Assembly: GCF_011299575.1 (NCBI RefSeq)
Contig: NZ_CP049863.1
Span: 806,001 to 870,000 of the forward strand
DNA length: 64,000 bases
Source of the DNA: Leucobacter viscericola
Lineage (GTDB): Bacteria > Actinomycetota > Actinomycetes > Actinomycetales > Microbacteriaceae
Reading direction: 5' to 3'
A program made the position numbers and the translations under genes. Positions 1-64,000 of the stretch are shown here, piece after piece. Under the pieces are notes generated by a model. The model did not search any database, was not told where the DNA came from, and was given only the letters and a program-made list of their open reading frames with translations. Within the stretch, counting starts at the first letter, position 1. Each line of letters begins with the position of its first letter.

Positions 1-923
1 TTTTTCCAGTAGTTTGACGTCAGTGTCATGAGATCACGCACCGCAGATTCTTGAGATGCCGTCGCGCTCGTAATGAGCACAACGTCTGCGGAGTGCTGCA
101 TGGCAGCCGGGCCCTTTGTCTGCGCCGGGGCCGGTGTGATCTCGACCTCCTTTGCGTCGAACGTCTCGCCTGCAGCAATCGTTGCTGTTGCCGCAGCCTC
201 GACAACGACCGCCAGGTCTGGAGCTTTCTGAGCGGTTGCTGTGGAATCCTCAACCACCTCTTGCACTGCCTGCTGAGCGGCGTCGTCCAGGCTCACCGTT
301 CCAGAAAACGCTTCTCCCCCTGATACGTCTTCTCCCAGAGATTCAGGATCAAGGGGAAGTGTTGTGCCCTCCGCCGTTTCAAGCTTGACCTGGTCAGGCA
401 GCATGTCTACAGCTCCACCCGCATCAGATGCCGCAACCGATCCCTGTGTGGGCTCACCTGGGGCAACATGCAACACTCCGGAGACCTTGAGTGACTCAAC
501 TGGCTCTGCAGCCTGCGCAGTTATCGGTTTGGGGCTCTGCTTTGTTGCCCCTGTTTTGGGCTGTGGGGCAGGGGTCGGAGGTGCCTCTGGTTGTGGTGAT
601 TCGGTGCTGGGAGGTTCACTGCCCGGTGTCGGTTGCTCAGATTCTCCCCCGTTCGGAGCTTCGGGATCGGCCCCCTGGCCCGACCCACCATTCGTTCCGG
701 GGTCGGTGCCGGGCTCATCTGCGGTTCCACTCTGATCTTGTTGATCGGTCGTGGGCGCAGATGGGTCAGCGGTCGTAGTGCCCGGTGCAGGCTTCGCCTG
801 GGCACTCATCCCCGCCTGCACGAGGGGATCATCGGTTGCTCCGTTATCGGCAAAAGCGGGCTGTGCAGACACCACAACGAGCGGAATTGCGATCGCCAAC
901 GTAACAAACTTTTTCCACGACAT
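1..923 (-). CDS. Secreted Pro/Thr-rich protein, C-terminus cut by the window edge
   Basis: The frame is open from ATG at 923 to the window edge, about 307 residues. A good ribosome site (AAAGGGGAC) precedes the ATG. The N-terminus is a signal peptide: basic MSWKK, a hydrophobic stretch, then a likely cut near AFA-DN at about residue 26. Residues 30-130 are a low-complexity Pro/Thr/Glu/Gly linker. A more ordered, Val/Ala/Asp-rich part follows. The last visible residues (VRDLMTLTSNYWK) resemble the start of the catalytic part of actinobacterial gametolysin-like M11 metallopeptidases, but no zinc motif is inside the window, so that is only a guess. The protein is exported; its job cannot be decided here. 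Confidence 0.85.
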   Translation of the reverse strand, partial: MSWKKFVTLAIAIPLVVVSAQPAFADNGATDDPLVQAGMSAQAKPAPGTTTADPSAPTTDQQDQSGTADEPGTDPGTNGGSGQGADPEAPNGGESEQPTPGSEPPSTESPQPEAPPTPAPQPKTGATKQSPKPITAQAAEPVESLKVSGVLHVAPGEPTQGSVAASDAGGAVDMLPDQVKLETAEGTTLPLDPESLGEDVSGGEAFSGTVSLDDAAQQAVQEVVEDSTATAQKAPDLAVVVEAAATATIAAGETFDAKEVEITPAPAQTKGPAAMQHSADVVLITSATASQESAVRDLMTLTSNYWK

Positions 924-1069
924 CGTGGTCCCCTTTTAACTACAATTACTCCCCGGTAATGCTTGTAGGTAAAAAATACACACGGGAGGCGTGCAGAAAA
1001 AGGGGGTAGCGCTGTGAGTACTAAATTTGGTAGCCCACTACATTAGGTAGCCCGCTCGGGCTGGCAGAC

Positions 1070-2662
1070 CTACTGAACGTCGATATCGATTGTGCTGATC
1101 TTCTCAGCACCGATCGCGACGCGCAAGGCCTCGATCAGTGATTCATCTACGGGTGAATCAACTGATAGCACCGAGAGCGCTGTGCCCTTCTTTTCATCAC
1201 GAGCGATCTGCAGACCGGCAATGTTCACACCCGCGTCACCCAGCAGGTTGCCATAGCTTGCAACGATGCCGGGGCGATCCGTGTAGCTGAATACAATCAG
1301 GTGCTCGGGAATCGGCAGCTCGACCTCGTAGCCGTTGACCTCAACGATCTTCTCGACCTGCTTGGGGCCAGTGAGGGTGCCCGAAACGGACACGGGAGTG
1401 CCGTCGGTCAGCGCACCGCTCAGGGTGATGACGTTTCGGTAGCTCTCAGAAATTCCATCGACGCTGAACCGCACCTCAATGTTGCGCTGTTCCGCGAGCA
1501 GTGGTGCGTTGACGTACGACACGGGATCGCTCACAACCTTGGAGAACAGCCCCTTCAGAGCCGCAAGGCGCAGCGCTTCAACGTTGCGCTCGGCAAGCTC
1601 GCCGTGCACCTCGATGTCGAGGGAAGCAATGGGACCGTCTGCGAGTCCGGCGAAGACCTGACCGAGCTTCTCCGTGAGGGGCAGACCGGGGCGCACGTAC
1701 TCATCGATCACGCCGCCGGCGACGTTCACCGCGTCGGGCACCAGGTCGCCGGCAAGAGCGAGTCGTACCGACTTCGCGACCGACACTCCGGCTTTCTCTT
1801 GAGCTTCCTCGGTGGAGGCCCCCAGGTGAGGGGTCACGTTGACGTTCGGCAGACCGGTGAGCGTCGTGTCTGCTGGCGGCTCCTGCACAAAGACGTCGAG
1901 CGCGGCACCGGCGATCTCGCCGGCATCGAGCGCAGCGATGAGCGCTTCCTCGTCAATGAGCCCGCCACGGGCAACGTTCACGACGTAGGCGGTCGATTTC
2001 ATCGCCTTGAGCTGCTCTGCGCCAATCATGCCGAGCGTCTCGGGCGTACGAGGCATGTGGATCGTGAGGAAGTCAACGCGCTCGATGAGCTCCTCGAGTG
2101 ACACTAGCTGCACACCAAGCTGCTGCGCACGCGCGGCGGTGACGTAGGGATCAAAGGCGATGAGTTCCACGCCAAAACCGCGCAGGCGCTCAGCAATGAG
2201 CGCGCCAATGCGGCCGAGGCCGATAATGCCGACTGTCTTTTCGTACAGCTCAATGCCGGTGAACGAGGAGCGCTTCCACTCCCCCGCCGACAGTGATGAG
2301 TGTGCACGCGGCAGGTGGCGTGCGAGGCCGAGGATGTGGGCCACAGTCAGCTCGGCCGCACTAATAATGTTTGAGGTCGGTGCGTTCACAACCATGACAC
2401 CAGCCTGCGTTGCGGCCTTAATGTCGACGTTGTCGAGACCAACACCGGCCCGGGCAACAACCTTCAGCTTCGGTGCCCAGCTCAGCGCTTCGGCATCAAT
2501 CTGCGTGGCCGAACGCACCAGCACAGCGTCAGCGGTCGCGAGCGCCGAGCGCAGCGCGTCGCGATCAGTACCGTCGACGTGCACCACCTCGAAGTCGGGG
2601 CCGAGAGCGGCGATCGTGGCGGGTGAGAGTTGTTCAGCGATCAGCACGATTGGCGCAGGCAT
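1070..2662 (-). CDS. serA: D-3-phosphoglycerate dehydrogenase
   Basis: Catalyses the first step of serine synthesis, 3-phosphoglycerate to 3-phosphohydroxypyruvate with NAD, in the cytoplasm. The 530 residues fit the long actinobacterial SerA form. The NAD-binding GLGRIG is at about 148-153, the catalytic Arg in NVARGG at about 232, Glu at about 261 and His in TPHLG at about 279. An intervening allosteric domain follows from about 315, and a C-terminal ACT domain starts at about 455 (HLIVFSYTDRPG), where serine usually binds as a feedback inhibitor. It lies downstream of the ilv operon, but hrpB on the other strand separates them, so it has its own promoter. A small hairpin (1049-1062) lies just past the stop. 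Confidence 0.97.
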   Translation of the reverse strand: MPAPIVLIAEQLSPATIAALGPDFEVVHVDGTDRDALRSALATADAVLVRSATQIDAEALSWAPKLKVVARAGVGLDNVDIKAATQAGVMVVNAPTSNIISAAELTVAHILGLARHLPRAHSSLSAGEWKRSSFTGIELYEKTVGIIGLGRIGALIAERLRGFGVELIAFDPYVTAARAQQLGVQLVSLEELIERVDFLTIHMPRTPETLGMIGAEQLKAMKSTAYVVNVARGGLIDEEALIAALDAGEIAGAALDVFVQEPPADTTLTGLPNVNVTPHLGASTEEAQEKAGVSVAKSVRLALAGDLVPDAVNVAGGVIDEYVRPGLPLTEKLGQVFAGLADGPIASLDIEVHGELAERNVEALRLAALKGLFSKVVSDPVSYVNAPLLAEQRNIEVRFSVDGISESYRNVITLSGALTDGTPVSVSGTLTGPKQVEKIVEVNGYEVELPIPEHLIVFSYTDRPGIVASYGNLLGDAGVNIAGLQIARDEKKGTALSVLSVDSPVDESLIEALRVAIGAEKISTIDIDVQ

Positions 2663-2755
2663 CAGGCGGTTCCTTCGGGGATAAACGACAGAAACAATGC
2701 GCGCCCTGGGCGCGCGGATTTCCAGTCTAGTGGCGCGAGACCGGCCTTCCGTACG

Positions 2756-3076
2756 CTACGCGAAATATGACGACTCAGGAATCAGGTGCATCAGGTCAAT
2801 CTGCAACACTGCAACAACCGTGATCCCTACTGCCAGCAGCAGGATCCGAATCCCCGCTTTGCGTTTTCTACCGAGAATCAACGCGAGCGAGAGCAGCACC
2901 ACCGGCATAACGATGCCGGTAATCAACCAGATCCAGCCGACAGCGCTCAGCCCGGTGCCAAGAGCACCAGCGAGACCGGACATGCCGATGAGGTTGCCAA
3001 TCGCGGCTGTGGCCGCATACAGGTACAGCACCGCCAACAAAAAGCCGACGACCCAAGCCGAAACTACTTTGACCAT
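2756..3076 (-). CDS. Small integral membrane protein, function unknown
   Basis: The protein has 106 residues and three or four hydrophobic helices covering almost its whole length, with a short basic loop (GRKRKAG) between the last two. I do not recognise a family. It starts 3 bases after the stop of the 172-residue membrane protein upstream, so the two are almost certainly co-transcribed and may work together. The ATG at 3076 is the only sensible start. Confidence 0.7.
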   Translation of the reverse strand: MVKVVSAWVVGFLLAVLYLYAATAAIGNLIGMSGLAGALGTGLSAVGWIWLITGIVMPVVLLSLALILGRKRKAGIRILLLAVGITVVAVLQIDLMHLIPESSYFA

Positions 3077-3079
3077 AAC

Positions 3080-3598
3080 CTAGCTAATCCTCGCGATGAG
3101 CATGGGCAACGGCAACAGCACAATCGCCCCGATAAACAAGAACAACACAAGACGTTTCGTTCGCCCGCCGCGGCTGAAGAAGAGTGAGACGCCGAACCAG
3201 AGCAGGGGCGCAAGTGGCGCTGCCCAGAAGACGATCTGCTGCAGCACCCCACCGATCGTGCCGCTGCCGGCGGCCGCCATAGCATTCACTGACGCGTAGG
3301 CCTGCGCAATAACGAACCAGCCCCAGACATACAGCAGGTACAGACCACCAAACACACCCAGGGTTACGAGGGCACCGTTGCTGAGCCCCGGCGCGGCGGA
3401 TTCAGCATCCGTGGCAACCTCAGTCACTTGTTCTTCCGGCGCAACAGTGCTTTCGAGCGCAACGGTGTTTTCTGACGTAACAGTGCTTTCCGGCGCGACA
3501 GTGTCTTCCTCGACGGAAACTACCGGATCCTCACCCTCGACCTTCCAGCCGCTCGCAAGCGTGCTCTCACGCGCCGCTTGTTCCTTCTTTTTCCGCAT
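3080..3598 (-). CDS. Membrane protein with acidic repeat-bearing N-terminus
   Basis: The protein has 172 residues. A short basic start (MRKKKEQ) leads into an acidic stretch (about 25-65) with degenerate repeats of the type STVAPE / STVTSE / NTVALE. Three hydrophobic segments follow (about 76-95, 110-130, 145-165). There is no signal peptide, so the repeat tail is probably cytoplasmic. The ATG at 3598 has a GAGG-type site just upstream. It is the first gene of a two-gene unit with the 106-residue membrane protein and is divergent from hrpB. Function unknown. Confidence 0.7.
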   Translation of the reverse strand: MRKKKEQAARESTLASGWKVEGEDPVVSVEEDTVAPESTVTSENTVALESTVAPEEQVTEVATDAESAAPGLSNGALVTLGVFGGLYLLYVWGWFVIAQAYASVNAMAAAGSGTIGGVLQQIVFWAAPLAPLLWFGVSLFFSRGGRTKRLVLFLFIGAIVLLPLPMLIARIS

Positions 3599-3665
3599 TC
3601 CTCAACCTTATAGCCGCGGTGCTTTGAGCATCCGGTGAGCGGGTGGCCAGCCTAGACTTGGCAGC

Positions 3666-6248
3666 GTGATTACGCCGGTCTTCAACCTCACCTCCATAGG
3701 AGTTGGACTTCCCGTCGCGGAGCATCAAGACGAGCTCGAATCGGCCGCGAAGTTCGGCGTTATGGTCGTGACGGCCCCGCCGGGAACCGGCAAGACAACC
3801 TTCGTGCCACCACTGGTCGCAAACCTGGTTCGTGATCGTGGCACGACCCTCCTCACCCAGCCCCGGCGTGTTGCGGTGCGAGCCGCCGCGAACCGAATCG
3901 CGATGCTTGACGGCACTGCCGTTGGTGATGGAGTCGGCTTTACCGTTCGCGGCGAACGGCGCACCTCAAACCACACGCGTCTTGAGGTCCTCACGCCGGG
4001 TGTGCTGCTGCGACGCCTGCTCGCTGACCCGGGCCTCGACGGCATCGGGGCCGTGATTCTCGACGAGGTACACGAGCGCTCGGTTGACAGCGATCTGTTG
4101 CTCGGCATGATCGCGGAAGTTCGTACGCTGCGCGACGACCTCCTCGTGGTTGCCATGTCGGCAACACTCGATGCTTCCCGCGTCGCGGAACTGTTGGCCG
4201 GAGACGCCGGAGCGGCCCCGATTGTCGATATCCCTTCTGCCCTGCACCCGCTCCGAAAAGACCACGCTCCCTTCGCGGGAACCCGCCTCGATGATCGTGG
4301 TGTCACCAGGAATTACCTCGATCATCTCGCCGCTGTGACACTCGAAGCGCAGCAGGCCGAAGCCTGCGACACGCTCGTTTTTGTTCCCGGCGCTCGTGAG
4401 GTCGATGAACTCGTGCGCCGGCTGCGCACAAACGCGCGCGGTCCACTCGAGATACTTCCATTACACGGCAGGGTGCCAGCACGGGATCAGGATCGCGCGG
4501 TGCGCGGACGAGGTCCGGGTGACCCGCCGCGGGTCGTTGTCAGTACTTCACTCGCCGAAAGTTCGCTCACTGTGCCGGGAGTGCATCTCGTGGTCGATTC
4601 CGGGCTCTCCCGAGAGGCACGGCGCGACCGCGCACGCAGCATGACTGGCCTCGTTACCGTAAGCGCGTCTCGGGCGAGCGCCGAGCAGCGCGCTGGTCGA
4701 GCAGCGCGTCAGGGGCCGGGCCGAGTCGTGCGCGCGTATTCAGAGGCCGACTTCGCGCGGATGCCCGCCGAGTCGGCGCCGGAAATCGCCTCGGCCGACC
4801 TCACCGATACCGCGCTGCTCCTGGCCGCCTGGGGCACCCCGGGAGGTGTCGGTTTGGCGCTCCCCAGCGCTCCCCCGGCCGCGGCAATGGACGAGGCCGT
4901 TGAGGAACTTCGCGCCCTGCACCTGACCGACGAGACGGGACACCCCACTTTGCAAGGAACCCGCGTGGCTCGACTGCCAATCGGGGTGCGGGACGCGCGG
5001 GCGCTGCTCGCCGGGGCCATTGAGCTCGGCGATGTCCGTCTCGCCGCAGAGGTGGTCGCCGCAATCTCAGACGACCACCGCGACTCGGGTGCCGATCTGC
5101 CGCGGCTCCTTCGCGAACTGCGCACCGGTCGAGCACCCGGCGCCGAGCGGTGGCGCCGCGAGAGCCAGCGACTCGAGCGGATCGCTGCGGCAGAGCTCTC
5201 GACCGTTGCCGCACCCGCTGAGGCGTTCTCGGCCAGCGCGCCCGGCGCAGCCGGTGACGCACCCGGCATCGTGGCGGCGCTTGGTCGACCCGAGTGGATC
5301 GCGCACCGCGTCTCCGAGGGGTCCCGTGGCTACCTGCTAGCAAGCGGTACCAGAGCTGCCCTCCCCGAGAACAGCGGGCTGATTGGAAGTGAATGGATCG
5401 CCGTGCGCGAAGTGCAGCGTGCCGAGGGACGCGCCGCCGACGGTGCGGGAGCGGTGATCCGTCTCGCCGCACCAATCGCGGAGGCCGATGCACTGAGGAT
5501 CGGCGATACCCTTCTCGCCCGCAAGCGCCTAGCTCGGGTGGAGGATGGCCGGGTGCGGGTGCGAGAGGAACACCGGTTCGGCGCGATCCTGCTCTCCTCG
5601 ACCCCCACCGCACCAAGCGATGCCGATACCGGGCCAGCCTTCGCAGCCCACCTGCGCGAGCGGGGTCTTGCTGCGCTCAACTGGTCGGAGGCGGCAATCG
5701 GGCTGCGAGCCCGACTCGCACTGCTTCATAGGGAACTCGGCGAACCCTGGCCTGCAATGAGCGACGAGGCGCTGCTGACTCCCCTCGAGCAGTGGCTCGG
5801 GCCCGACCTTGATCGGCTCGGCGCGGCATCTTCGCTGCACCGCATCGATGTGGCCTCGGCGCTGCGTCGGCTACTCCCCTGGCCCGAGGCGGCGCGGCTC
5901 GAAGAGTTGGTCCCGGAGCGGCTGGCGGTGCCCTCGGGCTCAACAGTGGGCATTCGTTACCCGGATCCCGCCGATCCTGCCGCCCCTCCCGTGATCTCAG
6001 TCAAGCTGCAGGAGATGTTTGGCCTTGCGCAGACACCGCGACTCGTGGAGGGCAGGGTACCCGTGCAAGTGCATCTGCTCTCTCCCGCGCGCCGCCCGCT
6101 CGCGGTCACCGACGATCTCTCCTCGTTCTGGAACGGCCCATACCAAGAGGTGCGCCGTGAGATGCGCGGCCGCTACCCGAAGCACCCCTGGCCCGAGGAC
6201 CCCTGGGCGGCCCAAGCCACGGCCCGCGTGACACGCCCGCGCACATAA
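3666..6248 (+). CDS. hrpB: ATP-dependent helicase HrpB (DEAH family)
   Basis: A DEAH-type RNA/DNA helicase of 860 residues, close to the usual HrpB length. Walker A (APPGTGKT) is at about 37-44, the DEVHER box at about 133-138, and motif III (SAT) follows. The helicase C domain carries the LAESSLTVPGVHLVVDSGLSR segment region and the QRAGRAAR motif VI. The C-terminal half has the HA2-like region and the HrpB-specific C-terminal domain. The start used is GTG at 3666; a later start would cut into the N-terminal helix before Walker A. Its cellular substrate is not established in actinobacteria. It converges on ilvC, with a perfect palindrome between them. Confidence 0.93.
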   Translation: MITPVFNLTSIGVGLPVAEHQDELESAAKFGVMVVTAPPGTGKTTFVPPLVANLVRDRGTTLLTQPRRVAVRAAANRIAMLDGTAVGDGVGFTVRGERRTSNHTRLEVLTPGVLLRRLLADPGLDGIGAVILDEVHERSVDSDLLLGMIAEVRTLRDDLLVVAMSATLDASRVAELLAGDAGAAPIVDIPSALHPLRKDHAPFAGTRLDDRGVTRNYLDHLAAVTLEAQQAEACDTLVFVPGAREVDELVRRLRTNARGPLEILPLHGRVPARDQDRAVRGRGPGDPPRVVVSTSLAESSLTVPGVHLVVDSGLSREARRDRARSMTGLVTVSASRASAEQRAGRAARQGPGRVVRAYSEADFARMPAESAPEIASADLTDTALLLAAWGTPGGVGLALPSAPPAAAMDEAVEELRALHLTDETGHPTLQGTRVARLPIGVRDARALLAGAIELGDVRLAAEVVAAISDDHRDSGADLPRLLRELRTGRAPGAERWRRESQRLERIAAAELSTVAAPAEAFSASAPGAAGDAPGIVAALGRPEWIAHRVSEGSRGYLLASGTRAALPENSGLIGSEWIAVREVQRAEGRAADGAGAVIRLAAPIAEADALRIGDTLLARKRLARVEDGRVRVREEHRFGAILLSSTPTAPSDADTGPAFAAHLRERGLAALNWSEAAIGLRARLALLHRELGEPWPAMSDEALLTPLEQWLGPDLDRLGAASSLHRIDVASALRRLLPWPEAARLEELVPERLAVPSGSTVGIRYPDPADPAAPPVISVKLQEMFGLAQTPRLVEGRVPVQVHLLSPARRPLAVTDDLSSFWNGPYQEVRREMRGRYPKHPWPEDPWAAQATARVTRPRT

Positions 6249-6264
6249 GGCACCCGTATAAACA

Positions 6265-6324
6265 ATTCGGGGGTCAGTTTCTGGTAGAAAACAGTGTTTT
6301 ACTACCAGAAACTGACCCCCGAAT
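6265..6324. repeat. Perfect 23-bp inverted repeat (GGGGTCAGTTTCTGG family, copy 1)
   Basis: Two perfectly complementary 23-base arms (6265-6287 and 6302-6324) flank a 14-base loop that itself contains AAAAC/GTTTT. The element sits between the stops of convergent hrpB and ilvC, so it may serve both as a terminator. It has no T-run on either side. The same core recurs at 13502-13551, also in a convergent gap, which suggests a dispersed element rather than an ordinary terminator. Confidence 0.9.
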
Positions 6325-6340
6325 GAAGGGCAGTACGCGA

Positions 6341-7453
<1,113 letters not shown>

Positions 7454-7963
7454 TCAGTTTTTGAAGACGCGCTCGGTAATCGACTTGGATCCGCGCCCCA
7501 TGGCAATAAGCCCGGACTGCGCGATCTCCTTGATTCCGTAGGGCTCAAGCACCTTCAGGAAGGCGTCGATCTTGCCACTGTCGCCCGTCACCTCGATGGT
7601 GAGCGCGTCAGGCACCACGTCGACCACCCGCGCACGGAAGAGGCTCACGGCCTCCAGCACGTGTGAACGAGTTTGGTTGTCAGCGCGCACCTTGATGAGC
7701 ACGTGCTCGCGCTGCACGGAGTTGGATTCCTCCAGCTCCACGATCTTGATGACGTTGACAAGCTTGTTCAGCTGTTTGGTCACCTGCTCGAGCAGGATCT
7801 CGTCTTCGTCGACCACAACGGTGATGCGCGACAGTCCACGCATCTCGGTGGGGCCCACAGCGAGCGATTCGATGTTAAAACCGCGGCGGGCAAAGAGCCC
7901 CGCAACACGGGTCAACAGACCGGGCTTATCCTCTACGAGGAGGCTGAGTACGTGACGGCTCAT
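7454..7963 (-). CDS. ilvH: Acetolactate synthase, regulatory (small) subunit
   Basis: Activates the IlvB subunit and gives valine feedback control. The protein has 169 residues. The N-terminal ACT domain starts at once (MSRHVLSLLVEDKPGLLTRV), followed by the C-terminal regulatory domain. The chosen ATG at 7963 lies 2 bases after the ilvB stop, with GGAGGAAGAG in the end of ilvB as ribosome site. A longer in-frame start at 7981 would add six poorly conserved residues inside ilvB. The tight coupling fits a 1:1 complex with IlvB. Confidence 0.97.
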   Translation of the reverse strand: MSRHVLSLLVEDKPGLLTRVAGLFARRGFNIESLAVGPTEMRGLSRITVVVDEDEILLEQVTKQLNKLVNVIKIVELEESNSVQREHVLIKVRADNQTRSHVLEAVSLFRARVVDVVPDALTIEVTGDSGKIDAFLKVLEPYGIKEIAQSGLIAMGRGSKSITERVFKN

Positions 7964-7965
7964 TT

Positions 7966-9768
7966 TTACTCTTCCTCCCACTCGGGGGCGTGCTCAAGCG
8001 CATACTGAATGTCGCTGTTGGAGGTGCCCTGGCGAACCATCGGCCACACCATCGCGTCCGAGCTCACAACGAAGTCGATCACCACGGGGCGATCATTCGT
8101 CTCGAGTGCGAGCTTGATCGCGTCGTCAACCTGGTCCTCGCGCTCAACCCGAATGGCGAGGCAACCGTACGCCTCGCCCAGCTTCACAAAGTCGGGAATG
8201 CGCGCGCTGCCGTGACCCGTGTTCAGTTCGGTGTTCGAGTAGCGGCCGTTGTAAATCAGCGTCTGCCACTGTCGCACCATGCCGAGCGACGAGTTGTTGA
8301 TGATGGCAACCTTGATGGGGATGTTGTTCACCATGCAGGTGGCCAGCTCTTGGTTCGTCATCTGGAAGCAGCCGTCGCCGTCGATCGCCCAGACCACGCG
8401 GTCGGGCTCGGCGACCTTGGCACCCATAGCAGCGGGCACGGAGTAACCCATGGTGCCGGCACCGCCCGAGTTCAACCAGGCGTTCGGGCGCTCATACTTG
8501 ATGAACTGCGCCGCCCACATCTGGTGCTGACCAACTCCCGCCGCGTAGATGCCCTCGGGTCCGGTGATCTCACCGATGCGCTGAATGATGTGCTGCGGTG
8601 AGAGCAGACCGTCGGTGGTCTCCTGGTATCCGAGCGGAAACTTCTCCTGCAGCATGCGCAGGCGCTCCCACCAGGCTGAGGTGTCGGCGCACTCACGGCT
8701 CAGCTTGCACGTCGACACCGCGGCAATGAGGTCGGAAATAACCTCGGCTGCGTCGCCCACGATCGGCACGTCTGCGGCGCGGATCTTGCCGATCTCTGCC
8801 GGGTCAATATCCGCGTGGATCACCTTCGCGTCGGGCGCGAACTGCGCGGCCTTGCCGGTCACGCGGTCGTCGAAGCGCGCACCAAGCGCGATCAGCAGAT
8901 CGGACTCCTGCAGCGCGAGCACCGCCGGAACCGTGCCGTGCATACCCGGCATGCCGAGGTGCTGCGGGTGCGAATCAGGGAACACACCGCGGGCCATGAG
9001 GGTCGTCACGACGGGCGCACCAACGAGCTCAGCAAGCTGTAGCAGCTCGGCGGATGCACCGGCACGGCCAACACCACCGCCCACGTAGAACACGGGACGC
9101 TCGGCCTGCGCGATGAGATCCGCTGCCGCCTGAATCTGCTTGCTGTTGGCCTTGGTGATCGGGCGGTAGCCCGCGAGATCAACCCGCGGATCCCACACAA
9201 AATCGACGAGGCCCTCCTGGGCATCCTTCGTGATGTCGACCAGCACTGGGCCGGGGCGACCGGTCGAAGCGAGGTGGTACGCGGCGGCAATCGCGCCGGG
9301 CACGTCCTCAGGCTTCTTCACGAGGAAGGAGTGCTTCGTGATCGGCATCGTGATGCCGATGATGTCGGCTTCCTGGAACGCGTCGGATCCCATAAGGTGC
9401 GAAAACACCTGACCGGTAATCGCGAGCATCGGCACGGAGTCCATGTAGGCATCCGCAATCGCGGTGACGAGGTTCGTGGCGCCGGGGCCCGAGGTCGCGA
9501 TGCACACGCCGACCTCTCCCTTGGCCGAGGCGAATCCCTCAGCCGCGTGGCCGCCGCCCTGCTCATGACGAACAAGGATGTGGCGCAGCTCTGCCGCGTC
9601 CATCAGTGCGTCGTACAGCGGCAACACTGCGCCGCCGGGAAGCCCGAAGACGTCACGCACGCCGAGCGCTTCCAGGCTGCGAACAACAGCCTGCGCTCCG
9701 GTCATCCGTTCGCCGCCGGAATGATCCGGGTCTGGTTGATGTGGCACTGCACTCGATTCCGAGGTCAT
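7966..9768 (-). CDS. ilvB: Acetolactate synthase, catalytic (large) subunit
   Basis: Thiamine diphosphate enzyme that condenses two pyruvates, or pyruvate and 2-oxobutyrate, at the start of branched-chain amino acid synthesis. It has 600 residues. A short extension precedes the domain start ([16 protein letters not shown]). The catalytic Glu lies in [12 protein letters not shown] (about 68-79). The FAD-binding middle domain and the C-terminal TPP site with [12 protein letters not shown] are present. It follows ilvD by 81 bases and is coupled to ilvH. I looked in that 81-base gap for a leader peptide rich in Ile/Val/Leu or a T-box and did not see one. Confidence 0.98.
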
Positions 9769-9849
9769 GTCTTGCTTTCTCGATTGAAGGTGTCATGCAA
9801 TACAAACAAGGGCGTCTCCGTGTGGAAGCACCGGCGCGTGAGGCGCAAA

Positions 9850-11544
9850 CTAACCCGTGATTGCGCCCTCAGAGGCAGAATGCACAAGCTTGGTGTACTT
9901 CGCGAGTACGCCGCGGGTGTATCGCGGGGGAAGCGGGGCCCAGTTCTCTCGTCGGGCCTCAAGCTCAGTGGGATCCACCAGCAAGTCGAGCGTTTGAGCG
10001 GCGATATCGACCCGAATCAGGTCACCGTCGCGCACCAGGGCAACTGGACCTCCGTCCGATGCTTCCGGTGCAATATGGCCGATACACAGTCCGGTTGTGC
10101 CGCCTGAGAATCGCCCGTCCGTCAATAGTAGTACATCTTTTCCGAGCCCAGCGCCCTTGATGGCACCGGTGATCGCAAGCATCTCGCGCATGCCGGGGCC
10201 ACCCTTGGGTCCCTCGTAGCGGATCACAACGATGTCACCCTTGCCGATCTTGCCCTCAGTGAGCGCGTCCATCGCGGCGCGTTCACGCTCGAACACGCGC
10301 GCGGGGCCTTCAAACACCTCGGCGTCGAAGCCGGCGGTCTTCACCACGGCCCCGTCCGGTGCCAGCGAGCCGTGCAGGATCGTGAGGCCACCGGTCGCGT
10401 GAATCGGATCATCAAGGTTGTGGATCACCTTGCCGTCAACCGGGTCCGGGTTCAGCTCGGCGAGGTTCTCAGCCATGGTCTTGCCGGTCACAGTCAACAC
10501 GTCGCCGTGCAGCAGGCCAGCGTCGAGCAGGGCCTTGAGGATCACCGGAACACCACCGTGGCGATCGATGTCGGCCATCACGTACTTGCCGAACGGCTTC
10601 ATGTCGGCGAGGTGCGGCACCTTTGCGCCGATGCGGTTGAAGTCCTCGAGCGTCAGATCCACCTCGGCCTCGCGCGCAATTGCGAGCAGGTGCAACACGG
10701 CGTTGGTCGAGCCGCCGTAGGCCATGAGCAGCGTGATCGCGTTCTCGAACGCCTTCTTCGTGAGGATGTCACGAGCGGTGATGCCGAGACGCAGCATGTT
10801 GACAACAGCCTCACCCGAGCGGTGGGCGTAGTAGTCACGGCGACGATCCGCGCTGGGCGGAGCGGCAGAGCCGGGAAGGCTCATGCCGAGGGCCTCGGCA
10901 ATCGAGGCCATCGTGTTGGCGGTGTACATGCCACCGCAGGCGCCCTCACCGGGAGCGATCGCACACTCGATGCGCTTCAGGTCTTCTTCGCTCATGGTGC
11001 CGGCCTTGCACGCACCAACGGCCTCGAAGGCGTCGATGATGGTGACTTCCTTCTCCGTGCCGTCGGTGAGCTTGACCCAGCCGGGGGCAATCGAACCTGC
11101 ATAGAGGAAGACCGAGGCAAGGTCGAGGCGGGCAGCCGCCATCAGCATGCCCGGCAGCGACTTGTCGCAACCGGCGAGCAGGATCGAACCATCGAGGCGC
11201 TCCGCCATCATGACGGTTTCAACCGAGTCAGCAATGACCTCACGCGAGACGAGCGAGAAGTGCATACCCTCGTGGCCCATCGAGATGCCATCGGAAACCG
11301 AGACGGTGCCGAACTGCAGCGGGTATCCCCCACCCGAGTGCACACCCTCTTTGGCACCCTGTGCGAGCCGGTCGAGGCTCAAGTTACACGGGGTGATCTC
11401 GTTCCAGGAGCTGGCGATGCCGATCTGGGGCTTATCCCAGTCCTCATCTCCCATACCCACGGCGCGAAGCATGCCTCGCGCTGCGGCCTTCTCGATCCCG
11501 TCGGTGACGTCGCGACTACGCGGCTTGATGTCAGTCTGTGCCAT
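9850..11544 (-). CDS. ilvD: Dihydroxy-acid dehydratase
   Basis: Iron-sulfur dehydratase that turns the dihydroxy acid made by IlvC into the 2-oxo acid precursor of valine or isoleucine. The 564 residues are typical of the IlvD/Edd family. Cluster-ligand cysteines are visible in [13 protein letters not shown] (about 120-130) and [14 protein letters not shown] (about 190-205); the C-terminal [13 protein letters not shown] holds the catalytic Ser. It heads the minus-strand ilv operon. No acquired or broken features. Confidence 0.98.
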
Positions 11545-11591
11545 TGTCCTATTCTATGCACAGACGTATTCTGTCTCGGTTCTGAAACGGC

Positions 11592-11626
11592 AACGGCGCC
11601 GAGGAGCTGTGCTCCCCGACGCCGTT
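11592..11626 (-). terminator. Terminator-like hairpin after the 79-residue membrane protein gene
   Basis: Arms of about 15 bases (AACGGCGYCGRGGAGC type) with a short ACA loop lie 15 bases past the stop of the gene at 11641. There is no long T-run in the minus direction. It separates that small gene from ilvD. Confidence 0.6.
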
Positions 11627-11640
11627 AAACGTTCGTTTCG

Positions 11641-11880
11641 TTACTTCCCGGTTGCGGGAAGAATGCCGAATGGAATCATGAAACCAAGAATGGTTGAGGC
11701 GAGTCCACCGACAAAGGTCCATACTTCGGCCGCACCAAGGCTGGGCTGGATGCCGTAGCCCATCAGCACAAAACCACCAAGAATCAGCACAACGGAAAGA
11801 ATAAACAGCACACCGGTGATCGCGCCAACGGCTCCCTGCGAGCTCTCTTCGAACAGCGTCTCGGTCTTCTGCTTCGCCAT
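11641..11880 (-). CDS. Small two-helix membrane protein, function unknown
   Basis: The protein has 79 residues, starting at ATG 11880 with GGAGAACC upstream. A polar head (MAKQKTETLFEESSQG) is followed by two hydrophobic helices (about 18-42 and 50-74). An upstream in-frame start at 12114 would add a sequence rich in Pro and Cys that overlaps the divergent small gene, so it is rejected. I do not recognise a family. Confidence 0.75.
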   Translation of the reverse strand: MAKQKTETLFEESSQGAVGAITGVLFILSVVLILGGFVLMGYGIQPSLGAAEVWTFVGGLASTILGFMIPFGILPATGK

Positions 11881-12028
11881 GCCGGTTCTCCTTCGTAGCT
11901 TGTGGGCCCAGGTTTTACGAGCCGATATATTTGCCACGCCGTGACAAACTCCTTCTGCAAGCGTATCGCATGCGAGACACCCGGGCGTTAGGCTTAGCTT
12001 TGCACTGTTCGGCCCGCAAGGAGGAGCC

Positions 12029-12229
12029 ATGGCGATCGGCAAGTATGTGACAAACCCCGGGGTTATCGGGGCCGCGTTTGGCGCGCTCAGCACTTCAAAG
12101 CGCACCCAGCACATGCCAAGGGACTGGCGCCGCTACGTCGTGTGGGGTGTGTGGGCCGCCGGTCTGGCACTTGCGATCGCCGGTGTTGCAATGCAGGGCT
12201 CGGAAGATGAGGATCTTCCCAAGCGCTAG
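12029..12229 (+). CDS. Small membrane protein, function unknown
   Basis: The protein has 66 residues, with one hydrophobic helix (about 38-55) and a charged tail (GSEDEDLPKR). The ribosome site AAGGAGGAGCC directly before the ATG is among the strongest in the window, which supports it as a real gene. It is divergent from the 79-residue membrane protein and lies 62 bases before nhaA. No recognisable family. Confidence 0.7.
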   Translation: MAIGKYVTNPGVIGAAFGALSTSKRTQHMPRDWRRYVVWGVWAAGLALAIAGVAMQGSEDEDLPKR

Positions 12230-12291
12230 ACGACTACACTGGAACGTGGTGAGTCGGGAAGCCTGGTCGACACATAATCGACCGAACCGAA

Positions 12292-13479
12292 ATGGATCCC
12301 AGCATGAACCACACTCCCGCAACATCGCGTCTTAGCCACCTCTTACGGGGCGAGATTACCGGCGGTGTCATTCTCGTCATCGCGGCGGCTGCCGGTTTCA
12401 TCGCCGCCAACAGCCCCCTCGCAGAGCAGTACTTCGCGCTCCGCGACACAAAACTCGGTCCAGCGGGACTCGGGTTGCAGCTCAGCCTCGGGCACTGGGC
12501 CTCCGACGGCCTGCTCGCCATCTTCTTTTTTATGGTCGGGCTCGAGCTCAAGCAGGAGTTCATCACGGGGGCGCTGCGCCGCGTTTCAACTGCAATCGTT
12601 CCGGTCGCGGCGGCCGTCGGAGGGGTTGCGATCCCCGCGGTTATTTACCTGGCCATCAATGCGGGCACGTCAGGAGCAGAGGGTTGGGCGATCCCGACAG
12701 CGACCGACATCGCGTTTGCCGTCGCGATCCTCGGCCTCATCGCCCCCGGCATTCCGCCCGCGCTTCGCATCTTTTTGCTCACCCTCGCGGTTGTTGACGA
12801 CCTGATCGCGATTACCATCATCGCGGTGTTCTTCACGGAGCAGTTACAGCTACTCCCCCTCGTCATCGCGCTTGTACCGCTCGCACTGTTCGCGGTCATC
12901 GCACGCACCGCACCCGCCTGGCTTGCGCGGTCAGCGTGGGGGCCGTGGGTGGCGCTGCTGCCACTCGGGATCGTGGTGTGGGCCCTCTTTCTGGCCTCGG
13001 GAATCCATCCAACGGTTGCCGGTGTGGTCCTCGCGTTCCTCATTCCGGTACGCGGCCGCGACGGTACCCCACTCGCAAAAACTCTCGAGCACCGCTATTC
13101 GCCCCTCTCGGCGGGCGTTGCGATCCCGATCTTTGCGTTTTTTGCCGCGGGCATCGCAGTGAGTGGAACTTCGAATTTTCCGCTGGATCCCATCGCCATC
13201 GGTGTGATTCTCGGGCTTGTTGTTGGTAAGCCGGTTGGGATCACCCTCACGACCTGGCTTCTCACCCGCTTTACGAGCGCGAAGCTCGATCCGGCTATCC
13301 GGTGGCGACAGCTCGTCGGTGTCGGGGCGCTTGCCGGCGTGGGGTTCACAGTCTCACTGCTCGTCGCAGAACTCAGCCTCTCCGACCCGGCTGAGGCCGA
13401 CACCGCTCGTCTTGCCGTGTTGGTTGCCTCGGTGCTCGCCATCGCGGTGGCTGCGCTGTTTCTCGCCAGGCGGCGATAA
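12292..13479 (+). CDS. nhaA: Na+/H+ antiporter NhaA
   Basis: Electrogenic sodium/proton exchanger of the inner membrane, for pH and salt balance. It has about 395 residues and 11-12 hydrophobic helices. The family signatures are present: FFMVGLELKQEF (about 77-88) and the paired Asp of the ion site in VVDDLIAITIIAVFF (about 163-178). The start may be 12292 or the second Met at 12304; neither has a clear ribosome site. It ends with a basic tail (LARRR). Confidence 0.96.
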   Translation: MDPSMNHTPATSRLSHLLRGEITGGVILVIAAAAGFIAANSPLAEQYFALRDTKLGPAGLGLQLSLGHWASDGLLAIFFFMVGLELKQEFITGALRRVSTAIVPVAAAVGGVAIPAVIYLAINAGTSGAEGWAIPTATDIAFAVAILGLIAPGIPPALRIFLLTLAVVDDLIAITIIAVFFTEQLQLLPLVIALVPLALFAVIARTAPAWLARSAWGPWVALLPLGIVVWALFLASGIHPTVAGVVLAFLIPVRGRDGTPLAKTLEHRYSPLSAGVAIPIFAFFAAGIAVSGTSNFPLDPIAIGVILGLVVGKPVGITLTTWLLTRFTSAKLDPAIRWRQLVGVGALAGVGFTVSLLVAELSLSDPAEADTARLAVLVASVLAIAVAALFLARRR

Positions 13480-13501
13480 GACTCTGCCTCAACCCGATTC
13501 C

Positions 13502-13551
13502 GGGGTCAGTTTCTGGTACCAAAACACGATTTAGTGCCAGAAACTGACCCC
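13502..13551. repeat. Inverted repeat (GGGGTCAGTTTCTGG family, copy 2)
   Basis: Arms 13502-13519 and 13534-13551 pair over 18 bases with one mismatch around a 14-base loop. The core and loop length equal those of the copy at 6265-6324. It lies between convergent nhaA and the ABC permease gene. Confidence 0.85.
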
Positions 13552-13590
13552 AACTTCGGGAAAAGGTGGGGGAAAAAGAAGTAAGCAGGT

Positions 13591-14850
13591 CTAGTCCCGT
13601 AGGGCGTCAACAGGTTCGATTCTGGCGGCCTTCATCGCGGGGTACGTTCCGGCTGCGAGACCAACCAGGGCTCCCACTACGACCCCGACAGGGGCTGCCC
13701 ACGGGGCTAGCATCGGGGTCCACTGTTGAGTGAAACACACTGCTAACAGCCCAAAAAGCCCCACGGCCACACCTATGAGCCCACCGAGCACACCCGTCGT
13801 CACGGACTCAAGCATGAACTGCCGCGAGATATCTCGAGTGCGCGCGCCGAGCGCGCGACGCAGGCCGATCTCACCGCGCCGCTCCGATACGGAGAGCAGG
13901 GTGACGTTTGCGATCCCGATGCCACCACCGATAAGCGCAACAATGCCAATCGCGATGAACAGCACGTTGACGTCGGCCTCGACACTCTTTTGCAGCTCGT
14001 TCGCCCCTCCCGGGGCTGAGACCTTAAACCCGTCTGGGGCGTTGGGGTTCAGTGCGATGGGAGCCTGTTTACCGACAACGGGACCCGCGCCAATATCGAT
14101 GCGAATATCGAGCGCATCAGGCGCGCCAAGGTCAAGCTCGGAGCGCGCGGTGTTGATCGGCACGATAACGGAATCGAGTAGCCCCTCACGCGTACCGACC
14201 TTGTCGAGAATGCCGATCACCGTGTAGGCACGGTCATTCACGAAAATCGCGGGTTGTCCGCTCACACGGTTGATCCCGAGCTTTTTTGCGGCATTTTTAC
14301 CGAGCACCACCACGCGGTCTCGGCGGCTGTCGTGCCCACTATCGAAGAAGCGTCCGGTCTGTATTTTTCCCTGCACTGCCTGCATAATCTCGGGCGAAGC
14401 TGCGACCACGGGCGGAGGCGCCGTTGCGACCTGCGAGGGATCCTGCACCTGAACAGTCTCAACCTTTGGCGAGTTGGGAACTTTCGCGTATAGGGCAGCG
14501 TGCTTCACACCAACAAGGTCTTCTGTGCGCTCAACGGCATCCCAGGGAATCCTCGCGGTTGCCCGCTCTTTGTTCCCTGAGGCTTTGGTCTTGCCCGGCT
14601 CGATCGACACTCTGGTTGCGGCGAGCGCGTCAAACTGCTGGGAAATCTGGCCCGCTGCCGTCTGCGCAAAGCCAATTGTTGCGACGAGCGAGGCGATTCC
14701 CAGCACGGTGCCGAGCAGCGTAATGACGAGCCGCGAGGGCCGCGCTCCCACTCCCTCAAGCGCCTCCCGAGTCAGATCCCGAATGGGCAGACCCGGGATC
14801 TTCGCCGCGCGCTTGCGGGAGCGAAGCCTGTTCCAGAACCGCGCGATCAT
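13591..14850 (-). CDS. MacB/FtsX-type ABC transporter permease
   Basis: Membrane subunit of a tripartite-style ABC system, 419 residues. One helix is at about 38-60, then a large outside MacB-like domain (about 65-285), and three helices at the end (about 295-320, 345-370, 385-405). LRRALGARTRDISRQF before the third helix is the usual FtsX coupling segment. The start overlaps the ATPase stop by 4 bases (ATGA). It is the last gene of the lipoprotein/exporter operon. MacB-type permeases act mechanically from the outer face rather than as classic channels, so the cargo may be a peptide or lipid handled outside the membrane. Confidence 0.9.
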   Translation of the reverse strand: MIARFWNRLRSRKRAAKIPGLPIRDLTREALEGVGARPSRLVITLLGTVLGIASLVATIGFAQTAAGQISQQFDALAATRVSIEPGKTKASGNKERATARIPWDAVERTEDLVGVKHAALYAKVPNSPKVETVQVQDPSQVATAPPPVVAASPEIMQAVQGKIQTGRFFDSGHDSRRDRVVVLGKNAAKKLGINRVSGQPAIFVNDRAYTVIGILDKVGTREGLLDSVIVPINTARSELDLGAPDALDIRIDIGAGPVVGKQAPIALNPNAPDGFKVSAPGGANELQKSVEADVNVLFIAIGIVALIGGGIGIANVTLLSVSERRGEIGLRRALGARTRDISRQFMLESVTTGVLGGLIGVAVGLFGLLAVCFTQQWTPMLAPWAAPVGVVVGALVGLAAGTYPAMKAARIEPVDALRD

Positions 14851-15710
14851 GCGACCACCGAGAGCTCTCCGTCTTGCATACGAACGCGTCGCTTCGCCGA
14901 CGCGGCTACGGTCTCGTCGTGGGTAATCATGACGATGGTGAGGCCCTCTTTTCCAAGATCCTCGAAAAGTCGCATGACGATCTCGGAATTTTGTCGATCC
15001 AAGTTTCCGGTGGGCTCATCAGCAAGCAGCAAACGAGGTGAGGTGCAGACAGCCCGGGCGATGGCAACACGCTGGCGCTCGCCGCCCGAGAGACGATTGG
15101 GAAAAAAGTCGATGCGGTGCGCGAGGCCTACTTTGTGGAGCGATTCACGCGCGAGGGCTTCTCGATCCGCTTTGGGAACTCCGGCATAGGCTGTCGCGAG
15201 CATCACGTTTTCGAGCACGGTTCGGGTGGGCATCAGGTGGAATGACTGAAACACAAACCCAATCGCGTTACCGCGAAGCGCTGCGCGTTCGTCGTCGCTG
15301 AGATCCGCCGTGTCGATGCCCTCAAACAGAAAACGCCCCGTGCTTGGGCGGTCGAGCAGCCCAAGCGCGTTCAACATTGTGGATTTGCCGGATCCTGATG
15401 GTCCAATGATCGCCAGGTAGTCTCCGCGCTCGATCGTCAGGTCGATCCCCCGCAGTGCAAACACCTTGGGCGGACCAGGGAAGAACCTCGTCACGTCGTC
15501 GAGCTGCACGATAGGGCCCGCAAAGTTGCGATCTCCCGCGGCGTGCTGTTCGGCCAGGCGCTTTGCGGCGACTTCCTCACGTGCACCCACACGAGCCAGC
15601 TTTTTGGCCCGCCTGCGTTCCATGCGGTCCGCGGGTTCAGCTGAGGCTTCAGCCGCAGAGTCCGGGAGCTGACCGTCGAGGTCTTCGATCAGTTCCGTGA
15701 AGCCGCTCAT
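14847..15710 (-). CDS. MacB/LolD-type ABC transporter ATPase
   Basis: ATP-binding subunit of the exporter, 287 residues. A 70-residue, Ala/Glu/Arg-rich extension precedes the ATPase core, which starts near VQLDDVTRFFPGPPKVFALRG. Walker A is GPSGSGKST (about 103-111), the signature LSGGERQRVA and Walker [11 protein letters not shown]. Both ends overlap neighbours by 4 bases, so adaptor, ATPase and permease are translated as one coupled unit. The long N-terminal extension is unusual for this family. Confidence 0.94.
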   Translation of the reverse strand: MSGFTELIEDLDGQLPDSAAEASAEPADRMERRRAKKLARVGAREEVAAKRLAEQHAAGDRNFAGPIVQLDDVTRFFPGPPKVFALRGIDLTIERGDYLAIIGPSGSGKSTMLNALGLLDRPSTGRFLFEGIDTADLSDDERAALRGNAIGFVFQSFHLMPTRTVLENVMLATAYAGVPKADREALARESLHKVGLAHRIDFFPNRLSGGERQRVAIARAVCTSPRLLLADEPTGNLDRQNSEIVMRLFEDLGKEGLTIVMITHDETVAASAKRRVRMQDGELSVVA

Positions 15711-17278
15711 CTGCCGACCACAACTTTCGCGCCCTTTTTGACGCGTGGATCGTCGGACGTAATCTCAACAAATCCGTCGGCGGCGAGTCCCACCTTCACG
15801 ACTACGTTCTCCGTCACGGCATCTGGTCCGCTCTTCGGATCGATCATCAGCTCGATACGGTCCTCACCGCCAGAACCAGCTGAAAGCGCCGCGAGCGGCA
15901 CTGCCATGACTTCACCCTTGGTGGAAGCAACCGGAATCTTCACGCGCACGTTGGTGTCGCGCAGCGCTTCGATCTCCTCGGAACTTAGCTCGCTCGGTGC
16001 CATCGTGACGGTGTAGCGGCTCGAGTCTTGGGAGTTGCCCCCGCTACCGCTACCGCCTGAGCCGCTACTCTGGCCCTCTGAGCCTTTCGAGCCGCCGGAG
16101 TCACCGGATTTTCCGCCCGACTTGGGGGCCTGAATCTTCTTCACGGTTGCCGTGAGTTCATCACCGTTCGGAGCGGAGAAAAACGCCTTCGCGCCGTCCG
16201 TGAGCAGCTCAGCGTCCTGCTGCGACACGGTCCCGGAGATCGTCAGGGTTGCCCCTGAAACGCTCATCGGTGATCCTGACAACACATCACCACGGTTTAC
16301 CGACACGTCGTCAACTCGCCTCGGCAGCCCGGTAAGAAAAAGTACCTCGCTCGACGGCAGGGTCGGCATCACGGCCTCCTGCGCCGTGACGAGCGTAGAC
16401 TGCGCATCGCCAAGAGCATCATTGGCGGCGTTCACCGCGGCCTGTTCCGCATTGGTGTTGGGCTGGGCAATGTCGATGGCATTACTCAGCTGGGCTTGCG
16501 CCTGCGCGAGGCTAAGCTGTGCGTCACGCACGCCACGCTCGGCGACGCGAAGCGCCTTCTGCGCCTCGTCGCCCCCGTTTGGTGCGCTGTATCCGACTTG
16601 CTCGTAGAGCGCACCGACCGCAGCGGCGGTGTCGCCGTCGTACACATCAGAGCTCGTGTCGCCCACACCAAACCCCATCGCGGTGAGAGCCGCCTTCAGC
16701 TGGACCACGTCGGGTCCGCGCATGCCGATACTCAGTGTGCGATACGCCGGCAATTCCCCAGGCAGCACGATAACCGGGCGTCCCGCGACTTCGAGAGCCA
16801 GGTTGCCGGTATTCAGGATCGCCCCTACCTCGGGTACACGCCCCGTAATGACGGCGCGCTCGCTTCCTCCTGGTGAGTCGATCGCAACCTGAACTGAATC
16901 GGCGTAGCTCACCTGGCCACGAATCACCACGGTGTTTTCGATCTGACGTTTCTCGATGGGAGCCGTCACCGGGCCGGGGTCGGGAGCTTTTGTGCGCGAG
17001 GCCGCGTCTGCGGGAGACACGATGAACTGCATCACACCAACACCAATCAGCATCGAAACAACGGCGACGCCAGCGATGAGCGCAACGAGACGAGCGCCCT
17101 TCCAGCCGCGCTTTTTCTTGACTGGTTCGGCGTCAGCGTCGGCTTCAGTCTCGGCGGTGACTACGCTCTCGACCAGGACTGCTGTCTCAACGTCTTCGGT
17201 TTCAATGTTCGTCTCTGAAGCTGGGGGCCCCTCAGCCGAGGATCCCCGATCCTTCCGATTGCGACGCAATGCGGCCAT
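15707..17278 (-). CDS. Membrane-fusion-type adaptor with peptidoglycan-binding domain
   Basis: The protein has 523 residues. A cytoplasmic acidic head (about 1-52, Glu/Val/Ala rich) and a basic patch (KKKRGW) precede one membrane helix (about 62-82). Outside follow an HlyD-like barrel start (about 100-165), a peptidoglycan-binding type 1 helix bundle (SIGMRGPDVVQLKAALTAMG region, about 185-230), a coiled coil (about 235-295), a second barrel part, a Gly/Ser-rich linker (about 385-415) and a C-terminal barrel. Actinobacteria have no outer membrane of the Gram-negative kind, so the adaptor likely bridges permease and cell wall. Its ribosome site is encoded by the Lys codons ending the lipoprotein gene before it. 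Confidence 0.88.
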   Translation of the reverse strand: MAALRRNRKDRGSSAEGPPASETNIETEDVETAVLVESVVTAETEADADAEPVKKKRGWKGARLVALIAGVAVVSMLIGVGVMQFIVSPADAASRTKAPDPGPVTAPIEKRQIENTVVIRGQVSYADSVQVAIDSPGGSERAVITGRVPEVGAILNTGNLALEVAGRPVIVLPGELPAYRTLSIGMRGPDVVQLKAALTAMGFGVGDTSSDVYDGDTAAAVGALYEQVGYSAPNGGDEAQKALRVAERGVRDAQLSLAQAQAQLSNAIDIAQPNTNAEQAAVNAANDALGDAQSTLVTAQEAVMPTLPSSEVLFLTGLPRRVDDVSVNRGDVLSGSPMSVSGATLTISGTVSQQDAELLTDGAKAFFSAPNGDELTATVKKIQAPKSGGKSGDSGGSKGSEGQSSGSGGSGSGGNSQDSSRYTVTMAPSELSSEEIEALRDTNVRVKIPVASTKGEVMAVPLAALSAGSGGEDRIELMIDPKSGPDAVTENVVVKVGLAADGFVEITSDDPRVKKGAKVVVGR

Positions 17279-17280
17279 GG

Positions 17281-18339
17281 CTACTTTTCCTTCTTTTTCG
17301 AGGAGTACTTCACGAGCATCGCGTCGAGCTTGGTCTTGTGCTCATCGATGAACTTTTGTTCGAGTCCATACACAATCTTTTGACGTTCTTCTTCGTAGTG
17401 AGTTTTTTCCTGGCACTTCACATCGGCGACCGCGACCTTGATTTCTTTGGCGTGGAACGCTTCTGTCTCTTCTGTGCTGGGTTCCCGATACGTCATTGCT
17501 CCAGCGGCGTCCACACCCATTGTCAGCTTGCCTGACTCTTGCATCATCATCGTTTGCGCTTGGCCCGGACTCTGCACATCGAAACCGGCCTTTGAAACGC
17601 AGTCGGCCCATTTTTGGTTGAGCTTACGCACGTCTTCGTTAATGATGGGCTCTTCACCGTTGTCGTTTGTTTCAACGTAGATCTTGTCCATCTGCTCGAA
17701 GAGTTCCTGGTACTCCGGGTCATCCCGAGCTAATCCTGCGTTTCCTCGGGCGTCATTTTGGGCCGCTCCGTAGCAGCCCATTTTGGACCAGTCGATCTGA
17801 GGAAACTCGCCGTCTTCCAGGTCTTCCATCGAGTCTTCTTGAACTGGATTGCCATTCAACGCCTCGTAATAGGCTTGCTGCTCCGTATCCGTGAGTGAGC
17901 TTACGTATTCCGCGTTAGCATCAACCTCGCCTTCATCGGCGGTCCCATCTCCCTTAGATTCGGGGCCAAACATGCTGTCGAAAATGCGGTAGCCGTGCGC
18001 TTCAGCGTACGCGACCGTCCCCATCTCAAGCCCGTCTTCGCTTTCCATGGCAGGTGCCGCTAAGTACTCTTCGGAGAGAAGGTTCGGCTTGTAGTCAAAC
18101 CCCTCTTTTGCCATGCACTTGGCGATCTGGTCCTCGATCTTGACCTGCTGCTTGTAGAAGCTGGAGTTGTCCTGCTCCTGGCTCCCCCACACGGCATACA
18201 TGTATTTGTTGAGCGGGCTTCCCTCGGCCTGACCCTCGGGGGCCTCTGCGGCGCAGCCCGTCAGCGCGAGCGCAGCAATGCAGAGCGCCGCCGATGCGGC
18301 GAGCCCTGAAATCGGCTTCGTCTTCAACGGCGCAGCCAC
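17281..18339 (-). CDS. Cys-rich lipoprotein, paralogue 1
   Basis: The protein has 352 residues and a GTG start at 18339, three bases after the preceding stop. Signal peptide and lipobox ALTGC give an acylated Cys29. It shares with the two neighbouring lipoproteins four more conserved cysteines: KCMAKEGF (early), GCYGAAQ (middle), DCVSKAGF (late) and KCQEK (near the end), plus a KYMYAVWGSQ-type start and a SSKKKEK tail. Four conserved cysteines outside the membrane suggest two disulfides. The tail codons (AAGGAAAAG) serve as ribosome site for the adaptor gene. I know no function for this family; the context says it works with the exporter. Confidence 0.85.
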   Translation of the reverse strand: MAAPLKTKPISGLAASAALCIAALALTGCAAEAPEGQAEGSPLNKYMYAVWGSQEQDNSSFYKQQVKIEDQIAKCMAKEGFDYKPNLLSEEYLAAPAMESEDGLEMGTVAYAEAHGYRIFDSMFGPESKGDGTADEGEVDANAEYVSSLTDTEQQAYYEALNGNPVQEDSMEDLEDGEFPQIDWSKMGCYGAAQNDARGNAGLARDDPEYQELFEQMDKIYVETNDNGEEPIINEDVRKLNQKWADCVSKAGFDVQSPGQAQTMMMQESGKLTMGVDAAGAMTYREPSTEETEAFHAKEIKVAVADVKCQEKTHYEEERQKIVYGLEQKFIDEHKTKLDAMLVKYSSKKKEK

Positions 18340-18342
18340 GAG

Positions 18343-19389
18343 CTACTTTTCCTTCTTCTTCGAACCGTACTTCGCGATCATCGCGTCAAGCTCTGCCTTG
18401 TGCTCGTCAACGAACTTCTGCTCAATCTTGTTCGTGATCTTGGTCTGCTCATCCGTGTACTTCAGCTTGTCCTGGCATTTGGCGTCAGCAACGGCGGTCT
18501 TGATCTCTTTGTCCTGGAACTTCTTCTTTTCTTCTTTGCTGGGCTCCTTGTACTCGCCGGAGTCCGATGCGCCAGCGTCCTGGACCTTCATCCATTCATC
18601 TTGCAAGGAATTTTGTGCCTGCATGGGAGTCGGGAAGTCGTAGCCGGCCTCGGTCATGCACTCAGCCCACTTGCGGTCGAGCTTGACCATGTCTTCGTTC
18701 GTGGAGCCGCTACTTCCATTTCCATAGACCTCGGAGTACATGTTGTTGATTTGCTCAAAGAGATCCTTGAACTCAGGATCGTCGGTGGCTTCAGCGGCGC
18801 TACCCTGCGCCTTGTGCTGAGCAGCTCCGTAACAACCGCCCTGCTTCCAGTCGTACTCGACAGCCGCGTCTTCGTCGTCCGGGTTCACTTGGTCTTCGCT
18901 CATGGGCGGGCCCCACAGCGTTACGTTGTAGGCCTGCTGCTCGGATTCTGAGAGCGAGTCAATGTACTTCTGGTTGGGATCGACGGGCTCTTTGCCATCA
19001 TCACCGGAATCATTCGATGAGTCCATACCCGGTGAGTTGATGAAGCCGTAGCCGTAGGTCTCCGCAAATTTGACCGAGCCCCACTCGGGACCATCGTCGC
19101 CGTCGTCGCCGCTCATGTAGACCATGCCGCCGTTTTCGGTATTCGGCTTGTAGTCAAAACCCTCTTTCGCCATGCACTCCGCAACAAGCTCCTCGGTCTT
19201 CTCCTGCTGCTTGTCGAACTTCTCCTGGGTGAACTCTTCATCGCCCCACATAGCCGACATGTATTTCTGGAGTGGTCCCGCTTCGTCTTTGGACTTTTTA
19301 GCGTCACCGGAACTACATCCGGTGAGTGCAAGCGCGGCGACAACGAGCGCCGCGGGGACGGCATAGCGGGAAATCGACAGAGTTTTCAT
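18343..19389 (-). CDS. Cys-rich lipoprotein, paralogue 2
   Basis: The protein has 348 residues from the ATG at 19389; an upstream in-frame start at 19452 would put 21 polar residues before the signal peptide and is rejected. Lipobox ALTGC gives Cys25. It has the same layout as its neighbours: KYMSAMWGDE, ECMAKEGF, DPNQKYIDSLSESEQQAY, GCYGAAQ, ECMTEAGY, KCQDK and a KYGSKKKEK tail. The protein is very acidic apart from the tail. It ends three bases before paralogue 1, whose ribosome site lies in its Lys-rich tail codons. Confidence 0.86.
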   Translation of the reverse strand: MKTLSISRYAVPAALVVAALALTGCSSGDAKKSKDEAGPLQKYMSAMWGDEEFTQEKFDKQQEKTEELVAECMAKEGFDYKPNTENGGMVYMSGDDGDDGPEWGSVKFAETYGYGFINSPGMDSSNDSGDDGKEPVDPNQKYIDSLSESEQQAYNVTLWGPPMSEDQVNPDDEDAAVEYDWKQGGCYGAAQHKAQGSAAEATDDPEFKDLFEQINNMYSEVYGNGSSGSTNEDMVKLDRKWAECMTEAGYDFPTPMQAQNSLQDEWMKVQDAGASDSGEYKEPSKEEKKKFQDKEIKTAVADAKCQDKLKYTDEQTKITNKIEQKFVDEHKAELDAMIAKYGSKKKEK

Positions 19390-19567
19390 CAGGGCCTCTT
19401 TAACCTCGGGGTTGGGGGTACAGCGGGGGTGGGGCTCGATTTCCATCATCACTGATGGATTCGTCTACACCATTCTGAGAATGGATTTTTAGAATCATAC
19501 GTCACGGAATCGGTAATTTGGTGTAAAGAACCTGACTCTGGGGCAATGACGCTCAATGCCGCGACGC

Positions 19568-20656
19568 CTACTTCTCTTGTTTCTTCGTGCCGTACTTGGC
19601 CAGCATGGCGTCGAGTTTCGCCTTGTTCTCATCTACGAACTTCTGCTCAACCTCGTTACTCAACCTCTGCTGAGTGCCCTTGTAGTCCACTTTGTCCTGG
19701 CACCTCCAGTCGGCGACAGCGGTGTTGATTTCCTTTTCCTGAAATTTTTCCTTTTCCTTTTTGCTCAGCTCTTTGGGCTCGTCACCCTCCTCAATCGTGG
19801 AACTGCTCCCGCTGGCAGAGCGCTCGACAGAGAAGCCCTGCGTCCTGCCCCACTCATCTTGCATGAAGTTGTTCGCTGCCATCGGGTTCTCGAAGTCATA
19901 CCCGTCTTTCACCATGCATGCTGCCCAGTCGCGGTCAAGCTTTATCAGGACATCGTTGCTGGGCTTTCCGTCTTCACCGAGCATCGTGGAGTAAACGTCC
20001 TGCATCTTTACAAACAGGTCAGCAAACTCAGGATCTTCGGATGCCGCACGGTAGGCGTCTTCACCCTCAGTCTCGTGCTGAGCCGCGGCTTGACATCCGA
20101 CTACATTCGAGTCCCAGCCAGACTCCTGACCCGCTTCCACTATCTCTACCGAGGACTGCTGGGCACCAAGCAGCGTCTCGTAGTACGCGCTCTGCTCTGA
20201 CTCCGAAAGCGATTCAATGTACTTCTGATTCGGGTCCACCCACTGCTCCTCGCCGCCTTCTTCACCACCACCCATCAGCCCGTTCATAAACGATGAATCG
20301 ACAATTCCGTATCCGTAGGTCTCGGCAAACTTCAGAGTGCCCCACTGCTCCTCTTCACTGCCTTCTTCCTCATCGCCACTCGGGATGAAGACGCTACCGC
20401 CCTGAGGGTTCGGCTTATATTCAAACCCTTCCTTCGCCATGCACTTCGCTATCGATTCTTCAGCTTTCGCGTGCTGTTTGTCGTAGAACTCCTGGTTGTA
20501 TTGTTCGCTGCCGTACAACGCCGACATATATTTCTGCAGCGGCCCCTCTTCCGGTGTCTTCGCTTTGCTGTCTCCGCTACTGCAGCCGCTCAGCGCAAGC
20601 GCGGCAGCGACGAGCACTGCTGGCGCAGCGAAGCGGGTGATCGGTTTGAGATTCAT
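19568..20656 (-). CDS. Cys-rich lipoprotein, paralogue 3
   Basis: The protein has 362 residues, lipobox ALSGC with Cys25. It shares KYMSALYGSE, KCMAKEGF, DPNQKYIESLSESEQSAYY, GCQAAAQ, ACMVKDGY, RCQDK and a KYGTKKQEK tail with paralogues 1 and 2. It carries a longer acidic insert (about 95-135, Glu/Gly rich). It is first in the row, but a 178-base gap with a small hairpin (19470-19484) lies between it and paralogue 2, so the downstream genes may also have their own promoter. Confidence 0.86.
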   Translation of the reverse strand: MNLKPITRFAAPAVLVAAALALSGCSSGDSKAKTPEEGPLQKYMSALYGSEQYNQEFYDKQHAKAEESIAKCMAKEGFEYKPNPQGGSVFIPSGDEEEGSEEEQWGTLKFAETYGYGIVDSSFMNGLMGGGEEGGEEQWVDPNQKYIESLSESEQSAYYETLLGAQQSSVEIVEAGQESGWDSNVVGCQAAAQHETEGEDAYRAASEDPEFADLFVKMQDVYSTMLGEDGKPSNDVLIKLDRDWAACMVKDGYDFENPMAANNFMQDEWGRTQGFSVERSASGSSSTIEEGDEPKELSKKEKEKFQEKEINTAVADWRCQDKVDYKGTQQRLSNEVEQKFVDENKAKLDAMLAKYGTKKQEK

Positions 20657-20826
20657 CAGGGCCTCATTACTTGGGGGTTAGGTGGGGCTCGATTGCCGCC
20701 GTCATTGGCGGGACTTACTTTACGCATGTTAAGTACGCGCACTTGGAAGCCTACGAAACGAGCGCCTCGCCCAGGTGGGAATTCCCTGGACCGAACCACC
20801 CGAAATGCCCGGAATACCGATTGAGT

Positions 20827-20855
20827 TTGGAGCAACCCGGCGAGCGTGCTAACGT
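20827..20855 (+). promoter_or_regulatory. Likely promoter of tRNA-Lys
   Basis: TTGGAG (20827-20832) and TAACGT (20850-20855) are 17 bases apart and lie 25 bases before the mature tRNA. The fit to the vegetative consensus is moderate. Confidence 0.45.
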
Positions 20856-20880
20856 ATCTATGTTGCTCACGGAGCGGCAG

Positions 20881-20952
20881 GCACCTCTAGCTCAATGGTA
20901 GAGCAATTGACTCTTAATCAATGGGTTCCGGGTTCGAGTCCCGGGGGGTGTA
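20881..20952 (+). tRNA. tRNA-Lys(CTT)
   Basis: A full cloverleaf folds over 72 bases. The 7-bp acceptor stem (GCACCTC/GGGGTGT) has G-U pairs, the D stem is GCTC/GAGC, the anticodon stem ATTGA/TCAAT with loop CTCTTAA, and the T arm CCGGG-TTCGAGT-CCCGG. The anticodon is CTT, reading the AAG lysine codon. The discriminator is A and CCA is not encoded. A strong terminator follows 8 bases later. Confidence 0.95.
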
Positions 20953-20960
20953 CGGCTCAG

Positions 20961-20998
20961 GCTCTTCTTCTAAGTTCACTTAGAAGAAGAGCCTTTTT
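20961..20998 (+). terminator. Rho-independent terminator after tRNA-Lys
   Basis: A 14-bp stem (GCTCTTCTTCTAAG/CTTAGAAGAAGAGC, loop TTCA) is followed by CTTTTT. Textbook form. Confidence 0.92.
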
Positions 20999-21019
20999 CG
21001 TTTCTGGCTAGGAGGCCAC

Positions 21020-21838
21020 ATGTCACAGCCCCCCGCTCCATCCGCCGATCTTGCGTTTGCTTTAGAGCTCGCGGATCTCGCCGATTCCATCTCGCTCCCC
21101 CGCTTTCGTTCGGCCGATCTCACGATTGAAACGAAACCGGATCGCACCTTCGTAACGGACGCGGACAAGGCGGTCGAGCTCGCTCTGCGCGAGCGGATCG
21201 AGGCGGAGCGCCCAGGCGACAGCTTCTTTGGCGAGGAATCAGGTCGAGCGGAGCGCGGTGAACGGCGCTGGATCCTCGATCCCATTGACGGCACCTCAAA
21301 TTTCTTGCGCGGTGTGCCCAACTGGGCCACGCTCATCGCCCTCGAGGTTGCCGGCGAACCAACTGTCGGTGTTGTGTCCGCTCCTGGCTTCGGCGGCCGC
21401 TGGTGGGCCGAGACGGGATCCGGAGCGTGGGGGCAGCAAGAGGGCACCGATCCTCGCCCACTGCGTGTTTCTGGTGTGACCGACCTCGAGCACGCCTCAC
21501 TCAGCTTCCAGAGCATTGAGCAGTGGGATCTTGCAGGCTACCTGCAGCCACTCATCGCGCTCAGCCGTGCCGTGTGGCGGGATCGTGCGTACGGCGACAT
21601 GTGGTCGTACATGCTGCTCGCCGAGGGTCTCGTTGACATTGTGGCCGAGTTCGATGTGAAGCCCTACGATCTCGCAGCGCTCGTGCCGATTGTGCGCGAG
21701 GCCGGGGGCAAGTTCACCGACATCGACGGCGCAGAGAGCGCGTGGAACGGCAGTTCACTGGCGACAAACGGCGCACTGCACGACGCGGTGATTGCGGTCG
21801 TTGCGGGCGCAGGATCAGGATCGGAGGTCTCAGCGTGA
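21020..21838 (+). CDS. hisN: Inositol-phosphatase-family histidinol-phosphatase
   Basis: Mg-dependent phosphatase of the IMPase superfamily, 272 residues. Metal-site motifs are FFGEESG (about 72-78) and WILDPIDGTSNF (about 88-99), with a third Asp in the KPYDLAAL segment (about 215). Members of this subgroup in actinobacteria act as histidinol-phosphatase (HisN), which fits actinobacteria lacking the HisB-type enzyme; an inositol or other sugar phosphatase cannot be excluded. An AGGAGG site precedes the ATG. It overlaps the DUF3054 gene by 4 bases. Confidence 0.85.
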   Translation: MSQPPAPSADLAFALELADLADSISLPRFRSADLTIETKPDRTFVTDADKAVELALRERIEAERPGDSFFGEESGRAERGERRWILDPIDGTSNFLRGVPNWATLIALEVAGEPTVGVVSAPGFGGRWWAETGSGAWGQQEGTDPRPLRVSGVTDLEHASLSFQSIEQWDLAGYLQPLIALSRAVWRDRAYGDMWSYMLLAEGLVDIVAEFDVKPYDLAALVPIVREAGGKFTDIDGAESAWNGSSLATNGALHDAVIAVVAGAGSGSEVSA

Positions 21839-22254
21839 GCGAATCACAGACTTCTTCCCCTACCGCAAAACACGTGCAGCCAAGCTGGAAGATTGTTCTG
21901 CTCGCACTGGGCATCGACGTTGTGCTTGTTGTGCTCTTCGCGGCGCTCGGTCGCAGCAGCCACTCGCGTGAGGCGACGCTCTTTGGCCTGTGGACAACAG
22001 CGTGGCCTTTTCTCGCGGGCCTCGCAATCATGTGGGTATCTGCCCGCGTCTCGAAGCACCCGCTGTCTCCCGTAAAGTCGGGTATCCCTGTATGGATCGG
22101 CACTGTGGCGCTCGGCATGATCCTGCGCGCGCTCACCGGCGCTGGCACGGCTCTACCGTTTGTGATCGTGGCCACCGTTTCCATCGCGGTGTTTCTCGTC
22201 GGCTGGCGATTGATTGCGCAGCTCATTCGTAGGGTTGCTGCGGGGCGGCGCTAA
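21835..22254 (+). CDS. DUF3054 family membrane protein
   Basis: The protein has 139 residues with a GTG start inside the hisN stop (GTGA overlap). A polar head is followed by four hydrophobic helices (about 17-37, 48-66, 80-100, 108-128) with a basic end. It resembles the small four-helix DUF3054 proteins of actinobacteria, whose role is unknown. A longer frame from 21742 would run inside hisN and is not needed. It converges with the TetR gene, overlapping by 4 bases. Confidence 0.8.
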   Translation: MSESQTSSPTAKHVQPSWKIVLLALGIDVVLVVLFAALGRSSHSREATLFGLWTTAWPFLAGLAIMWVSARVSKHPLSPVKSGIPVWIGTVALGMILRALTGAGTALPFVIVATVSIAVFLVGWRLIAQLIRRVAAGRR

Positions 22255-22874
22255 CTACAGAAACCCGATCCCAACCCCAGCGTCCACTCGCACACGTCAC
22301 TCACAAAGCGGGTGTACGCAGTGACCTCAAACTCATCGACGGAATTGACGTAGACGGAGTAGCCGTCGATCGCGATAAAAATGCGCACGCAGGCGGCAAA
22401 GGGATCGTCGGTGCGAAACTCCCCCACCGCAACACCGTCCCGAATCAGTGCAAGCATCCGTTCCCGATCCTGCACCTCTTGCGCCGCAATCGCCGTGGCC
22501 AGCACCTCGCTGAAGCGTCCCAGGTGACGCGCATTCAGCCACAGCCGAGCGAGGCCGTCGGCCTCGCCACTCGTCACGCGGCGCACGAGCGCAGCGAGAC
22601 GCGATGCTGGGGATCCTGCCCCAGCAAACATCTGCTCGCGCTCACCAGAGACCGCGAGCGCAAAAGCCTCGGCAACCAGCTCCTCAACCGCCGGGAAGTA
22701 GTGGCTGATCAGGCCGGGCCTCACACCCAGCCGGTCGGCAACCGCCCGCAGCGTCACGCGCTCCAGCCCGTCAGCGAGCGCTATGAACGAGGCCTGAGCA
22801 AGGATCTCGGCGCGACGCTCTGCCGGTGGCTTGCGCGACCGGGCCGCAGTCTGCTGTGCCACCATGCTCAACAT
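22251..22874 (-). CDS. TetR family transcriptional regulator
   Basis: The protein has about 207 residues. The N-terminal helix-turn-helix is clear (RRAEILAQASFIALADGL, then ADRLGVRPGLISHYFPAVEELV, about 20-65). The C-terminal ligand-binding part looks like the BetI-type group. The start is taken at ATG 22874 (or 22865); an upstream start at 22889 would fall inside the large hairpin element. Target and ligand are unknown; neighbours are gap (same strand, upstream) and DUF3054 (convergent). Confidence 0.85.
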   Translation of the reverse strand: MLSMVAQQTAARSRKPPAERRAEILAQASFIALADGLERVTLRAVADRLGVRPGLISHYFPAVEELVAEAFALAVSGEREQMFAGAGSPASRLAALVRRVTSGEADGLARLWLNARHLGRFSEVLATAIAAQEVQDRERMLALIRDGVAVGEFRTDDPFAACVRIFIAIDGYSVYVNSVDEFEVTAYTRFVSDVCEWTLGLGSGFCS

Positions 22875-22880
22875 GATAGC

Positions 22881-22972
22881 GCCGGGCATGTCAGCCGGTA
22901 CTCACAGACCTGCCGGATGGAAGCGGGCGGTTTCCACCGGCTGGCTTGTGAATACCGGCTGACATGCCCGGC
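22881..22972. repeat. 92-bp long hairpin element (CAGCCGG family, copy 1)
   Basis: Outer arms of 20 bases (22881-22900 and 22953-22972) are perfectly complementary. The inside pairs imperfectly as well, around a GGAAGCGGG/GGTTTCCACC middle, so nearly all 92 bases can form one stem. It lies between the gap stop and the tetR start, both on the minus strand. It may end gap transcription. A related hairpin with the same GCGGTTTCCA and CCGGCTG blocks is at 47459-47552. Confidence 0.88.
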
Positions 22973-22999
22973 ACATTTGGCGCGAAAACAGCGCGCGAG

Positions 23000-23998
23000 T
23001 TAGTCCGCGAGCCGCGACAGCGTTTCAGCGACGCGGTTGGAGAATCCCCACTCGTTGTCGTACCAGGAGGACACCTTGATGTGGCGGCCAACCACGCGCA
23101 CAAGCCCCGAGTCGAAAATCGACGATGCCGGGTTGCCAACGATGTCCGAAGACACGAGCGGATCCTCGGAGTATTCGAGAATGCCCTTCAGCCGCCCCTC
23201 AGCAGCCTCGCGGTAAGCAGCGAGCACCTCGTCTTCCGTCACATCACGCTCTACCATCGCGGTGAGCTCAACGATTGACCCGACAGGCACCGGCACGCGG
23301 ATCGCATCCCCGCTGAGCTTGCCGTCAAGCTCGGGCAGCACCTTGCCGATCGCACGTGCAGCGCCGGTCGACGAAGGCACGATGTTGAGCGCGGCAGCGC
23401 GGGCACGGCGCGGATCCGAGTGCGGGCTATCGACCAGGTTCTGATCTTGCGTGTACGCGTGCACCGTCATCATGAACCCCTGCTCGATACCCGCGAGCTG
23501 GTGCAACACCTGGGCCAGCGGAGCGAGCGCGTTCGTCGTGCAGGACGCGTTCGAGATCACAAAGTGGCTGTCAGGATCGTAGGCGTCCTCGTTCACACCT
23601 CGTACCAGCGTCACGTCGGAGCCCGAAGAGGGTGCGCTCACGAGCACTCGCTTCGCACCGGCATCGAGGTGCAGGTGGGCGTCCTTAGCTTTAGTGAAGC
23701 GCCCCGTCGACTCAAGCACAACGTCGATGCCGAGGTCACCCCACGGCAACTGCGCCGGATCACGCTGGGCGAGAAGTTTGATGCGCCGATCCCCCACCAC
23801 AAGTTCGTCGCCCTCAGCGCGCATGCGTGTTGCAGCGCGCCCGTAGACGGAGTCAAAGTTATACAGCTGCGCGATCGTCTTCGCGTCGGTGAGGTCGTTG
23901 ATCGCGACCAGATCTAAGTCACTCGACTGCTCCAGTAACGCGCGCAGCACCCCCCTACCAATTCGCCCGAAACCGTTGATTGCAATACGACCACTCAT
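23000..23998 (-). CDS. gap: Glyceraldehyde-3-phosphate dehydrogenase, type I
   Basis: Glycolytic NAD-dependent enzyme of 332 residues. The Rossmann start is INGFGRIGRG (about 7-16). The catalytic Cys lies in SNASCTTNALAPLAQVL (about 149-165) and the partner His further on. AAAGGACAGCC precedes the ATG. No sibling glycolytic genes (pgk, tpi) are next to it, so this is a single-gene unit and possibly a second gap copy in the genome. Confidence 0.96.
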   Translation of the reverse strand: MSGRIAINGFGRIGRGVLRALLEQSSDLDLVAINDLTDAKTIAQLYNFDSVYGRAATRMRAEGDELVVGDRRIKLLAQRDPAQLPWGDLGIDVVLESTGRFTKAKDAHLHLDAGAKRVLVSAPSSGSDVTLVRGVNEDAYDPDSHFVISNASCTTNALAPLAQVLHQLAGIEQGFMMTVHAYTQDQNLVDSPHSDPRRARAAALNIVPSSTGAARAIGKVLPELDGKLSGDAIRVPVPVGSIVELTAMVERDVTEDEVLAAYREAAEGRLKGILEYSEDPLVSSDIVGNPASSIFDSGLVRVVGRHIKVSSWYDNEWGFSNRVAETLSRLAD

Positions 23999-24090
23999 GG
24001 CTGTCCTTTCTTGTACAGCTAAGGATCCCGCGTTGTAAGCACCTCACACCAGTGGCATCAATGCCACCTACAGAAAGGATCTCGCCAAGG

Positions 24091-25032
24091 TTACTCCCCC
24101 CGAGTGAAAGTGCGGCGATACTCCGACGGGGTCGTGCCAAGCACCCTCCGAAAATGAAGGCGCAGGTTCACCGCGGTGCCCAGCCCGACCTGCGTTGCGA
24201 TCGCGTCAATGCCCAGCTCCGTGCGCTCAAGCAGCTCGCGCGCGAGGTCCAGACGCGCCCGCATGACCCACCGCATCGGCGTGTAGCCGGTCTCTTCAGT
24301 GAAGCGCCGCGACAGGGTGCGCTCCGACACTCGAGCGTGGGCGGCTAGGGTTTGGATCGTGAGTGGCTCGTGCAACCGGTGCAAGGCCCACTCGCGTGTA
24401 CTGGCAAGGCGCTCGCCATAGGTTTCGGGCACGGAGCGACGCACAAACTGGCCCTGCCCGCCGCTGCGATACGGCGCCGCAACAAGCCGTCTGGCCGCGT
24501 GGTTCGCGGCGGCCATGCCGAGATCCGCCCGCAGGATGTGCAGGCAGAGATCGATGCCGGACGCGGCTCCAGCGGAGGTCAGCACGAAGCCCTCGTCGAC
24601 AAAGAGGACACTCTCGTCGACGTTCACCCGCGGGAATTGCGCGGCAAAGATCTGGGCGTAGTGCCAGTGTGTGGTGGCTCGTTTGCCGTCGAGCAGGCCC
24701 GTCGCAGCCAGCGCGAATGCGCCCGTCGAGATGGCGGCGAGGCGCACGCCGCGCTCGTGAGCTCGCACGAGGGCATCAAGCAACTTTTCGGGAGGCGGCT
24801 CCCGATCCGGATGTCTTGTGCCCGGCAAGAAAACGAGATCGGCATCGTCGAGTGCCTCGAGCCCCTTATCGACGGAGTACGAGAGGCCGTCGCCGCCAGG
24901 AATCAGGCCAGGCTCGATCCCGCACACCTGCACCTCGTAGGGCATGCTTGCGCGGGTTGTAAACACCTGGGCCGGGATTCCCACGTCGAGCGGCTTCGCA
25001 CCCTCGCGCACCACAACCGCGACCTTCTTCAT
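24091..25032 (-). CDS. GlxA-type AraC family regulator
   Basis: The protein has 313 residues and two domains: a DJ-1/PfpI-like class I amidotransferase fold (about 1-190, with LVFLPGT and a RLAAISTGAFALAATGLL segment where the usual Cys is replaced by Thr), and a C-terminal AraC double helix-turn-helix (about 215-310, ARVSERTLSRRFTEETGYTP). The missing nucleophile Cys suggests a sensing, not enzymatic, first domain. Ligand unknown. Confidence 0.9.
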   Translation of the reverse strand: MKKVAVVVREGAKPLDVGIPAQVFTTRASMPYEVQVCGIEPGLIPGGDGLSYSVDKGLEALDDADLVFLPGTRHPDREPPPEKLLDALVRAHERGVRLAAISTGAFALAATGLLDGKRATTHWHYAQIFAAQFPRVNVDESVLFVDEGFVLTSAGAASGIDLCLHILRADLGMAAANHAARRLVAAPYRSGGQGQFVRRSVPETYGERLASTREWALHRLHEPLTIQTLAAHARVSERTLSRRFTEETGYTPMRWVMRARLDLARELLERTELGIDAIATQVGLGTAVNLRLHFRRVLGTTPSEYRRTFTRGE

Positions 25033-25078
25033 GATCCAACCCTATGCGACAAGGCCGCCCTCTCGAGTGCAGAAAACA

Positions 25079-25110
25079 CAAGAAGGCCACCCTCTCGGGC
25101 GGCCTTCTTG
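25079..25110 (-). terminator. Terminator of ssrA
   Basis: Arms CAAGAAGGCC and GGCCTTCTTG, with further inner pairing GCCC/GGGT, lie 27 bases past the tmRNA 3' end; the minus strand continues with GTGTTTTC. Confidence 0.8.
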
Positions 25111-25136
25111 CTGACAATTCTGTGTGCGATGTGCCC

Positions 25137-25508
25137 GGTGGAGCCGCGGGGAATTGAACCCCGGTCCACTTCGACGATTCCATGCCTTCTACGGGTGTAG
25201 TTCGTGAAAACGTTCTACTTGGCCCCACCCTTTGCCACGAACACCTAGTGCGACAGGCCCAGTCTCAGCAAAAGTCCCGGTGTGCCCTGAGACACAACAC
25301 ACCAGCAAGCCTCCTAGATGACGTCAGGAAAACCGGGGCGGAGGCATACCCGGCCTGACGGACTCGGTCTCGTGCTTAGGCAGCGAGAGCGAAGTCGGTG
25401 CGCTTAGCGTTGGCACCTATAGTTTGCGAAGGGCGTTTACGAGATAACTCCGCGTCCTCGACCCGCTTCTCACAGTCTCAAATCGACGTGTCGAAACCGA
25501 TCGGCCCC
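25137..25508 (-). ncRNA. ssrA: Transfer-messenger RNA (tmRNA)
   Basis: Rescues stalled ribosomes together with SmpB, whose gene lies 21 kb away in this window. The tRNA-like ends pair (5' GGGGCCG with 3' CGGCTCC), and the T arm GGACCGGGGTTCAATTCCCC is complete. The tag frame reads ANAKRTDFALAA followed by TAA, very similar to tags known from Microbacteriaceae. The third base of CCA is not encoded (ACCG). Length about 370 bases. Confidence 0.96.
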
Positions 25509-25569
25509 TAGCGTACGGGGCGTTCACATCACACACTGTTGAATTATCAATCCCCGGGAGACCCGGGTC

Positions 25570-26811
25570 CTACAGGTTACCACGCCGCGGTACCAACCGC
25601 TCCAGCTGCGTCACGTGCTCGGGCGTCAGCTCCTCAAGCGAGGCAACCTCGAGCAGCTTCATCGTGCGCACCACCTGATCGGACAGGATCTCGATCGCAC
25701 GATCCACCCCGGCCCGCCCACCGGCCATGAGCCCGTACAGGTAGGCCCGGCCGATCAGCGTGAACTTCGCGCCGAGCGCGATCGACGCGACGATGTCGGC
25801 ACCGTTCATGATGCCGGTGTCGATGACAATCTCCGTGTCTTTGCCGACCTCGCGCACCACCTTGGGCAGCAGGTGGAACGGGATCGGCGCCCGATCGAGC
25901 TGCCTGCCACCGTGGTTCGAGAGGATGATGCCGTCGACGCCCAGATCCACCAGCTTGCGCGAGTCTTCAACGTTCTGCACACCCTTGACCACAAGCTTGC
26001 CCGGCCACATGCCGCGAATCACGTCGAGGTCTTCAAACGAGATCGACGGATCCATCGCCGAGTCGAGCAGCTCTCCCACGGTGCCGCCCGTCGCCGACAG
26101 CGACGCGAACTCCAGCTTCGGTGTGGTGAGAAAATCCCACCACCACCAGGGCCGCGGGATCGCGTTGGCGATCGTGCCGAGGCTCAGCTGGGGTGGGATC
26201 GAAAACCCGTTGCGCTTGTCGCGCAGTCGTGCCCCTGCGACCGGGGTGTCAACCGTGAACATGAGGGTGTCGAACCCGGCAGCGGCGGCGCGCTCGACCA
26301 GGCCGTAGCTAATCTCGCGCTGCCGCATCACGTAGAGCTGAAACCAGTTGCGACCGTTGGGGTTCGCGGCCTTGACCTCTTCGATCGAGGTGGTGCCGAG
26401 CGTTGAGAGGGTGAACGGAATGCCCGCGGCGCCCGCGGCACCGGCTCCGACAATCTCACCCTCCGTCTGCATCAGACGAGTGAAGCCCGTCGGCGCGATA
26501 CCAAACGGCATCGCCGAGGTGCCACCAAACACGGTAGCTGTTGTGTCGACGGTCGACACGTCACGCAAAATCGACGGGTGAAACTCGACGTCTTCAAAGG
26601 CCTGCCTGGCGCGCGCCAGCGACAGCTCCCCCTCGGCCGAGCCGTCGGTGTAGTCGAAGGCTGCAGCGGGTGTGCGGCGCTTCGCAATCTTTCGCAGGTC
26701 TTGGATCGTGAGCGCACTGTCGAGACGGCGTTTTTTGCCGTCGAACTGCGGCTTCTTGAACTGCATGAGATCCAGCAGCTCTGCTGGTTTGGGAACCTGG
26801 CGTTTAACCAT
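25570..26811 (-). CDS. lldD: FMN-dependent L-lactate dehydrogenase or oxidase
   Basis: Member of the alpha-hydroxy-acid oxidase family, 413 residues. FMN and substrate motifs are visible: [13 protein letters not shown] (about 103-115), [10 protein letters not shown], and the active His/Arg in [12 protein letters not shown] (about 300-311). It starts 9 bases after rhaB. In this operon the RhaD fusion makes L-lactate from the lactaldehyde half of rhamnose, so this enzyme most likely oxidises that lactate to pyruvate. Whether the electron acceptor is quinone or oxygen cannot be told from sequence alone. Confidence 0.9.
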
Positions 26812-26820
26812 ACTGACAAC

Positions 26821-28272
26821 CTATCTTGGCAAGTACTCGGTGAGGGGTGTGGATCGGGCAACGACCGCACGAAGGTCTTCGAGATCAGGGCCAACCTGGC
26901 CGAGCACGCGGGCCTGAATCAGCATGTTTCCCATGGCGGTGGCCTCGGTCGGGCCCGCAACAACCCGCAGGCCTGAGCGGTCGGCGGTGGCCTGGCACAG
27001 CAGCACATTCTGTGACCCGCCGCCCACGATGTGAATCACCGAAATCTCATGATTGGCGAGCCGCGCGGCCTCGCTCACGGCATCGGCAAACGCCTGCGCC
27101 AGACTGTCGATGATGCAGCGCACGATCTCAGCGCGGGTCTCGGGCGGGCGCTCACCGCGCGAGCGATACCAGTTGCGAATCCGCACCGGAATGTCGCCCG
27201 CCGACACAAACGCGGGGTCGTTCACGTCAAACACGGGTGCGGTGGCAGGCACCCGAGCGGCCTCGCTCAGCAACTCCCCCAGCAGGCTTGAGCGCTGCGC
27301 GTCGGTTGCGGCGGGCTCCCAGTGCCGCAGCGACTCGGAGAGCAGCCACAACCCCATCACGTTGTGCAAGAACCGAGTGCGCCCGTCAACTCCGCCCTCG
27401 TTGGTGAAGTTCGCGAGACGGGCTTCTTCGCTCAGCACTGGCGCGTCGAGCTCGAGACCGACGAGGCCCCAGGTGCCGCAAGAGATGAAGGCAAAGTCGC
27501 GGCCGGGGTTCGGGATCGCGACGACCGCCGAGGCAGTGTCGTGTGAGCCGACGGCCACCACGTTGAGCGCGCGACCAACCCGCTCCGCCACGTCGAGCGA
27601 GAGTTTTCCCAGTGACGTGCCCGCGTCTATGAGCGGCGGCAGTATCGCCTCAGGAATATCGAGGCGCTTCGCAAGATCAAGATCCCACTCCCTCGTCTCG
27701 GCCCCCAGCAGTCCGGTGGTCGAGGCGTTGCTGCGCTCGGCAAAGGCCTTACCGGTGAGCCAGAAGTTCAGCAGATCTGGGATCAGCAGCAGGCGATCTG
27801 CGAACGGCAGCATCTCACCTTCAGTTGCGAGCTGAAACACGGTGTTAAACGCGAGGTGCTGCAGCCCGTTGCGCGCAAACAGCTCCTCGGCGCCCACCCG
27901 AGCGTGCACCGCTTCGACCCCGGCCACATTGCGGGCATCGCGGTAGTGGTAGGGCACACCGAGCAGGCGCCCACCGCGAAATAGCCCGTAGTCGACACCC
28001 CAGGAGTCGATCCCGACGCTCACGATCTCGCCTGGCACCTCACGCTCGGCCGCGGCGAGCCCCATCACAACCTGGCGATAGAGCTCCAGCAGATTCCAGT
28101 GCATGCCGTCGCGGGTATGCACCGGATCATTGGCGAAGCGCGCAACGTGCCGCATCTGCAGCACACCCCGTTCAATACGGCCCAGGATCACCCTGCCGCT
28201 CGTGGCTCCGAGGTCCACAGCGGTAACAACACCCGGCTCTCCGGGCACCCGAGTCGAGGTCATCGCAGTCAT
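26821..28272 (-). CDS. rhaB: L-rhamnulokinase
   Basis: Phosphorylates L-rhamnulose at C1. It has 483 residues, FGGY/ASKHA kinase fold. The first phosphate loop is DLGATSGRVILG (about 19-30); DSWGVDYGLF (about 87-96) and the second-domain IVGGGSQN (about 408-415) are typical of rhamnulokinase. It overlaps the RhaD stop by 4 bases (ATGA) and is followed closely by lldD, forming rhaD-rhaB-lldD. Confidence 0.95.
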   Translation of the reverse strand: MTAMTSTRVPGEPGVVTAVDLGATSGRVILGRIERGVLQMRHVARFANDPVHTRDGMHWNLLELYRQVVMGLAAAEREVPGEIVSVGIDSWGVDYGLFRGGRLLGVPYHYRDARNVAGVEAVHARVGAEELFARNGLQHLAFNTVFQLATEGEMLPFADRLLLIPDLLNFWLTGKAFAERSNASTTGLLGAETREWDLDLAKRLDIPEAILPPLIDAGTSLGKLSLDVAERVGRALNVVAVGSHDTASAVVAIPNPGRDFAFISCGTWGLVGLELDAPVLSEEARLANFTNEGGVDGRTRFLHNVMGLWLLSESLRHWEPAATDAQRSSLLGELLSEAARVPATAPVFDVNDPAFVSAGDIPVRIRNWYRSRGERPPETRAEIVRCIIDSLAQAFADAVSEAARLANHEISVIHIVGGGSQNVLLCQATADRSGLRVVAGPTEATAMGNMLIQARVLGQVGPDLEDLRAVVARSTPLTEYLPR

Positions 28273-30308
28273 CGCAAGAACGCCGCTGCCACACCCGAGT
28301 CAACGGGAATGTGCAGCCCGGTTGTGCGCGAGAGTTCCGGACCCGTAAGCACGTACACCGCGTCGGCGACGTTCTCGGGCACGACCTCGCGCTTCAGGAT
28401 CGTGCGATTGGCGTAGAACTGACCGAGGTCTTCTTCGTTCACCCCGTAGGTCGCGGCGCGGTTGGCACCCCAACCCGAGGCAAAGATGCCGGATCCTCGC
28501 ACGACACCGTCGGGGTTGATGCCGTTGACGCGAACGCCATACTCCCCCAGCTCAACCGCCAGCAGGCGCACCTGGTGGGCTTGGTCGGCTTTGGTCGCCG
28601 AGTACGCGATGTTGTTGGGGCCGGCGAACACGCTGTTCTTAGACGAGATATAAATGATGTCGCCACCCATGCCCTGCTCGATGAGCGCCTTGGCCGCAGC
28701 CTTCGACACGAGGAAGGATCCCTTCGCCATGACGTCGTGCTGCAAATCCCAGTCTTTCTCAGTGGTCTCAAGCAGCGGCTTCGAGAGCGAGAGGCCCGCG
28801 TTGTTCACGACGAGGTCGACTCCACCGAAAGCGAGCACGGCCGCGTCCATCGCCGCCCGCACGGCCTCCGCGTCGGCAACGTTTGCGGCGATCCCCACCG
28901 CAACATCACTCGAGCCAAGCTCGGCCGCTGCGGCCTGCGCCTTCTCGAGATCGAGGTCGGCCACGACAACACACGCGCCCTCGGCCGCGAGCCTCGTGGC
29001 GATGGCTTTGCCGATGCCCGAGGCGGCACCCGTCACAAACGCGATGCGGCCCTGGTGCGACTTTGGCTTCGGTAGGCGCTGCAGCTTCGCCTCTTCGAGC
29101 GCCCAGTACTCGATGCGGAACTTCTCGGCGTCGCTGATGGGTGCGTAGGTGGAGAGCGCCTCGGCGCCGCGCATCACGTTGATCGCATTGACGTAGAACT
29201 CACCCGCCACGCGCGCGGTCTGTTTGTTCGCGCCGTAGCTGAACATGCCGACGCCGGGGATCAGCACGATGAGCGGATCCGCACCGCGCATCGCCGGACT
29301 GTCAGCGTCGGCGTGCGCCTCATAGTAGGCGCGGTAGTCTGCGCGGTATGCCTCGTGCAGTTCGTGGAGGCGACTGATCTGGTCTTCGACGCTGGCCGTG
29401 GCTGGCAGGTCAAGCACCAGCGGCTTCACCTTGGTGCGCAGGAAGTGGTCGGGGCAGCTCGTGCCGAGCGCCGCGAGCGCCGCCAGCTTTTCGCGTGACA
29501 GGAACTCGAGCACCGCCTCACTGTCGGTGAAGTGCCCCACCATCGGCTTATCGTGCGAGGCGAGACCACGAATCGTCGGAGCGAGCGCCGCGGCCCTGGC
29601 CCTGCGTTCGGCCTCCGGCAGCGCTTCGAAACCTTCTACCTTTGCGCCGAAGGGCTCAGCGGCACCGTGCTCGGCGATGTAGGCGGCTGCGGTGTCGATG
29701 ATCCAGAGTGAGTTGCGCTCGCACTCCTCGCTGGTGTCACCCCAGGCGGTGATGCCGTGGCCACCGAGGATGCAGCCGATGGCCTCGGGGTTGGCCTGCT
29801 GGATCGCGGCGATATCGAGTCCGAGCTGGAAGCCCGGTCTGCGCCACGGTACCCACACAACTTTTCCGCCGAAGATCTTGGCGGTCAGGGCCTCTCCGTC
29901 TGCGGCTGTCGCGATCGCGATGCCCGAGTCGGGGTGCAGGTGGTCAACGTGCGCCGCATTGACGAGTCCGTGCATCGCAGTGTCGATCGACGGGGTCGCT
30001 CCTCCCTTGCCGTGCAGGCAGTAGTCGAAGGCCGCGACCATCTCGTCCTCGCGGTCGAGCCCCGGGTAGACGTCAACGAGCGCGCGCATGCGGTCGAGGC
30101 GCAGCACCGACAGTCCGGTTTCGCGAAGTGTGCCGAGGTCGCCGCCCGAGCCCTTCACCCACATCAGTTCGACGGGTTCGCCCGTTACTGGATCCTGAGC
30201 CTGCCCCTTGGCCGAGGTGTTGCCCCCAGCAAAGTTCGTGTTCTTTTTGTCTGCGCCCAGGCGGTTTGAGCGGGCGATGAGGGTGTCGGCAGTGACATGA
30301 CCGTTCAT
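28269..30308 (-). CDS. rhaD: Bifunctional rhamnulose-1-phosphate aldolase / lactaldehyde dehydrogenase
   Basis: The protein has 679 residues and two fused enzymes. The N-terminal class II aldolase part (about 1-400) splits L-rhamnulose-1-phosphate into DHAP and L-lactaldehyde; its zinc His pair is in DHLHPDSGIA. The C-terminal short-chain dehydrogenase (about 415-679) has the NAD loop VTGAASGIGKAIA and oxidises lactaldehyde to lactate. Such fusions are known as RhaE/RhaEW in several bacteria. The ATG at 30308 with AGGAGCC is chosen; a longer frame to 30512 runs into the DeoR gene and lacks homology. Confidence 0.94.
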   Translation of the reverse strand: MNGHVTADTLIARSNRLGADKKNTNFAGGNTSAKGQAQDPVTGEPVELMWVKGSGGDLGTLRETGLSVLRLDRMRALVDVYPGLDREDEMVAAFDYCLHGKGGATPSIDTAMHGLVNAAHVDHLHPDSGIAIATAADGEALTAKIFGGKVVWVPWRRPGFQLGLDIAAIQQANPEAIGCILGGHGITAWGDTSEECERNSLWIIDTAAAYIAEHGAAEPFGAKVEGFEALPEAERRARAAALAPTIRGLASHDKPMVGHFTDSEAVLEFLSREKLAALAALGTSCPDHFLRTKVKPLVLDLPATASVEDQISRLHELHEAYRADYRAYYEAHADADSPAMRGADPLIVLIPGVGMFSYGANKQTARVAGEFYVNAINVMRGAEALSTYAPISDAEKFRIEYWALEEAKLQRLPKPKSHQGRIAFVTGAASGIGKAIATRLAAEGACVVVADLDLEKAQAAAAELGSSDVAVGIAANVADAEAVRAAMDAAVLAFGGVDLVVNNAGLSLSKPLLETTEKDWDLQHDVMAKGSFLVSKAAAKALIEQGMGGDIIYISSKNSVFAGPNNIAYSATKADQAHQVRLLAVELGEYGVRVNGINPDGVVRGSGIFASGWGANRAATYGVNEEDLGQFYANRTILKREVVPENVADAVYVLTGPELSRTTGLHIPVDSGVAAAFLR

Positions 30309-30326
30309 GAGGCTCCTGTAAGAGAA

Positions 30327-30370
30327 ATGTTGCTTGATGTGAATGTAACACGAAACAACATCGAGGACAA
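30327..30370 (-). promoter_or_regulatory. Promoter and likely DeoR operator of rhaD
   Basis: On the minus strand, TTGTCC and TACATT are 17 bases apart (30365-30370 and 30342-30347). An inverted repeat with ATGTTG and CAACAT ends (30327-30361) overlaps the -10 region, as expected for a repressor site. DeoR-family proteins often bind near their own gene, and deoR is directly upstream. Inferred only. Confidence 0.5.
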
Positions 30371-30373
30371 GGG

Positions 30374-31135
30374 TCAGAGCACGTCGACGCTGTGACGGTA
30401 AGGATCGAGCCGCGGATCGTCTGCTGGCAGCTCTGTGATCAGGGTCGAGACTGAAGCAAGCTCGAGAGCTGCGCCCACCGACCGTCCACCAAGCTTGGAC
30501 GAGTCGACACACAAGACGGTGCGCTCGGCCGACTCCGCCAGGTGCCGCTTGACCTCGGCCTCCGCAAGCGAAGACTCAGACGTGCCACCCTCGGGGTGAA
30601 GCGCCGCGGCCGACGTAAAAAAGACCTGCGTGAACAACAGGCGAGCGCCCGCATTTGCGATTGGGCCGACGAGGCTCCCGGTGACCCGCTCGTAACTCCC
30701 GCCGGTCAGCTGCGCATCTATTCCGTTCAGCCGCGTCAACACCTCAAACGTCTGCACAGAGTTTGTGCACACCGTCAGTTCACGGTCACCGCCGAGAATT
30801 TCTGCGAGTGCGTGCACCGTGGTCGAGGCATCCAGTGCGATTGCTCCGCGATGCGGCACAAGCGCGAGTGCTTTCCTGGCAATCGCAAGCTTCGCCGCTG
30901 ATCGGGTCGCCAAACGATCGTCGTAGCTGCGCGGAGCCGGCGCGGATACCGCCCCGCCCCGCACGCGTCGCACAACCCCCTCATTTTCAAGGGCCTCTAT
31001 GTCTCGCCGAATCGTCATTGCGGAGACGTTAAACTTCAGGCGCGCTTCGTCGATGGAAATCTCTTCACCGCGCGCGATGAGATCGGCAAGATCTTTTCTG
31101 CGACGCTCTGCGTCGATACTCCCGCTCACAGCCAT
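30374..31135 (-). CDS. DeoR family transcriptional regulator
   Basis: The protein has about 253 residues. The N-terminal winged helix-turn-helix (RRKDLADLIARGEEISIDEA region, then FNVSAMTIRRDIEALENEG) is followed by the DeoR sugar-phosphate-sensing domain (from about 85, IAIARKALALVPHRG-like start and the CTNS segment). It lies 65 bases before rhaD on the same strand, so it probably controls rhaD-rhaB-lldD in response to a rhamnose intermediate such as a sugar phosphate. The start is either 31135 or 31162; neither has a clear ribosome site. Confidence 0.9.
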   Translation of the reverse strand: MAVSGSIDAERRRKDLADLIARGEEISIDEARLKFNVSAMTIRRDIEALENEGVVRRVRGGAVSAPAPRSYDDRLATRSAAKLAIARKALALVPHRGAIALDASTTVHALAEILGGDRELTVCTNSVQTFEVLTRLNGIDAQLTGGSYERVTGSLVGPIANAGARLLFTQVFFTSAAALHPEGGTSESSLAEAEVKRHLAESAERTVLCVDSSKLGGRSVGAALELASVSTLITELPADDPRLDPYRHSVDVL

Positions 31136-31162
31136 GTCATTGAGCCTAGCGACTTCACCCAC

Positions 31163-31206
31163 CGCGGGTGCAGCCCGACTTTACAAGCCCGGACCGCACC
31201 CGCGGG
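31163..31206 (-). terminator. Hairpin after the rhamnosidase gene
   Basis: Arms CCGCGGGTGC and GCACCCGCGG lie 16 bases past the rhamnosidase stop and just before deoR. There is no T-run. Likely a terminator or mRNA end stabiliser. Confidence 0.55.
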
Positions 31207-31221
31207 GAGAGCACCGCAACG

Positions 31222-34200
31222 CTACTTGCGGTACTGCGTCTCCAATCGGTAGATAAACGCAGCCATCGCCTCACGACTCAGCGCGCGCTTCGGTTCGTAG
31301 TTCCGAACCGAGCCCTGCTTAAAGCCGGTCGTGAGTTTGCTCGCTTGCATCCACGAAATCTCGGTATAGAAGTCCGATCCGGGCTTCATGTCGGCAAACG
31401 GCGACTGCTTTGGAGCCGTGAACTTCGGCGACCCCTCAAAGCGGTACATGAACGCAGCCATAGCCTCGCGAGTGAGCGCCTGCTTCGGACCGTACAGCGG
31501 TTTGCCGGTCGCCTGCTTGGTGCCCTTTGCGAGCTTCTGCTGGTACATCCACACGATCTCACGATAGAACTTATCGCTCGGTTTCACATCGGCAAACGGT
31601 GACGCGGCTGGCAGCTTGACCGCAGGTGAACCCTTCAGCCGGTACATAAACGCTGCCATCGCCTCACGAGTGAGCTCCTGCTTTGGCTCGTAGTAAAGGC
31701 CGTCCGACCGCTTGAATCCGGTTGTGTACTTCATCTGATGCATCCAGTCGATCTCAGTGTAAAACTGCTGCTGCTTGGGCACATCTTTGAAGACGGGCTT
31801 GTCACGAGGGGTCGTGCCAGAGTTATCTTTCTCCCACTTCGCAGTGAGTTTGAGATTGGCGGTAACCGGGGCCGAGAAATCGTAGGCCTTGCTGCCGACA
31901 AACCAGCCGGCGAACACGTATCCCTTACGCTTCGGATCGCTTGGCCGAGACACCTTCGATCCCGAAGCAACGTTCGGCACCGAAGCGACGGCAGAACCGC
32001 CAGCGCTGTCAAATGACACCGTAAATTTCTGGCTGGGTGCCGTGAGCTCGATTTCAGTGCTGCGCAGGGCCTCGGTGTTTCCCGCCACATCCGCGGCAAA
32101 GTACTCCACGAGGTGCGAGCCGTATCCGACAACCGGAACGGCATCAGCGCCAGCGAGCTGCCACTGTCCGCCGTCAACGCGATAGCGCACAGCTGCAACC
32201 CCACTCAGCTCGTCAGTTGCACTGAACGAGACGCTCGCGATGTTGAGATTCGCCGCTTCCGATCCGCGAATTGTTTTCACGGAGCTTACGGGCGCAGTGC
32301 TGTCGATCCAGACCTGCACCTTCTGTTCACCCGACGAATTACCCGCTACGTCGTTCGCGCGGTAAGACAGCTCATGCTGCCCCTCACCAGTGACCGGAAT
32401 GGGAGCCGTGTAGTCTTCCCAGCCCTGCGCCCCACCAAACTGAACAGCGGGAGTTCCGGCACGGTCGTCGGTCGCGCTCAGCGTGACACTCGAATCTCCG
32501 CGGAACCATCCGTTATCACCCGGCACAGCACTGTCGACTGTCGCAGCGACAAGCGGGGGTGTTGTGTCGGCTTGCACCGGCAGAACCCAGCTGTCGGCAA
32601 TCGAAGGATCCCAGAACCCACTCGCGTCACTTGGGTACTCGAACTTGATCCGCACTTTTCCGGTGTTCTGGAGCACACTCGGGTCGTCGATCAGCACCTG
32701 ATGCGCCTTTGTGCCCTGGCCGCCCTCGCTACGCGGGATCTCGACCTTTCGCACGAGCACCCCGTCGACCCAGATGTTGTACTTCTTGGTGTGAGCCCCG
32801 TCATACGTTTCGAGGGTTCGCAGCAGGAAGGGCTTTCCGGCCTCAACGGTGTATTCCGCAGAGAACCACGATCCCGGGTTGTTGGTGTTTGCGTAGCGGC
32901 GGGTCAGACCAGCCTCATTGGGAGCGGTGCCACTCGCGGCGGCCGCCTGCACGGCGTGCGCCGTTTCAGACACGGTGTTCCCAAAATCGACGTGATCGAG
33001 TTGCCCCGGCAGATCCATCGCGCCGGGTGCCGCCATGCCGATTGTGAGCGCTGCATCTTTCTTCGCGAGGCTCACCCCTCGATCCACAAAGGAGACCGAG
33101 AGCGGCGCATCACCCGAGATGCCCTCGAGCCCCGCGAGCATAGGAACCTCAACCACCCGAGATTCTGCCGCGGGAATCGTGATTCGCTCGGAGGCTGGCG
33201 CCGCGACCGGGCCACCTGTAGGGGTCAGCACAACCTGACCGGACACGCTCGAGGTTCCGTCGTTGACAATGGTGACGGCCGCGGTGGCCTGCCCGTCATC
33301 GAGGTTCGCCGACGCGGTCACATCACCAATCTGCACAGCGGAGTCAACCTGAACCCAAGCGGTTTCGTTGTTGAGCGTAAAGGTGCCCTCTGGCGTCGTG
33401 AAACTGAATTTCACTCGCGCCGGATAGTTTGCCGGATTCTGGTGCTGCGGCACACTCGTCGTAAACGGCAGCTGTGCCTGGTCACCACCGGCGAGCTTAT
33501 CGAATTTGAGTTTCACCGGATCGGCCTTCCAACCGACCACACTCACGGTGGCCTGCAGGTTAGTAAGTTCAACCGAACCGTTGTGCACAATCTCGAGCGC
33601 GCCGTCAACTGAAGCACCGGGTCGAGCCGCCGTTGTCGCTGGTGGCAATACAACCTTCAGCTTGAGCACACTCGCCATCGCGCTGCCGAATTGTGACTCT
33701 GCCGCGTCTAGTCGGGTCTTCAAGTCCCGCTTTACCGGCCCATCGACACTCGACTCATCGAGCCAGCTTCGCAGCTCTGTTACCCGCTTCGCGCCCTTCG
33801 CCAGACCAGCCTGTGCTGCTTCGCAGTTGTCGCTCCTCACGGCTTCTAGCGCCTCTTGCACCGCATCCTTGGCCGCACCGATCTCGTCGGCGATGTGGCC
33901 ACGGTCTGCCGCAGACAGGTCACCCTTTTGGGCCAGCTCGCCGGCCCGATCCTCGACGTTCTTCAGCGCGTCAAGCACGCCCCCAAAGGTCGCGAGATCA
34001 GGATCCACCACGAATTTGTACTTACCAGACCCGATGGTGAACGTTACAGATCCGTCCGCAGCTTTGATGCCACTCACACCGTCAACCTCAGACAGTGCTT
34101 TGCCACCCTCAACAACAGCGATCTGATGCTGCGCCGGCACCACAACCTGAGCCGTGGTGTTTACGGGCACAGTCACGTCGAGCGCCAGGTTGCCGCCGTC

Positions 34201-37200
34201 GAGCTTCCAGTCCGACGCGATCGTGCCGTAGACCGACTCGTACTTGCCGGACCCGTGGGTCAGACCGCCACCGAGAGAGGGCGCCACTTTAAAGCTGTGA
34301 TACCCGGGCTCAATCGGCGAGATGCCGCCGATGTTGCGATACATCCAATCACCAACCGCGCCGTAGGCGTAGTGGTTGAAGGAGTTCATTCCCTCGTCAC
34401 CAAAACTGCCGTCGGGCTTAATCGAGTTCCAGCGCTCCCACATGGTGGTGGCACCGTTCTCGATCTCGTAGCCCCAGGAAGGGTAGTCCTTCTTCGACAG
34501 CACGGTGTAGGCGATGTCGTTGCGCCCAATGCTGCTCAGCGCGGGAAGCAACCACGGCGTGCCAAGGAACCCGGTCGTCAGGTGGTTGTCGCTCTTTGCA
34601 AGCTTCTCGATGTATTTTTGACCGACCTTTACCCGGAGCTCGGGATCTGTCACCAGATCCATGCCGAGCGCCATCGCATACGCGGTCTGGCTGCCTCCCT
34701 GCACGGTGCCGTCAGGGGCGATGAGCTGCGCCGTGAACGCCGCACGCACATCTTTGGAAAGCTGCGCGTAGGCTGCCGCGTCTGCGTCTTCACCAATGGC
34801 CGCAGCCATCTCGGAGAGCATGCGTGCGTCTTCGGCGTAGTAGGCGGTGCTCAGCACTGCCGTGCCGGTATTGTCGTCGAGATTGAGCCAGTCGTTCCAG
34901 TTACCGCGTTCAGTGTCGATGAGGTCGTCACCGGCGCCACTCTTCACCAGCTCAAGGTACTTCTTCATCAGCTCGTAGTTCTGCTTGATGATCGTGTCGC
35001 TGCCCTGCGCGTGCCACACCGCGTAGGGCACCGTGATGCCCGAGTCAGACCAGCCGACACCGGTGCCGAGATCGACCCCGGGAACAGATGGTGCGATGCC
35101 CGGCAGGTCGCCGTTCGGTCGCGCGGAATCCGTCAGATCCCCCATCCACTTTTGCAGGAATGCCCTGGTGTCTCGCAGGTAGCTCGCGGTGGGAGCGAAC
35201 ACGTTGATGTCACCCGTCCAGCCGAGGCGCTCGTCACGTGCGGGAGTATCGGTCGGGATCGACAGGAAGTTACCCCGCTGGCCCCACGAGATGTTGCTTG
35301 CGAGCTGATTCAGCATGGCGTCAGAGGTGTCGAGTGATCCTGTACTTGCGAGGTCCGATCCCCACACCACACCCGTCACGTCTTCAGCGGCGGGAGCAGA
35401 CACAGCACCAGAAATCTCAATGTAGCGGAACCCGTGCTGCGTGAACTTTGGTGTGTACTCGACGACACCATCGCTCTTAAACGTGTAGTAGTCAGTCACC
35501 TTCGCGGCGCGCAGGTTGCCAACGTAGAAGCGACCGTCTGAGTACAGCTCTTCTGCGTAGCGGATCTTGACGGTGTCGCCAGCCTTGCCCTGAATCTTCA
35601 TGCGAGCGACGCCGACCATGTTCTGCCCAAGGTCGTAGATGTAGCCGTTCTCGACTCCAGGTGAGTCAGTGCGTTTCTGCACGGGAAGCTCCTGGGTCAC
35701 GCGCACGGGCTCGTCAGGCTGAGCCACGAGCTTTGCGGTATCAGAAGCGCCAATGACGACGGGGCTCCAGGCACCGTCGTCGTAGCCCGAGCGATCCCAG
35801 CCGTTCTGCTCGGCGTTGGCATCGTAGTGTTCGCCGTCAATATTGTCGGCTGCGGCGTAAGGACCAAAGTGGCTCTTCCAGGAGTCGTCGGTCTTGACGG
35901 TCTGGTGACTGCCGTCGGTGTAATCGATGCGCAGCTGGGCGATTAGGCCGACGTCTTGGCCGAAGGTGCCGGGGCCCCACATGCCGTTTTTACCGGCCCA
36001 CCAGCCCGCACCGAGTTCGGCACCAAACGCATTCGCGCCGTCCTTAATCTGGTCGGTGACGTCGTACGTCTGGTACTGGATTCGTTTTGTGTAGTCGGTT
36101 GACCCCGGTGCGAGTTTTTGATCGCCAACTGGGGAGCCGTTGAGCTGCAGTTCGTACACCCCGTGTGCAGAGGCATAGGCGCGCGCAGAAGCGACCGTCT
36201 TGCCCGACTCGGTGTTGAATTCTGTGCGCATGAGGGGTTTGTTCGCGTCTTTGCTCACGAACAACACGTCACTTCGATTGCCGACGCGCAGACCCGCGGG
36301 GGTGATGGTGCCCCCGTTGAAAGGGTTGCCGTTCGAAAAGTCAGTGTCTAGCAGCACGTCGCCGTTTTTCGCGGTCACCTTAACAGCCTTGATATCGGCG
36401 GATTCGTCAATATTGTTCGCGTAGTCCTGGCGAAACCCGATGAACCCCTTCGCAAACGAGGCATCGGTGCGCTCGTCGATCTTGGTGTTATCGAGCTTCG
36501 TTGTGATGGTGTTGCCGTCGACGGTCACCGAGAGCCGGTGCGTGCCAGTAAGCAGCTCGTCCGAGGTGATGCCGGGGATGGGTTTGTTATCGAGCAGCGT
36601 GTAGGTGTTGTTGACACGCTTGTGCGGGCGAAACTTGGGGATCCCGCTGCCGTCTGCGGTAGAGATCTGCCACATGTAGGCGTTGCTTGTGCTTGCGGCG
36701 CGGAAGAACGTTCCTATCGCGAGCCGGTCAATATCAAAGTCAATATCGGCGGTGTAATCGGCCCACTTATCGACCTCACCACTGCCCGATTTGCCGATCC
36801 AATCGGCTTTCCAGTCGCTCGTCTTGAGGCCCGTCTCAAACCAGCTGGTCTTCGACCATTCGCCCTGCTGGTCGTTTCCGTCCCAGAGCCGAACCTGCCA
36901 GTAGTACCGCGTCTGACTCTGCAGCGCGGAGCCACCGTACACAACATTGAGCTGATCGTCCGACATGACCTTGCCGGTACTCCACATGTCGTCACTGCCC
37001 GAGCTCGTGCCGACACGCACCTCGTAGGCGCTCTGCACGACTCCGCGCCCCTCGGCCTCCGACTTCCAACTGAGCGTTGGCGCCTCAACCGCAATGCCGA
37101 GCGGCTTTGTTCGAGCATTGGCTTGCAGTCCAACAGCGCTCATTGTCGCTGGGGGCGCCGCCGAGGCCGCAGCCGTCGCAGCAAAATTGCCCGTCGAAAC

Positions 37201-37269
37201 GAGGGCGATCGATAGTAATACTGCCGCGGCGCGCTTTGCTCGCCATCGGTCCCGCGTGGTTTTCTCCAT
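31222..37269 (-). CDS. Giant surface alpha-L-rhamnosidase (GH78) with SLH repeats
   Basis: The protein has 2015 residues and is secreted (signal peptide about 1-38). Order: rhamnosidase Ig-like domain (about 45-150), a lectin/LamG-like insert (about 155-320), the rhamnosidase N-terminal beta domain (about 340-630), the helical GH78 catalytic barrel (about 640-990) with DERLGWTGD at 679-687 and WERW at 944-947 carrying the expected acidic catalytic residues, and the C-terminal beta domain. Then come a coiled helical part, Ig/NEW3-like domains, OmpL47-type repeats, one InlB-type repeat (about 1745-1820) and three S-layer-homology repeats (about 1823-2015) that should bind it to the wall. It has a LacI-type operator upstream. 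It would release rhamnose from plant or bacterial glycans. Confidence 0.94.
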   Translation of the reverse strand: MEKTTRDRWRAKRAAAVLLSIALVSTGNFAATAAASAAPPATMSAVGLQANARTKPLGIAVEAPTLSWKSEAEGRGVVQSAYEVRVGTSSGSDDMWSTGKVMSDDQLNVVYGGSALQSQTRYYWQVRLWDGNDQQGEWSKTSWFETGLKTSDWKADWIGKSGSGEVDKWADYTADIDFDIDRLAIGTFFRAASTSNAYMWQISTADGSGIPKFRPHKRVNNTYTLLDNKPIPGITSDELLTGTHRLSVTVDGNTITTKLDNTKIDERTDASFAKGFIGFRQDYANNIDESADIKAVKVTAKNGDVLLDTDFSNGNPFNGGTITPAGLRVGNRSDVLFVSKDANKPLMRTEFNTESGKTVASARAYASAHGVYELQLNGSPVGDQKLAPGSTDYTKRIQYQTYDVTDQIKDGANAFGAELGAGWWAGKNGMWGPGTFGQDVGLIAQLRIDYTDGSHQTVKTDDSWKSHFGPYAAADNIDGEHYDANAEQNGWDRSGYDDGAWSPVVIGASDTAKLVAQPDEPVRVTQELPVQKRTDSPGVENGYIYDLGQNMVGVARMKIQGKAGDTVKIRYAEELYSDGRFYVGNLRAAKVTDYYTFKSDGVVEYTPKFTQHGFRYIEISGAVSAPAAEDVTGVVWGSDLASTGSLDTSDAMLNQLASNISWGQRGNFLSIPTDTPARDERLGWTGDINVFAPTASYLRDTRAFLQKWMGDLTDSARPNGDLPGIAPSVPGVDLGTGVGWSDSGITVPYAVWHAQGSDTIIKQNYELMKKYLELVKSGAGDDLIDTERGNWNDWLNLDDNTGTAVLSTAYYAEDARMLSEMAAAIGEDADAAAYAQLSKDVRAAFTAQLIAPDGTVQGGSQTAYAMALGMDLVTDPELRVKVGQKYIEKLAKSDNHLTTGFLGTPWLLPALSSIGRNDIAYTVLSKKDYPSWGYEIENGATTMWERWNSIKPDGSFGDEGMNSFNHYAYGAVGDWMYRNIGGISPIEPGYHSFKVAPSLGGGLTHGSGKYESVYGTIASDWKLDGGNLALDVTVPVNTTAQVVVPAQHQIAVVEGGKALSEVDGVSGIKAADGSVTFTIGSGKYKFVVDPDLATFGGVLDALKNVEDRAGELAQKGDLSAADRGHIADEIGAAKDAVQEALEAVRSDNCEAAQAGLAKGAKRVTELRSWLDESSVDGPVKRDLKTRLDAAESQFGSAMASVLKLKVVLPPATTAARPGASVDGALEIVHNGSVELTNLQATVSVVGWKADPVKLKFDKLAGGDQAQLPFTTSVPQHQNPANYPARVKFSFTTPEGTFTLNNETAWVQVDSAVQIGDVTASANLDDGQATAAVTIVNDGTSSVSGQVVLTPTGGPVAAPASERITIPAAESRVVEVPMLAGLEGISGDAPLSVSFVDRGVSLAKKDAALTIGMAAPGAMDLPGQLDHVDFGNTVSETAHAVQAAAASGTAPNEAGLTRRYANTNNPGSWFSAEYTVEAGKPFLLRTLETYDGAHTKKYNIWVDGVLVRKVEIPRSEGGQGTKAHQVLIDDPSVLQNTGKVRIKFEYPSDASGFWDPSIADSWVLPVQADTTPPLVAATVDSAVPGDNGWFRGDSSVTLSATDDRAGTPAVQFGGAQGWEDYTAPIPVTGEGQHELSYRANDVAGNSSGEQKVQVWIDSTAPVSSVKTIRGSEAANLNIASVSFSATDELSGVAAVRYRVDGGQWQLAGADAVPVVGYGSHLVEYFAADVAGNTEALRSTEIELTAPSQKFTVSFDSAGGSAVASVPNVASGSKVSRPSDPKRKGYVFAGWFVGSKAYDFSAPVTANLKLTAKWEKDNSGTTPRDKPVFKDVPKQQQFYTEIDWMHQMKYTTGFKRSDGLYYEPKQELTREAMAAFMYRLKGSPAVKLPAASPFADVKPSDKFYREIVWMYQQKLAKGTKQATGKPLYGPKQALTREAMAAFMYRFEGSPKFTAPKQSPFADMKPGSDFYTEISWMQASKLTTGFKQGSVRNYEPKRALSREAMAAFIYRLETQYRK

Positions 37270-37288
37270 CTTTGCAGACTCCCTTTAC

Positions 37289-37302
37289 TTGAAACGATTC
37301 AA
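37289..37302. promoter_or_regulatory. LacI-type operator before the rhamnosidase gene
   Basis: TTGAAACGATTCAA is a near-palindrome with a central CG, the hallmark of LacI-family sites. A further half-site (TTGAAGCG) lies 3 bases on. It lies 20 bases before the ATG, and the same site type occurs twice in the rhaT-lacI divergent region. Confidence 0.75.
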
Positions 37303-37334
37303 CATTGAAGCGTCACGTACGCAGACATAGCCAT

Positions 37335-37364
37335 GCGGGGGCTACCGTCGCCGTAAGCCCCCGC
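37335..37364 (-). terminator. Terminator-like hairpin after the rhamnose transport operon
   Basis: Arms GCGGGGGCT and AGCCCCCGC, with a partly paired interior, lie 15 bases past the rhaI stop in the minus direction. They separate the operon from the rhamnosidase. Confidence 0.7.
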
Positions 37365-37379
37365 ACCGCAGCAGACGGC

Positions 37380-38551
37380 CTAGGCCCCCCAGCTTGCCTG
37401 TGTGCCGCCGACGCGCTCGGCAGAGATCTTCTCGAAATAGCCGGAGGCGGCGTAGGCGGCCATCGGATCCGCGGGCAGCCCCCGCGACTCGCGCCACTCG
37501 GCGAGAGCCGGCCGCACGTCGGTGTAGAACGCGTCCATGAAGAGGCCGCTAGCGCCGAGCACATCGCCAGACTGCTGTGCCACGGCAAGCGCCTCGCGAT
37601 CCACAAGCAACGCCCGCGCGGTCATCTCTTGCACGTTGAGCACGGAGCGGATCTGGCCCGGAATCTTATCTTCGATGTTGTGGCACTGGTCGAGCATAAA
37701 GGCGACCGGGCTGTCGACATCAAGCCCACCTCCGCGCAGCACCTCGAACAGAATGCGGAACAGCTGGAAGGGATCGGCGGCACCCACGATCAGGTCGTCG
37801 TCTGCGTAGAAGCGCGAGTTGAAGTCGAAAGAGCCGAGCTTGCCGAGACGCAGCAGCTGCATCACGATGAACTCGATGTTTGTGCCCGGGGCATGGTGGC
37901 CGGTGTCGAGGCACACCATCGCGCGCTCCCCAGCGCCGCCACCTGCACGTACGAGGTACCCCAGTCGGGCACGTCGGTGTGGTAAAAAGCGGGCTCGAAG
38001 AACTTGTACTCGAGCACGAGGCGCTGCTCGCCCGACAGTCTCGCGTAGATCTGCTGCAGCGATTCATGGAGACGATCCTGTCGGCCCCGCATGTCGGCCT
38101 GGCCCGGGTAATTCGATCCCTCGGCAAGCCAGATCTTGAGGTCGCGCGATCCCGTCTCGTCCATCACGTCGATGCAGGCGAGGTGATGGTCGATCGCCTT
38201 GCGGCGGATCGCGGCGTCCTCGTGGGTCAACGCCCCAAACTTGTAGTCGTCGTCTTGAAAGGTGTTGGAGTTGATCGTGCCGAGAGACACTCCCTGGTCT
38301 GCCGCGAAGCGACCAAGCGCGGCGTAGTCGTCCACACGATCCCACGGAATGTGCAGCGCAACAATGGGCGCGAGCCCGGTCACCCGGTTCACCTGCGCGG
38401 CATCCGCGATTTTCTCGTAGGGATCGCGTGGTGTGCCCGGGGTCGAGAACACTTTGAAGCGTGTGCCCGAGTTGCCGTAGGCCCACGAGGGAACCTCGAT
38501 CGCTTGCCGCTCAAGCACGGCGAGCATGTCGGGAGTCAGTGTGTTGCTCAT
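37380..38551 (-). pseudogene. rhaI: L-rhamnose isomerase (RhaI type), frameshifted
   Basis: Converts L-rhamnose to L-rhamnulose. The gene is split over two frames: 38551 to about 37930 encodes the N-terminal half, ending in the expected VQVAALG, and the frame up to 37919 resumes with MVCLDTGHHAPGTNIE and runs to the end (SYFEK region, TQASWGA). The break is at a run of four C (37928-37931; GGGG in the coding sense); five would restore the frame and give GERAMVCLDTGHH. Together about 390 residues, normal for the Pseudomonas-stutzeri-type RhaI. It is either a true one-base loss, a read error, or slippage at the G run. Confidence 0.9.
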
Positions 38552-38556
38552 GATGG

Positions 38557-38916
38557 TCACTTTCTAGCGTTGTCGCGCTGAGTCAGCTGGTCTTCGAGGT
38601 GGAACACCTCGGTCAGTTCAAGAAATCCGTCGTCTGGTGCGCCATCAAGATCGGCGAAGAATGGCGCCATCTCGGCCTGCCACTTCGCGTTCACATCGGT
38701 GGCGGCCATCGCGGCTTGTAATTCGTTGAGCGGCTTCTCTGCTTCGAGGTAGCCGATCAGCAGACCGTCTTCGCTCACAAAAAGCGAGTAGTTCTGCCAT
38801 CCGGTATCGGCGAGTGCCTGCAGCATCTCGGGCCACACGGCTGCGTGGCGCTCGCGATACTCGGCCATGCGCTCAGGCCGCAGCCGGAGCTGGAAGCAGT
38901 AGCGTCGCACGGTCAC
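38557..38916 (-). CDS. rhaM: L-rhamnose mutarotase
   Basis: Interconverts the alpha and beta anomers of L-rhamnose before isomerisation. The protein has 119 residues with a ferredoxin-like fold. Family motifs are RRYCFQLRLRPERMAEYRERH, in which Tyr and His are active, and the central TGWQNYSLFVSEDGLLIGYLE region. The GTG at 38916 overlaps the upstream stop (GTGA). A longer frame to 39021 runs in the preceding gene and is rejected. It lies between the fucose-isomerase-like gene and rhaI. Confidence 0.92.
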   Translation of the reverse strand: MTVRRYCFQLRLRPERMAEYRERHAAVWPEMLQALADTGWQNYSLFVSEDGLLIGYLEAEKPLNELQAAMAATDVNAKWQAEMAPFFADLDGAPDDGFLELTEVFHLEDQLTQRDNARK

Positions 38917-40358
38917 ACCTCCCGGTAGTCGATGCCGAGCAGCGATGCTGCGGCACGATAGGTTTCTGCCCGGCTTCCCGTCGAGAGGCTCCAGTGGTGG
39001 CCCACGCCGGTCGCCGACCACGCGTCAACCCACTCGCCCGGATCCCGGGCGAAGTCGACGCGGGTTGTGGTGTTGCCAATCTGCAGGAGTGGCCCCGGCA
39101 CCGCGGTGCCCTCCGATACAACAAAGGAAAGCGTGCCGTCAGCGTCTTGCCCGAGGCCGAGCAGGGTCACCGGCCCCTGCTGCACGTCGAACTCGACCGA
39201 GACACCCCAGCCGCGCTTACCGTGGTAAACACCGAGGCCGCGCAGCAGCGGATCGCGGGCCGACACCGCGAGGTGCGCCGGTCCGTCGTGCCCCATCTCA
39301 ACAACGTTGTCTTCAAAGTTCAGGGCCTGAATCTCGCAGAACGAGCCGCCCGCGCCGATCACCTGTGATGCGAGCTGGGCGACGGTGGTGCGCAGCTCGA
39401 ACTCGCCGGTTGCCGGGATGCCGCGTGCGGTCAGCAGCGAGGCGCCGAGAATCATGCCCGCCCCGATGCGCTCGTGCAGTTCGCCGTCGAGCCCGCGGTG
39501 GTAGTACGCGAGCGAGTCGAGGTCGAAGTCGTCGATGAGGCGGTCGAGCGCGACCGACACCCGGGCACCCCAGGCGAAGTCCTCTTCTTTCACGGAGTCA
39601 TCAACGGTGAAGAGTTCTCGGGCGAGACCGATCCTCTCGGCCGTTTCTGCTTCCGAAACCGCGTCGATGCGCACCCGCAGATCGTCAAACTCGAGCACCT
39701 CCACGTGCGAGCCGAAGGTTGCGGGCAGCAGCGTGAGGTCGGTCGAGACGTCGAGCATGCCCGGGTACAGGTGTCCCATGAGGCCGTGCCTAGCGTGACG
39801 AAGCGCGGCCCGCACGTGCGCCGCCGCGATCCACTGTTCGATGCGATGCCACGCGCTCTCTTGCCGCAGCCAGCCGGACACCGAGCGGAACGGGATCCCC
39901 GCCCGGCGAAACACGTTGCCAACTTCCGGCACCGGGCACTGGCCGCAGTAGGCGAGCCACTCCCCCGTCGTGAAGCTCGCGTGATCCATCTTTTCGGTGG
40001 GCTGCAGGTCGATGACCAGCACCGGCGCCCCAGATCGCTGCGCAATCGGAAGCACCATCGAAGCGGTCAGATAGGTCGTGAGGAACAGCACGATGAGGTC
40101 ACAGTCAGCACGGCGCAGCTCCTCTGCTGCGGCCGCCCCCTCCTGCGCGTCCGAGATGAAACCGACATCGGTCACCTCGGCGTCCATCTCGGCGAAACGA
40201 TCCGATACGTACCGCGATGATTCCTGCAGCTGCGGCAACAGCGCCGGAAACTGCGGCCAGTAGGTACCGAGGCCACCGGCCACCAGCCCAATACGGGGCT
40301 TGCGGCGGGTCTTCATGGGAAGCAACTCGGAGATGTTGCGATCGGGTGCGGAGTGCAT
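38913..40358 (-). CDS. L-fucose/L-arabinose isomerase family protein
   Basis: The protein has 481 residues. The N-terminal domain resembles FucI/AraA folds (RIGLVAGGLGTYWPQFPALL region). Metal-ligand candidates lie in the GLDGELHERIGAGMILGASLL part (about 285-300) and GMGHDGPAH-like VVEMGHDGPAHLAV (about 353-366). In a rhamnose operon that also has RhaI, it may isomerise another deoxysugar or a rhamnose product, or back up RhaI. A second start at Met15 is possible. Exact substrate unknown. Confidence 0.85.
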   Translation of the reverse strand: MHSAPDRNISELLPMKTRRKPRIGLVAGGLGTYWPQFPALLPQLQESSRYVSDRFAEMDAEVTDVGFISDAQEGAAAAEELRRADCDLIVLFLTTYLTASMVLPIAQRSGAPVLVIDLQPTEKMDHASFTTGEWLAYCGQCPVPEVGNVFRRAGIPFRSVSGWLRQESAWHRIEQWIAAAHVRAALRHARHGLMGHLYPGMLDVSTDLTLLPATFGSHVEVLEFDDLRVRIDAVSEAETAERIGLARELFTVDDSVKEEDFAWGARVSVALDRLIDDFDLDSLAYYHRGLDGELHERIGAGMILGASLLTARGIPATGEFELRTTVAQLASQVIGAGGSFCEIQALNFEDNVVEMGHDGPAHLAVSARDPLLRGLGVYHGKRGWGVSVEFDVQQGPVTLLGLGQDADGTLSFVVSEGTAVPGPLLQIGNTTTRVDFARDPGEWVDAWSATGVGHHWSLSTGSRAETYRAAASLLGIDYREV

Positions 40359-40440
40359 GGTGAAACCGTTCCTGGGTAAAAGAAGTGCTTGGGGTGTGCG
40401 GGACCGGAGGTCCGGCCCCGCACGTCAAACGAGCTGCGAT

Positions 40441-41511
40441 CTAGAAGTCGTAGTCGTCGATGTTGTCTTTGTTGAAGACCGTCGGCGGTCCCACGATCAC
40501 AAGACCGTCGGCGCCAACCTTGCGCTCGCCAAGATCCCCGGCCTTGAACGTGTCGCCTTCCTTGCCGGTGATCGAGCCATCGTCGAGGGCCATACCCGCG
40601 AAAGCTGCAACGTAACCCAGCTGAGCCGGATCCCAGAGCGCAAACTCGGTGACGGTGCCGTCCTTCACGAACGGACGCATCTCGTTCGGCAGTCCAAGAC
40701 CGGTAAGTGCAACCTTGCCCTTGTACTCAGAGGTCGAGAGGTACCGAGCCGTGGCAGCGATGCCAACCGTGGTCGGCGAGATGATGCCCTTCAGGTTCGG
40801 GTATGCCTGCATCAGGCCCTGGGCCTCCTGGAACGACTTGGTGTCGTCATCGTCGCCGTACACCTTCGTGACGAGCTTGATCTTGGAGTAGTCAGGGTTC
40901 GACTTCAGCTCCTCCTCCATGTACTTGATCCACTCGTTCTGGTTCGTAGCATTTGCGGTTGCCGAGAGGATCGCGATGTCACCCTCGCCACCGATCTGCT
41001 CCGAGATCAGCTTGAGCTGAATCAGCGCGACATCCTTTGCAACGACCTGGCTGACGAAGATGTCGCGGCAGTCCTTGTTGGTGTCGGAGTCGAAGGCGAC
41101 AATCTTTGCGCCGCCATCACGGGCTTCCTTCAGCGACGGGCAGACGGCATCGGGATCGTTTGCAGCGATCACGATCACGTTGGTTCCGGCCTGCGTCTCT
41201 GCGTTGATGAACGAGACCTGGCTCGAAGCGCTCGCGTCGAGCGGTCCGACGACCTGGCTTGACTTGAAGCCAGCTGCTTTTGCTCCCTTTTCGCCGCCGC
41301 CAAGCACTACATCGGTGTACGGGTTGTTCAGCTGCTTCGGGATGAAGGTGATGGTCTGATCGCTTTTGCCGCCTCCATCGCCGCTGCCGGAGTCAGCCTT
41401 GTCTCCGGAGCCGGACGATGAACACCCGGTCAGGGCGATCGCTGCGACGGCAATCATTGATGCTGTGAGCGCGAGTCCACTTCGACCCCGCCGCGTCATT
41501 GAGAGTTTCAT
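40441..41511 (-). CDS. rhaS: Rhamnose ABC transporter, substrate-binding lipoprotein
   Basis: The protein has 356 residues with a lipoprotein signal (lipobox ALTGC, Cys at about 29) followed by a Ser/Gly-rich linker. It has the periplasmic-binding type I fold of sugar-binding proteins. The order rhaT-rhaP-rhaQ-rhaS and the enzymes downstream assign it to L-rhamnose uptake, as in rhizobial RhaSTPQ. In a Gram-positive cell it is tethered to the outer face of the membrane. Confidence 0.9.
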   Translation of the reverse strand: MKLSMTRRGRSGLALTASMIAVAAIALTGCSSSGSGDKADSGSGDGGGKSDQTITFIPKQLNNPYTDVVLGGGEKGAKAAGFKSSQVVGPLDASASSQVSFINAETQAGTNVIVIAANDPDAVCPSLKEARDGGAKIVAFDSDTNKDCRDIFVSQVVAKDVALIQLKLISEQIGGEGDIAILSATANATNQNEWIKYMEEELKSNPDYSKIKLVTKVYGDDDDTKSFQEAQGLMQAYPNLKGIISPTTVGIAATARYLSTSEYKGKVALTGLGLPNEMRPFVKDGTVTEFALWDPAQLGYVAAFAGMALDDGSITGKEGDTFKAGDLGERKVGADGLVIVGPPTVFNKDNIDDYDF

Positions 41512-41534
41512 TCTGCGTTCCTTTCAAGTTGGCG

Positions 41535-42626
41535 TCAGACGCCGGGTGTTCCTGAACCGGAGGGCTCCGGAAGTTCTTTTCGTATTCGGCGATCGTGCGC
41601 CCAGCGCTTAAACGCCGCCCCGATGCTGGGGGTGATGACCGAGACGATCAGCAGTGTGCCGGTGACTATGATGAGCACCACGTCAGAGACTCGACCGAGG
41701 CGCAGCGCGTAGTTGATCGTACCGATCAGCAGCACACCCGCGAAGACACCGGGGATCGATCCCTTACCGCCGAAGATCGAGACGCCGCCGAGCAGCACCG
41801 CGGCAACGACAGTGAGTTCGAGGCCCGAGGCGTTATCAGAGCGAGCGCTCGAATAGCGAAGTGTCCAGTAGATGCCAGCGAGTGCCGAGACACCACCGCT
41901 CGCAACGTAGAGCCAAAACTTCGACTTCACGATGTCGATACCCACGAAGCGAGCCGCTTCCTTTGAGTAGCCCATCGCGTACAGGCCGCGACCGAACGGT
42001 GTGAAGTGCAGCAGCATGCCGAAGATCACCACGATCAGCAGCACCCCGATCATGACGGTTGGGATGCCGGTCGATCCAATCTTCGACGTGAAGAAGGCGG
42101 TGAACTCGGGCGGAAAGTTCGCCACGGCGTTGTCACCGATCACCACGAGCGCGAGCCCACGGAACAGTGCGAGCGTGCCGATCGTGACCGCGAGTGACGG
42201 CAGTCCCACCACACTCACGAGGAAGCCGTTGAAAGCGCCAGCCACGATCCCGATTCCAATCGAAATCGCGATCGCCGTGCCCATGTCGAATCCTGCGGCC
42301 CACATGACACCGAGTGAGGCGCTTGTGAGACCCGCGATCGAGGCCACTGACAGGTCAATCTCACCGGTGATGATGATCAGCGTCATCGGCATCGCGATGA
42401 GCAGAACCGGGATCACGTCGAGCAGCAGAAACCCAACCGTGACCGGCGAAGCGAAGCGCGGGATCGTGAGCGAAAACAGCAGGATCGTTGCAAGCAGAAT
42501 GCCGATCATGATCGCGTCGCGGCTCAACAGCCAGCGTGCGATGCCGGTGCGCCCCTTTGGCTCACCGCTCAGCGTTTTTGAGGTGCTCGCGATCGTCAGC
42601 GATGCCGAGGTCTCGGTGCTCGTCAT
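41535..42626 (-). CDS. rhaQ: Rhamnose ABC transporter permease
   Basis: The protein has 363 residues and 8-10 hydrophobic helices of the RbsC/BPD_transp_2 family. The EAA-like segment (AVLLGGVSIFGGKGSIPG, about 270-288) contacts the ATPase. An N-terminal polar extension of about 30 residues and a basic C-terminal tail are present. The start overlaps the rhaP stop by 4 bases. It forms the channel together with the next gene; which of the two is RhaP or RhaQ is set by order only. Confidence 0.88.
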   Translation of the reverse strand: MTSTETSASLTIASTSKTLSGEPKGRTGIARWLLSRDAIMIGILLATILLFSLTIPRFASPVTVGFLLLDVIPVLLIAMPMTLIIITGEIDLSVASIAGLTSASLGVMWAAGFDMGTAIAISIGIGIVAGAFNGFLVSVVGLPSLAVTIGTLALFRGLALVVIGDNAVANFPPEFTAFFTSKIGSTGIPTVMIGVLLIVVIFGMLLHFTPFGRGLYAMGYSKEAARFVGIDIVKSKFWLYVASGGVSALAGIYWTLRYSSARSDNASGLELTVVAAVLLGGVSIFGGKGSIPGVFAGVLLIGTINYALRLGRVSDVVLIIVTGTLLIVSVITPSIGAAFKRWAHDRRIRKELPEPSGSGTPGV

Positions 42627-43678
42627 TTTGTTTCCTCCTGCTTGGCACCCTCGACCGAGTTGCTGACTTTAAGTTTTCGTGCGGTGCGGAGCGATGCGAG
42701 TCGATCGATCAGGATCGCAGCGAGAATCAGAATGCCGACGATCGCCTGCTGCCAGAACTTGTCGACCCGCAGCGCCGTGAGCGCCCCCGTGATTGTCGTC
42801 AGGAGCAACGCACCGAGACCAGCTCCGATCACGGATCCGCTGCCACCGAAGATCGCAACACCACCGACCACCGCCGCGGCGACCACGTTCAGTTCCATGC
42901 CGGTTCCAGTGGTCGCACCGACCGAGTTGAAGCGAGCCGCGTACAGCACACCCGCGAGGCCCGCGAGCGCTCCGTTGGCGAGAAAGGCCACAAGCACACG
43001 CTTCTGTACCTTGATGCCAAACAGGATCGCAGCGTCGGGATCCGATCCGATCGCGTAGAGATCGCGCCCCGGTCGGGTGCCAATGAGAATCACGGCGATG
43101 ACCGCAACAACAAGGATCGCAATCAGTGTGATGATCGGAAAACCCAGGAAGCTGTCTACGGCAAGATTGCCGAACTCATCGGGACGATCATCGGCAAAGT
43201 ACTGCGTGCCGCCCGCCCACCAGTTGTTGATGCCGCGGAACACGTAGAGGGTACCCAGCGTGATGACCAGCGCGGGGACCTTCGCGACCGTGACCAGCAG
43301 GCCATTGACGAGTCCCAGTAGCGCCCCAAACAGGATCCCAATCACAAACACGATCCAGATCGGGATCCCCTCGGCCATCACAAACAGCGTGCCGGTGCCG
43401 TAGGCGACGAGCCCTAGCATTGACCCGACCGACAGGTCGATGTTTCGCGTGATGATCAGCAGGGTTTGGCCCGCCGCCAAAATGATCATGATGGTCGCGT
43501 TGAGCAGCAGATCCTTTGTGCCCTGCGGTGACAGGAACAGCGGGTTCGCTGCGTACGTGAGACCGATCAGCGCGATCAGCGCGATGGTAACGGGGAGCTC
43601 TCTGGCGCGCAGGATTGATCCCACGCGGGAGTTCGGTTTTGCCGGCGCCTTCACCGGCGTGACTTGTGCGGTACTCAT
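42623..43678 (-). CDS. rhaP: Rhamnose ABC transporter permease
   Basis: The protein has 351 residues, the paralogous permease of the same RbsC-type importer. Helices fill about 30-330; AAAVVGGVAIFGGSGSVIG (about 262-280) is the coupling segment. Four-base overlaps with the ATPase gene upstream and the second permease downstream show translational coupling. Confidence 0.9.
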   Translation of the reverse strand: MSTAQVTPVKAPAKPNSRVGSILRARELPVTIALIALIGLTYAANPLFLSPQGTKDLLLNATIMIILAAGQTLLIITRNIDLSVGSMLGLVAYGTGTLFVMAEGIPIWIVFVIGILFGALLGLVNGLLVTVAKVPALVITLGTLYVFRGINNWWAGGTQYFADDRPDEFGNLAVDSFLGFPIITLIAILVVAVIAVILIGTRPGRDLYAIGSDPDAAILFGIKVQKRVLVAFLANGALAGLAGVLYAARFNSVGATTGTGMELNVVAAAVVGGVAIFGGSGSVIGAGLGALLLTTITGALTALRVDKFWQQAIVGILILAAILIDRLASLRTARKLKVSNSVEGAKQEETK

Positions 43679-45222
43679 TCGGGGGCTCCCTGCGTTGCCT
43701 GGGCAAGGTTGTGGGTGGCGGCGTACATGACGTTTTCGGGGGTGGCATCAGCACGGTCGATGGTGGCGGTGACTTGGCCCTCACACATCACAACGACTCG
43801 ATCGGCCATGCCGAGCACCTCGGGAAGTTCGCTCGAGATCATGATGATGGCGATGCCCTCGTTCGCGAGGTCGGAGAGCAGGCGGTGCACCTCAGACTTC
43901 GTGCCGACGTCGATGCCGCGTGTTGGTTCGTCGACGATCAGCAGGCGCGGGTGCATGGAGAGCCACTTGGCCAGCACCACTTTCTGCTGGTTACCGCCCG
44001 AGAGCGTCGAGGCCGCGTAGTCGATAGACCCCGTCTTCACCTGCAAGCGCTGGGTCCATTCCTGGGCAACCGCACGCTCGCGCGATCCGCTGATCAACCC
44101 AAACCGAGCCAGGCGCTTGCGAAGCGCGAGCGTTGCGTTGCGCCCCACGGAGAGATCCATGACCAGCCCCTGCTTGCGGCGATCCTCGGGCACAAAGCCG
44201 ATGCCGGCGGTGATTGCGTGCTGCACTTTGCGCTTGGGCAGCTTCTCCCCCAGCATCTGAACGGAACCGGAATCGTAGCCGTCGACACCAAAGACCGCCC
44301 TGGCGACCTCGGAACGACCGGCGCCAACGAGACCGGAAAGGCCGAGGATCTCGCCCGCTCGCACCTCAAAACTCACGTTACTGAAGACACCCGCGCTGGT
44401 GAGGTTCTCAACCTTGAGCACAACGTCGCCGATGGGCGCGTCTTCCTTCGGGAACAGCTGGTCGATGTCGCGACCGACCATTTCTTTCACGATGCCCTCG
44501 ATGGTCGCGTCGCGTGTCATAACGGTCGAGATGTACCGACCGTCGCGCATGACGGTGATGCGGTCGGTGAGCGCAAACACCTCTTCGAAGCGGTGGGAGA
44601 TGAACATGATGGCGGCACCGCGGTCGCGCAGCGCGCGGGCCACCGTAAAGAGCCGCTCGACCTCAACACCGCTCAGTGCGGCAGTTGGTTCGTCCATGAT
44701 GAGCACACGCGCGTCGATGGAGATGGCCTTGGCGATCTCGATGATCTGCTGATCCGCGATCGAAAGCCCCTCAGCAACGCGATCAGGATCGATGGGCACC
44801 CCTAACTGTGCGAACAGCTCCTCGGCCTTTGCGCGCATCGTGGCGCGGCTAATGAGACCGAGCGCACCCTTGGGCTGGCGGCCGATAAAGATGTTTTCTG
44901 CGACGGTGAGATCGGGGAAGAGCGTTGGCTCTTGGTAGATAACCGAGATCCCCGCGTTTTTGCTATCGCCGACCGTTCGGAAGCTCTGCGGTTCACCTTC
45001 GATGCGGAAGTCACCAGCATCGGGTGTGTAGAGCCCCGCCATGACCTTCACAAGCGTGGACTTGCCCGCGCCGTTTTCGCCAACGAGGGCGTGAATCTCA
45101 CCTGCGTGCAGCTCGATCGTGCCGTCAGCGAGCGCAACCACCGGCCCAAATGTCTTAACGGCCCCTCGCAGCGAAAGTAGTGCTTCGCCCGGGTGTTCCG
45201 TCTGACTGGGTGCCAGATTCAT
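43675..45222 (-). CDS. rhaT: Rhamnose ABC transporter ATPase (double domain)
   Basis: The protein has 515 residues with two ABC domains, as in RbsA/MglA. First Walker A is GENGAGKSTL (about 45) with LSIADQQIIEIA signature-like; the second half has the signature LSGGNQQKVVLAK and Walker B LLIVDEPTRGID. The start at ATG 45222 is preferred, because GAGAGGAC is 7 bases upstream; an in-frame start at 45237 lacks a site. It is the first gene of the transport operon (rhaT-P-Q-S, isomerase-like, rhaM, rhaI). Confidence 0.93.
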   Translation of the reverse strand: MNLAPSQTEHPGEALLSLRGAVKTFGPVVALADGTIELHAGEIHALVGENGAGKSTLVKVMAGLYTPDAGDFRIEGEPQSFRTVGDSKNAGISVIYQEPTLFPDLTVAENIFIGRQPKGALGLISRATMRAKAEELFAQLGVPIDPDRVAEGLSIADQQIIEIAKAISIDARVLIMDEPTAALSGVEVERLFTVARALRDRGAAIMFISHRFEEVFALTDRITVMRDGRYISTVMTRDATIEGIVKEMVGRDIDQLFPKEDAPIGDVVLKVENLTSAGVFSNVSFEVRAGEILGLSGLVGAGRSEVARAVFGVDGYDSGSVQMLGEKLPKRKVQHAITAGIGFVPEDRRKQGLVMDLSVGRNATLALRKRLARFGLISGSRERAVAQEWTQRLQVKTGSIDYAASTLSGGNQQKVVLAKWLSMHPRLLIVDEPTRGIDVGTKSEVHRLLSDLANEGIAIIMISSELPEVLGMADRVVVMCEGQVTATIDRADATPENVMYAATHNLAQATQGAPE

Positions 45223-45242
45223 GTGCGTCCTCTCCATTGAGG

Positions 45243-45262
45243 AAAATGAAACGATTCATTTT
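45243..45262. promoter_or_regulatory. LacI-type operator of the rhamnose transport operon
   Basis: AAAATGAAACGATTCATTTT is a near-perfect palindrome with a central CG. It sits just downstream of the -10 element of the minus-strand promoter, where a bound repressor would block transcription. Confidence 0.8.
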
Positions 45263-45273
45263 CGACTGGGGCA

Positions 45274-45303
45274 AGACTATTATTTGACCGGTTTGCTTGT
45301 CAA
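45274..45303 (-). promoter_or_regulatory. Promoter of the rhamnose transport operon
   Basis: On the minus strand, a perfect TTGACA (45298-45303) and TAGTCT (45274-45279) are separated by 18 bases. The start site would lie near 45267, directly before the operator. Confidence 0.75.
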
Positions 45304-45333
45304 GTGATTGCCTTCGACATACGCTAACCGTTA

Positions 45334-45363
45334 TTGAAGCGTTTCAAAGAGTGCCGGTAAGAT
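45334..45363 (+). promoter_or_regulatory. lacI promoter with overlapping operator
   Basis: TTGAAG (45334-45339) and TAAGAT (45358-45363) are 18 bases apart. The operator TTGAAGCGTTTCAA (45334-45347) covers the -35 element, pointing to autorepression. Confidence 0.65.
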
Positions 45364-45406
45364 ACATAACTGTAAGCGAACCCACGACTGCAAGGAGGCG
45401 ACCGCC

Positions 45407-46414
45407 ATGAGCGTGAGTGTGCGAGATGTTGCCCGCGAAGCAGGGGTATCGGTCGGAACCGTCTCCAATGTGTTGAATCGCCCCGACATCGTTTCTCCCG
45501 CCACCGTCGAGCGGGTCACCCTCGCCATCGAGCACCTCGGTTTTGTGCGCAACGATGCCGCCCGCCAGCTTCGCGCTGGGCGCAGTCACACTATTGGGCT
45601 CGTTGTGCTCGACACCCGCAACCCGTTTTTCACCGACCTCGCGCACGGGGCCCAAAACCGCGCGCTAACCGAGGGCTACACCGTGCTGCTCGGCGGCAGC
45701 GACGAGTCGAGCGACCGCGAATCAACACTGCTCGATCTTTTCGAGGAGCAGCGCGTAGCGGGTGTGCTCATCTCCCCCGTGCGCACCGACCTCAGCCGCC
45801 TGTGGCGACTGCGCGAGGCGGGCACCCAGGTGGTGCTTGTTGACCGCGGCAGCTCAGACCACTCGTTCTCTTCCGTGTCGGTCGACGACGTCAAGGGCGG
45901 CAGCGCCGCGGCGCAGCACCTCATCGACATCGGTCGTCGACGCATCGCGTTTATCGGCGGGCCGGTCGATATCGAGCAGGTCGGCCAGCGCCTCGAGGGC
46001 GCCCAGTCGGTTGTTGCGCGATACGCCGATGCAGCCCTCACCATCTACCCGACCGAGGCACTCACCGTGCTCGAGGGGCGGCGCATCGCTGAGCAGATCT
46101 CGGCTCTGCCACCCGCGAAGCGACCCGACGCAATCTTCGCCGCCAACGATCTGCTCGCGATGGGCGTCATTCAGGCGCTGGTCATGTCAGGATCGCTCCG
46201 CGTGCCCGAAGACATCGCGCTTGTCGGCTACGACGACATCGATTTTGCCAGTGCCGCGGTTGTGCCAATCACGTCGGTGCGGCAGCCGTCATCCGAGATC
46301 GGGGCAACCGCCGTTGAGCTGCTGCTGCGCGAGACCGCGGGAGCCTCCGAGCGTGAACAGATCGTGTTCCAGCCCGAGCTCATCGCGCGGGCCTCGACAC
46401 TCGGCAATCGCTGA
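45407..46414 (+). CDS. LacI family regulator of rhamnose genes
   Basis: The protein has 335 residues. The helix-turn-helix (VRDVAREAGVSVGTVSNVLN, about 4-23) and hinge helix (AARQLRAGRSHTIG, about 48-61) are followed by a type I periplasmic-binding-like sensor domain. The ribosome site AAGGAGG is strong. It is divergent from rhaT; operators of its class occur in its own promoter, the rhaT promoter and before the rhamnosidase. It most likely represses all three until L-rhamnose or a relative binds. Confidence 0.93.
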   Translation: MSVSVRDVAREAGVSVGTVSNVLNRPDIVSPATVERVTLAIEHLGFVRNDAARQLRAGRSHTIGLVVLDTRNPFFTDLAHGAQNRALTEGYTVLLGGSDESSDRESTLLDLFEEQRVAGVLISPVRTDLSRLWRLREAGTQVVLVDRGSSDHSFSSVSVDDVKGGSAAAQHLIDIGRRRIAFIGGPVDIEQVGQRLEGAQSVVARYADAALTIYPTEALTVLEGRRIAEQISALPPAKRPDAIFAANDLLAMGVIQALVMSGSLRVPEDIALVGYDDIDFASAAVVPITSVRQPSSEIGATAVELLLRETAGASEREQIVFQPELIARASTLGNR

Positions 46415-46501
46415 CGGAGCTGGGCGGATTCACTCGTCCGTCTGAGCGCTAATCCCCAGCAATAATCGCACGCGGTCTGGCCCCGCACCCTCCCCCGGCG
46501 A

Positions 46502-46576
46502 GTGCCCACCTAAACAGCAAGTACCCACCTAAACCACCCGCATCATATGTGGGCACTAGTCACTTACGTGGGCACG
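46502..46576. repeat. Large imperfect hairpin with doubled GTGCCCAC blocks
   Basis: The left arm (46502-46531) contains two copies of an AGTGCCCACCTAAAC-type block, and the right arm (46548-46576) holds two copies of the complement (GTGGGCAC). The arms pair over about 28 bases with few mismatches. It lies 87 bases after lacI and may end its transcript. Its sequence is unlike the other hairpins in the window. Confidence 0.75.
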
Positions 46577-46656
46577 AGCCAAGTCTTAGTGGCGCAGACT
46601 CCCCGATCCAAGCCCCACCAAGAAGGCGCTCCGCCATCCCAGGCTGACGCCCTCGC

Positions 46657-46852
46657 CGAAAGTGCACTTCAGCGCCGAGCCTGCAGTTCTGAACCGCGGT
46701 CTCGGCACCGGAACGCAATCTCGGCACCAGACCGCACGCTCGGCACCGAAACGCAACCTCGACACCAGACCGCACGCTCGGCACCGAAACGCAACCTCGA
46801 CATCAGACTGCACGCTCGGCACCGAAACTCGACCTCGACACCAGGCGGCAGC
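46657..46852. repeat. 19-bp repeat array 1 with inversion centre
   Basis: One reverse-orientation unit (46657-46675), a centre of 19+6 bases (46676-46700, CGAGCCTGCAGTTCTGAAC then CGCGGT), then eight head-to-tail 19-base units from 46701 to 46852 (CTCGGCACCGAAACGCAAC type). Alternate units are more alike, which gives a 38-base super-period. There are no spacers. The 501-base gap between lacI and smpB (46415-46914) holds this array, the GTGCCCAC hairpin and no gene that I can support. Confidence 0.92.
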
Positions 46853-46914
46853 CATCAGCTCCCAAGCATCAGCCATAGGCCCAAAGCACGACACCGCGCC
46901 CGAAACTTTGCGCG

Positions 46915-47391
46915 CTACTCCCCCAGGTGCTTGCGCGCAGAAATGGCGCGCTCCGCCTCACGACGGTCCTGGCGCTCGCGCAGCGTCTGACGCTTGTCGT
47001 ATTCCTTTTTGCCGCGGGCGAGTGCGATCTCAACCTTTGCGCGGCCATCCAAGAAGTACATGCGCAGCGGCACAATTGTCATGCCACCCTCGCGGGTCTT
47101 CTGGTACAACTTGTCAATCTCGTGCCGGTGCAACAGCAGCTTGCGCTTGCGACGCGGAGCATGGTTCGTCCACGATCCGTTGAGGTACTCGGGAATGTAG
47201 GCGGCATCAAGCCAGGCCTCACCGCGCTCGATGAACACGTACCCGTCGACGAGCGAGGCACGCCCCATGCGCAGCGATTTCACCTCGCTGCCCGTGAGCA
47301 CCATTCCCGCCTCGTAGGTGTCGATGATGAGGTACTCGTGCCGAGCCTTCTTGTTCGAAGCAATCAGCTTCTCGCCAGTTTCCTTGGCCAT
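46915..47391 (-). CDS. smpB: SsrA-binding protein SmpB
   Basis: Binds tmRNA and places it in stalled ribosomes. It has 158 residues, typical length. The start is ATG 47391 ([20 protein letters not shown]); the GTG two codons earlier is less likely. Core motifs are [16 protein letters not shown] and the C-terminal basic tail [22 protein letters not shown], which enters the mRNA channel. It follows ftsX on the same strand. Confidence 0.97.
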
Positions 47392-47458
47392 CCCCACATC
47401 CTTTCCTACTCGCGCGGGCGCAATGCCCCAGACTATCTGATTTCAACCACCGCCAACA

Positions 47459-47552
47459 TATCAGCCGGCACAGACACATCAACCGGCACAGACACGTCAG
47501 CCGGACAGAAACCGCGGTTTCCATCCGGCTGATCCACCAGCACCGGCTGGCG
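47459..47552. repeat. CAGCCGG hairpin element, copy 2
   Basis: A hairpin at 47497-47532 (TCAGCCGGA with TCCGGCTGA, inner AAACC/GGTTT around GC) is preceded by two and a half direct repeats of an 18-base unit (TCAGCCGGCACAGACACA type) and followed by CACCGGCTGGCGTG. The GCGGTTTCCA...CCGGCTG blocks match the element at 22881-22972. It lies between smpB and ftsX. Confidence 0.8.
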
Positions 47553-47567
47553 TGCAGAACTTAGGTG

Positions 47568-48482
47568 CTAGACCCGCAGGTACCTGGTAATCGCGATCTT
47601 TGCCGCAATGGACGAGAGGATCGCTCCCACCAGGATCAGGATCGGCGGCACTATCAGCGACTGATCCACCGTGATGTAACTCGTAAACGGCACTTCCTTT
47701 GCCAGGAAGTCCTGCACAAAGAACTTCACGATCGCCACCGAGGCACCGCCCGCAAGCACCGCCCCGATAAGCGCGGCGATCACACCCTCCAAGATAAACG
47801 GCGTCTGAATGAAGCGGTTTGAGGCACCAACGAGACGCATGATCCCGATCTCACGCCGCCGCGAGAACGCCGAAAGTCGAATCGTCGTCGAGATCAGCAG
47901 CATGGCCGCCACGAGCATCAGACCCGCAATCGCGATGGCCGTGTAGCTTGCGACCCCCAAAAACAGGAAGATGCGGTCGAGCAAACTTCGCTGATCCACG
48001 ACGCTCTGCACGCCCGGAATCCCTGAGAATGCCTCCTGAATAATCTCGGACTTCGAAGGATCCTTGAGCTTGATCCAGAACGTCTGGTTCAGCTGCTCGG
48101 GCTTCGTGATGTCCACGATCGGGTTGCCCTTGAACTGCTTCGTGAACTCCTTGTACGCCTGATCGTGCGTCATGAAGAAGAAGTCATCAATAAAAGGCTT
48201 GAGCTCGTCAGACTTCAGCGCAGCTTCGACAGCGGCAATCTGTTCCTTGTCAGCGTCCTTGCCAGAGCACGTCTGGCTCTGCTCAGAGTTGGTGCAGAGA
48301 TACACCGCCACCTGCGCGCGGTCGTACCAGAACGTCTTCATCTGCTGCACCTGCAGCTGCATGATGATCGCCGCGCCCACAAACGTGAGCGACACAAACG
48401 TCACCAGGATCACTGAGATGACCACCGACATGTTTCGACGCAGGCCACTCCAGACCTCGCCAAGTACTAGCCCAACCCTCAT
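47568..48482 (-). CDS. ftsX: Cell division protein FtsX
   Basis: Membrane partner of FtsE that controls cell-wall hydrolases at division. It has 304 residues: one N-terminal helix (about 22-44), a large outside domain (about 50-170) with two Cys ([11 protein letters not shown]) that may form a disulfide, and three helices at about 178-205, 230-255 and 270-295. It overlaps ftsE by 4 bases. The order prfB-ftsE-ftsX-smpB is the common actinobacterial one. Confidence 0.96.
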
Positions 48483-49552
48483 CGTACGGGCCCCACATCC
48501 GTCTGCTCGTCATCGTCTTTTCGGTCCAGCCCGAGGTGCTGTGCAAGATTGCCGGTCTCCGACATCTGCACGGGATCCATCGGCTGCCCCTGCTGCAAGA
48601 AACTCGGGATCGCGGGCTCTTCGCCAGCGCGCCGCGTCACATCGAGATCCTCGTCGTCATCACCCTCACCCTCAAACGGGCGAGGCTCTTCAAATACCGA
48701 CGCCTCGGGCGCTGCGGGTGGTTCCGGAGTCGCCTCAGGCAATACAACGGGCGCAGGATCCGCCACCACCGGCGTCCCGTCGGGCTGCAGCGCAGCCCGC
48801 ACCACGGCCTCGCTCGTGCGCAGCACCTGCGCACCGGCTTCTGACAGATCCGCAATCGGGATCGACGCGGTCTCGCCGTAGCCGCCGCCCTGCTCGTCGC
48901 GCACGATGACACCCTGCGAGAGCTCAACCACACGCTGCTGCATGATGTCAACGAAGGTCGCCTCGTGGGTCGCCATCACCACGGTCGTGCCGGCCGCGTT
49001 AATCGAGCGCAGCAGCTGCATAATGCCGAGGCTGGTTGCGGGGTCGAGGTTACCGGTTGGCTCGTCGGCAAGCAGGATCGCGGGCTTGTTGACGATCGCG
49101 CGCGCAATAGCCACGCGCTGCTGCTCACCACCCGAGAGCTCGTGCGGAAAGCGCTTCGCCTTATTCGCGAGCCCGACCATCTCAAGCGTGTCGGGCACGG
49201 CCTCCTGAATGAAGCCGCGCGACTTGCCGATCACCTGCAGAGTGAAGGCGACATTGTCGTAGACCGTCTTATTGGTCAGCAGACGGAAGTCCTGGAACAC
49301 CGTGCCGAGGCTGCGGCGAAAGTATGGGACCTTACGCGAAGAGATCTTGCTGAGGTCTTGCCCCAGCACGTGGATCTTGCCAACGCTGGGCTGATCCTCG
49401 CGCAAAATTAAGCGCAGGCAGCTCGACTTGCCGGATCCGGAAGCCCCGACAATAAACACGAACTCACCACGGTCGATCTTAAGATCGATGCCGTCGAGTG
49501 CGGGTTTTGCGGTGCCCCGGTACTTCTTGGTGACGTTTTCAAAGAGAATCAT
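48479..49552 (-). CDS. ftsE: Cell division ATPase FtsE with long acidic C-terminal tail
   Basis: The protein has 357 residues, versus about 230 for typical FtsE. The ABC core is intact: Walker [11 protein letters not shown] (about 35-44), signature [10 protein letters not shown], Walker [11 protein letters not shown]. Residues about 235-357 form an added tail rich in Pro, Ala, Glu and Asp (EGEDDEDLD-like) that is probably disordered. GAGGCGTC precedes the ATG. Longer FtsE forms occur in some actinobacteria; the tail might be a docking or regulation site. Confidence 0.95.
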
Positions 49553-49621
49553 GACGCCTCGACAATACGCCCGAACGCTGGATCGTCTGCTCAGGCGCGC
49601 GGGCGTTTTTGCCTAGCTCAG

Positions 49622-50734
49622 CTAATCCTGATTTTGTGAGAGCGAGCGCCAGCGAATGCCAGCGGCGATAAACCCGTCAAGATCACCGTCAAAGACGTTC
49701 TGCGGGTTGTTGACCTCAAACTCGGTGCGAAGATCCTTCACCATTTGATAGGGCGCGAGCACGTAGCTGCGCATCTGATCGCCCCAGCTCGCCGTAATGT
49801 TGCCGGCGAGTTCCTTCTTTTTGGCGGCCTCCGCCTCGCGCTGCAGAATGAGCAGGCGCGACTGCAGCACACGCATGGCGGCAGCGCGGTTTTGGATCTG
49901 GCTCTTTTCGTTCTGCATCGAAACGACCGTGCCCGTCGGAAGGTGAGTGATCCGCACCGCCGAGTCGGTGGTGTTCACCGACTGGCCGCCCGGGCCGCTC
50001 GAGCGATAGACGTCGACGCGAATGTCGCTCTCGGGAATATCGACAGATTCAGCCTCGGGCATCAGCGGGATGACCTCGACCGCGGCGAAACTGGTCTGGC
50101 GCTTGCCCGCCGAGTTGAACGGGCTCATGCGCACGAGGCGATGGGTGCCCGCCTCGACCGAGAGCGAACCGAACGCATAGGGTGCGTCGAACTCGATCGT
50201 GGTCGATTTGATGCCCGCTTCTTCGGCGTAGCTCGTCTCCATGACAGTGACCTTGTAGTCGTGGTGTTCGCCCCAGCGCAGGTACATACGCTGCAGCATC
50301 TCGGCGAAGTCGGCGGCGTCGACACCACCCGCGCCCGCGCGGATCGTCATGACGGCGGGGTACTCGTCGTACTCCCCCGACAGCATCGTCTGCACTTCAA
50401 GCTCTTGCACGAGCCCCTCGATCGCGGCAATCTCCGCGGTCGCCTCGGCTGCAGAGTCTTCGTCCTCAGCCTCAAGGGCCAGCTCGACCAGCACCTCAAG
50501 GTCATCGAGGCGGTCGGCCAGGCTGCGCAGTCGCTTCACCCGCGCCTGGCGGTGGCTCAGGCCACTGGTCACCTGCTGCGCCGCTGCGGGATCGTCCCAG
50601 AGGTCTGGCGCCGCGGCCTGCTCCTCCAGCTCAGCGATCTCGCGATCAAGCTTCGGCAGATCCATCACCGCGGCGATGTCGGCGTAGGTGGCGCGAAGTG
50701 CGCGGATGCGTGAGTTGAAATCAAGTTCGAGCAT
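49622..50734 (-). CDS. prfB: Peptide chain release factor 2
   Basis: Reads UGA and UAA stop codons. It has 370 residues. SPF of the codon-recognition loop ([12 protein letters not shown]) and GGQ of the catalytic loop ([17 protein letters not shown]) are both present. The frame is continuous from ATG 50734 (ribosome site GAGGATC), so there is no programmed +1 frameshift with an internal TGA, as usual in this group. A start three codons earlier is possible. Confidence 0.97.
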
Positions 50735-50792
50735 GATCCTCATACCTTACCGCGCAATGCTTCGCGCCCGATCCCTGTAACGAGCCCGTTCG

Positions 50793-52229
50793 CTAAATCA
50801 CCGATCCCTCGAGCACCTGCGATCCGGCCGGTTCCCCGATGCACTGCCACGCCTCGTGCAACAGACCAACGCCTTCAAGCAGCCTGTCTTCGGGTTCCGT
50901 GAACGGCAGCCGCACGTAGCGCTCAAACGTTCCGGGGCTCCCGAAACGTGGACCGGGCACCAGCCGCAACCCAAGACGCGCGCTGTGCCTGCCCAGCCGC
51001 GAACTGACCGCCTCGCCAAGATCCACCCACACACACGCCCCGCCCTCAGCCGGCGAGAGCGACCAGCTCGGCAGCAGCGCCCCCAGCTGCTCGGTCAAAA
51101 CACGGTGTCGGCTCGTGAGCTGCCGCGTTCGTAGCGCGAGTATCTCGTCATACCGTTCCATAGCCAGCGTGGCAACGACCTGCTCCCACGTCCCTGTGCC
51201 GAGATCTCCAACGCGTCGAGCGGTCTCCAACTGGCCGATCAGGTCGGGTGCCGCCCGGATCCACCCCACCCGCAATCCACCCCACACGGTTTTGCCGAGC
51301 GAACCAACCGTGATGACGTTGTCTTGCTGGTGGGCCTGCTCTGCTGAGGCGGCAAAGGGAATGATCGTTCGCGGTTCGCGCAGCGTGAGCTCTGCGGTTG
51401 TCTCGTCGGCAATCACGTAGGTGCCCTGAGCAGACAGTGTCGCGATGAGTTTGGCGCGCAGCTCGGGTGGCATAGACAGGCCGGTTGGGTTGTGGTGGTC
51501 CGGGATCAGGTACGCCAACCTCGGCGATGTGCGGGCGGCAATGTCGAGCATTGCCGCGGCGTCGTAGCCACCAATATCGACCGGGAGCTCGGCGACTAGT
51601 GCGCCCGCGGCGGCGAGAGCTTCACGCGCGTGGGGGTAACTCGGCGACTCGATGAGGCTGCGGTCACCGCGACGCAGCAGCGTGCGCGCGATCAAAAAGA
51701 TCGCGTGCTGAGCCCCGAGTGTCACCATGATCTGCTCGGGAGAGGTGGGTAGTCCACGAGACGTGTAACGATCCGCAATCGCGGCGCGCAGCATCGGCAA
51801 ACCGATGGTGTCATAGCCACTGAGCCGAAACACCTCGGGGTGCTCCGCGAGGGCACGAGCGCTGAGCTCTTCAATGCCCCGCCAGGGCTCGGGGCAGGCC
51901 CCAGAGAAGTCAATGTCTGTGTTCGCAGCCGAAGACCACAGCTCGGAGTTCTCGCGACGCGGCGTCCGCACCACGGTTCCCGAACCCTGTCGAGACGCGG
52001 CCACCCCCGTCTCGCGCAGGCGCTGATAACTCGCGCTGACGGTCGTGCGGCTCACCCCGAGCGCTTCAGACAGCGGCCGCTCGGCGGGAAGCGCCGCCCC
52101 GGGCACAATGCGCCCGTCGCGCACCAGCATGCTGATTGACTCGCTGAGTTCTAGGTAGCTGTGGCCATCCCCACGCCAGCTTCCGAGCAGCTCGGTGAGC
52201 CTGCGGGCTGAGATTCGCTGCACGATCAT
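50793..52229 (-). CDS. MocR-type (GntR/aminotransferase) regulator, YczR-like
   Basis: The protein has about 478 residues. A GntR winged helix (about 20-85, LSEALGVSRTTVSASYQRLRETG) is fused to a class I aminotransferase-like domain (about 115-470) that keeps the PLP lysine (SLGKTVWGGLRVGW). The start ATG 52229 is chosen; upstream extension enters the divergent promoter. Divergent pairing with a YczE-type membrane protein is the known YczR-YczE arrangement, so it most likely controls yczE with PLP as effector. Confidence 0.9.
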   Translation of the reverse strand: MIVQRISARRLTELLGSWRGDGHSYLELSESISMLVRDGRIVPGAALPAERPLSEALGVSRTTVSASYQRLRETGVAASRQGSGTVVRTPRRENSELWSSAANTDIDFSGACPEPWRGIEELSARALAEHPEVFRLSGYDTIGLPMLRAAIADRYTSRGLPTSPEQIMVTLGAQHAIFLIARTLLRRGDRSLIESPSYPHAREALAAAGALVAELPVDIGGYDAAAMLDIAARTSPRLAYLIPDHHNPTGLSMPPELRAKLIATLSAQGTYVIADETTAELTLREPRTIIPFAASAEQAHQQDNVITVGSLGKTVWGGLRVGWIRAAPDLIGQLETARRVGDLGTGTWEQVVATLAMERYDEILALRTRQLTSRHRVLTEQLGALLPSWSLSPAEGGACVWVDLGEAVSSRLGRHSARLGLRLVPGPRFGSPGTFERYVRLPFTEPEDRLLEGVGLLHEAWQCIGEPAGSQVLEGSVI

Positions 52230-52290
52230 AAGGCCACTGTAAGCGGATTGGCATCTTGCACACAAGGCCAATTTAAAGTGGACTGCTTCT
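52230..52290. promoter_or_regulatory. Divergent control region with AAGGCCA direct repeats
   Basis: Two direct AAGGCCA copies (52230-52236 and 52264-52270) lie 34 bases apart, start to start, in the 61-base gap between the MocR-like gene and yczE. MocR regulators often bind direct repeats spaced about three helical turns apart. Inferred, not shown. Confidence 0.4.
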
Positions 52291-52947
52291 ATGCCCCGAA
52301 AACTCCTGCAACTCATCCCCGGCCTGATCCTCTACGGCATCGCGGACGCCTTTATGATCCGCGCGGCCATCGGCGTCGACTCATGGACCGTGTTTGCTCA
52401 GGGGTTGGCGGTCCACTCGGGCTTTGGCATCGGGATCATCACCAACGTCACCGGCCTCATCGTGCTGCTACTGTGGTGGCCGCTGCGGCAGAAACCCGGC
52501 CTCGGCACGATTCTGAACATCTTGCTGGTCGGCCCGGGCATCGAGCTGGGGCTGTGGTTGCTGCCGACGCCCGAGGAGATGTGGCTGCGCATCGCCTACT
52601 TCGTCTTGGGAATGCTGCTTCTCGCATTAGCGAGTGGCATCTACATCGGCGCCCGCCTGGGCCCCGGCCCGCGCGACGGCCTGATGACCGGCATTCACCT
52701 GCGCTTTGGTACGCCCATCTGGATCGGCCGCACCGGCGTTGAACTCACGGTACTGCTTGTGGGCTGGCTGCTCGGTGGCAACGTGGGCTTCGGCACTCTT
52801 GCCTTCGCCCTGCTCATCGGCCCGCTGTGCGGCATTACGCTGCCGCTGTTTGACCGCCGCTGGCGGAATGACCCAGAGGGCCACTCCGCCACACAGCAAT
52901 CAGACGAGGATCAATCGATCTCTGCACCCTCCGGAACCTTGTTGTAG
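52291..52947 (+). CDS. yczE: YczE-type integral membrane protein
   Basis: The protein has 218 residues and six hydrophobic helices (about 5-25, 40-62, 75-95, 100-122, 145-165, 170-190) of the YczE/YitT-like group, with an acidic polar C-terminal tail. Function is not established; the link to a PLP-sensing MocR regulator suggests transport related to vitamin B6 or an amine. Its 3' end overlaps the end of the convergent amino-acid permease gene by 37 bases. Confidence 0.85.
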   Translation: MPRKLLQLIPGLILYGIADAFMIRAAIGVDSWTVFAQGLAVHSGFGIGIITNVTGLIVLLLWWPLRQKPGLGTILNILLVGPGIELGLWLLPTPEEMWLRIAYFVLGMLLLALASGIYIGARLGPGPRDGLMTGIHLRFGTPIWIGRTGVELTVLLVGWLLGGNVGFGTLAFALLIGPLCGITLPLFDRRWRNDPEGHSATQQSDEDQSISAPSGTLL

Positions 52948-54314
52948 CCGGTGACCGGCTGGGACTCGTCGAAGCCAGCGACCTTACGCTTGAATCCCTT
53001 GGTGATGTAGACCAGATACCCGAAGCCGAGAACCGTCCAGATAATGCCGCCGACGAGTGCGTCGAGGCTCAGGTTGACCCACAGCAGGCCGGTGAGCAAC
53101 ATACCGATGGCCGGCATCACGATGTAGTTGAAGATGTCCTTCAGCTTCTTGTGACGCCCCCTCCGCACGGCAAACAGCGCAATCACTGAGATGTTGACAA
53201 AGGTGAAGGCGATGAGCGCACCGTAGTTGATGAACGACGCGATGAGGTCGAGGTTGAACGACATCGCCAGCAAGCAGATCACACCAACGAGGATGATGTT
53301 GAGTGTCGGGGTGTGAGTCTTGGGGTTGATGTAGCCAAAGAACTTCTTGGGCAAAACATTGTTGCGACCCATCACCAGCAGCATACGAGACACGGAAGCG
53401 TGCGAGGCGAGCCCCGACGCGAGGGTGGCGGCGAACCCGGCCGAGGTGAGCACTGCCTGGAAGCCCTTGCCGCCGACAACCTCACCGATCTGAGTGAGCG
53501 CGCTGTCACTCAGCGAAGCCTCGTTGAACTCGTTGAAGTCCGGGAATCGCAGCTGTGTGAAGTAACCGGCGATCAAGAAGATTGCACCACCGAGAATCAC
53601 GGTGAACAGAATCGCCTTCGGCATGATGCGGGGGTGCTTCGCCTCTTCGGTGTACATGGTCACCGCGTCAAAACCGATGAACGAGAAGCAGACCACGGTA
53701 GCCCCGGCCAAGACCGCGCCCATTTCCACCCCACTGTGGAAGAACGGCTTGATCGAAGCGACGGTGCCAGCTCCATCGCCAGCAGAGAGCTGCGCCCACA
53801 CGAGCACCACAAATACGATCATCACGACGATCGAGAACACCAAGAGAATCATGTTCATGTTCGAGGTGCCGCGCATGGTCAGGTAGATGACCGAGGTCAC
53901 GAGGATGCAGTACAGGATCACCCAGATGCCCGACCAGATGCCCGGGAACAACTGCTCGAGGTAGTTACGAATGATGAGCGCGTTCACCATTGGCAGCAAG
54001 ACGTAGTCAATGAGTGAGGTCCAACCCACCATAAAACCAAGGTTCGGGTGAATAGATTCTTTTACGTAGGTGTAGGCGGATCCCGCGCTCGGGATCGCCC
54101 CCGACATCTTGCCGTAGCTCACCGCGGTGAACATCATGACGATGAGCGCCACAAGATAGGCCAGGGGCACAACATTGTTGGTCTCCTGCGAGACAATGCC
54201 AAAGGTGTCAAACACCACGGTGGGGGTCATGTATCCAAGCCCGAGACCGACGATGGCCCAGAGTCCTAGATTTCGTTTGAGGGTGCCACCCTTTGCTTTG
54301 GCGGGTGCAGTCAT
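52911..54314 (-). CDS. APC-family permease, PuuP-like putrescine importer
   Basis: The protein has 467 residues and 12 hydrophobic helices. The start is ATG 54314 with GAGGAGAG upstream. The first helix (GLWAIVGLGLGYMTPTVVFDTFG) and the SYGKMSGAIPSAGSAYTYV segment closely resemble putrescine importer PuuP. The neighbouring polyamine ABC operon and aminotransferase support putrescine or a related amine as substrate; other amino acids cannot be excluded. Confidence 0.85.
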   Translation of the reverse strand: MTAPAKAKGGTLKRNLGLWAIVGLGLGYMTPTVVFDTFGIVSQETNNVVPLAYLVALIVMMFTAVSYGKMSGAIPSAGSAYTYVKESIHPNLGFMVGWTSLIDYVLLPMVNALIIRNYLEQLFPGIWSGIWVILYCILVTSVIYLTMRGTSNMNMILLVFSIVVMIVFVVLVWAQLSAGDGAGTVASIKPFFHSGVEMGAVLAGATVVCFSFIGFDAVTMYTEEAKHPRIMPKAILFTVILGGAIFLIAGYFTQLRFPDFNEFNEASLSDSALTQIGEVVGGKGFQAVLTSAGFAATLASGLASHASVSRMLLVMGRNNVLPKKFFGYINPKTHTPTLNIILVGVICLLAMSFNLDLIASFINYGALIAFTFVNISVIALFAVRRGRHKKLKDIFNYIVMPAIGMLLTGLLWVNLSLDALVGGIIWTVLGFGYLVYITKGFKRKVAGFDESQPVTGYNKVPEGAEID

Positions 54315-54440
54315 AGTTCTCTCCTCGATTTGGAGTTCACACACGAGGAGGTATCAGCGCCCCGTTGCAACATTAAATCAATGGGCGCTGTTGCCCACCG
54401 GGTCAATCTTGCACCCATGAGCCCGCTCGCGCAAAACGAA

Positions 54441-54481
54441 GTGTGGCGCAGGATCCAAATGCCGTAGATCCTGCGCCACAC
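54441..54481 (-). terminator. Terminator of the potDABC operon
   Basis: A perfect 15-bp stem (GTGTGGCGCAGGATC with GATCCTGCGCCACAC) has an 11-base loop, 16 bases past the permease stop, and the minus strand then reads TTCGTTTTG. Confidence 0.88.
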
Positions 54482-54496
54482 CCTGTGCTTTTGGTG

Positions 54497-55300
54497 TTAC
54501 TTGCTTGCCAGGCGTTTCTGATTGTTGATACGCACTACCTGCACGATGATTACCAGCAGCAGCGCGCCCACAAAAACGATCGAGGCGAGTACGTTTGCCT
54601 GCGCAGGGACGCCCTTTGCGGCCGCGGTATAGATGAACTTCGGGAAGGTACTCACGGCACCCGAGTTGAAGTTTGTGATAATGAAATCATCGAACGAGAG
54701 CGCGAAGCTCAAGAGCGCCGCACCGATAATTCCCGGCATGAGCGTCGGAAGCGTGATCCTGAAGAACACCTGCCCCGGAGAGGCATAGAGATCCCGCCCT
54801 GCCTCTTCAATGGCCGGGTCCAGACTCGCAACCCGCGCTTTCACAACAACAACCACGTACGAGATGCAGAACATGATGTGGGCCAGGATGATTGTGCCGA
54901 GCCCCTTCTCCACGCCCATCGTCAAGAACTGATACGCCAGCCCCGCGCCCAGAACAACCTCAGGGGTCGCCATCGGCGTAAACAGCAGTAAAGAGATCGT
55001 GCTGCGAAACCGGAAGCGATACCGCACGAGCGCGATGGCAATGAGGGTTCCCAGTACCGTTGCAACGACGGTGGACACCACACCAACGATAATGCTGTTG
55101 CTAAACGCGGTACACACTTCTGGTGCCCCACAAATGTTCTGCCAGTTGTCGAGCGTAAAGCCGTTCCACTTAATGTTGTTGCGGCCTCGCTTCTCGTTGA
55201 AGGAGAAGATGATCACGTTCACGATTGGCAGCAGCAGGTAAATCAAGACAATAATGCTGGCGACCGGCACAAAGGCCCGGCCAAGGCTCCACTTTTTCAC
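54497..55300 (-). CDS. potC: Polyamine ABC transporter permease, PotC type
   Basis: The protein has 267 residues and six helices. The EAA coupling loop (EEAGRDLYASPGQVFFRITLPTLMPG, shown in part) is at about 170-195. An NIKWNGFTLDNWQNIC segment is typical of PotC. It overlaps the PotB gene by 4 bases. The last gene of the operon. Confidence 0.92.
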   Translation of the reverse strand: MKKWSLGRAFVPVASIIVLIYLLLPIVNVIIFSFNEKRGRNNIKWNGFTLDNWQNICGAPEVCTAFSNSIIVGVVSTVVATVLGTLIAIALVRYRFRFRSTISLLLFTPMATPEVVLGAGLAYQFLTMGVEKGLGTIILAHIMFCISYVVVVVKARVASLDPAIEEAGRDLYASPGQVFFRITLPTLMPGIIGAALLSFALSFDDFIITNFNSGAVSTFPKFIYTAAAKGVPAQANVLASIVFVGALLLVIIVQVVRINNQKRLASK

Positions 55301-56157
55301 AGGAGGTCCTCCGTCCCGCTACGGCGCACGTACGCGATGATGAGCACCAGGATGACTACCATGAGCACAATCGAGAGAGACGCTGCCAGGGGGTAATTCT
55401 GAGTCTGCAGAAAGTTGGACTCGATGACGTTACCGACCATTGCCGTATCGATACTGCCGAGGAACTGCCGCGAGGCATTGACGTAGTCGCCCGACATCGG
55501 AATGAAGCTGAGCAGCGTGCCGGAAACCACACCCGGCATTGACAGCGGCAGTGTCACCTTCCGAAACACGGTGGCCGGAGACGCGTACAGGTCCGATCCT
55601 GCTTCGAGCAATCGCATGTCGAGCGACTGCAGCGAGGCGAAAATCGGCAACACCATAAACGGGATGAAGTTGTAGACGAGACCAAACACCACGGAGAAGT
55701 CGGTCCCCATCCACTCGGTTGGCAGAATCTGCTTCCACGACAGCGTTCGCAGCAGGAAGCTGATGAAGAAGGGCGCGATCACCAAGATCAGCAGGATGCC
55801 CTGCAGCATCGGCTTCGAGCGGACGCGAACCCCGATCAGGTATGCAAGCGGGTAGCTGATCAGCAACCCCACGACGGTGCCGATCAGCGCATAGACAAAG
55901 GAGCGGAGAATCTGTGGCCAATACTCCTGAATGGCCGCCCAGTAGTTTGTGAACTGCAACGCTGCAACGTAGTCACCGATCCCCTGCCCCTCAGCGGGAA
56001 CCTGGAGCGACGTGATGATGAGTTGGATAAACGGCGTCACGAAGAAGAGCAGCATGTACATGATGCCCGGTGCGAGCAAAAGAAGTACGATCCAGCGCCC
56101 CTTCTTTGGGGCTTGCTCAACGACCTCGGTATTGGCCGCGAACGCGGTAAATGCCAT
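55297..56157 (-). CDS. potB: Polyamine ABC transporter permease, PotB type
   Basis: The protein has 286 residues and six helices. The EAA loop LLEAGSDLYASPATVFRKV is at about 180-198. It has a short polar N-terminal extension (about 1-22). It starts 9 bases after the potA stop and overlaps potC by 4 bases. Confidence 0.92.
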   Translation of the reverse strand: MAFTAFAANTEVVEQAPKKGRWIVLLLLAPGIMYMLLFFVTPFIQLIITSLQVPAEGQGIGDYVAALQFTNYWAAIQEYWPQILRSFVYALIGTVVGLLISYPLAYLIGVRVRSKPMLQGILLILVIAPFFISFLLRTLSWKQILPTEWMGTDFSVVFGLVYNFIPFMVLPIFASLQSLDMRLLEAGSDLYASPATVFRKVTLPLSMPGVVSGTLLSFIPMSGDYVNASRQFLGSIDTAMVGNVIESNFLQTQNYPLAASLSIVLMVVILVLIIAYVRRSGTEDLL

Positions 56158-56166
56158 GAGCGTCTC

Positions 56167-57348
56167 CTACCCTGAGATCTTCGACTGCGCGGCAATGGTG
56201 CGGGTCGAGAGATCAGCGGTCAGCGCACCGGTCTCTAGGCGGTCGTCAGCAAGGCCAAAGGTGTGCGAAACCTGCCAGCTCAGCCAGACCTCGTCCCCCA
56301 GCTGCACCGACGGACCAACCTCAACGTTCTGGGCGAATACTTGCACCTCACCCGCACCGGGCACCTCCACGGTGTACTGCGTACTCACACCGATAAACGA
56401 GACATCGGTGACGCGCCCGGGGCCCACCACGTTCACAGCGGCATCCGCCACAGGGGCCTCACTGTGCAGTCGGAGCTTCTCGGGTCGCACACCTACGGTT
56501 ATCGAGCCGCTCTCGCGCACGCTGCGCGCTCGCGGCACCGTAATCCGCGTGCCGTTTTCATGGCTCGTGGTGATCGCCTGGTCGGTGGTGCCCACAACCT
56601 CAACCTCAAACAGGTTGGACTGCCCCAGAAAACTCGCTACAAACACCGTGCGCGGCAGGTCGTACAGCTCTTCGGGAGCACCCTGCTGCTCGATCCTGCC
56701 CTTGTTCATGACCGCCACGGTGTCGGCCATAGTCATGGCTTCCTCCTGGTCGTGAGTGACATGCAAGAAGGTCAGTCCGACCTCCTGCTGGATCTGTTTG
56801 AGTTCCTGCTGCATCTGGCGGCGCAGTTTCAGGTCGAGTGCCCCAAGCGGCTCATCGAGAAGCAGCAGCGCGGGCCTGTTCACAATCGCGCGGGCAAGTG
56901 CCACACGCTGCTGCTGACCGCCCGAGAGTTGCACGGGTTTGCGCGCGGCGAGATTATCGAGTTCGACGAGCTGCAGTGCAGCGTGAGCCTTGCCGAGAGG
57001 ATCGGCGATCCCCCGCCGCCGCAGTCCAAATGCCACGTTCTCAACCACCGTCATGTGAGGGAAAAGCGCGTACGACTGGAACACCGTGTTCACGGGGCGC
57101 TTGTGCGGCCCGAGGGCGGTCACGTCGCGGCCACCAATCTTGATGCTCCCGGTCGTCGGCTCTTCGAGCCCCGCCACGAGCCTCAGGGTCGTCGTCTTCC
57201 CGCAACCGGAAGGCCCAAGTAGCGCGAAAAAGGACCCGGCAGGAATGAGAAGATCCATTCGTTCCACGGCGGTGAACCCCGGAAAACGCTTCTGAATCCC
57301 GACCAGCTCAAGATCTGCACCGGATTCAGCAAAAGAATGCACGTTCAT
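56167..57348 (-). CDS. potA: Polyamine ABC transporter ATPase, PotA type
   Basis: The protein has 393 residues. Walker A GPSGCGKTTT (about 44-53), signature LSGGQQQRVALARAI, Walker B LLLLDEPLGALD; a C-terminal TOBE/OB domain (about 290-380). The QSYALFPHMTV segment is typical of the spermidine/putrescine group. It starts 4 bases after potD ends. Confidence 0.93.
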   Translation of the reverse strand: MNVHSFAESGADLELVGIQKRFPGFTAVERMDLLIPAGSFFALLGPSGCGKTTTLRLVAGLEEPTTGSIKIGGRDVTALGPHKRPVNTVFQSYALFPHMTVVENVAFGLRRRGIADPLGKAHAALQLVELDNLAARKPVQLSGGQQQRVALARAIVNRPALLLLDEPLGALDLKLRRQMQQELKQIQQEVGLTFLHVTHDQEEAMTMADTVAVMNKGRIEQQGAPEELYDLPRTVFVASFLGQSNLFEVEVVGTTDQAITTSHENGTRITVPRARSVRESGSITVGVRPEKLRLHSEAPVADAAVNVVGPGRVTDVSFIGVSTQYTVEVPGAGEVQVFAQNVEVGPSVQLGDEVWLSWQVSHTFGLADDRLETGALTADLSTRTIAAQSKISG

Positions 57349-57352
57349 AGCG

Positions 57353-58558
57353 TTATAGCCCCAATGCCTTCTGGAATGTCTTGGAGTAGCGGTTGTCTTC
57401 CTCCGGAGTCAAGATGCGGAAGGTGCGAAGCTTTTTCATGTCGGCTTCAGTCGGGAAGATGGCCGGGTTGTCGACCTGCGACGGATCAACCTTCTTCATG
57501 GCCTCCTGCGCCCCCTTCACCGGGGTGACATAGGCAACATAGGCGGCTACCTCTGCCGCGATTTCAGGCTGGTAGTAGTAATTGATCAGCTCTTCGACCT
57601 TCTTTTTATTGGCGGCCGAGGTGCCATTGGGCACGGTAAAGGAGTCGCGAGCGATGAGGCCACCAAACTCGGGCAGATCGACACCCCACTGCTTATCGAG
57701 CTCAACGTTCATCATCACGACGTCACCGGTCCACACGAACCCTGCGAGCATCGTGCCCGTTTCCAGATCCTGCGTGTAGTCGTTGCCCTTCACATTGCTA
57801 ATCTGTCCGCTGTCGAGTGCATCAACCAGCCACTCCATGGCTTTGTCGAACTCAGCGTCGCCCCATTTTCCGCTGGGATCGACACCCTGTCCCGACAGGA
57901 TCAGGCCGATGGTGTCCCTCATCTCACTGAGCACCTGAACCTTGCCCTTGAGTTCTGGCTGCAGCAGATCGTCCAGTTCGTGAAGACCTTTAGGCAGGGC
58001 CTTCTTGTTCCATGCCCATCCCGTTGTCGGCAGCTGCCAGGGGATGGAGTGTTTGCGGCCCGGATCCTCTGCCAACGCGTCCCACTCAGTATCGAGCAGG
58101 TTGCTCTTGACGTTCGGAAGGTTTGCGTAGTCAAACTCTTGGACTTGATCGGCCAGGATGAGACGGGCGTCCATCCAATCCGTCATCGTGATGACGTCGT
58201 AACCCGTGAACTGGTCGAGCTTCAGAGCATCCTTGATTTTGCCGTAGAAGGTGTTGTTGTCATCGATATCTTCGGCGTAGTTCACCTGGATACCGGTCTT
58301 CTTCATGAAGGCTTCCAGCGTGGGGTTTGTACTACTCGACTCATCAAAGTCGAGGTAGTAGGTCCAGTTGCCCCAGATGATTTCGTCTTTGCTGGATCCA
58401 CCCCCGCTGCTCGGAGCGCACGAGGCAAGGGCCGCTGTGCCAAGTCCAGCGGCGCCAATAGCGGCGCCCCTGAGTAGCTGGCGACGATTGAACTGAGCGC
58501 CACGAAGCATACTGACGATGTTTCGAACAATCGGATCTTCGGGCAATTGCTGGGCCAT
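57353..58558 (-). CDS. potD: Polyamine-binding lipoprotein, PotD/PotF type, Tat-exported
   Basis: The protein has 401 residues from ATG 58558 (GGGAGAG upstream; an upstream start at 58606 adds an unlikely tail). A twin-arginine motif (NRRQLLRG, about 24-31) precedes a hydrophobic stretch and a lipobox ALASC, so it is a lipid-anchored, folded-exported binding protein. The ligand-binding domain (from WGNWTYYLDFDE) fits the bacterial polyamine-binding family. First gene of potD-A-B-C; divergent from the AsnC regulator. Confidence 0.93.
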   Translation of the reverse strand: MAQQLPEDPIVRNIVSMLRGAQFNRRQLLRGAAIGAAGLGTAALASCAPSSGGGSSKDEIIWGNWTYYLDFDESSSTNPTLEAFMKKTGIQVNYAEDIDDNNTFYGKIKDALKLDQFTGYDVITMTDWMDARLILADQVQEFDYANLPNVKSNLLDTEWDALAEDPGRKHSIPWQLPTTGWAWNKKALPKGLHELDDLLQPELKGKVQVLSEMRDTIGLILSGQGVDPSGKWGDAEFDKAMEWLVDALDSGQISNVKGNDYTQDLETGTMLAGFVWTGDVVMMNVELDKQWGVDLPEFGGLIARDSFTVPNGTSAANKKKVEELINYYYQPEIAAEVAAYVAYVTPVKGAQEAMKKVDPSQVDNPAIFPTEADMKKLRTFRILTPEEDNRYSKTFQKALGL

Positions 58559-58810
58559 GAGAACTCTCCCTTGAATTTCAATGGTAAAAACCGGCGCAGC
58601 ACGCAAACGGCAACGGCGCCGGGTTGTGACTCGAATATGGCACAGACCTCATGACCTTGCAAAGGGGCCACGCCAAATCGAGTTTTTCGTCACTCAACAG
58701 TTATGTTTTGCCACTCCATCCCGGGGCACAGTGCCGGAAAACTCCGTTTTGGAGGGGCAAATCTTCGGATTCCTTTGCCTTTTCAGCATTTCGCTGCCAG
58801 AATCGCATGT

Positions 58811-59278
58811 GTGAGCAGCAAGCGAAACACGTTAGCGCTCGACTCCACGTCGAAAGCGATCATCGAGCAACTCCAGCTCGATGGGCGCCGATCGTACGCG
58901 GAAATCGGGAAAGCGGTCGGCCTCAGTGAGGCCGCCGTGCGTCAGCGTGTGCAGAAGCTCACGGATGCCGGTGTCATGCAGATTGTTGCGGTGACCGATC
59001 CCATGCGGCTCGGTTTCAGCAGACAAGCCATGCTCGGCATTCGCGTTTCTGGTGACACCAGAGTCGTTGCAGACAGCCTTGCCGGGATGCCAGAGATCAG
59101 CTACGTCGTGCTCAGCGCGGGGTCCTTTGACATCATGGTCGAGATTGTCTGCGAAGACGACGATGCCCTCATCGAGGTGCTGAACGAAAAGATCCGCACT
59201 CTCGACGGTGTCGCCTCTACGGAGACATTCGTCTACCTCCAACTCAAAAAACAAAAATACGACTGGGGAACAAGATAA
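58811..59278 (+). CDS. Lrp/AsnC family regulator
   Basis: The protein has 155 residues with a GTG start at 58811; the longer frame from 58703 has no homology before this point. A helix-turn-helix (RSYAEIGKAVGLSEAAVRQRVQKLTD, shown in part) is followed by the RAM/ACT-like sensor (about 75-150). It lies 2 bases before the aminotransferase and divergent from potD, so it probably governs both in response to an amine or amino acid. Confidence 0.93.
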   Translation: MSSKRNTLALDSTSKAIIEQLQLDGRRSYAEIGKAVGLSEAAVRQRVQKLTDAGVMQIVAVTDPMRLGFSRQAMLGIRVSGDTRVVADSLAGMPEISYVVLSAGSFDIMVEIVCEDDDALIEVLNEKIRTLDGVASTETFVYLQLKKQKYDWGTR

Positions 59279-59280
59279 CC

Positions 59281-60675
59281 ATGTCCTACGATCCCACTGC
59301 GGCAGTTGATACTGCTGCCCTTCAGGCCTCGGCTAAGCGCCACATGTGGCCACACTTCACGAACCGCAAGGTTCTGAATGACGGCATTCCCGTCATCACC
59401 CGTGCTGAAGGTCACCACATCTACGATGCGGCTGGCAAGCAGTACATCGACGGCCTCGCGGGCCTCTTCGTTGTGAACGCTGGCCACGGCCGCGACCGCA
59501 TCGTGCAGGCTGCAGCGAAGCAGATGAAGCAGCTCGACTTCATGCCGATCTGGTCTTACGGCCACCCGGCAGCGATTGAGCTCTCCGAGCGCCTCTCCGG
59601 ATACGCGCCTGGCCAGATGAACAAGGTGTTCTTCACCACCGGCGGCGGCGAAGCCGTTGAGTCTGCGTTCAAGCTTGCCAAGCACTTCTGGAAGATCAAG
59701 GGCAAGCCGATGAAGCACAAGGTCATCTCGCGCTCGGTTGCCTACCACGGCACCCCGCAGGGTGCCCTGGCCATCACCGGTATCCCCGACATGAAGAAGT
59801 TCTACGAGCCTCTTACCCCGGGCGGCCACCGCGTGCCGAACACCAACTTCTACCGTGCAGAAGAGATGGGCGCACCGTCGAACGACCTCGAGGCGTTCGG
59901 TCAGTGGGCTGCAAACCGCATTGAAGAAGCGATCCTGTTCGAGGGCGAAGACACCGTTGCGGCCGTCTTCCTTGAGCCGGTACAGAACTCGGGTGGCTGC
60001 TTCCCGCCTCCCCCCGGTTACTTCAAGCGCGTTCGCGAGATCTGCGACAAGTACGACGTGCTGCTCGTCTCGGACGAGGTCATCTGCGCCTACGGCCGCG
60101 TTGGCGAGTTCTTCGCTTCGAAGGCACTCGGCTACGAGCCCGACATCATCACCTCGGCCAAGGGCATCACCTCGGGCTATGTGCCCCTCGGTGCCATGAT
60201 CGTCTCCGACAAGGTTTCGGAGCCGTTCAACTCGACCGAGAACACCTTCTACCACGGCTTCACCTTCGCTGGTCACCCGGCGGCGGCAGCTGCGGCACTT
60301 GAGAACCTCGACATCTTTGAGGAAGAGGATCTCAACGGCCGCGTGCGCGAGAACAGCCCGCTGTTCCGCGCCGAGCTCGAGAAGCTGCTCGACATCGACA
60401 TCGTCGGTGACGTGCGCGGTGAGGGCTACTTCTTCGGTATTGAGCTTGTCAAGGACAAGGCAACCAAGGAGACCTTCAACGAGGAAGAGTCGGATCGCCT
60501 GCTGCGCGATTACCTCTCCCCCGCACTGTGGGAGGCCGGCCTCTACTGCCGCGCTGACGACCGTGGAGACCCCGTTATCCAGCTTGCACCGCCGCTGACC
60601 ATTGGTCCGTCGGAGTTCGCTGAGATCGGCGGCATCCTGCGCAGCGTTCTGAAGGACGCTTCGTCGAAGATCTAG
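59281..60675 (+). CDS. Class III aminotransferase, probable putrescine/omega-amine transaminase
   Basis: PLP enzyme of 464 residues. The PLP lysine is in SAKGITSGYVPLGA (about 297-310), the phosphate/cofactor segment TTGGGEAVESAFKLA (about 119-133) and DEVICAYGRVG carries the conserved Asp. The pattern matches omega-transaminases using pyruvate (SpuC-like). Together with PotABCD and PuuP-like uptake it would convert putrescine to 4-aminobutanal. GABA or beta-alanine as substrate is possible. Confidence 0.9.
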   Translation: MSYDPTAAVDTAALQASAKRHMWPHFTNRKVLNDGIPVITRAEGHHIYDAAGKQYIDGLAGLFVVNAGHGRDRIVQAAAKQMKQLDFMPIWSYGHPAAIELSERLSGYAPGQMNKVFFTTGGGEAVESAFKLAKHFWKIKGKPMKHKVISRSVAYHGTPQGALAITGIPDMKKFYEPLTPGGHRVPNTNFYRAEEMGAPSNDLEAFGQWAANRIEEAILFEGEDTVAAVFLEPVQNSGGCFPPPPGYFKRVREICDKYDVLLVSDEVICAYGRVGEFFASKALGYEPDIITSAKGITSGYVPLGAMIVSDKVSEPFNSTENTFYHGFTFAGHPAAAAAALENLDIFEEEDLNGRVRENSPLFRAELEKLLDIDIVGDVRGEGYFFGIELVKDKATKETFNEEESDRLLRDYLSPALWEAGLYCRADDRGDPVIQLAPPLTIGPSEFAEIGGILRSVLKDASSKI

Positions 60676-60701
60676 TCTGACGCTTTTTGCGCCGACTTCG
60701 T

Positions 60702-60729
60702 GGCCCGCTCTGCTTCGGCAGGGCGGGCC
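60702..60729 (+). terminator. Hairpin terminator after the aminotransferase gene
   Basis: GGCCCGC pairs with GCGGGCC and the inner CTGC/GCAG closes a TTCG tetraloop. It lies 26 bases past the stop. Confidence 0.75.
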
Positions 60730-60762
60730 ACGGTCGTTTCTGGGGGTGCGCCATTTCGTTGC

Positions 60763-60927
60763 AGAGCCAGCATTTCGCTCTCGAGCTTGCACCTCAGCGC
60801 CGAACTGGCATCTCAGTCCCGAACTTGCTCCTTGGCGCCGAGCTTGCCCCTCAGCGCCGAGCTTGCCTCTCAGCGCCGAACTTGCAGTTGGGAGCCGCGG
60901 GCTCAGCGGTGAGCTGCAGGCTCGGGG
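60763..60927. repeat. 19-bp repeat array 2 with inversion centre
   Basis: Reverse-orientation 19-base units run from 60763 (first one decayed) to 60876 (CGAGCTTGCACCTCAGCGC type), then the centre (60877-60901, CGAACTTGCAGTTGGGAGC plus CGCGGG), then one forward unit (60902-60920) and a partial one. It is the same plan as array 1 but with most units on the other side. Lies between the aminotransferase and the AbiEi-like gene, which converge. Confidence 0.9.
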
Positions 60928-60941
60928 TATCGCAGCGCTCA

Positions 60942-61946
60942 CTAGGGCAACCGATTCCTGGCATTGCGCAGCTTCGGATCACCAAAGACCCCAAATGACG
61001 CGAACCGCGCCTCGAATCTCTCTTGTGTTTCGACATCATCGATTCCAAAGCGATACATCATTTTCTTCGTGGTCCCGCGAATCCAATCTTCACGAGCTTT
61101 CTCTTCACGCAGCAGTTGTTTCGCGTCTTTACCACTTGCCATTTCTTTTTCGAAGTATTTCCCTACTCCATCGGCCTCAGCGAAGGCTCCGTGGTCTAGT
61201 AACTCAAAATCTGGGCGCAAGTTGTGCCCGTTCGGACCCGGCACCCGCACCTGAATCTCAACGAGAATCCCCGCTCGCGCAAACCTGAGGCGCCCAACGC
61301 TCTCAAGCACCGATTCTGCCCGGCCGTCCGCGAACTCAAGCACCCGTCGAGCCCGGCGAACCCCTCTCGCTCCTGGCATACCGTCGAGCTTTGCAATTGC
61401 CGTCTCTCGCCAGATTTCCTGAGCATCAACAGAACTTTCTCTATCTGCAAAGAATTCAAGGTTCAGCGCAGCGTCCATGCACCCAAGCGCCAGTTCAGCG
61501 CTTGCAAGACGAGCTAGGTCCAGCACGGTCCGATTCACATTTGTAACGCGCACACCAGCAATCTCTGTGATCTCGTGCTCGGCAAGTGTTCCCTCGTGGC
61601 GCATGACTCGAGCTGTGCTCCGCCTCACATCGTTCTGAGGATAGGTTTCGTGCACGCGGATCCCGCTAAACCGATACAAGGGAAGACCGAGAAGCGCCGC
61701 TGCCGTGTAATGCGAGAACACAGGGGTCCGAACCTCCCTATCACTATGGGCGAGAGCCACCGCAATTTGACGCCCCTCGTTATAAAGCCCCTCCCAATCC
61801 CTACTCAAGATGTAGCAGCCTCTTGACAGGACGATCACCCGCTGCCTTCTTCGATTAGTGCGCAGATCATTTTGCTCCGCGCTCGAGAGCTGGTCCCAAT
61901 AACGAATCATCGCGCGAATCTTTGTAATGCGTTGCGCGGGATCCAT
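60942..61946 (-). CDS. AbiEi-like / DUF559-like protein without partner
   Basis: The protein has 334 residues. The N-terminal and middle part looks like the AbiEi antitoxin domain group (RGCYILSRDW, then SHYTAAALLGLPLYRF and the VNRTVLDLARLAS segment). The C-terminal part (from about 235) has RPDFELLDHGAFAEADG (about 260-277), a P-D...E-x-D pattern as in DUF559/Vsr-like PD-(D/E)XK nuclease folds. No AbiEii toxin gene is adjacent. The ATG 61946 with AGGGAT is chosen over a longer frame to 62060. It is flanked on both sides by 19-bp repeat arrays. Function uncertain. Confidence 0.8.
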   Translation of the reverse strand: MDPAQRITKIRAMIRYWDQLSSAEQNDLRTNRRRQRVIVLSRGCYILSRDWEGLYNEGRQIAVALAHSDREVRTPVFSHYTAAALLGLPLYRFSGIRVHETYPQNDVRRSTARVMRHEGTLAEHEITEIAGVRVTNVNRTVLDLARLASAELALGCMDAALNLEFFADRESSVDAQEIWRETAIAKLDGMPGARGVRRARRVLEFADGRAESVLESVGRLRFARAGILVEIQVRVPGPNGHNLRPDFELLDHGAFAEADGVGKYFEKEMASGKDAKQLLREEKAREDWIRGTTKKMMYRFGIDDVETQERFEARFASFGVFGDPKLRNARNRLP

Positions 61947-62111
61947 ATCCCTAGTCTGACAACTCGATGCCCCTCGCTGCTTTCGAATATGCCAAATGTG
62001 GATAACTACGACGCATGTGAACGTCTCTTCAGAATGTGAGCGACGCTCGTCGGAGCTCAATTTCGCTCAATTTGCACGATCCTGAAAGCTCGACCCAGCA
62101 CCCATTTTTGT

Positions 62112-62274
62112 CGAGATTGCACCTCATCGCCGAGCCCGCGGTTTGGAGCCGCAGGCTCGGCGCCGGAACGCAGGCTCGACGCTGGAACGCAGGCTCGGCG
62201 CTGGAGCGCTAGCTCAGCGGGGAAGCACTAGCTCGGCGGGGAAGCGCTAGCTCAGCGGTGAAGCGCGGGCTCGG
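62112..62274. repeat. 19-bp repeat array 3 with inversion centre
   Basis: One reverse unit (62112-62130), the centre (62131-62155, CGAGCCCGCGGTTTGGAGC plus CGCAGG), then six forward 19-base units from 62156 to 62269 (CTCGGCGCTGGAGCGCTAG type) and a partial one. The 423-base gap between the AbiEi-like gene start and rpsO (61947-62369) holds this array, the rpsO terminator hairpins and an AT-richer stretch (about 61970-62090) with the AbiEi-like promoter. Confidence 0.92.
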
Positions 62275-62290
62275 CAAAAGGGGCATGCCA

Positions 62291-62346
62291 GGGGCGCGCA
62301 GCGCCCCAAACGCAGAAGCGCCCCCGCCAAAAGGCGGGGGCGCTTC
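62291..62346 (-). terminator. Tandem hairpins after rpsO
   Basis: A strong hairpin (62315-62346, GAAGCGCCCCCGCC with GGCGGGGGCGCTTC, loop AAAA) lies 23 bases past the rpsO stop; a second (62291-62307, GGGGCGC/GCGCCCC) follows. Together they make a likely terminator. Confidence 0.85.
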
Positions 62347-62369
62347 GCAGTTGGTCTGAGTAGGCGAAC

Positions 62370-62639
62370 CTATCGACGCAGACCAAGGCGCTCGATGAGC
62401 GAGCGGTAACGCGTGATGTCCACGTCCTGGAGGTAACCCAGGAGGCGGCGGCGCTGGCCGACGAGCAGCAGCAGGCCACGGCGCGAGTGGTGATCGTGCT
62501 TGTGATCCTTGAGGTGCTCGGTCAGATCCTTGATCCGGCGGGTGAGCATTGCAACCTGAACCTCTGGGGAACCGGTGTCACCAGGCTTGGTTGCATACTC
62601 GTCGATGATTGCTTTCTTGACCTCTGCGGGCAATGCCAT
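62370..62639 (-). CDS. rpsO: 30S ribosomal protein S15
   Basis: The protein has 89 residues, exact family length. It binds 16S rRNA early in small-subunit assembly. Conserved stretches [36 protein letters not shown] and QRRRLLGYL are intact. The leader (62640 to about 62721) has a small perfect hairpin (62705-62718, GCCGTT/AACGGC), which might take part in S15 autoregulation. Confidence 0.98.
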
Positions 62640-62727
62640 AGTAGGTCCCCTTTCAGTTGCTGCGCGGCGCTATCAGCAGGGTGCTGGAGCTCTCTTTATC
62701 CGCGGCCGTTCTAACGGCAACCTGTAC

Positions 62728-62755
62728 ATACTAGCACCCGCAATCCCGACATCAA
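62728..62755 (-). promoter_or_regulatory. Likely rpsO promoter
   Basis: On the minus strand, TTGATG (62750-62755) and TAGTAT (62728-62733) are 16 bases apart, with TGC just before the -10 as an extended element. Expected start near 62721, giving a leader of about 80 bases. Confidence 0.5.
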
Positions 62756-62873
62756 CCCGAAACACAGTTGTGATGCCCGCTTCACACCGCGGTGACGGAC
62801 TCGAAACAGCCGCGACAGAAACTGTTCGCAGGGACGATCCACTCGCCCGGGGAGACTAGAGGGAGGCACCACC

Positions 62874-64000
62874 ATGGAAGCCACAGATGTTTGGACACTC
62901 GCGAGCACCGCGCTCGTACTCATCATGACACCGGGGCTCGCGCTCTTCTACGGCGGGCTCGTGCGGGTCCGCTCGGTCGTCAACATGATGCTCTTCAGCG
63001 TCAGCGCTATGGGTGTAGTCGGGGTCCTGTGGATCCTGATCGGCTACAGCATGAGCTACTTCTCCGATGGTGAGAGCGGCTTCGCGGGCAGCCCGTTCAA
63101 GGACTTCGGGCTGGTCAATACGGATCCGGCCTCCTTCATCGGGGTCGGTTTTGGCGCCGTCTTCGCGATGATCACGACGGCACTCATTTCGGGAGCCATC
63201 GCGGATCGTGTCGGCCTCGGCTCCTGGGTCCTGTTCTCGGGCGTCTGGGCGACGCTGGTCTACTTCCCAGTGGCAGCCTGGGTGTGGGGCGGTGGCTGGA
63301 TCATGCAGCTCGGCACCTGGCTCGGCACCCCCGACGTCATTGACCTCGCGGGCGGCACGGCGATCCACATCAACGCTGGCGCGGCAGCGCTCGCCCTCGC
63401 GATCGTCGTGGGCAAGCGCCGCAACTTCGCGCAGGGATCACACAAGCCCCACAGCATTCCGCTCGTGACCATCGGCGCTGCACTGCTGTGGTTCGGGTGG
63501 ATCGGCTTCAACGCCGGACTCGCGACCGAGATTGGTGAGGCCGGCCTGATCCTGGTCAACACCCTCGCCGCTCCCGCGGCCGGCATTATCGGCTGGATCA
63601 TCACCGACGTTGCCCGCGGCAAGAAGCCCGGTGTGGTCGGCGCCTCCTCCGGAGCCATCGCGGGTCTCGTGGCCATCACTCCCGCCGCCGCGAACCTCTC
63701 GCCACTGTGGGCGCTCCTGCTCGGCCTCATTGCGGGTGCGGCTTGCGCGTTCGCTATCGAACTCAAGTACCGCCTGGGCTACGACGACTCACTCGATGTG
63801 GTTGGCCTGCACCTCGTCGCGGGTGTGATTGGCACCCTCTACCTCGGCTTCTTCGCTTTCAAAGACGGCCTGTTCACCGGTGGCAATGGCGGACTGTTGC
63901 TCGTGCAGGCAATCTCGGTAGTTGGCGTCGCCACCTATTCCTTCGTGGTCTCGATGATCATCGCGCGAGTCGTGAAAGCCCTCACCGGGCTACGGGTGCC
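62874..64000 (+). CDS. amtB: Ammonium transporter (Amt family), C-terminus cut by the window edge
   Basis: The frame is open from ATG 62874 (ribosome site GGGAGG at 62861) to the window end, 375 residues visible. It has helices with the Amt signatures: MTPGLALFYGGLVR (about 18-31), DLAGGTAIHINAGAAALALA (about 160-180, with the first pore His) and the second pore His in GLHLVAGVIG (about 310-320). It moves ammonium or ammonia across the membrane. A glnB/glnK gene often follows amtB in actinobacteria but would lie outside the window. Confidence 0.95.
   Translation, partial: MEATDVWTLASTALVLIMTPGLALFYGGLVRVRSVVNMMLFSVSAMGVVGVLWILIGYSMSYFSDGESGFAGSPFKDFGLVNTDPASFIGVGFGAVFAMITTALISGAIADRVGLGSWVLFSGVWATLVYFPVAAWVWGGGWIMQLGTWLGTPDVIDLAGGTAIHINAGAAALALAIVVGKRRNFAQGSHKPHSIPLVTIGAALLWFGWIGFNAGLATEIGEAGLILVNTLAAPAAGIIGWIITDVARGKKPGVVGASSGAIAGLVAITPAAANLSPLWALLLGLIAGAACAFAIELKYRLGYDDSLDVVGLHLVAGVIGTLYLGFFAFKDGLFTGGNGGLLLVQAISVVGVATYSFVVSMIIARVVKALTGLRV

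Follow-up and report, generated by a model that had tools for sequence, protein, structure and literature searches.

The dispersed palindromes of bacteria are understood best in genomes that have a RAYT transposase. REP and BIME elements associated with RAYTs are described, in the available parts of PMC2817692 and PMC3733652, as dispersed palindromes of 20-40 bp that usually occur in more than 100 copies, differ in ways peculiar to each genome and lie mostly between convergent or co-directional genes, near 3' ends. Actinobacteria are absent from the phyla listed with tagged REPs, and the word does not occur in the main text of PMC3733652. The BrickBuilt MITE of Porphyromonas gingivalis is a small element with 19 intergenic copies in one strain and a spacerless 23-nt tandem repeat, which is flanked by leader and tail subunits with short inverted ends (PMC4596501, available portion). 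The sequences described below show REP-like habits in Leucobacter, a genus in which no RAYT was found (54 genomes).

The window is a stretch of 64,000 nucleotides from the 3.70-Mb chromosome of Leucobacter viscericola (G000); a second Leucobacter genome is referred to as G009. Three arrays of 19-bp units built on a single common plan had been reported in an earlier note, and all three were found where it placed them. Tandem Repeats Finder gives periods of 19 and 38 at each array, and in each the 19-bp units point outward from a fixed 21-bp dyad. The arrays and their neighbouring genes are as follows.

45407..46414, plus strand: gene for a LacI-type regulator; array 1 lies between it and the convergent smpB (family matches below curated cut-offs)
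46653-46660: array 1, partial outer unit beyond the left arm
46661..46679, minus strand: array 1, left arm, a single reverse 19-bp unit
46680..46700, no strand: array 1, 21-bp dyad centre CCTGCAGTTC T GAACCGCGGT, matched at other loci
46701..46852, plus strand: array 1, right arm, eight forward 19-bp units that also show a higher-order period of 38 bp
46915..47397, minus strand: smpB, 3' end toward array 1 (NCBIfam, E 4.8e-64)
59281..60675, plus strand: aminotransferase gene, 3' end toward array 2 (NCBIfam NF005102, E 3.6e-224)
60767..60880, minus strand: array 2, left arm, six reverse 19-bp units
60881..60901, no strand: array 2, 21-bp dyad centre
60902..60927, plus strand: array 2, right arm, one forward unit (60902-60920) and a partial second
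60942..62060, minus strand: ORF between arrays 2 and 3, 3' end toward array 2 (no Pfam or NCBIfam match)
62116..62134, minus strand: array 3, left arm, a single reverse unit
62135..62155, no strand: array 3, 21-bp dyad centre
62156..62276, plus strand: array 3, right arm, six forward units (62156-62269) and a terminal partial unit
62370..62639, minus strand: rpsO (S15), 3' end toward array 3 (TIGR00952, E 1.1e-37)

Array 2 also has a seventh, degenerate reverse unit outside its six-unit left arm. The centre consists of the last 10 bases of the unit in two inverted copies that flank one base (CCTGCRGTTC N GAACYGCAGG), and in all 19 arrays tabulated the start-to-start distance across the centre comes to 40. 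The shared centre of the earlier note stands, while its extent, given there as 19+6 bases, is better taken as 21 bp. That note was right that the arrays are neither CRISPR, as the units abut with no unique spacers between repeats, nor ordinary minisatellites, as they run in two orientations around a fixed centre. At the gathering cut-off Rfam finds only tmRNA and tRNA in the window, and at E values up to 0.1 it gives two sub-cut-off matches in ten loci, both outside the elements. The ORF between arrays 2 and 3 has a counterpart at the same place in G009. The idea that it is a mobile gene was set aside after 29 loci were scanned by motif and it turned up at that place only (G000 and G009); one short match in L005 from the same scan was taken as spurious.

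What the earlier note missed is that the arrays seem to be grown forms of a compact element that is dispersed over the genome and has relatives in other genera. This element is an imperfect palindrome of about 73 bp, CGCCGAG-CCTGCRTTTCASCGCCGAG-CCTGCGGTTC-N-GAACYGCAGG-CTCGGCGSTGAAAYGCAGG-CTCGGCG, each arm of which carries a 13-bp direct repeat at 19-bp pitch. A blastn search of G000 gave 26 matches, and 24 loci were tabulated (at least 24 places). The note would have abandoned its view had the centre been absent elsewhere; the two-sided plan is present at these 24 loci and in relatives. Allowing up to 3 mismatches, the arm pattern matches 96 times in G000 and 42 times in G009, and when read backwards as a control it matches neither. 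Among neighbouring reverse-forward arm pairs in the two genomes, 33 of 34 are exactly 11 nt apart, a count that leaves aside 14 of 50 sites with no pair at up to 3 mismatches. In the remaining pair, from array 1, the innermost forward arm has more than 3 mismatches, which lengthens the distance to 49 nt (11+38). Under the same tolerance of 3 mismatches, the centre motif is present at 24 places in G000, namely 18 tabulated elements and 6 others, and the reversed motif at 0 places in G000 and 2 in G009. The two-sided arrangement is not due to chance. In G009, 23 of 26 copies are compact. The Leucobacter set comprises 57 elements, those of G024 being taken from among the matches listed, and leaves out G009:1374719 (left half partly deleted), G024:57047 (weak) and a G017 copy. 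An exact scan for the arm pattern in a contig collection from which near genomes may be missing gave 0 stretches, and a compact G009 copy used as query had no match in plasmid and phage collections.

The Leucobacter copies resemble REPs: they are palindromes scattered between genes, with an excess at gene 3' ends, and each genome has variants of its own. They differ in length (73 bp), in copy number (about 25 tabulated) and in having an arm that is a doubled 19-bp module. They also lack a GTAG/CGTC tag; by eye, a 68-row alignment has CGAG/CTCG near both ends and no one-sided tag. The Y1 transposase characteristic of RAYTs (PF01797, Y1_Tnp) was found in 0 of 54 Leucobacter genomes; the control for this search gave matches in 5 of 14. 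Like MITEs, the elements are small and non-coding (judged by length), with terminal inverted repeats and a moderate copy number; a difference from MITEs may be that no target-site duplication was established and that no related autonomous element was found in G000 or G009 at up to 3 mismatches. In contrast to BrickBuilt, in Leucobacter it is the units themselves that build the palindrome's arms, to the left and right of the dyad.

On balance, the arrays have probably arisen by enlargement from a palindromic element that is dispersed, non-coding and non-autonomous, REP- or MITE-like in character, and whose arms have grown into minisatellites. Because each arm contains the 13-bp direct repeat at 19-bp pitch, its units could be duplicated by replication slippage or unequal crossing-over. 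This would happen in one arm at a time, and the midpoint would stay single, leaving a two-sided array with a fixed centre and unequal arms. We infer with fair strength that arm-by-arm duplication yields two-sided arrays. The number of units per element ranges from 2 to 15 within one genome and averages 6.4 in G000 vs 3.3 in G009 (units counted under a loose threshold). Units of the same arm in G000 share an identity of 0.74 when adjacent and 0.72 when not, compared with 0.59 between opposite arms of one array and 0.61 between arrays, and neighbouring units are identical in five arms. Units thus run head to tail and are homogenised by local duplication, as in a minisatellite, only inside each arm. 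At L013/L100 and L014/L101, the two pairs of copies whose sequences show them clearly to be orthologues, unit numbers hardly differ, so that the role of slippage is deduced from this unit similarity rather than watched directly. Left and right unit numbers are uncorrelated over the 24 G000 arrays (0.12), and the arms seem to slip independently of each other. The earlier note had invoked growth outward from the centre or a protein bound there; neither is needed for the arrays, though either may still play a part. On the favoured view the centre is simply the middle of a palindrome in which only the arms can slip.

How the copies spread is a weaker part of the favoured reading, in which mobility is inferred. 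A putative trans-acting factor might read the dyad or hairpin, with its four CGAG-type boxes, spread copies and favour gene 3' ends; each genome would amplify its own palindromic variant, after which the resident copies would decay, for the most part with no compensating changes. Copies may also have formed de novo or through gene conversion between them. A search in G000 and G009 at up to 3 mismatches for an arm pair separated around a gene gave none, every match lying inside a known element, and no clean empty site appeared among the Leucobacter copies compared. The clearest presence/absence difference, between L109 (G000) and L164 (G024), with GTAG at both edges, was rejected as proof of insertion after comparison with L164 and L185; it may equally be a deletion in G024, as a third species keeps the flank. 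Simple inheritance of same-place copies in different species was likewise dropped, as 5 of 7 pairs of G000 and G009 copies at shared places are no more alike than other copies.

The 19-21-19 geometry is also seen in other genera of the family, where the sequences are different. A hairpin model matched 13 of 398 Microbacteriaceae genomes, in 7 of 85 genera; a few matches are doubtful, L231 (G122) and L239 (G408) being without the skeleton by eye and L229 (G470) having it in part. The copy numbers from this model are lower bounds (12 candidates per genome were scored), and its matches lean towards pairing because of the model used to find them. G220, of another genus, was found with a sequence-only model and has the same register. 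In Leucobacter, 26 of 48 G000 arms have C at unit position S and 42 of 52 G009 arms have G there, and the two bases adjoining TGC vary among the copies of one genome. It is conceivable, if distinctly less probable than not, that mobile palindromes of strict four-box 19-21-19 geometry occur across the Microbacteriaceae and are moved by a putative non-RAYT enzyme that reads the folded strand. The specificity of such an enzyme would drift with the bases beside the nearly constant CGAG boxes to give per-genome dialects, and two-sided arrays would be decay products. Geometry that is conserved while sequence drifts across genera, together with a built-in route from palindrome to minisatellite, raises the testable questions of what moves palindromes where there is no RAYT and how two-sided satellite arrays come into being.

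The position of the elements relative to genes bears on a further explanation, that they act in RNA as very stable 3'-end hairpins that terminate or protect transcripts of the flanking gene or genes, extra units being by-products; we consider this unlikely. Leucobacter copies do prefer gene 3' ends. Home-made gene calls place 28 of 56 copies between convergent, 24 between tandem and 4 between divergent genes, one further site lying inside a weak ORF; the expected numbers are 7.0, 34.6 and 14.4 by gap count, or 8.1, 28.4 and 19.5 by gap length. At 25 of 57 sites the centre is no more than 75 nt from the end of a called gene; in one of them (L087) the call runs into the element. REPs in similar positions have been argued to be transcribed (PMC3733652, available parts). 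The 3'-end bias is not clear in G356, and rpsO already has a GC-rich hairpin of its own (62317-62344) in the space that separates it from array 3. Like intrinsic terminators, the elements are stable hairpins that often follow shortly after a stop codon, but they form a repeated sequence family, and a T-run of at least 4 follows the stem on only 4 of 70 compact-copy sides (about 2% of window 15-mers have one).

Folding of eight sequences bore out, for a single strand, the suggestion of the earlier note that the arrays could fold back across the centre. Four compact cores form near-perfect hairpins (z -8.9 to -10.5 vs shuffles), as the stability of an RNA device would lead one to expect, and a family-2 core gives z -9.8, whereas the folding of the three window-array cores is just moderately stronger than that of shuffles (z -3.2, -2.5 and -4.2). 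Evidence of covariation, which bears on pairing as a property of the family, is mixed. Over 68 cores, against shuffles that ignore relatedness, 82.3% of cells pair vs 76.8% and double-changed cells number 178 vs 112.7 (sd 9.2), with no excess of pairs changed on both sides (19 vs 20.3). None of five measures is clearly above its own shuffles in a 27-core alignment. Arm pairing in G009 is slightly above shuffled (562 of 676 vs 545.2, P 0.005), which is in line with a function in RNA and may also come from mixed sub-families. It is borderline in G258 (182 of 216 vs 174.3, P 0.06) and in compact G000 copies (P 0.08), and the enlarged G000 arrays show none beyond the consensus (344 of 416 vs 343.6). 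Copies within G024, G220 and G356 show no copy-by-copy excess, which for the latter two is a further difference from intrinsic terminators. Hairpin compensation in every resident copy was thus rejected.

Arms that keep their consensus without copy-by-copy compensation, as in G220 and G356, are what protein sites would show, and the four-box 19/21 geometry is kept between genera while sequence drifts. A putative DNA-binding protein might nucleate on the dyad and spread along phased 19-bp half-sites, for example in chromosome organisation, with extra units tuning occupancy. We regard this as still more doubtful than a role in RNA: arms are unequal and unit number varies several-fold within one genome, the two bases beside TGC differ between copies of one genome, and there is no candidate protein. 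Ordinary intergenic minisatellites that look two-sided by chance, which the minisatellite-like units of each arm and the 38-bp period of array 1 might suggest, are regarded as refuted by the fixed distance across the centre, the constant spacing of arm pairs and the compact two-arm copies in relatives.

Unit numbers, if variable between strains, could serve as strain markers.

The repeats of the window belong to a genuine repeat family, which is undescribed as far as a search of the open-access literature reaches; no description was found there, and one may exist elsewhere. A blastn search of the whole 3.70-Mb, one-contig genome G000, which contains the window as bases 806001-870000, gave 26 matches to array 3, one of three two-sided arrays of a 19-bp repeat:

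46661-46852, array 1, faced by the 3' end of smpB
60767-60927, array 2
62116-62276, array 3

The earlier note described reverse units, a fixed 19+6-base centre and forward units on one common plan. Its description of the three arrays holds, except that a 21-bp dyad describes the centre better, and the single plan was borne out in all 19 arrays tabulated by unit, in each of which the innermost reverse and innermost forward units start 40 bases apart. Outward from the middle base, each arm consists of GAACYGCAGG, 19-bp units (CTCGGCGSTGAAAYGCAGG) and usually a CTCGGCG-like terminal end, and the smallest form is therefore a 73-bp imperfect palindrome in which the 13-mer YGCAGGCTCGGCG occurs twice per arm, 19 bases apart. 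The arm pattern alone, with up to 3 mismatches, has 96 matches in G000 and 42 in the Leucobacter genome G009, and its reversed control has none in either. Reverse-forward neighbours in these genomes lie 11 nt apart in 33 of 34 pairs; the exception is array 1, where the spacing is 49 nt (11+38) because the innermost forward arm has diverged beyond what the pattern tolerates. Elsewhere in G000, at C1:3003843-3003863 and 3004277-3004297, outside the window, a pair of similar 21-bp palindromes (CCGGCAGTT...AACTGCCGR) 434 bp apart fit the centre pattern and are absent from the tabulated elements.

A sequence-only model of 27 cores (19 from G000, 8 from G009) indicated five extra loci in G000. Among 53 other Leucobacter genomes, it found many loci in G009 and G024; the remaining 51 had no match or none with E better than 5e-4, except G017 with one match (E 1.5e-5). 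The working set comprises 57 elements, 24 from G000, 26 from G009 and 7 from G024, the last being among the matches listed. The G017 locus (L113:955-1090) is a two-sided 19-bp array with a divergent unit (RGCGGTTTCGACGGCGRGA), about four units on one side. In G009, a 209-bp block containing two palindromes 93-94 bp apart is present in two copies that are 91% identical (L086:2001-2162 and L088:2000-2162).

Arrays differ in size between genomes. G009 copies have at most 2 units per arm in 23 of 26 cases, and mean total units per element are 3.3 in G009 versus 6.4 in G000, where the maximum is 15 (loose threshold, degenerate units counted). Within G000, units of the same arm are 0.74 identical when adjacent and 0.72 when non-adjacent, while units in opposite arms of one array (0.59) are no more alike than those of different arrays (0.61). 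Identical neighbouring units occur in five G000 arms, and a 38-bp super-period in array 1. Such within-arm likeness, identical neighbours and super-period are what local tandem duplication in an arm yields. Duplication in either arm would enlarge the arrays and could not copy the centre, which would explain why the centre stays single. A palindrome with doubled arms is unusual, and the route from it to two-sided arrays is intelligible. Other short tandem repeats in the window, at 47456-47509 and 3432-3509, have an 18-bp period.

For seven G000 sites, G009 or G024 carries a copy at the matching position. At two of these (L013/L100 and L014/L101) no other copy matches the G000 one better than its G024 counterpart; at the other five, arrays 2 and 3 included, the counterpart is not the best match. 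Arrays 2 and 3 are 64% identical to the G009 copy L080, which ranks 19 and 21 of 26. Outer flanks at these loci are 80-91% identical, and the stretch adjoining L011 is 74% identical. This pattern of same place but different copy suggests that copies turn over or that conversion takes place between them. G024, the nearest relative by aminotransferase comparison (95%), lacks a copy at the places of arrays 1, 2 and 3, and comparison of presence and absence among Leucobacter loci caught no insertion event. Arrays 2 and 3 flank an ORF of 372 codons (60942-62060) with no Pfam or NCBIfam match, whose DNA is only 67% identical to its G009 counterpart, the outer flanks being 86-90% identical. Behind smpB in G024, at the place of array 1, L122:1073-1129 holds a simple 10-bp inverted repeat (CGAGAGTGCA/TGCACTCTCG), possibly an eroded relative. 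A long TGGGT run (G024 L167:11150-11250) lies in a stretch that replaces a G009 palindrome.

Among 248 genomes of the order, one further carrier was found at E <=1e-5, G220, from another genus of Microbacteriaceae. Its copies keep the 19-21-19 register exactly, with boxes reading CGAG-ACTGCA; one locus has three whole copies stepped 132-133 bp and another has three at 174 and 152 bp. A 68-core structure model, whose alignment takes in 14 cores of another genus, had matches at E <=1e-6 in 13 of 398 family genomes and 7 of 85 genera, a set that misses the known carriers G009 and G024 and in which some genera are represented by one to three matches only; matches L231 and L239 lack the skeleton by eye, and L229 shows part of it. 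G356 and G258, from other genera, have at least 8 and at least 6 copies. Across carriers CGAG/CTCG at 19-nt pitch is near-constant, and the bases that follow vary by lineage (CCTGC, ACTGC, ACTTC, CGCGC, CGTGC, ATTGC). The non-Leucobacter copies inspected look compact by eye.

Placement was scored with a home-made codon-usage gene caller (see table), expectations being taken from gaps of >=80 bp in the window and 17 other 20-kb stretches (15 from G024, 2 from G000). On these counts, Leucobacter and G220 show a strong bias, and none is evident in G356. T-runs of >=4 are rare beside compact copies, found after just 4 of 70 sides.

Placement of elements (convergent, tandem, divergent, inside ORF)
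Leucobacter, 57 sites: 28, 24, 4, 1 (weak ORF)
Expected for 56 sites, by gap number: 7.0, 34.6, 14.4
Expected for 56 sites, by gap length: 8.1, 28.4, 19.5
G220: 9, 3, 1, 1 (called ORF)
G356: 1, 4, 2, 1 (called ORF)
G258: 2, 2, 1, 1 (called ORF)
Nine single matches, one the G017 copy: 4, 5, 0, 0

The four compact cores of this family whose folding was computed do far better than shuffles (z -8.9, -10.0, -10.5 and -10.4 for L014, L076, L095 and L100), and the cores of arrays 1-3 only moderately so (-3.2, -2.5 and -4.2). Arm-to-arm pairing beyond the consensus is absent from the enlarged G000 arrays (344/416 versus 343.6), and is 171/208 versus 165.6 expected in compact G000 copies (P 0.08) and 562/676 versus 545.2 in G009 (P 0.005), with no excess in G024 (P 0.23). 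Within G220 (11 copies, near-duplicates removed) and G356 there is no excess, and that of G258 is borderline (P 0.06). The 27-core alignment is not clearly above its own shuffles on any measure. Against shuffles that ignore relatedness, the 68 cores have 82.3% versus 76.8% paired cells and 178 versus 112.7 double-changed cells, and pairs showing any double change are not raised (19 versus 20.3). Our reading is that the palindromic consensus may be renewed in each lineage while individual copies drift, which falls short of proof since the shuffles ignore relatedness.

A dispersed intergenic palindrome is a known kind of element, and the present variant is new to us. Rfam has no family matching the elements. 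REPs are reported to have a like placement habit (PMC3733652); because Y1 transposase is absent from all 54 Leucobacter genomes, in a search whose controls worked, the present family falls outside the definition of a REP/RAYT system. The nearest precedent found for a minisatellite housed in a small dispersed element is BrickBuilt (PMC4596501).

A second palindrome family, present mainly in two Leucobacter genomes, G018 and G021, has the same plan at 18-bp pitch, with TCCGGCTGAGCG-TTCAAA-TCCGGCTGAGCG per arm. It has 12 matches in G018 and 11 in G021 (E <=0.001, both strands counted), at the following loci:

L125:874-958 (G018), L134, L135, L142-L151
L154-L160

In a collection of named genomes its pattern matched 7 stretches, all from Leucobacter sp. 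Ag1 and OLIS6, which suggests that the genus these genomes share with G000 is Leucobacter. At the 3' end of smpB, G021 (L124:1037-1165) and G018 (L125:989-1117) share an inverted repeat of 129 bp whose arms measure 39 bp.
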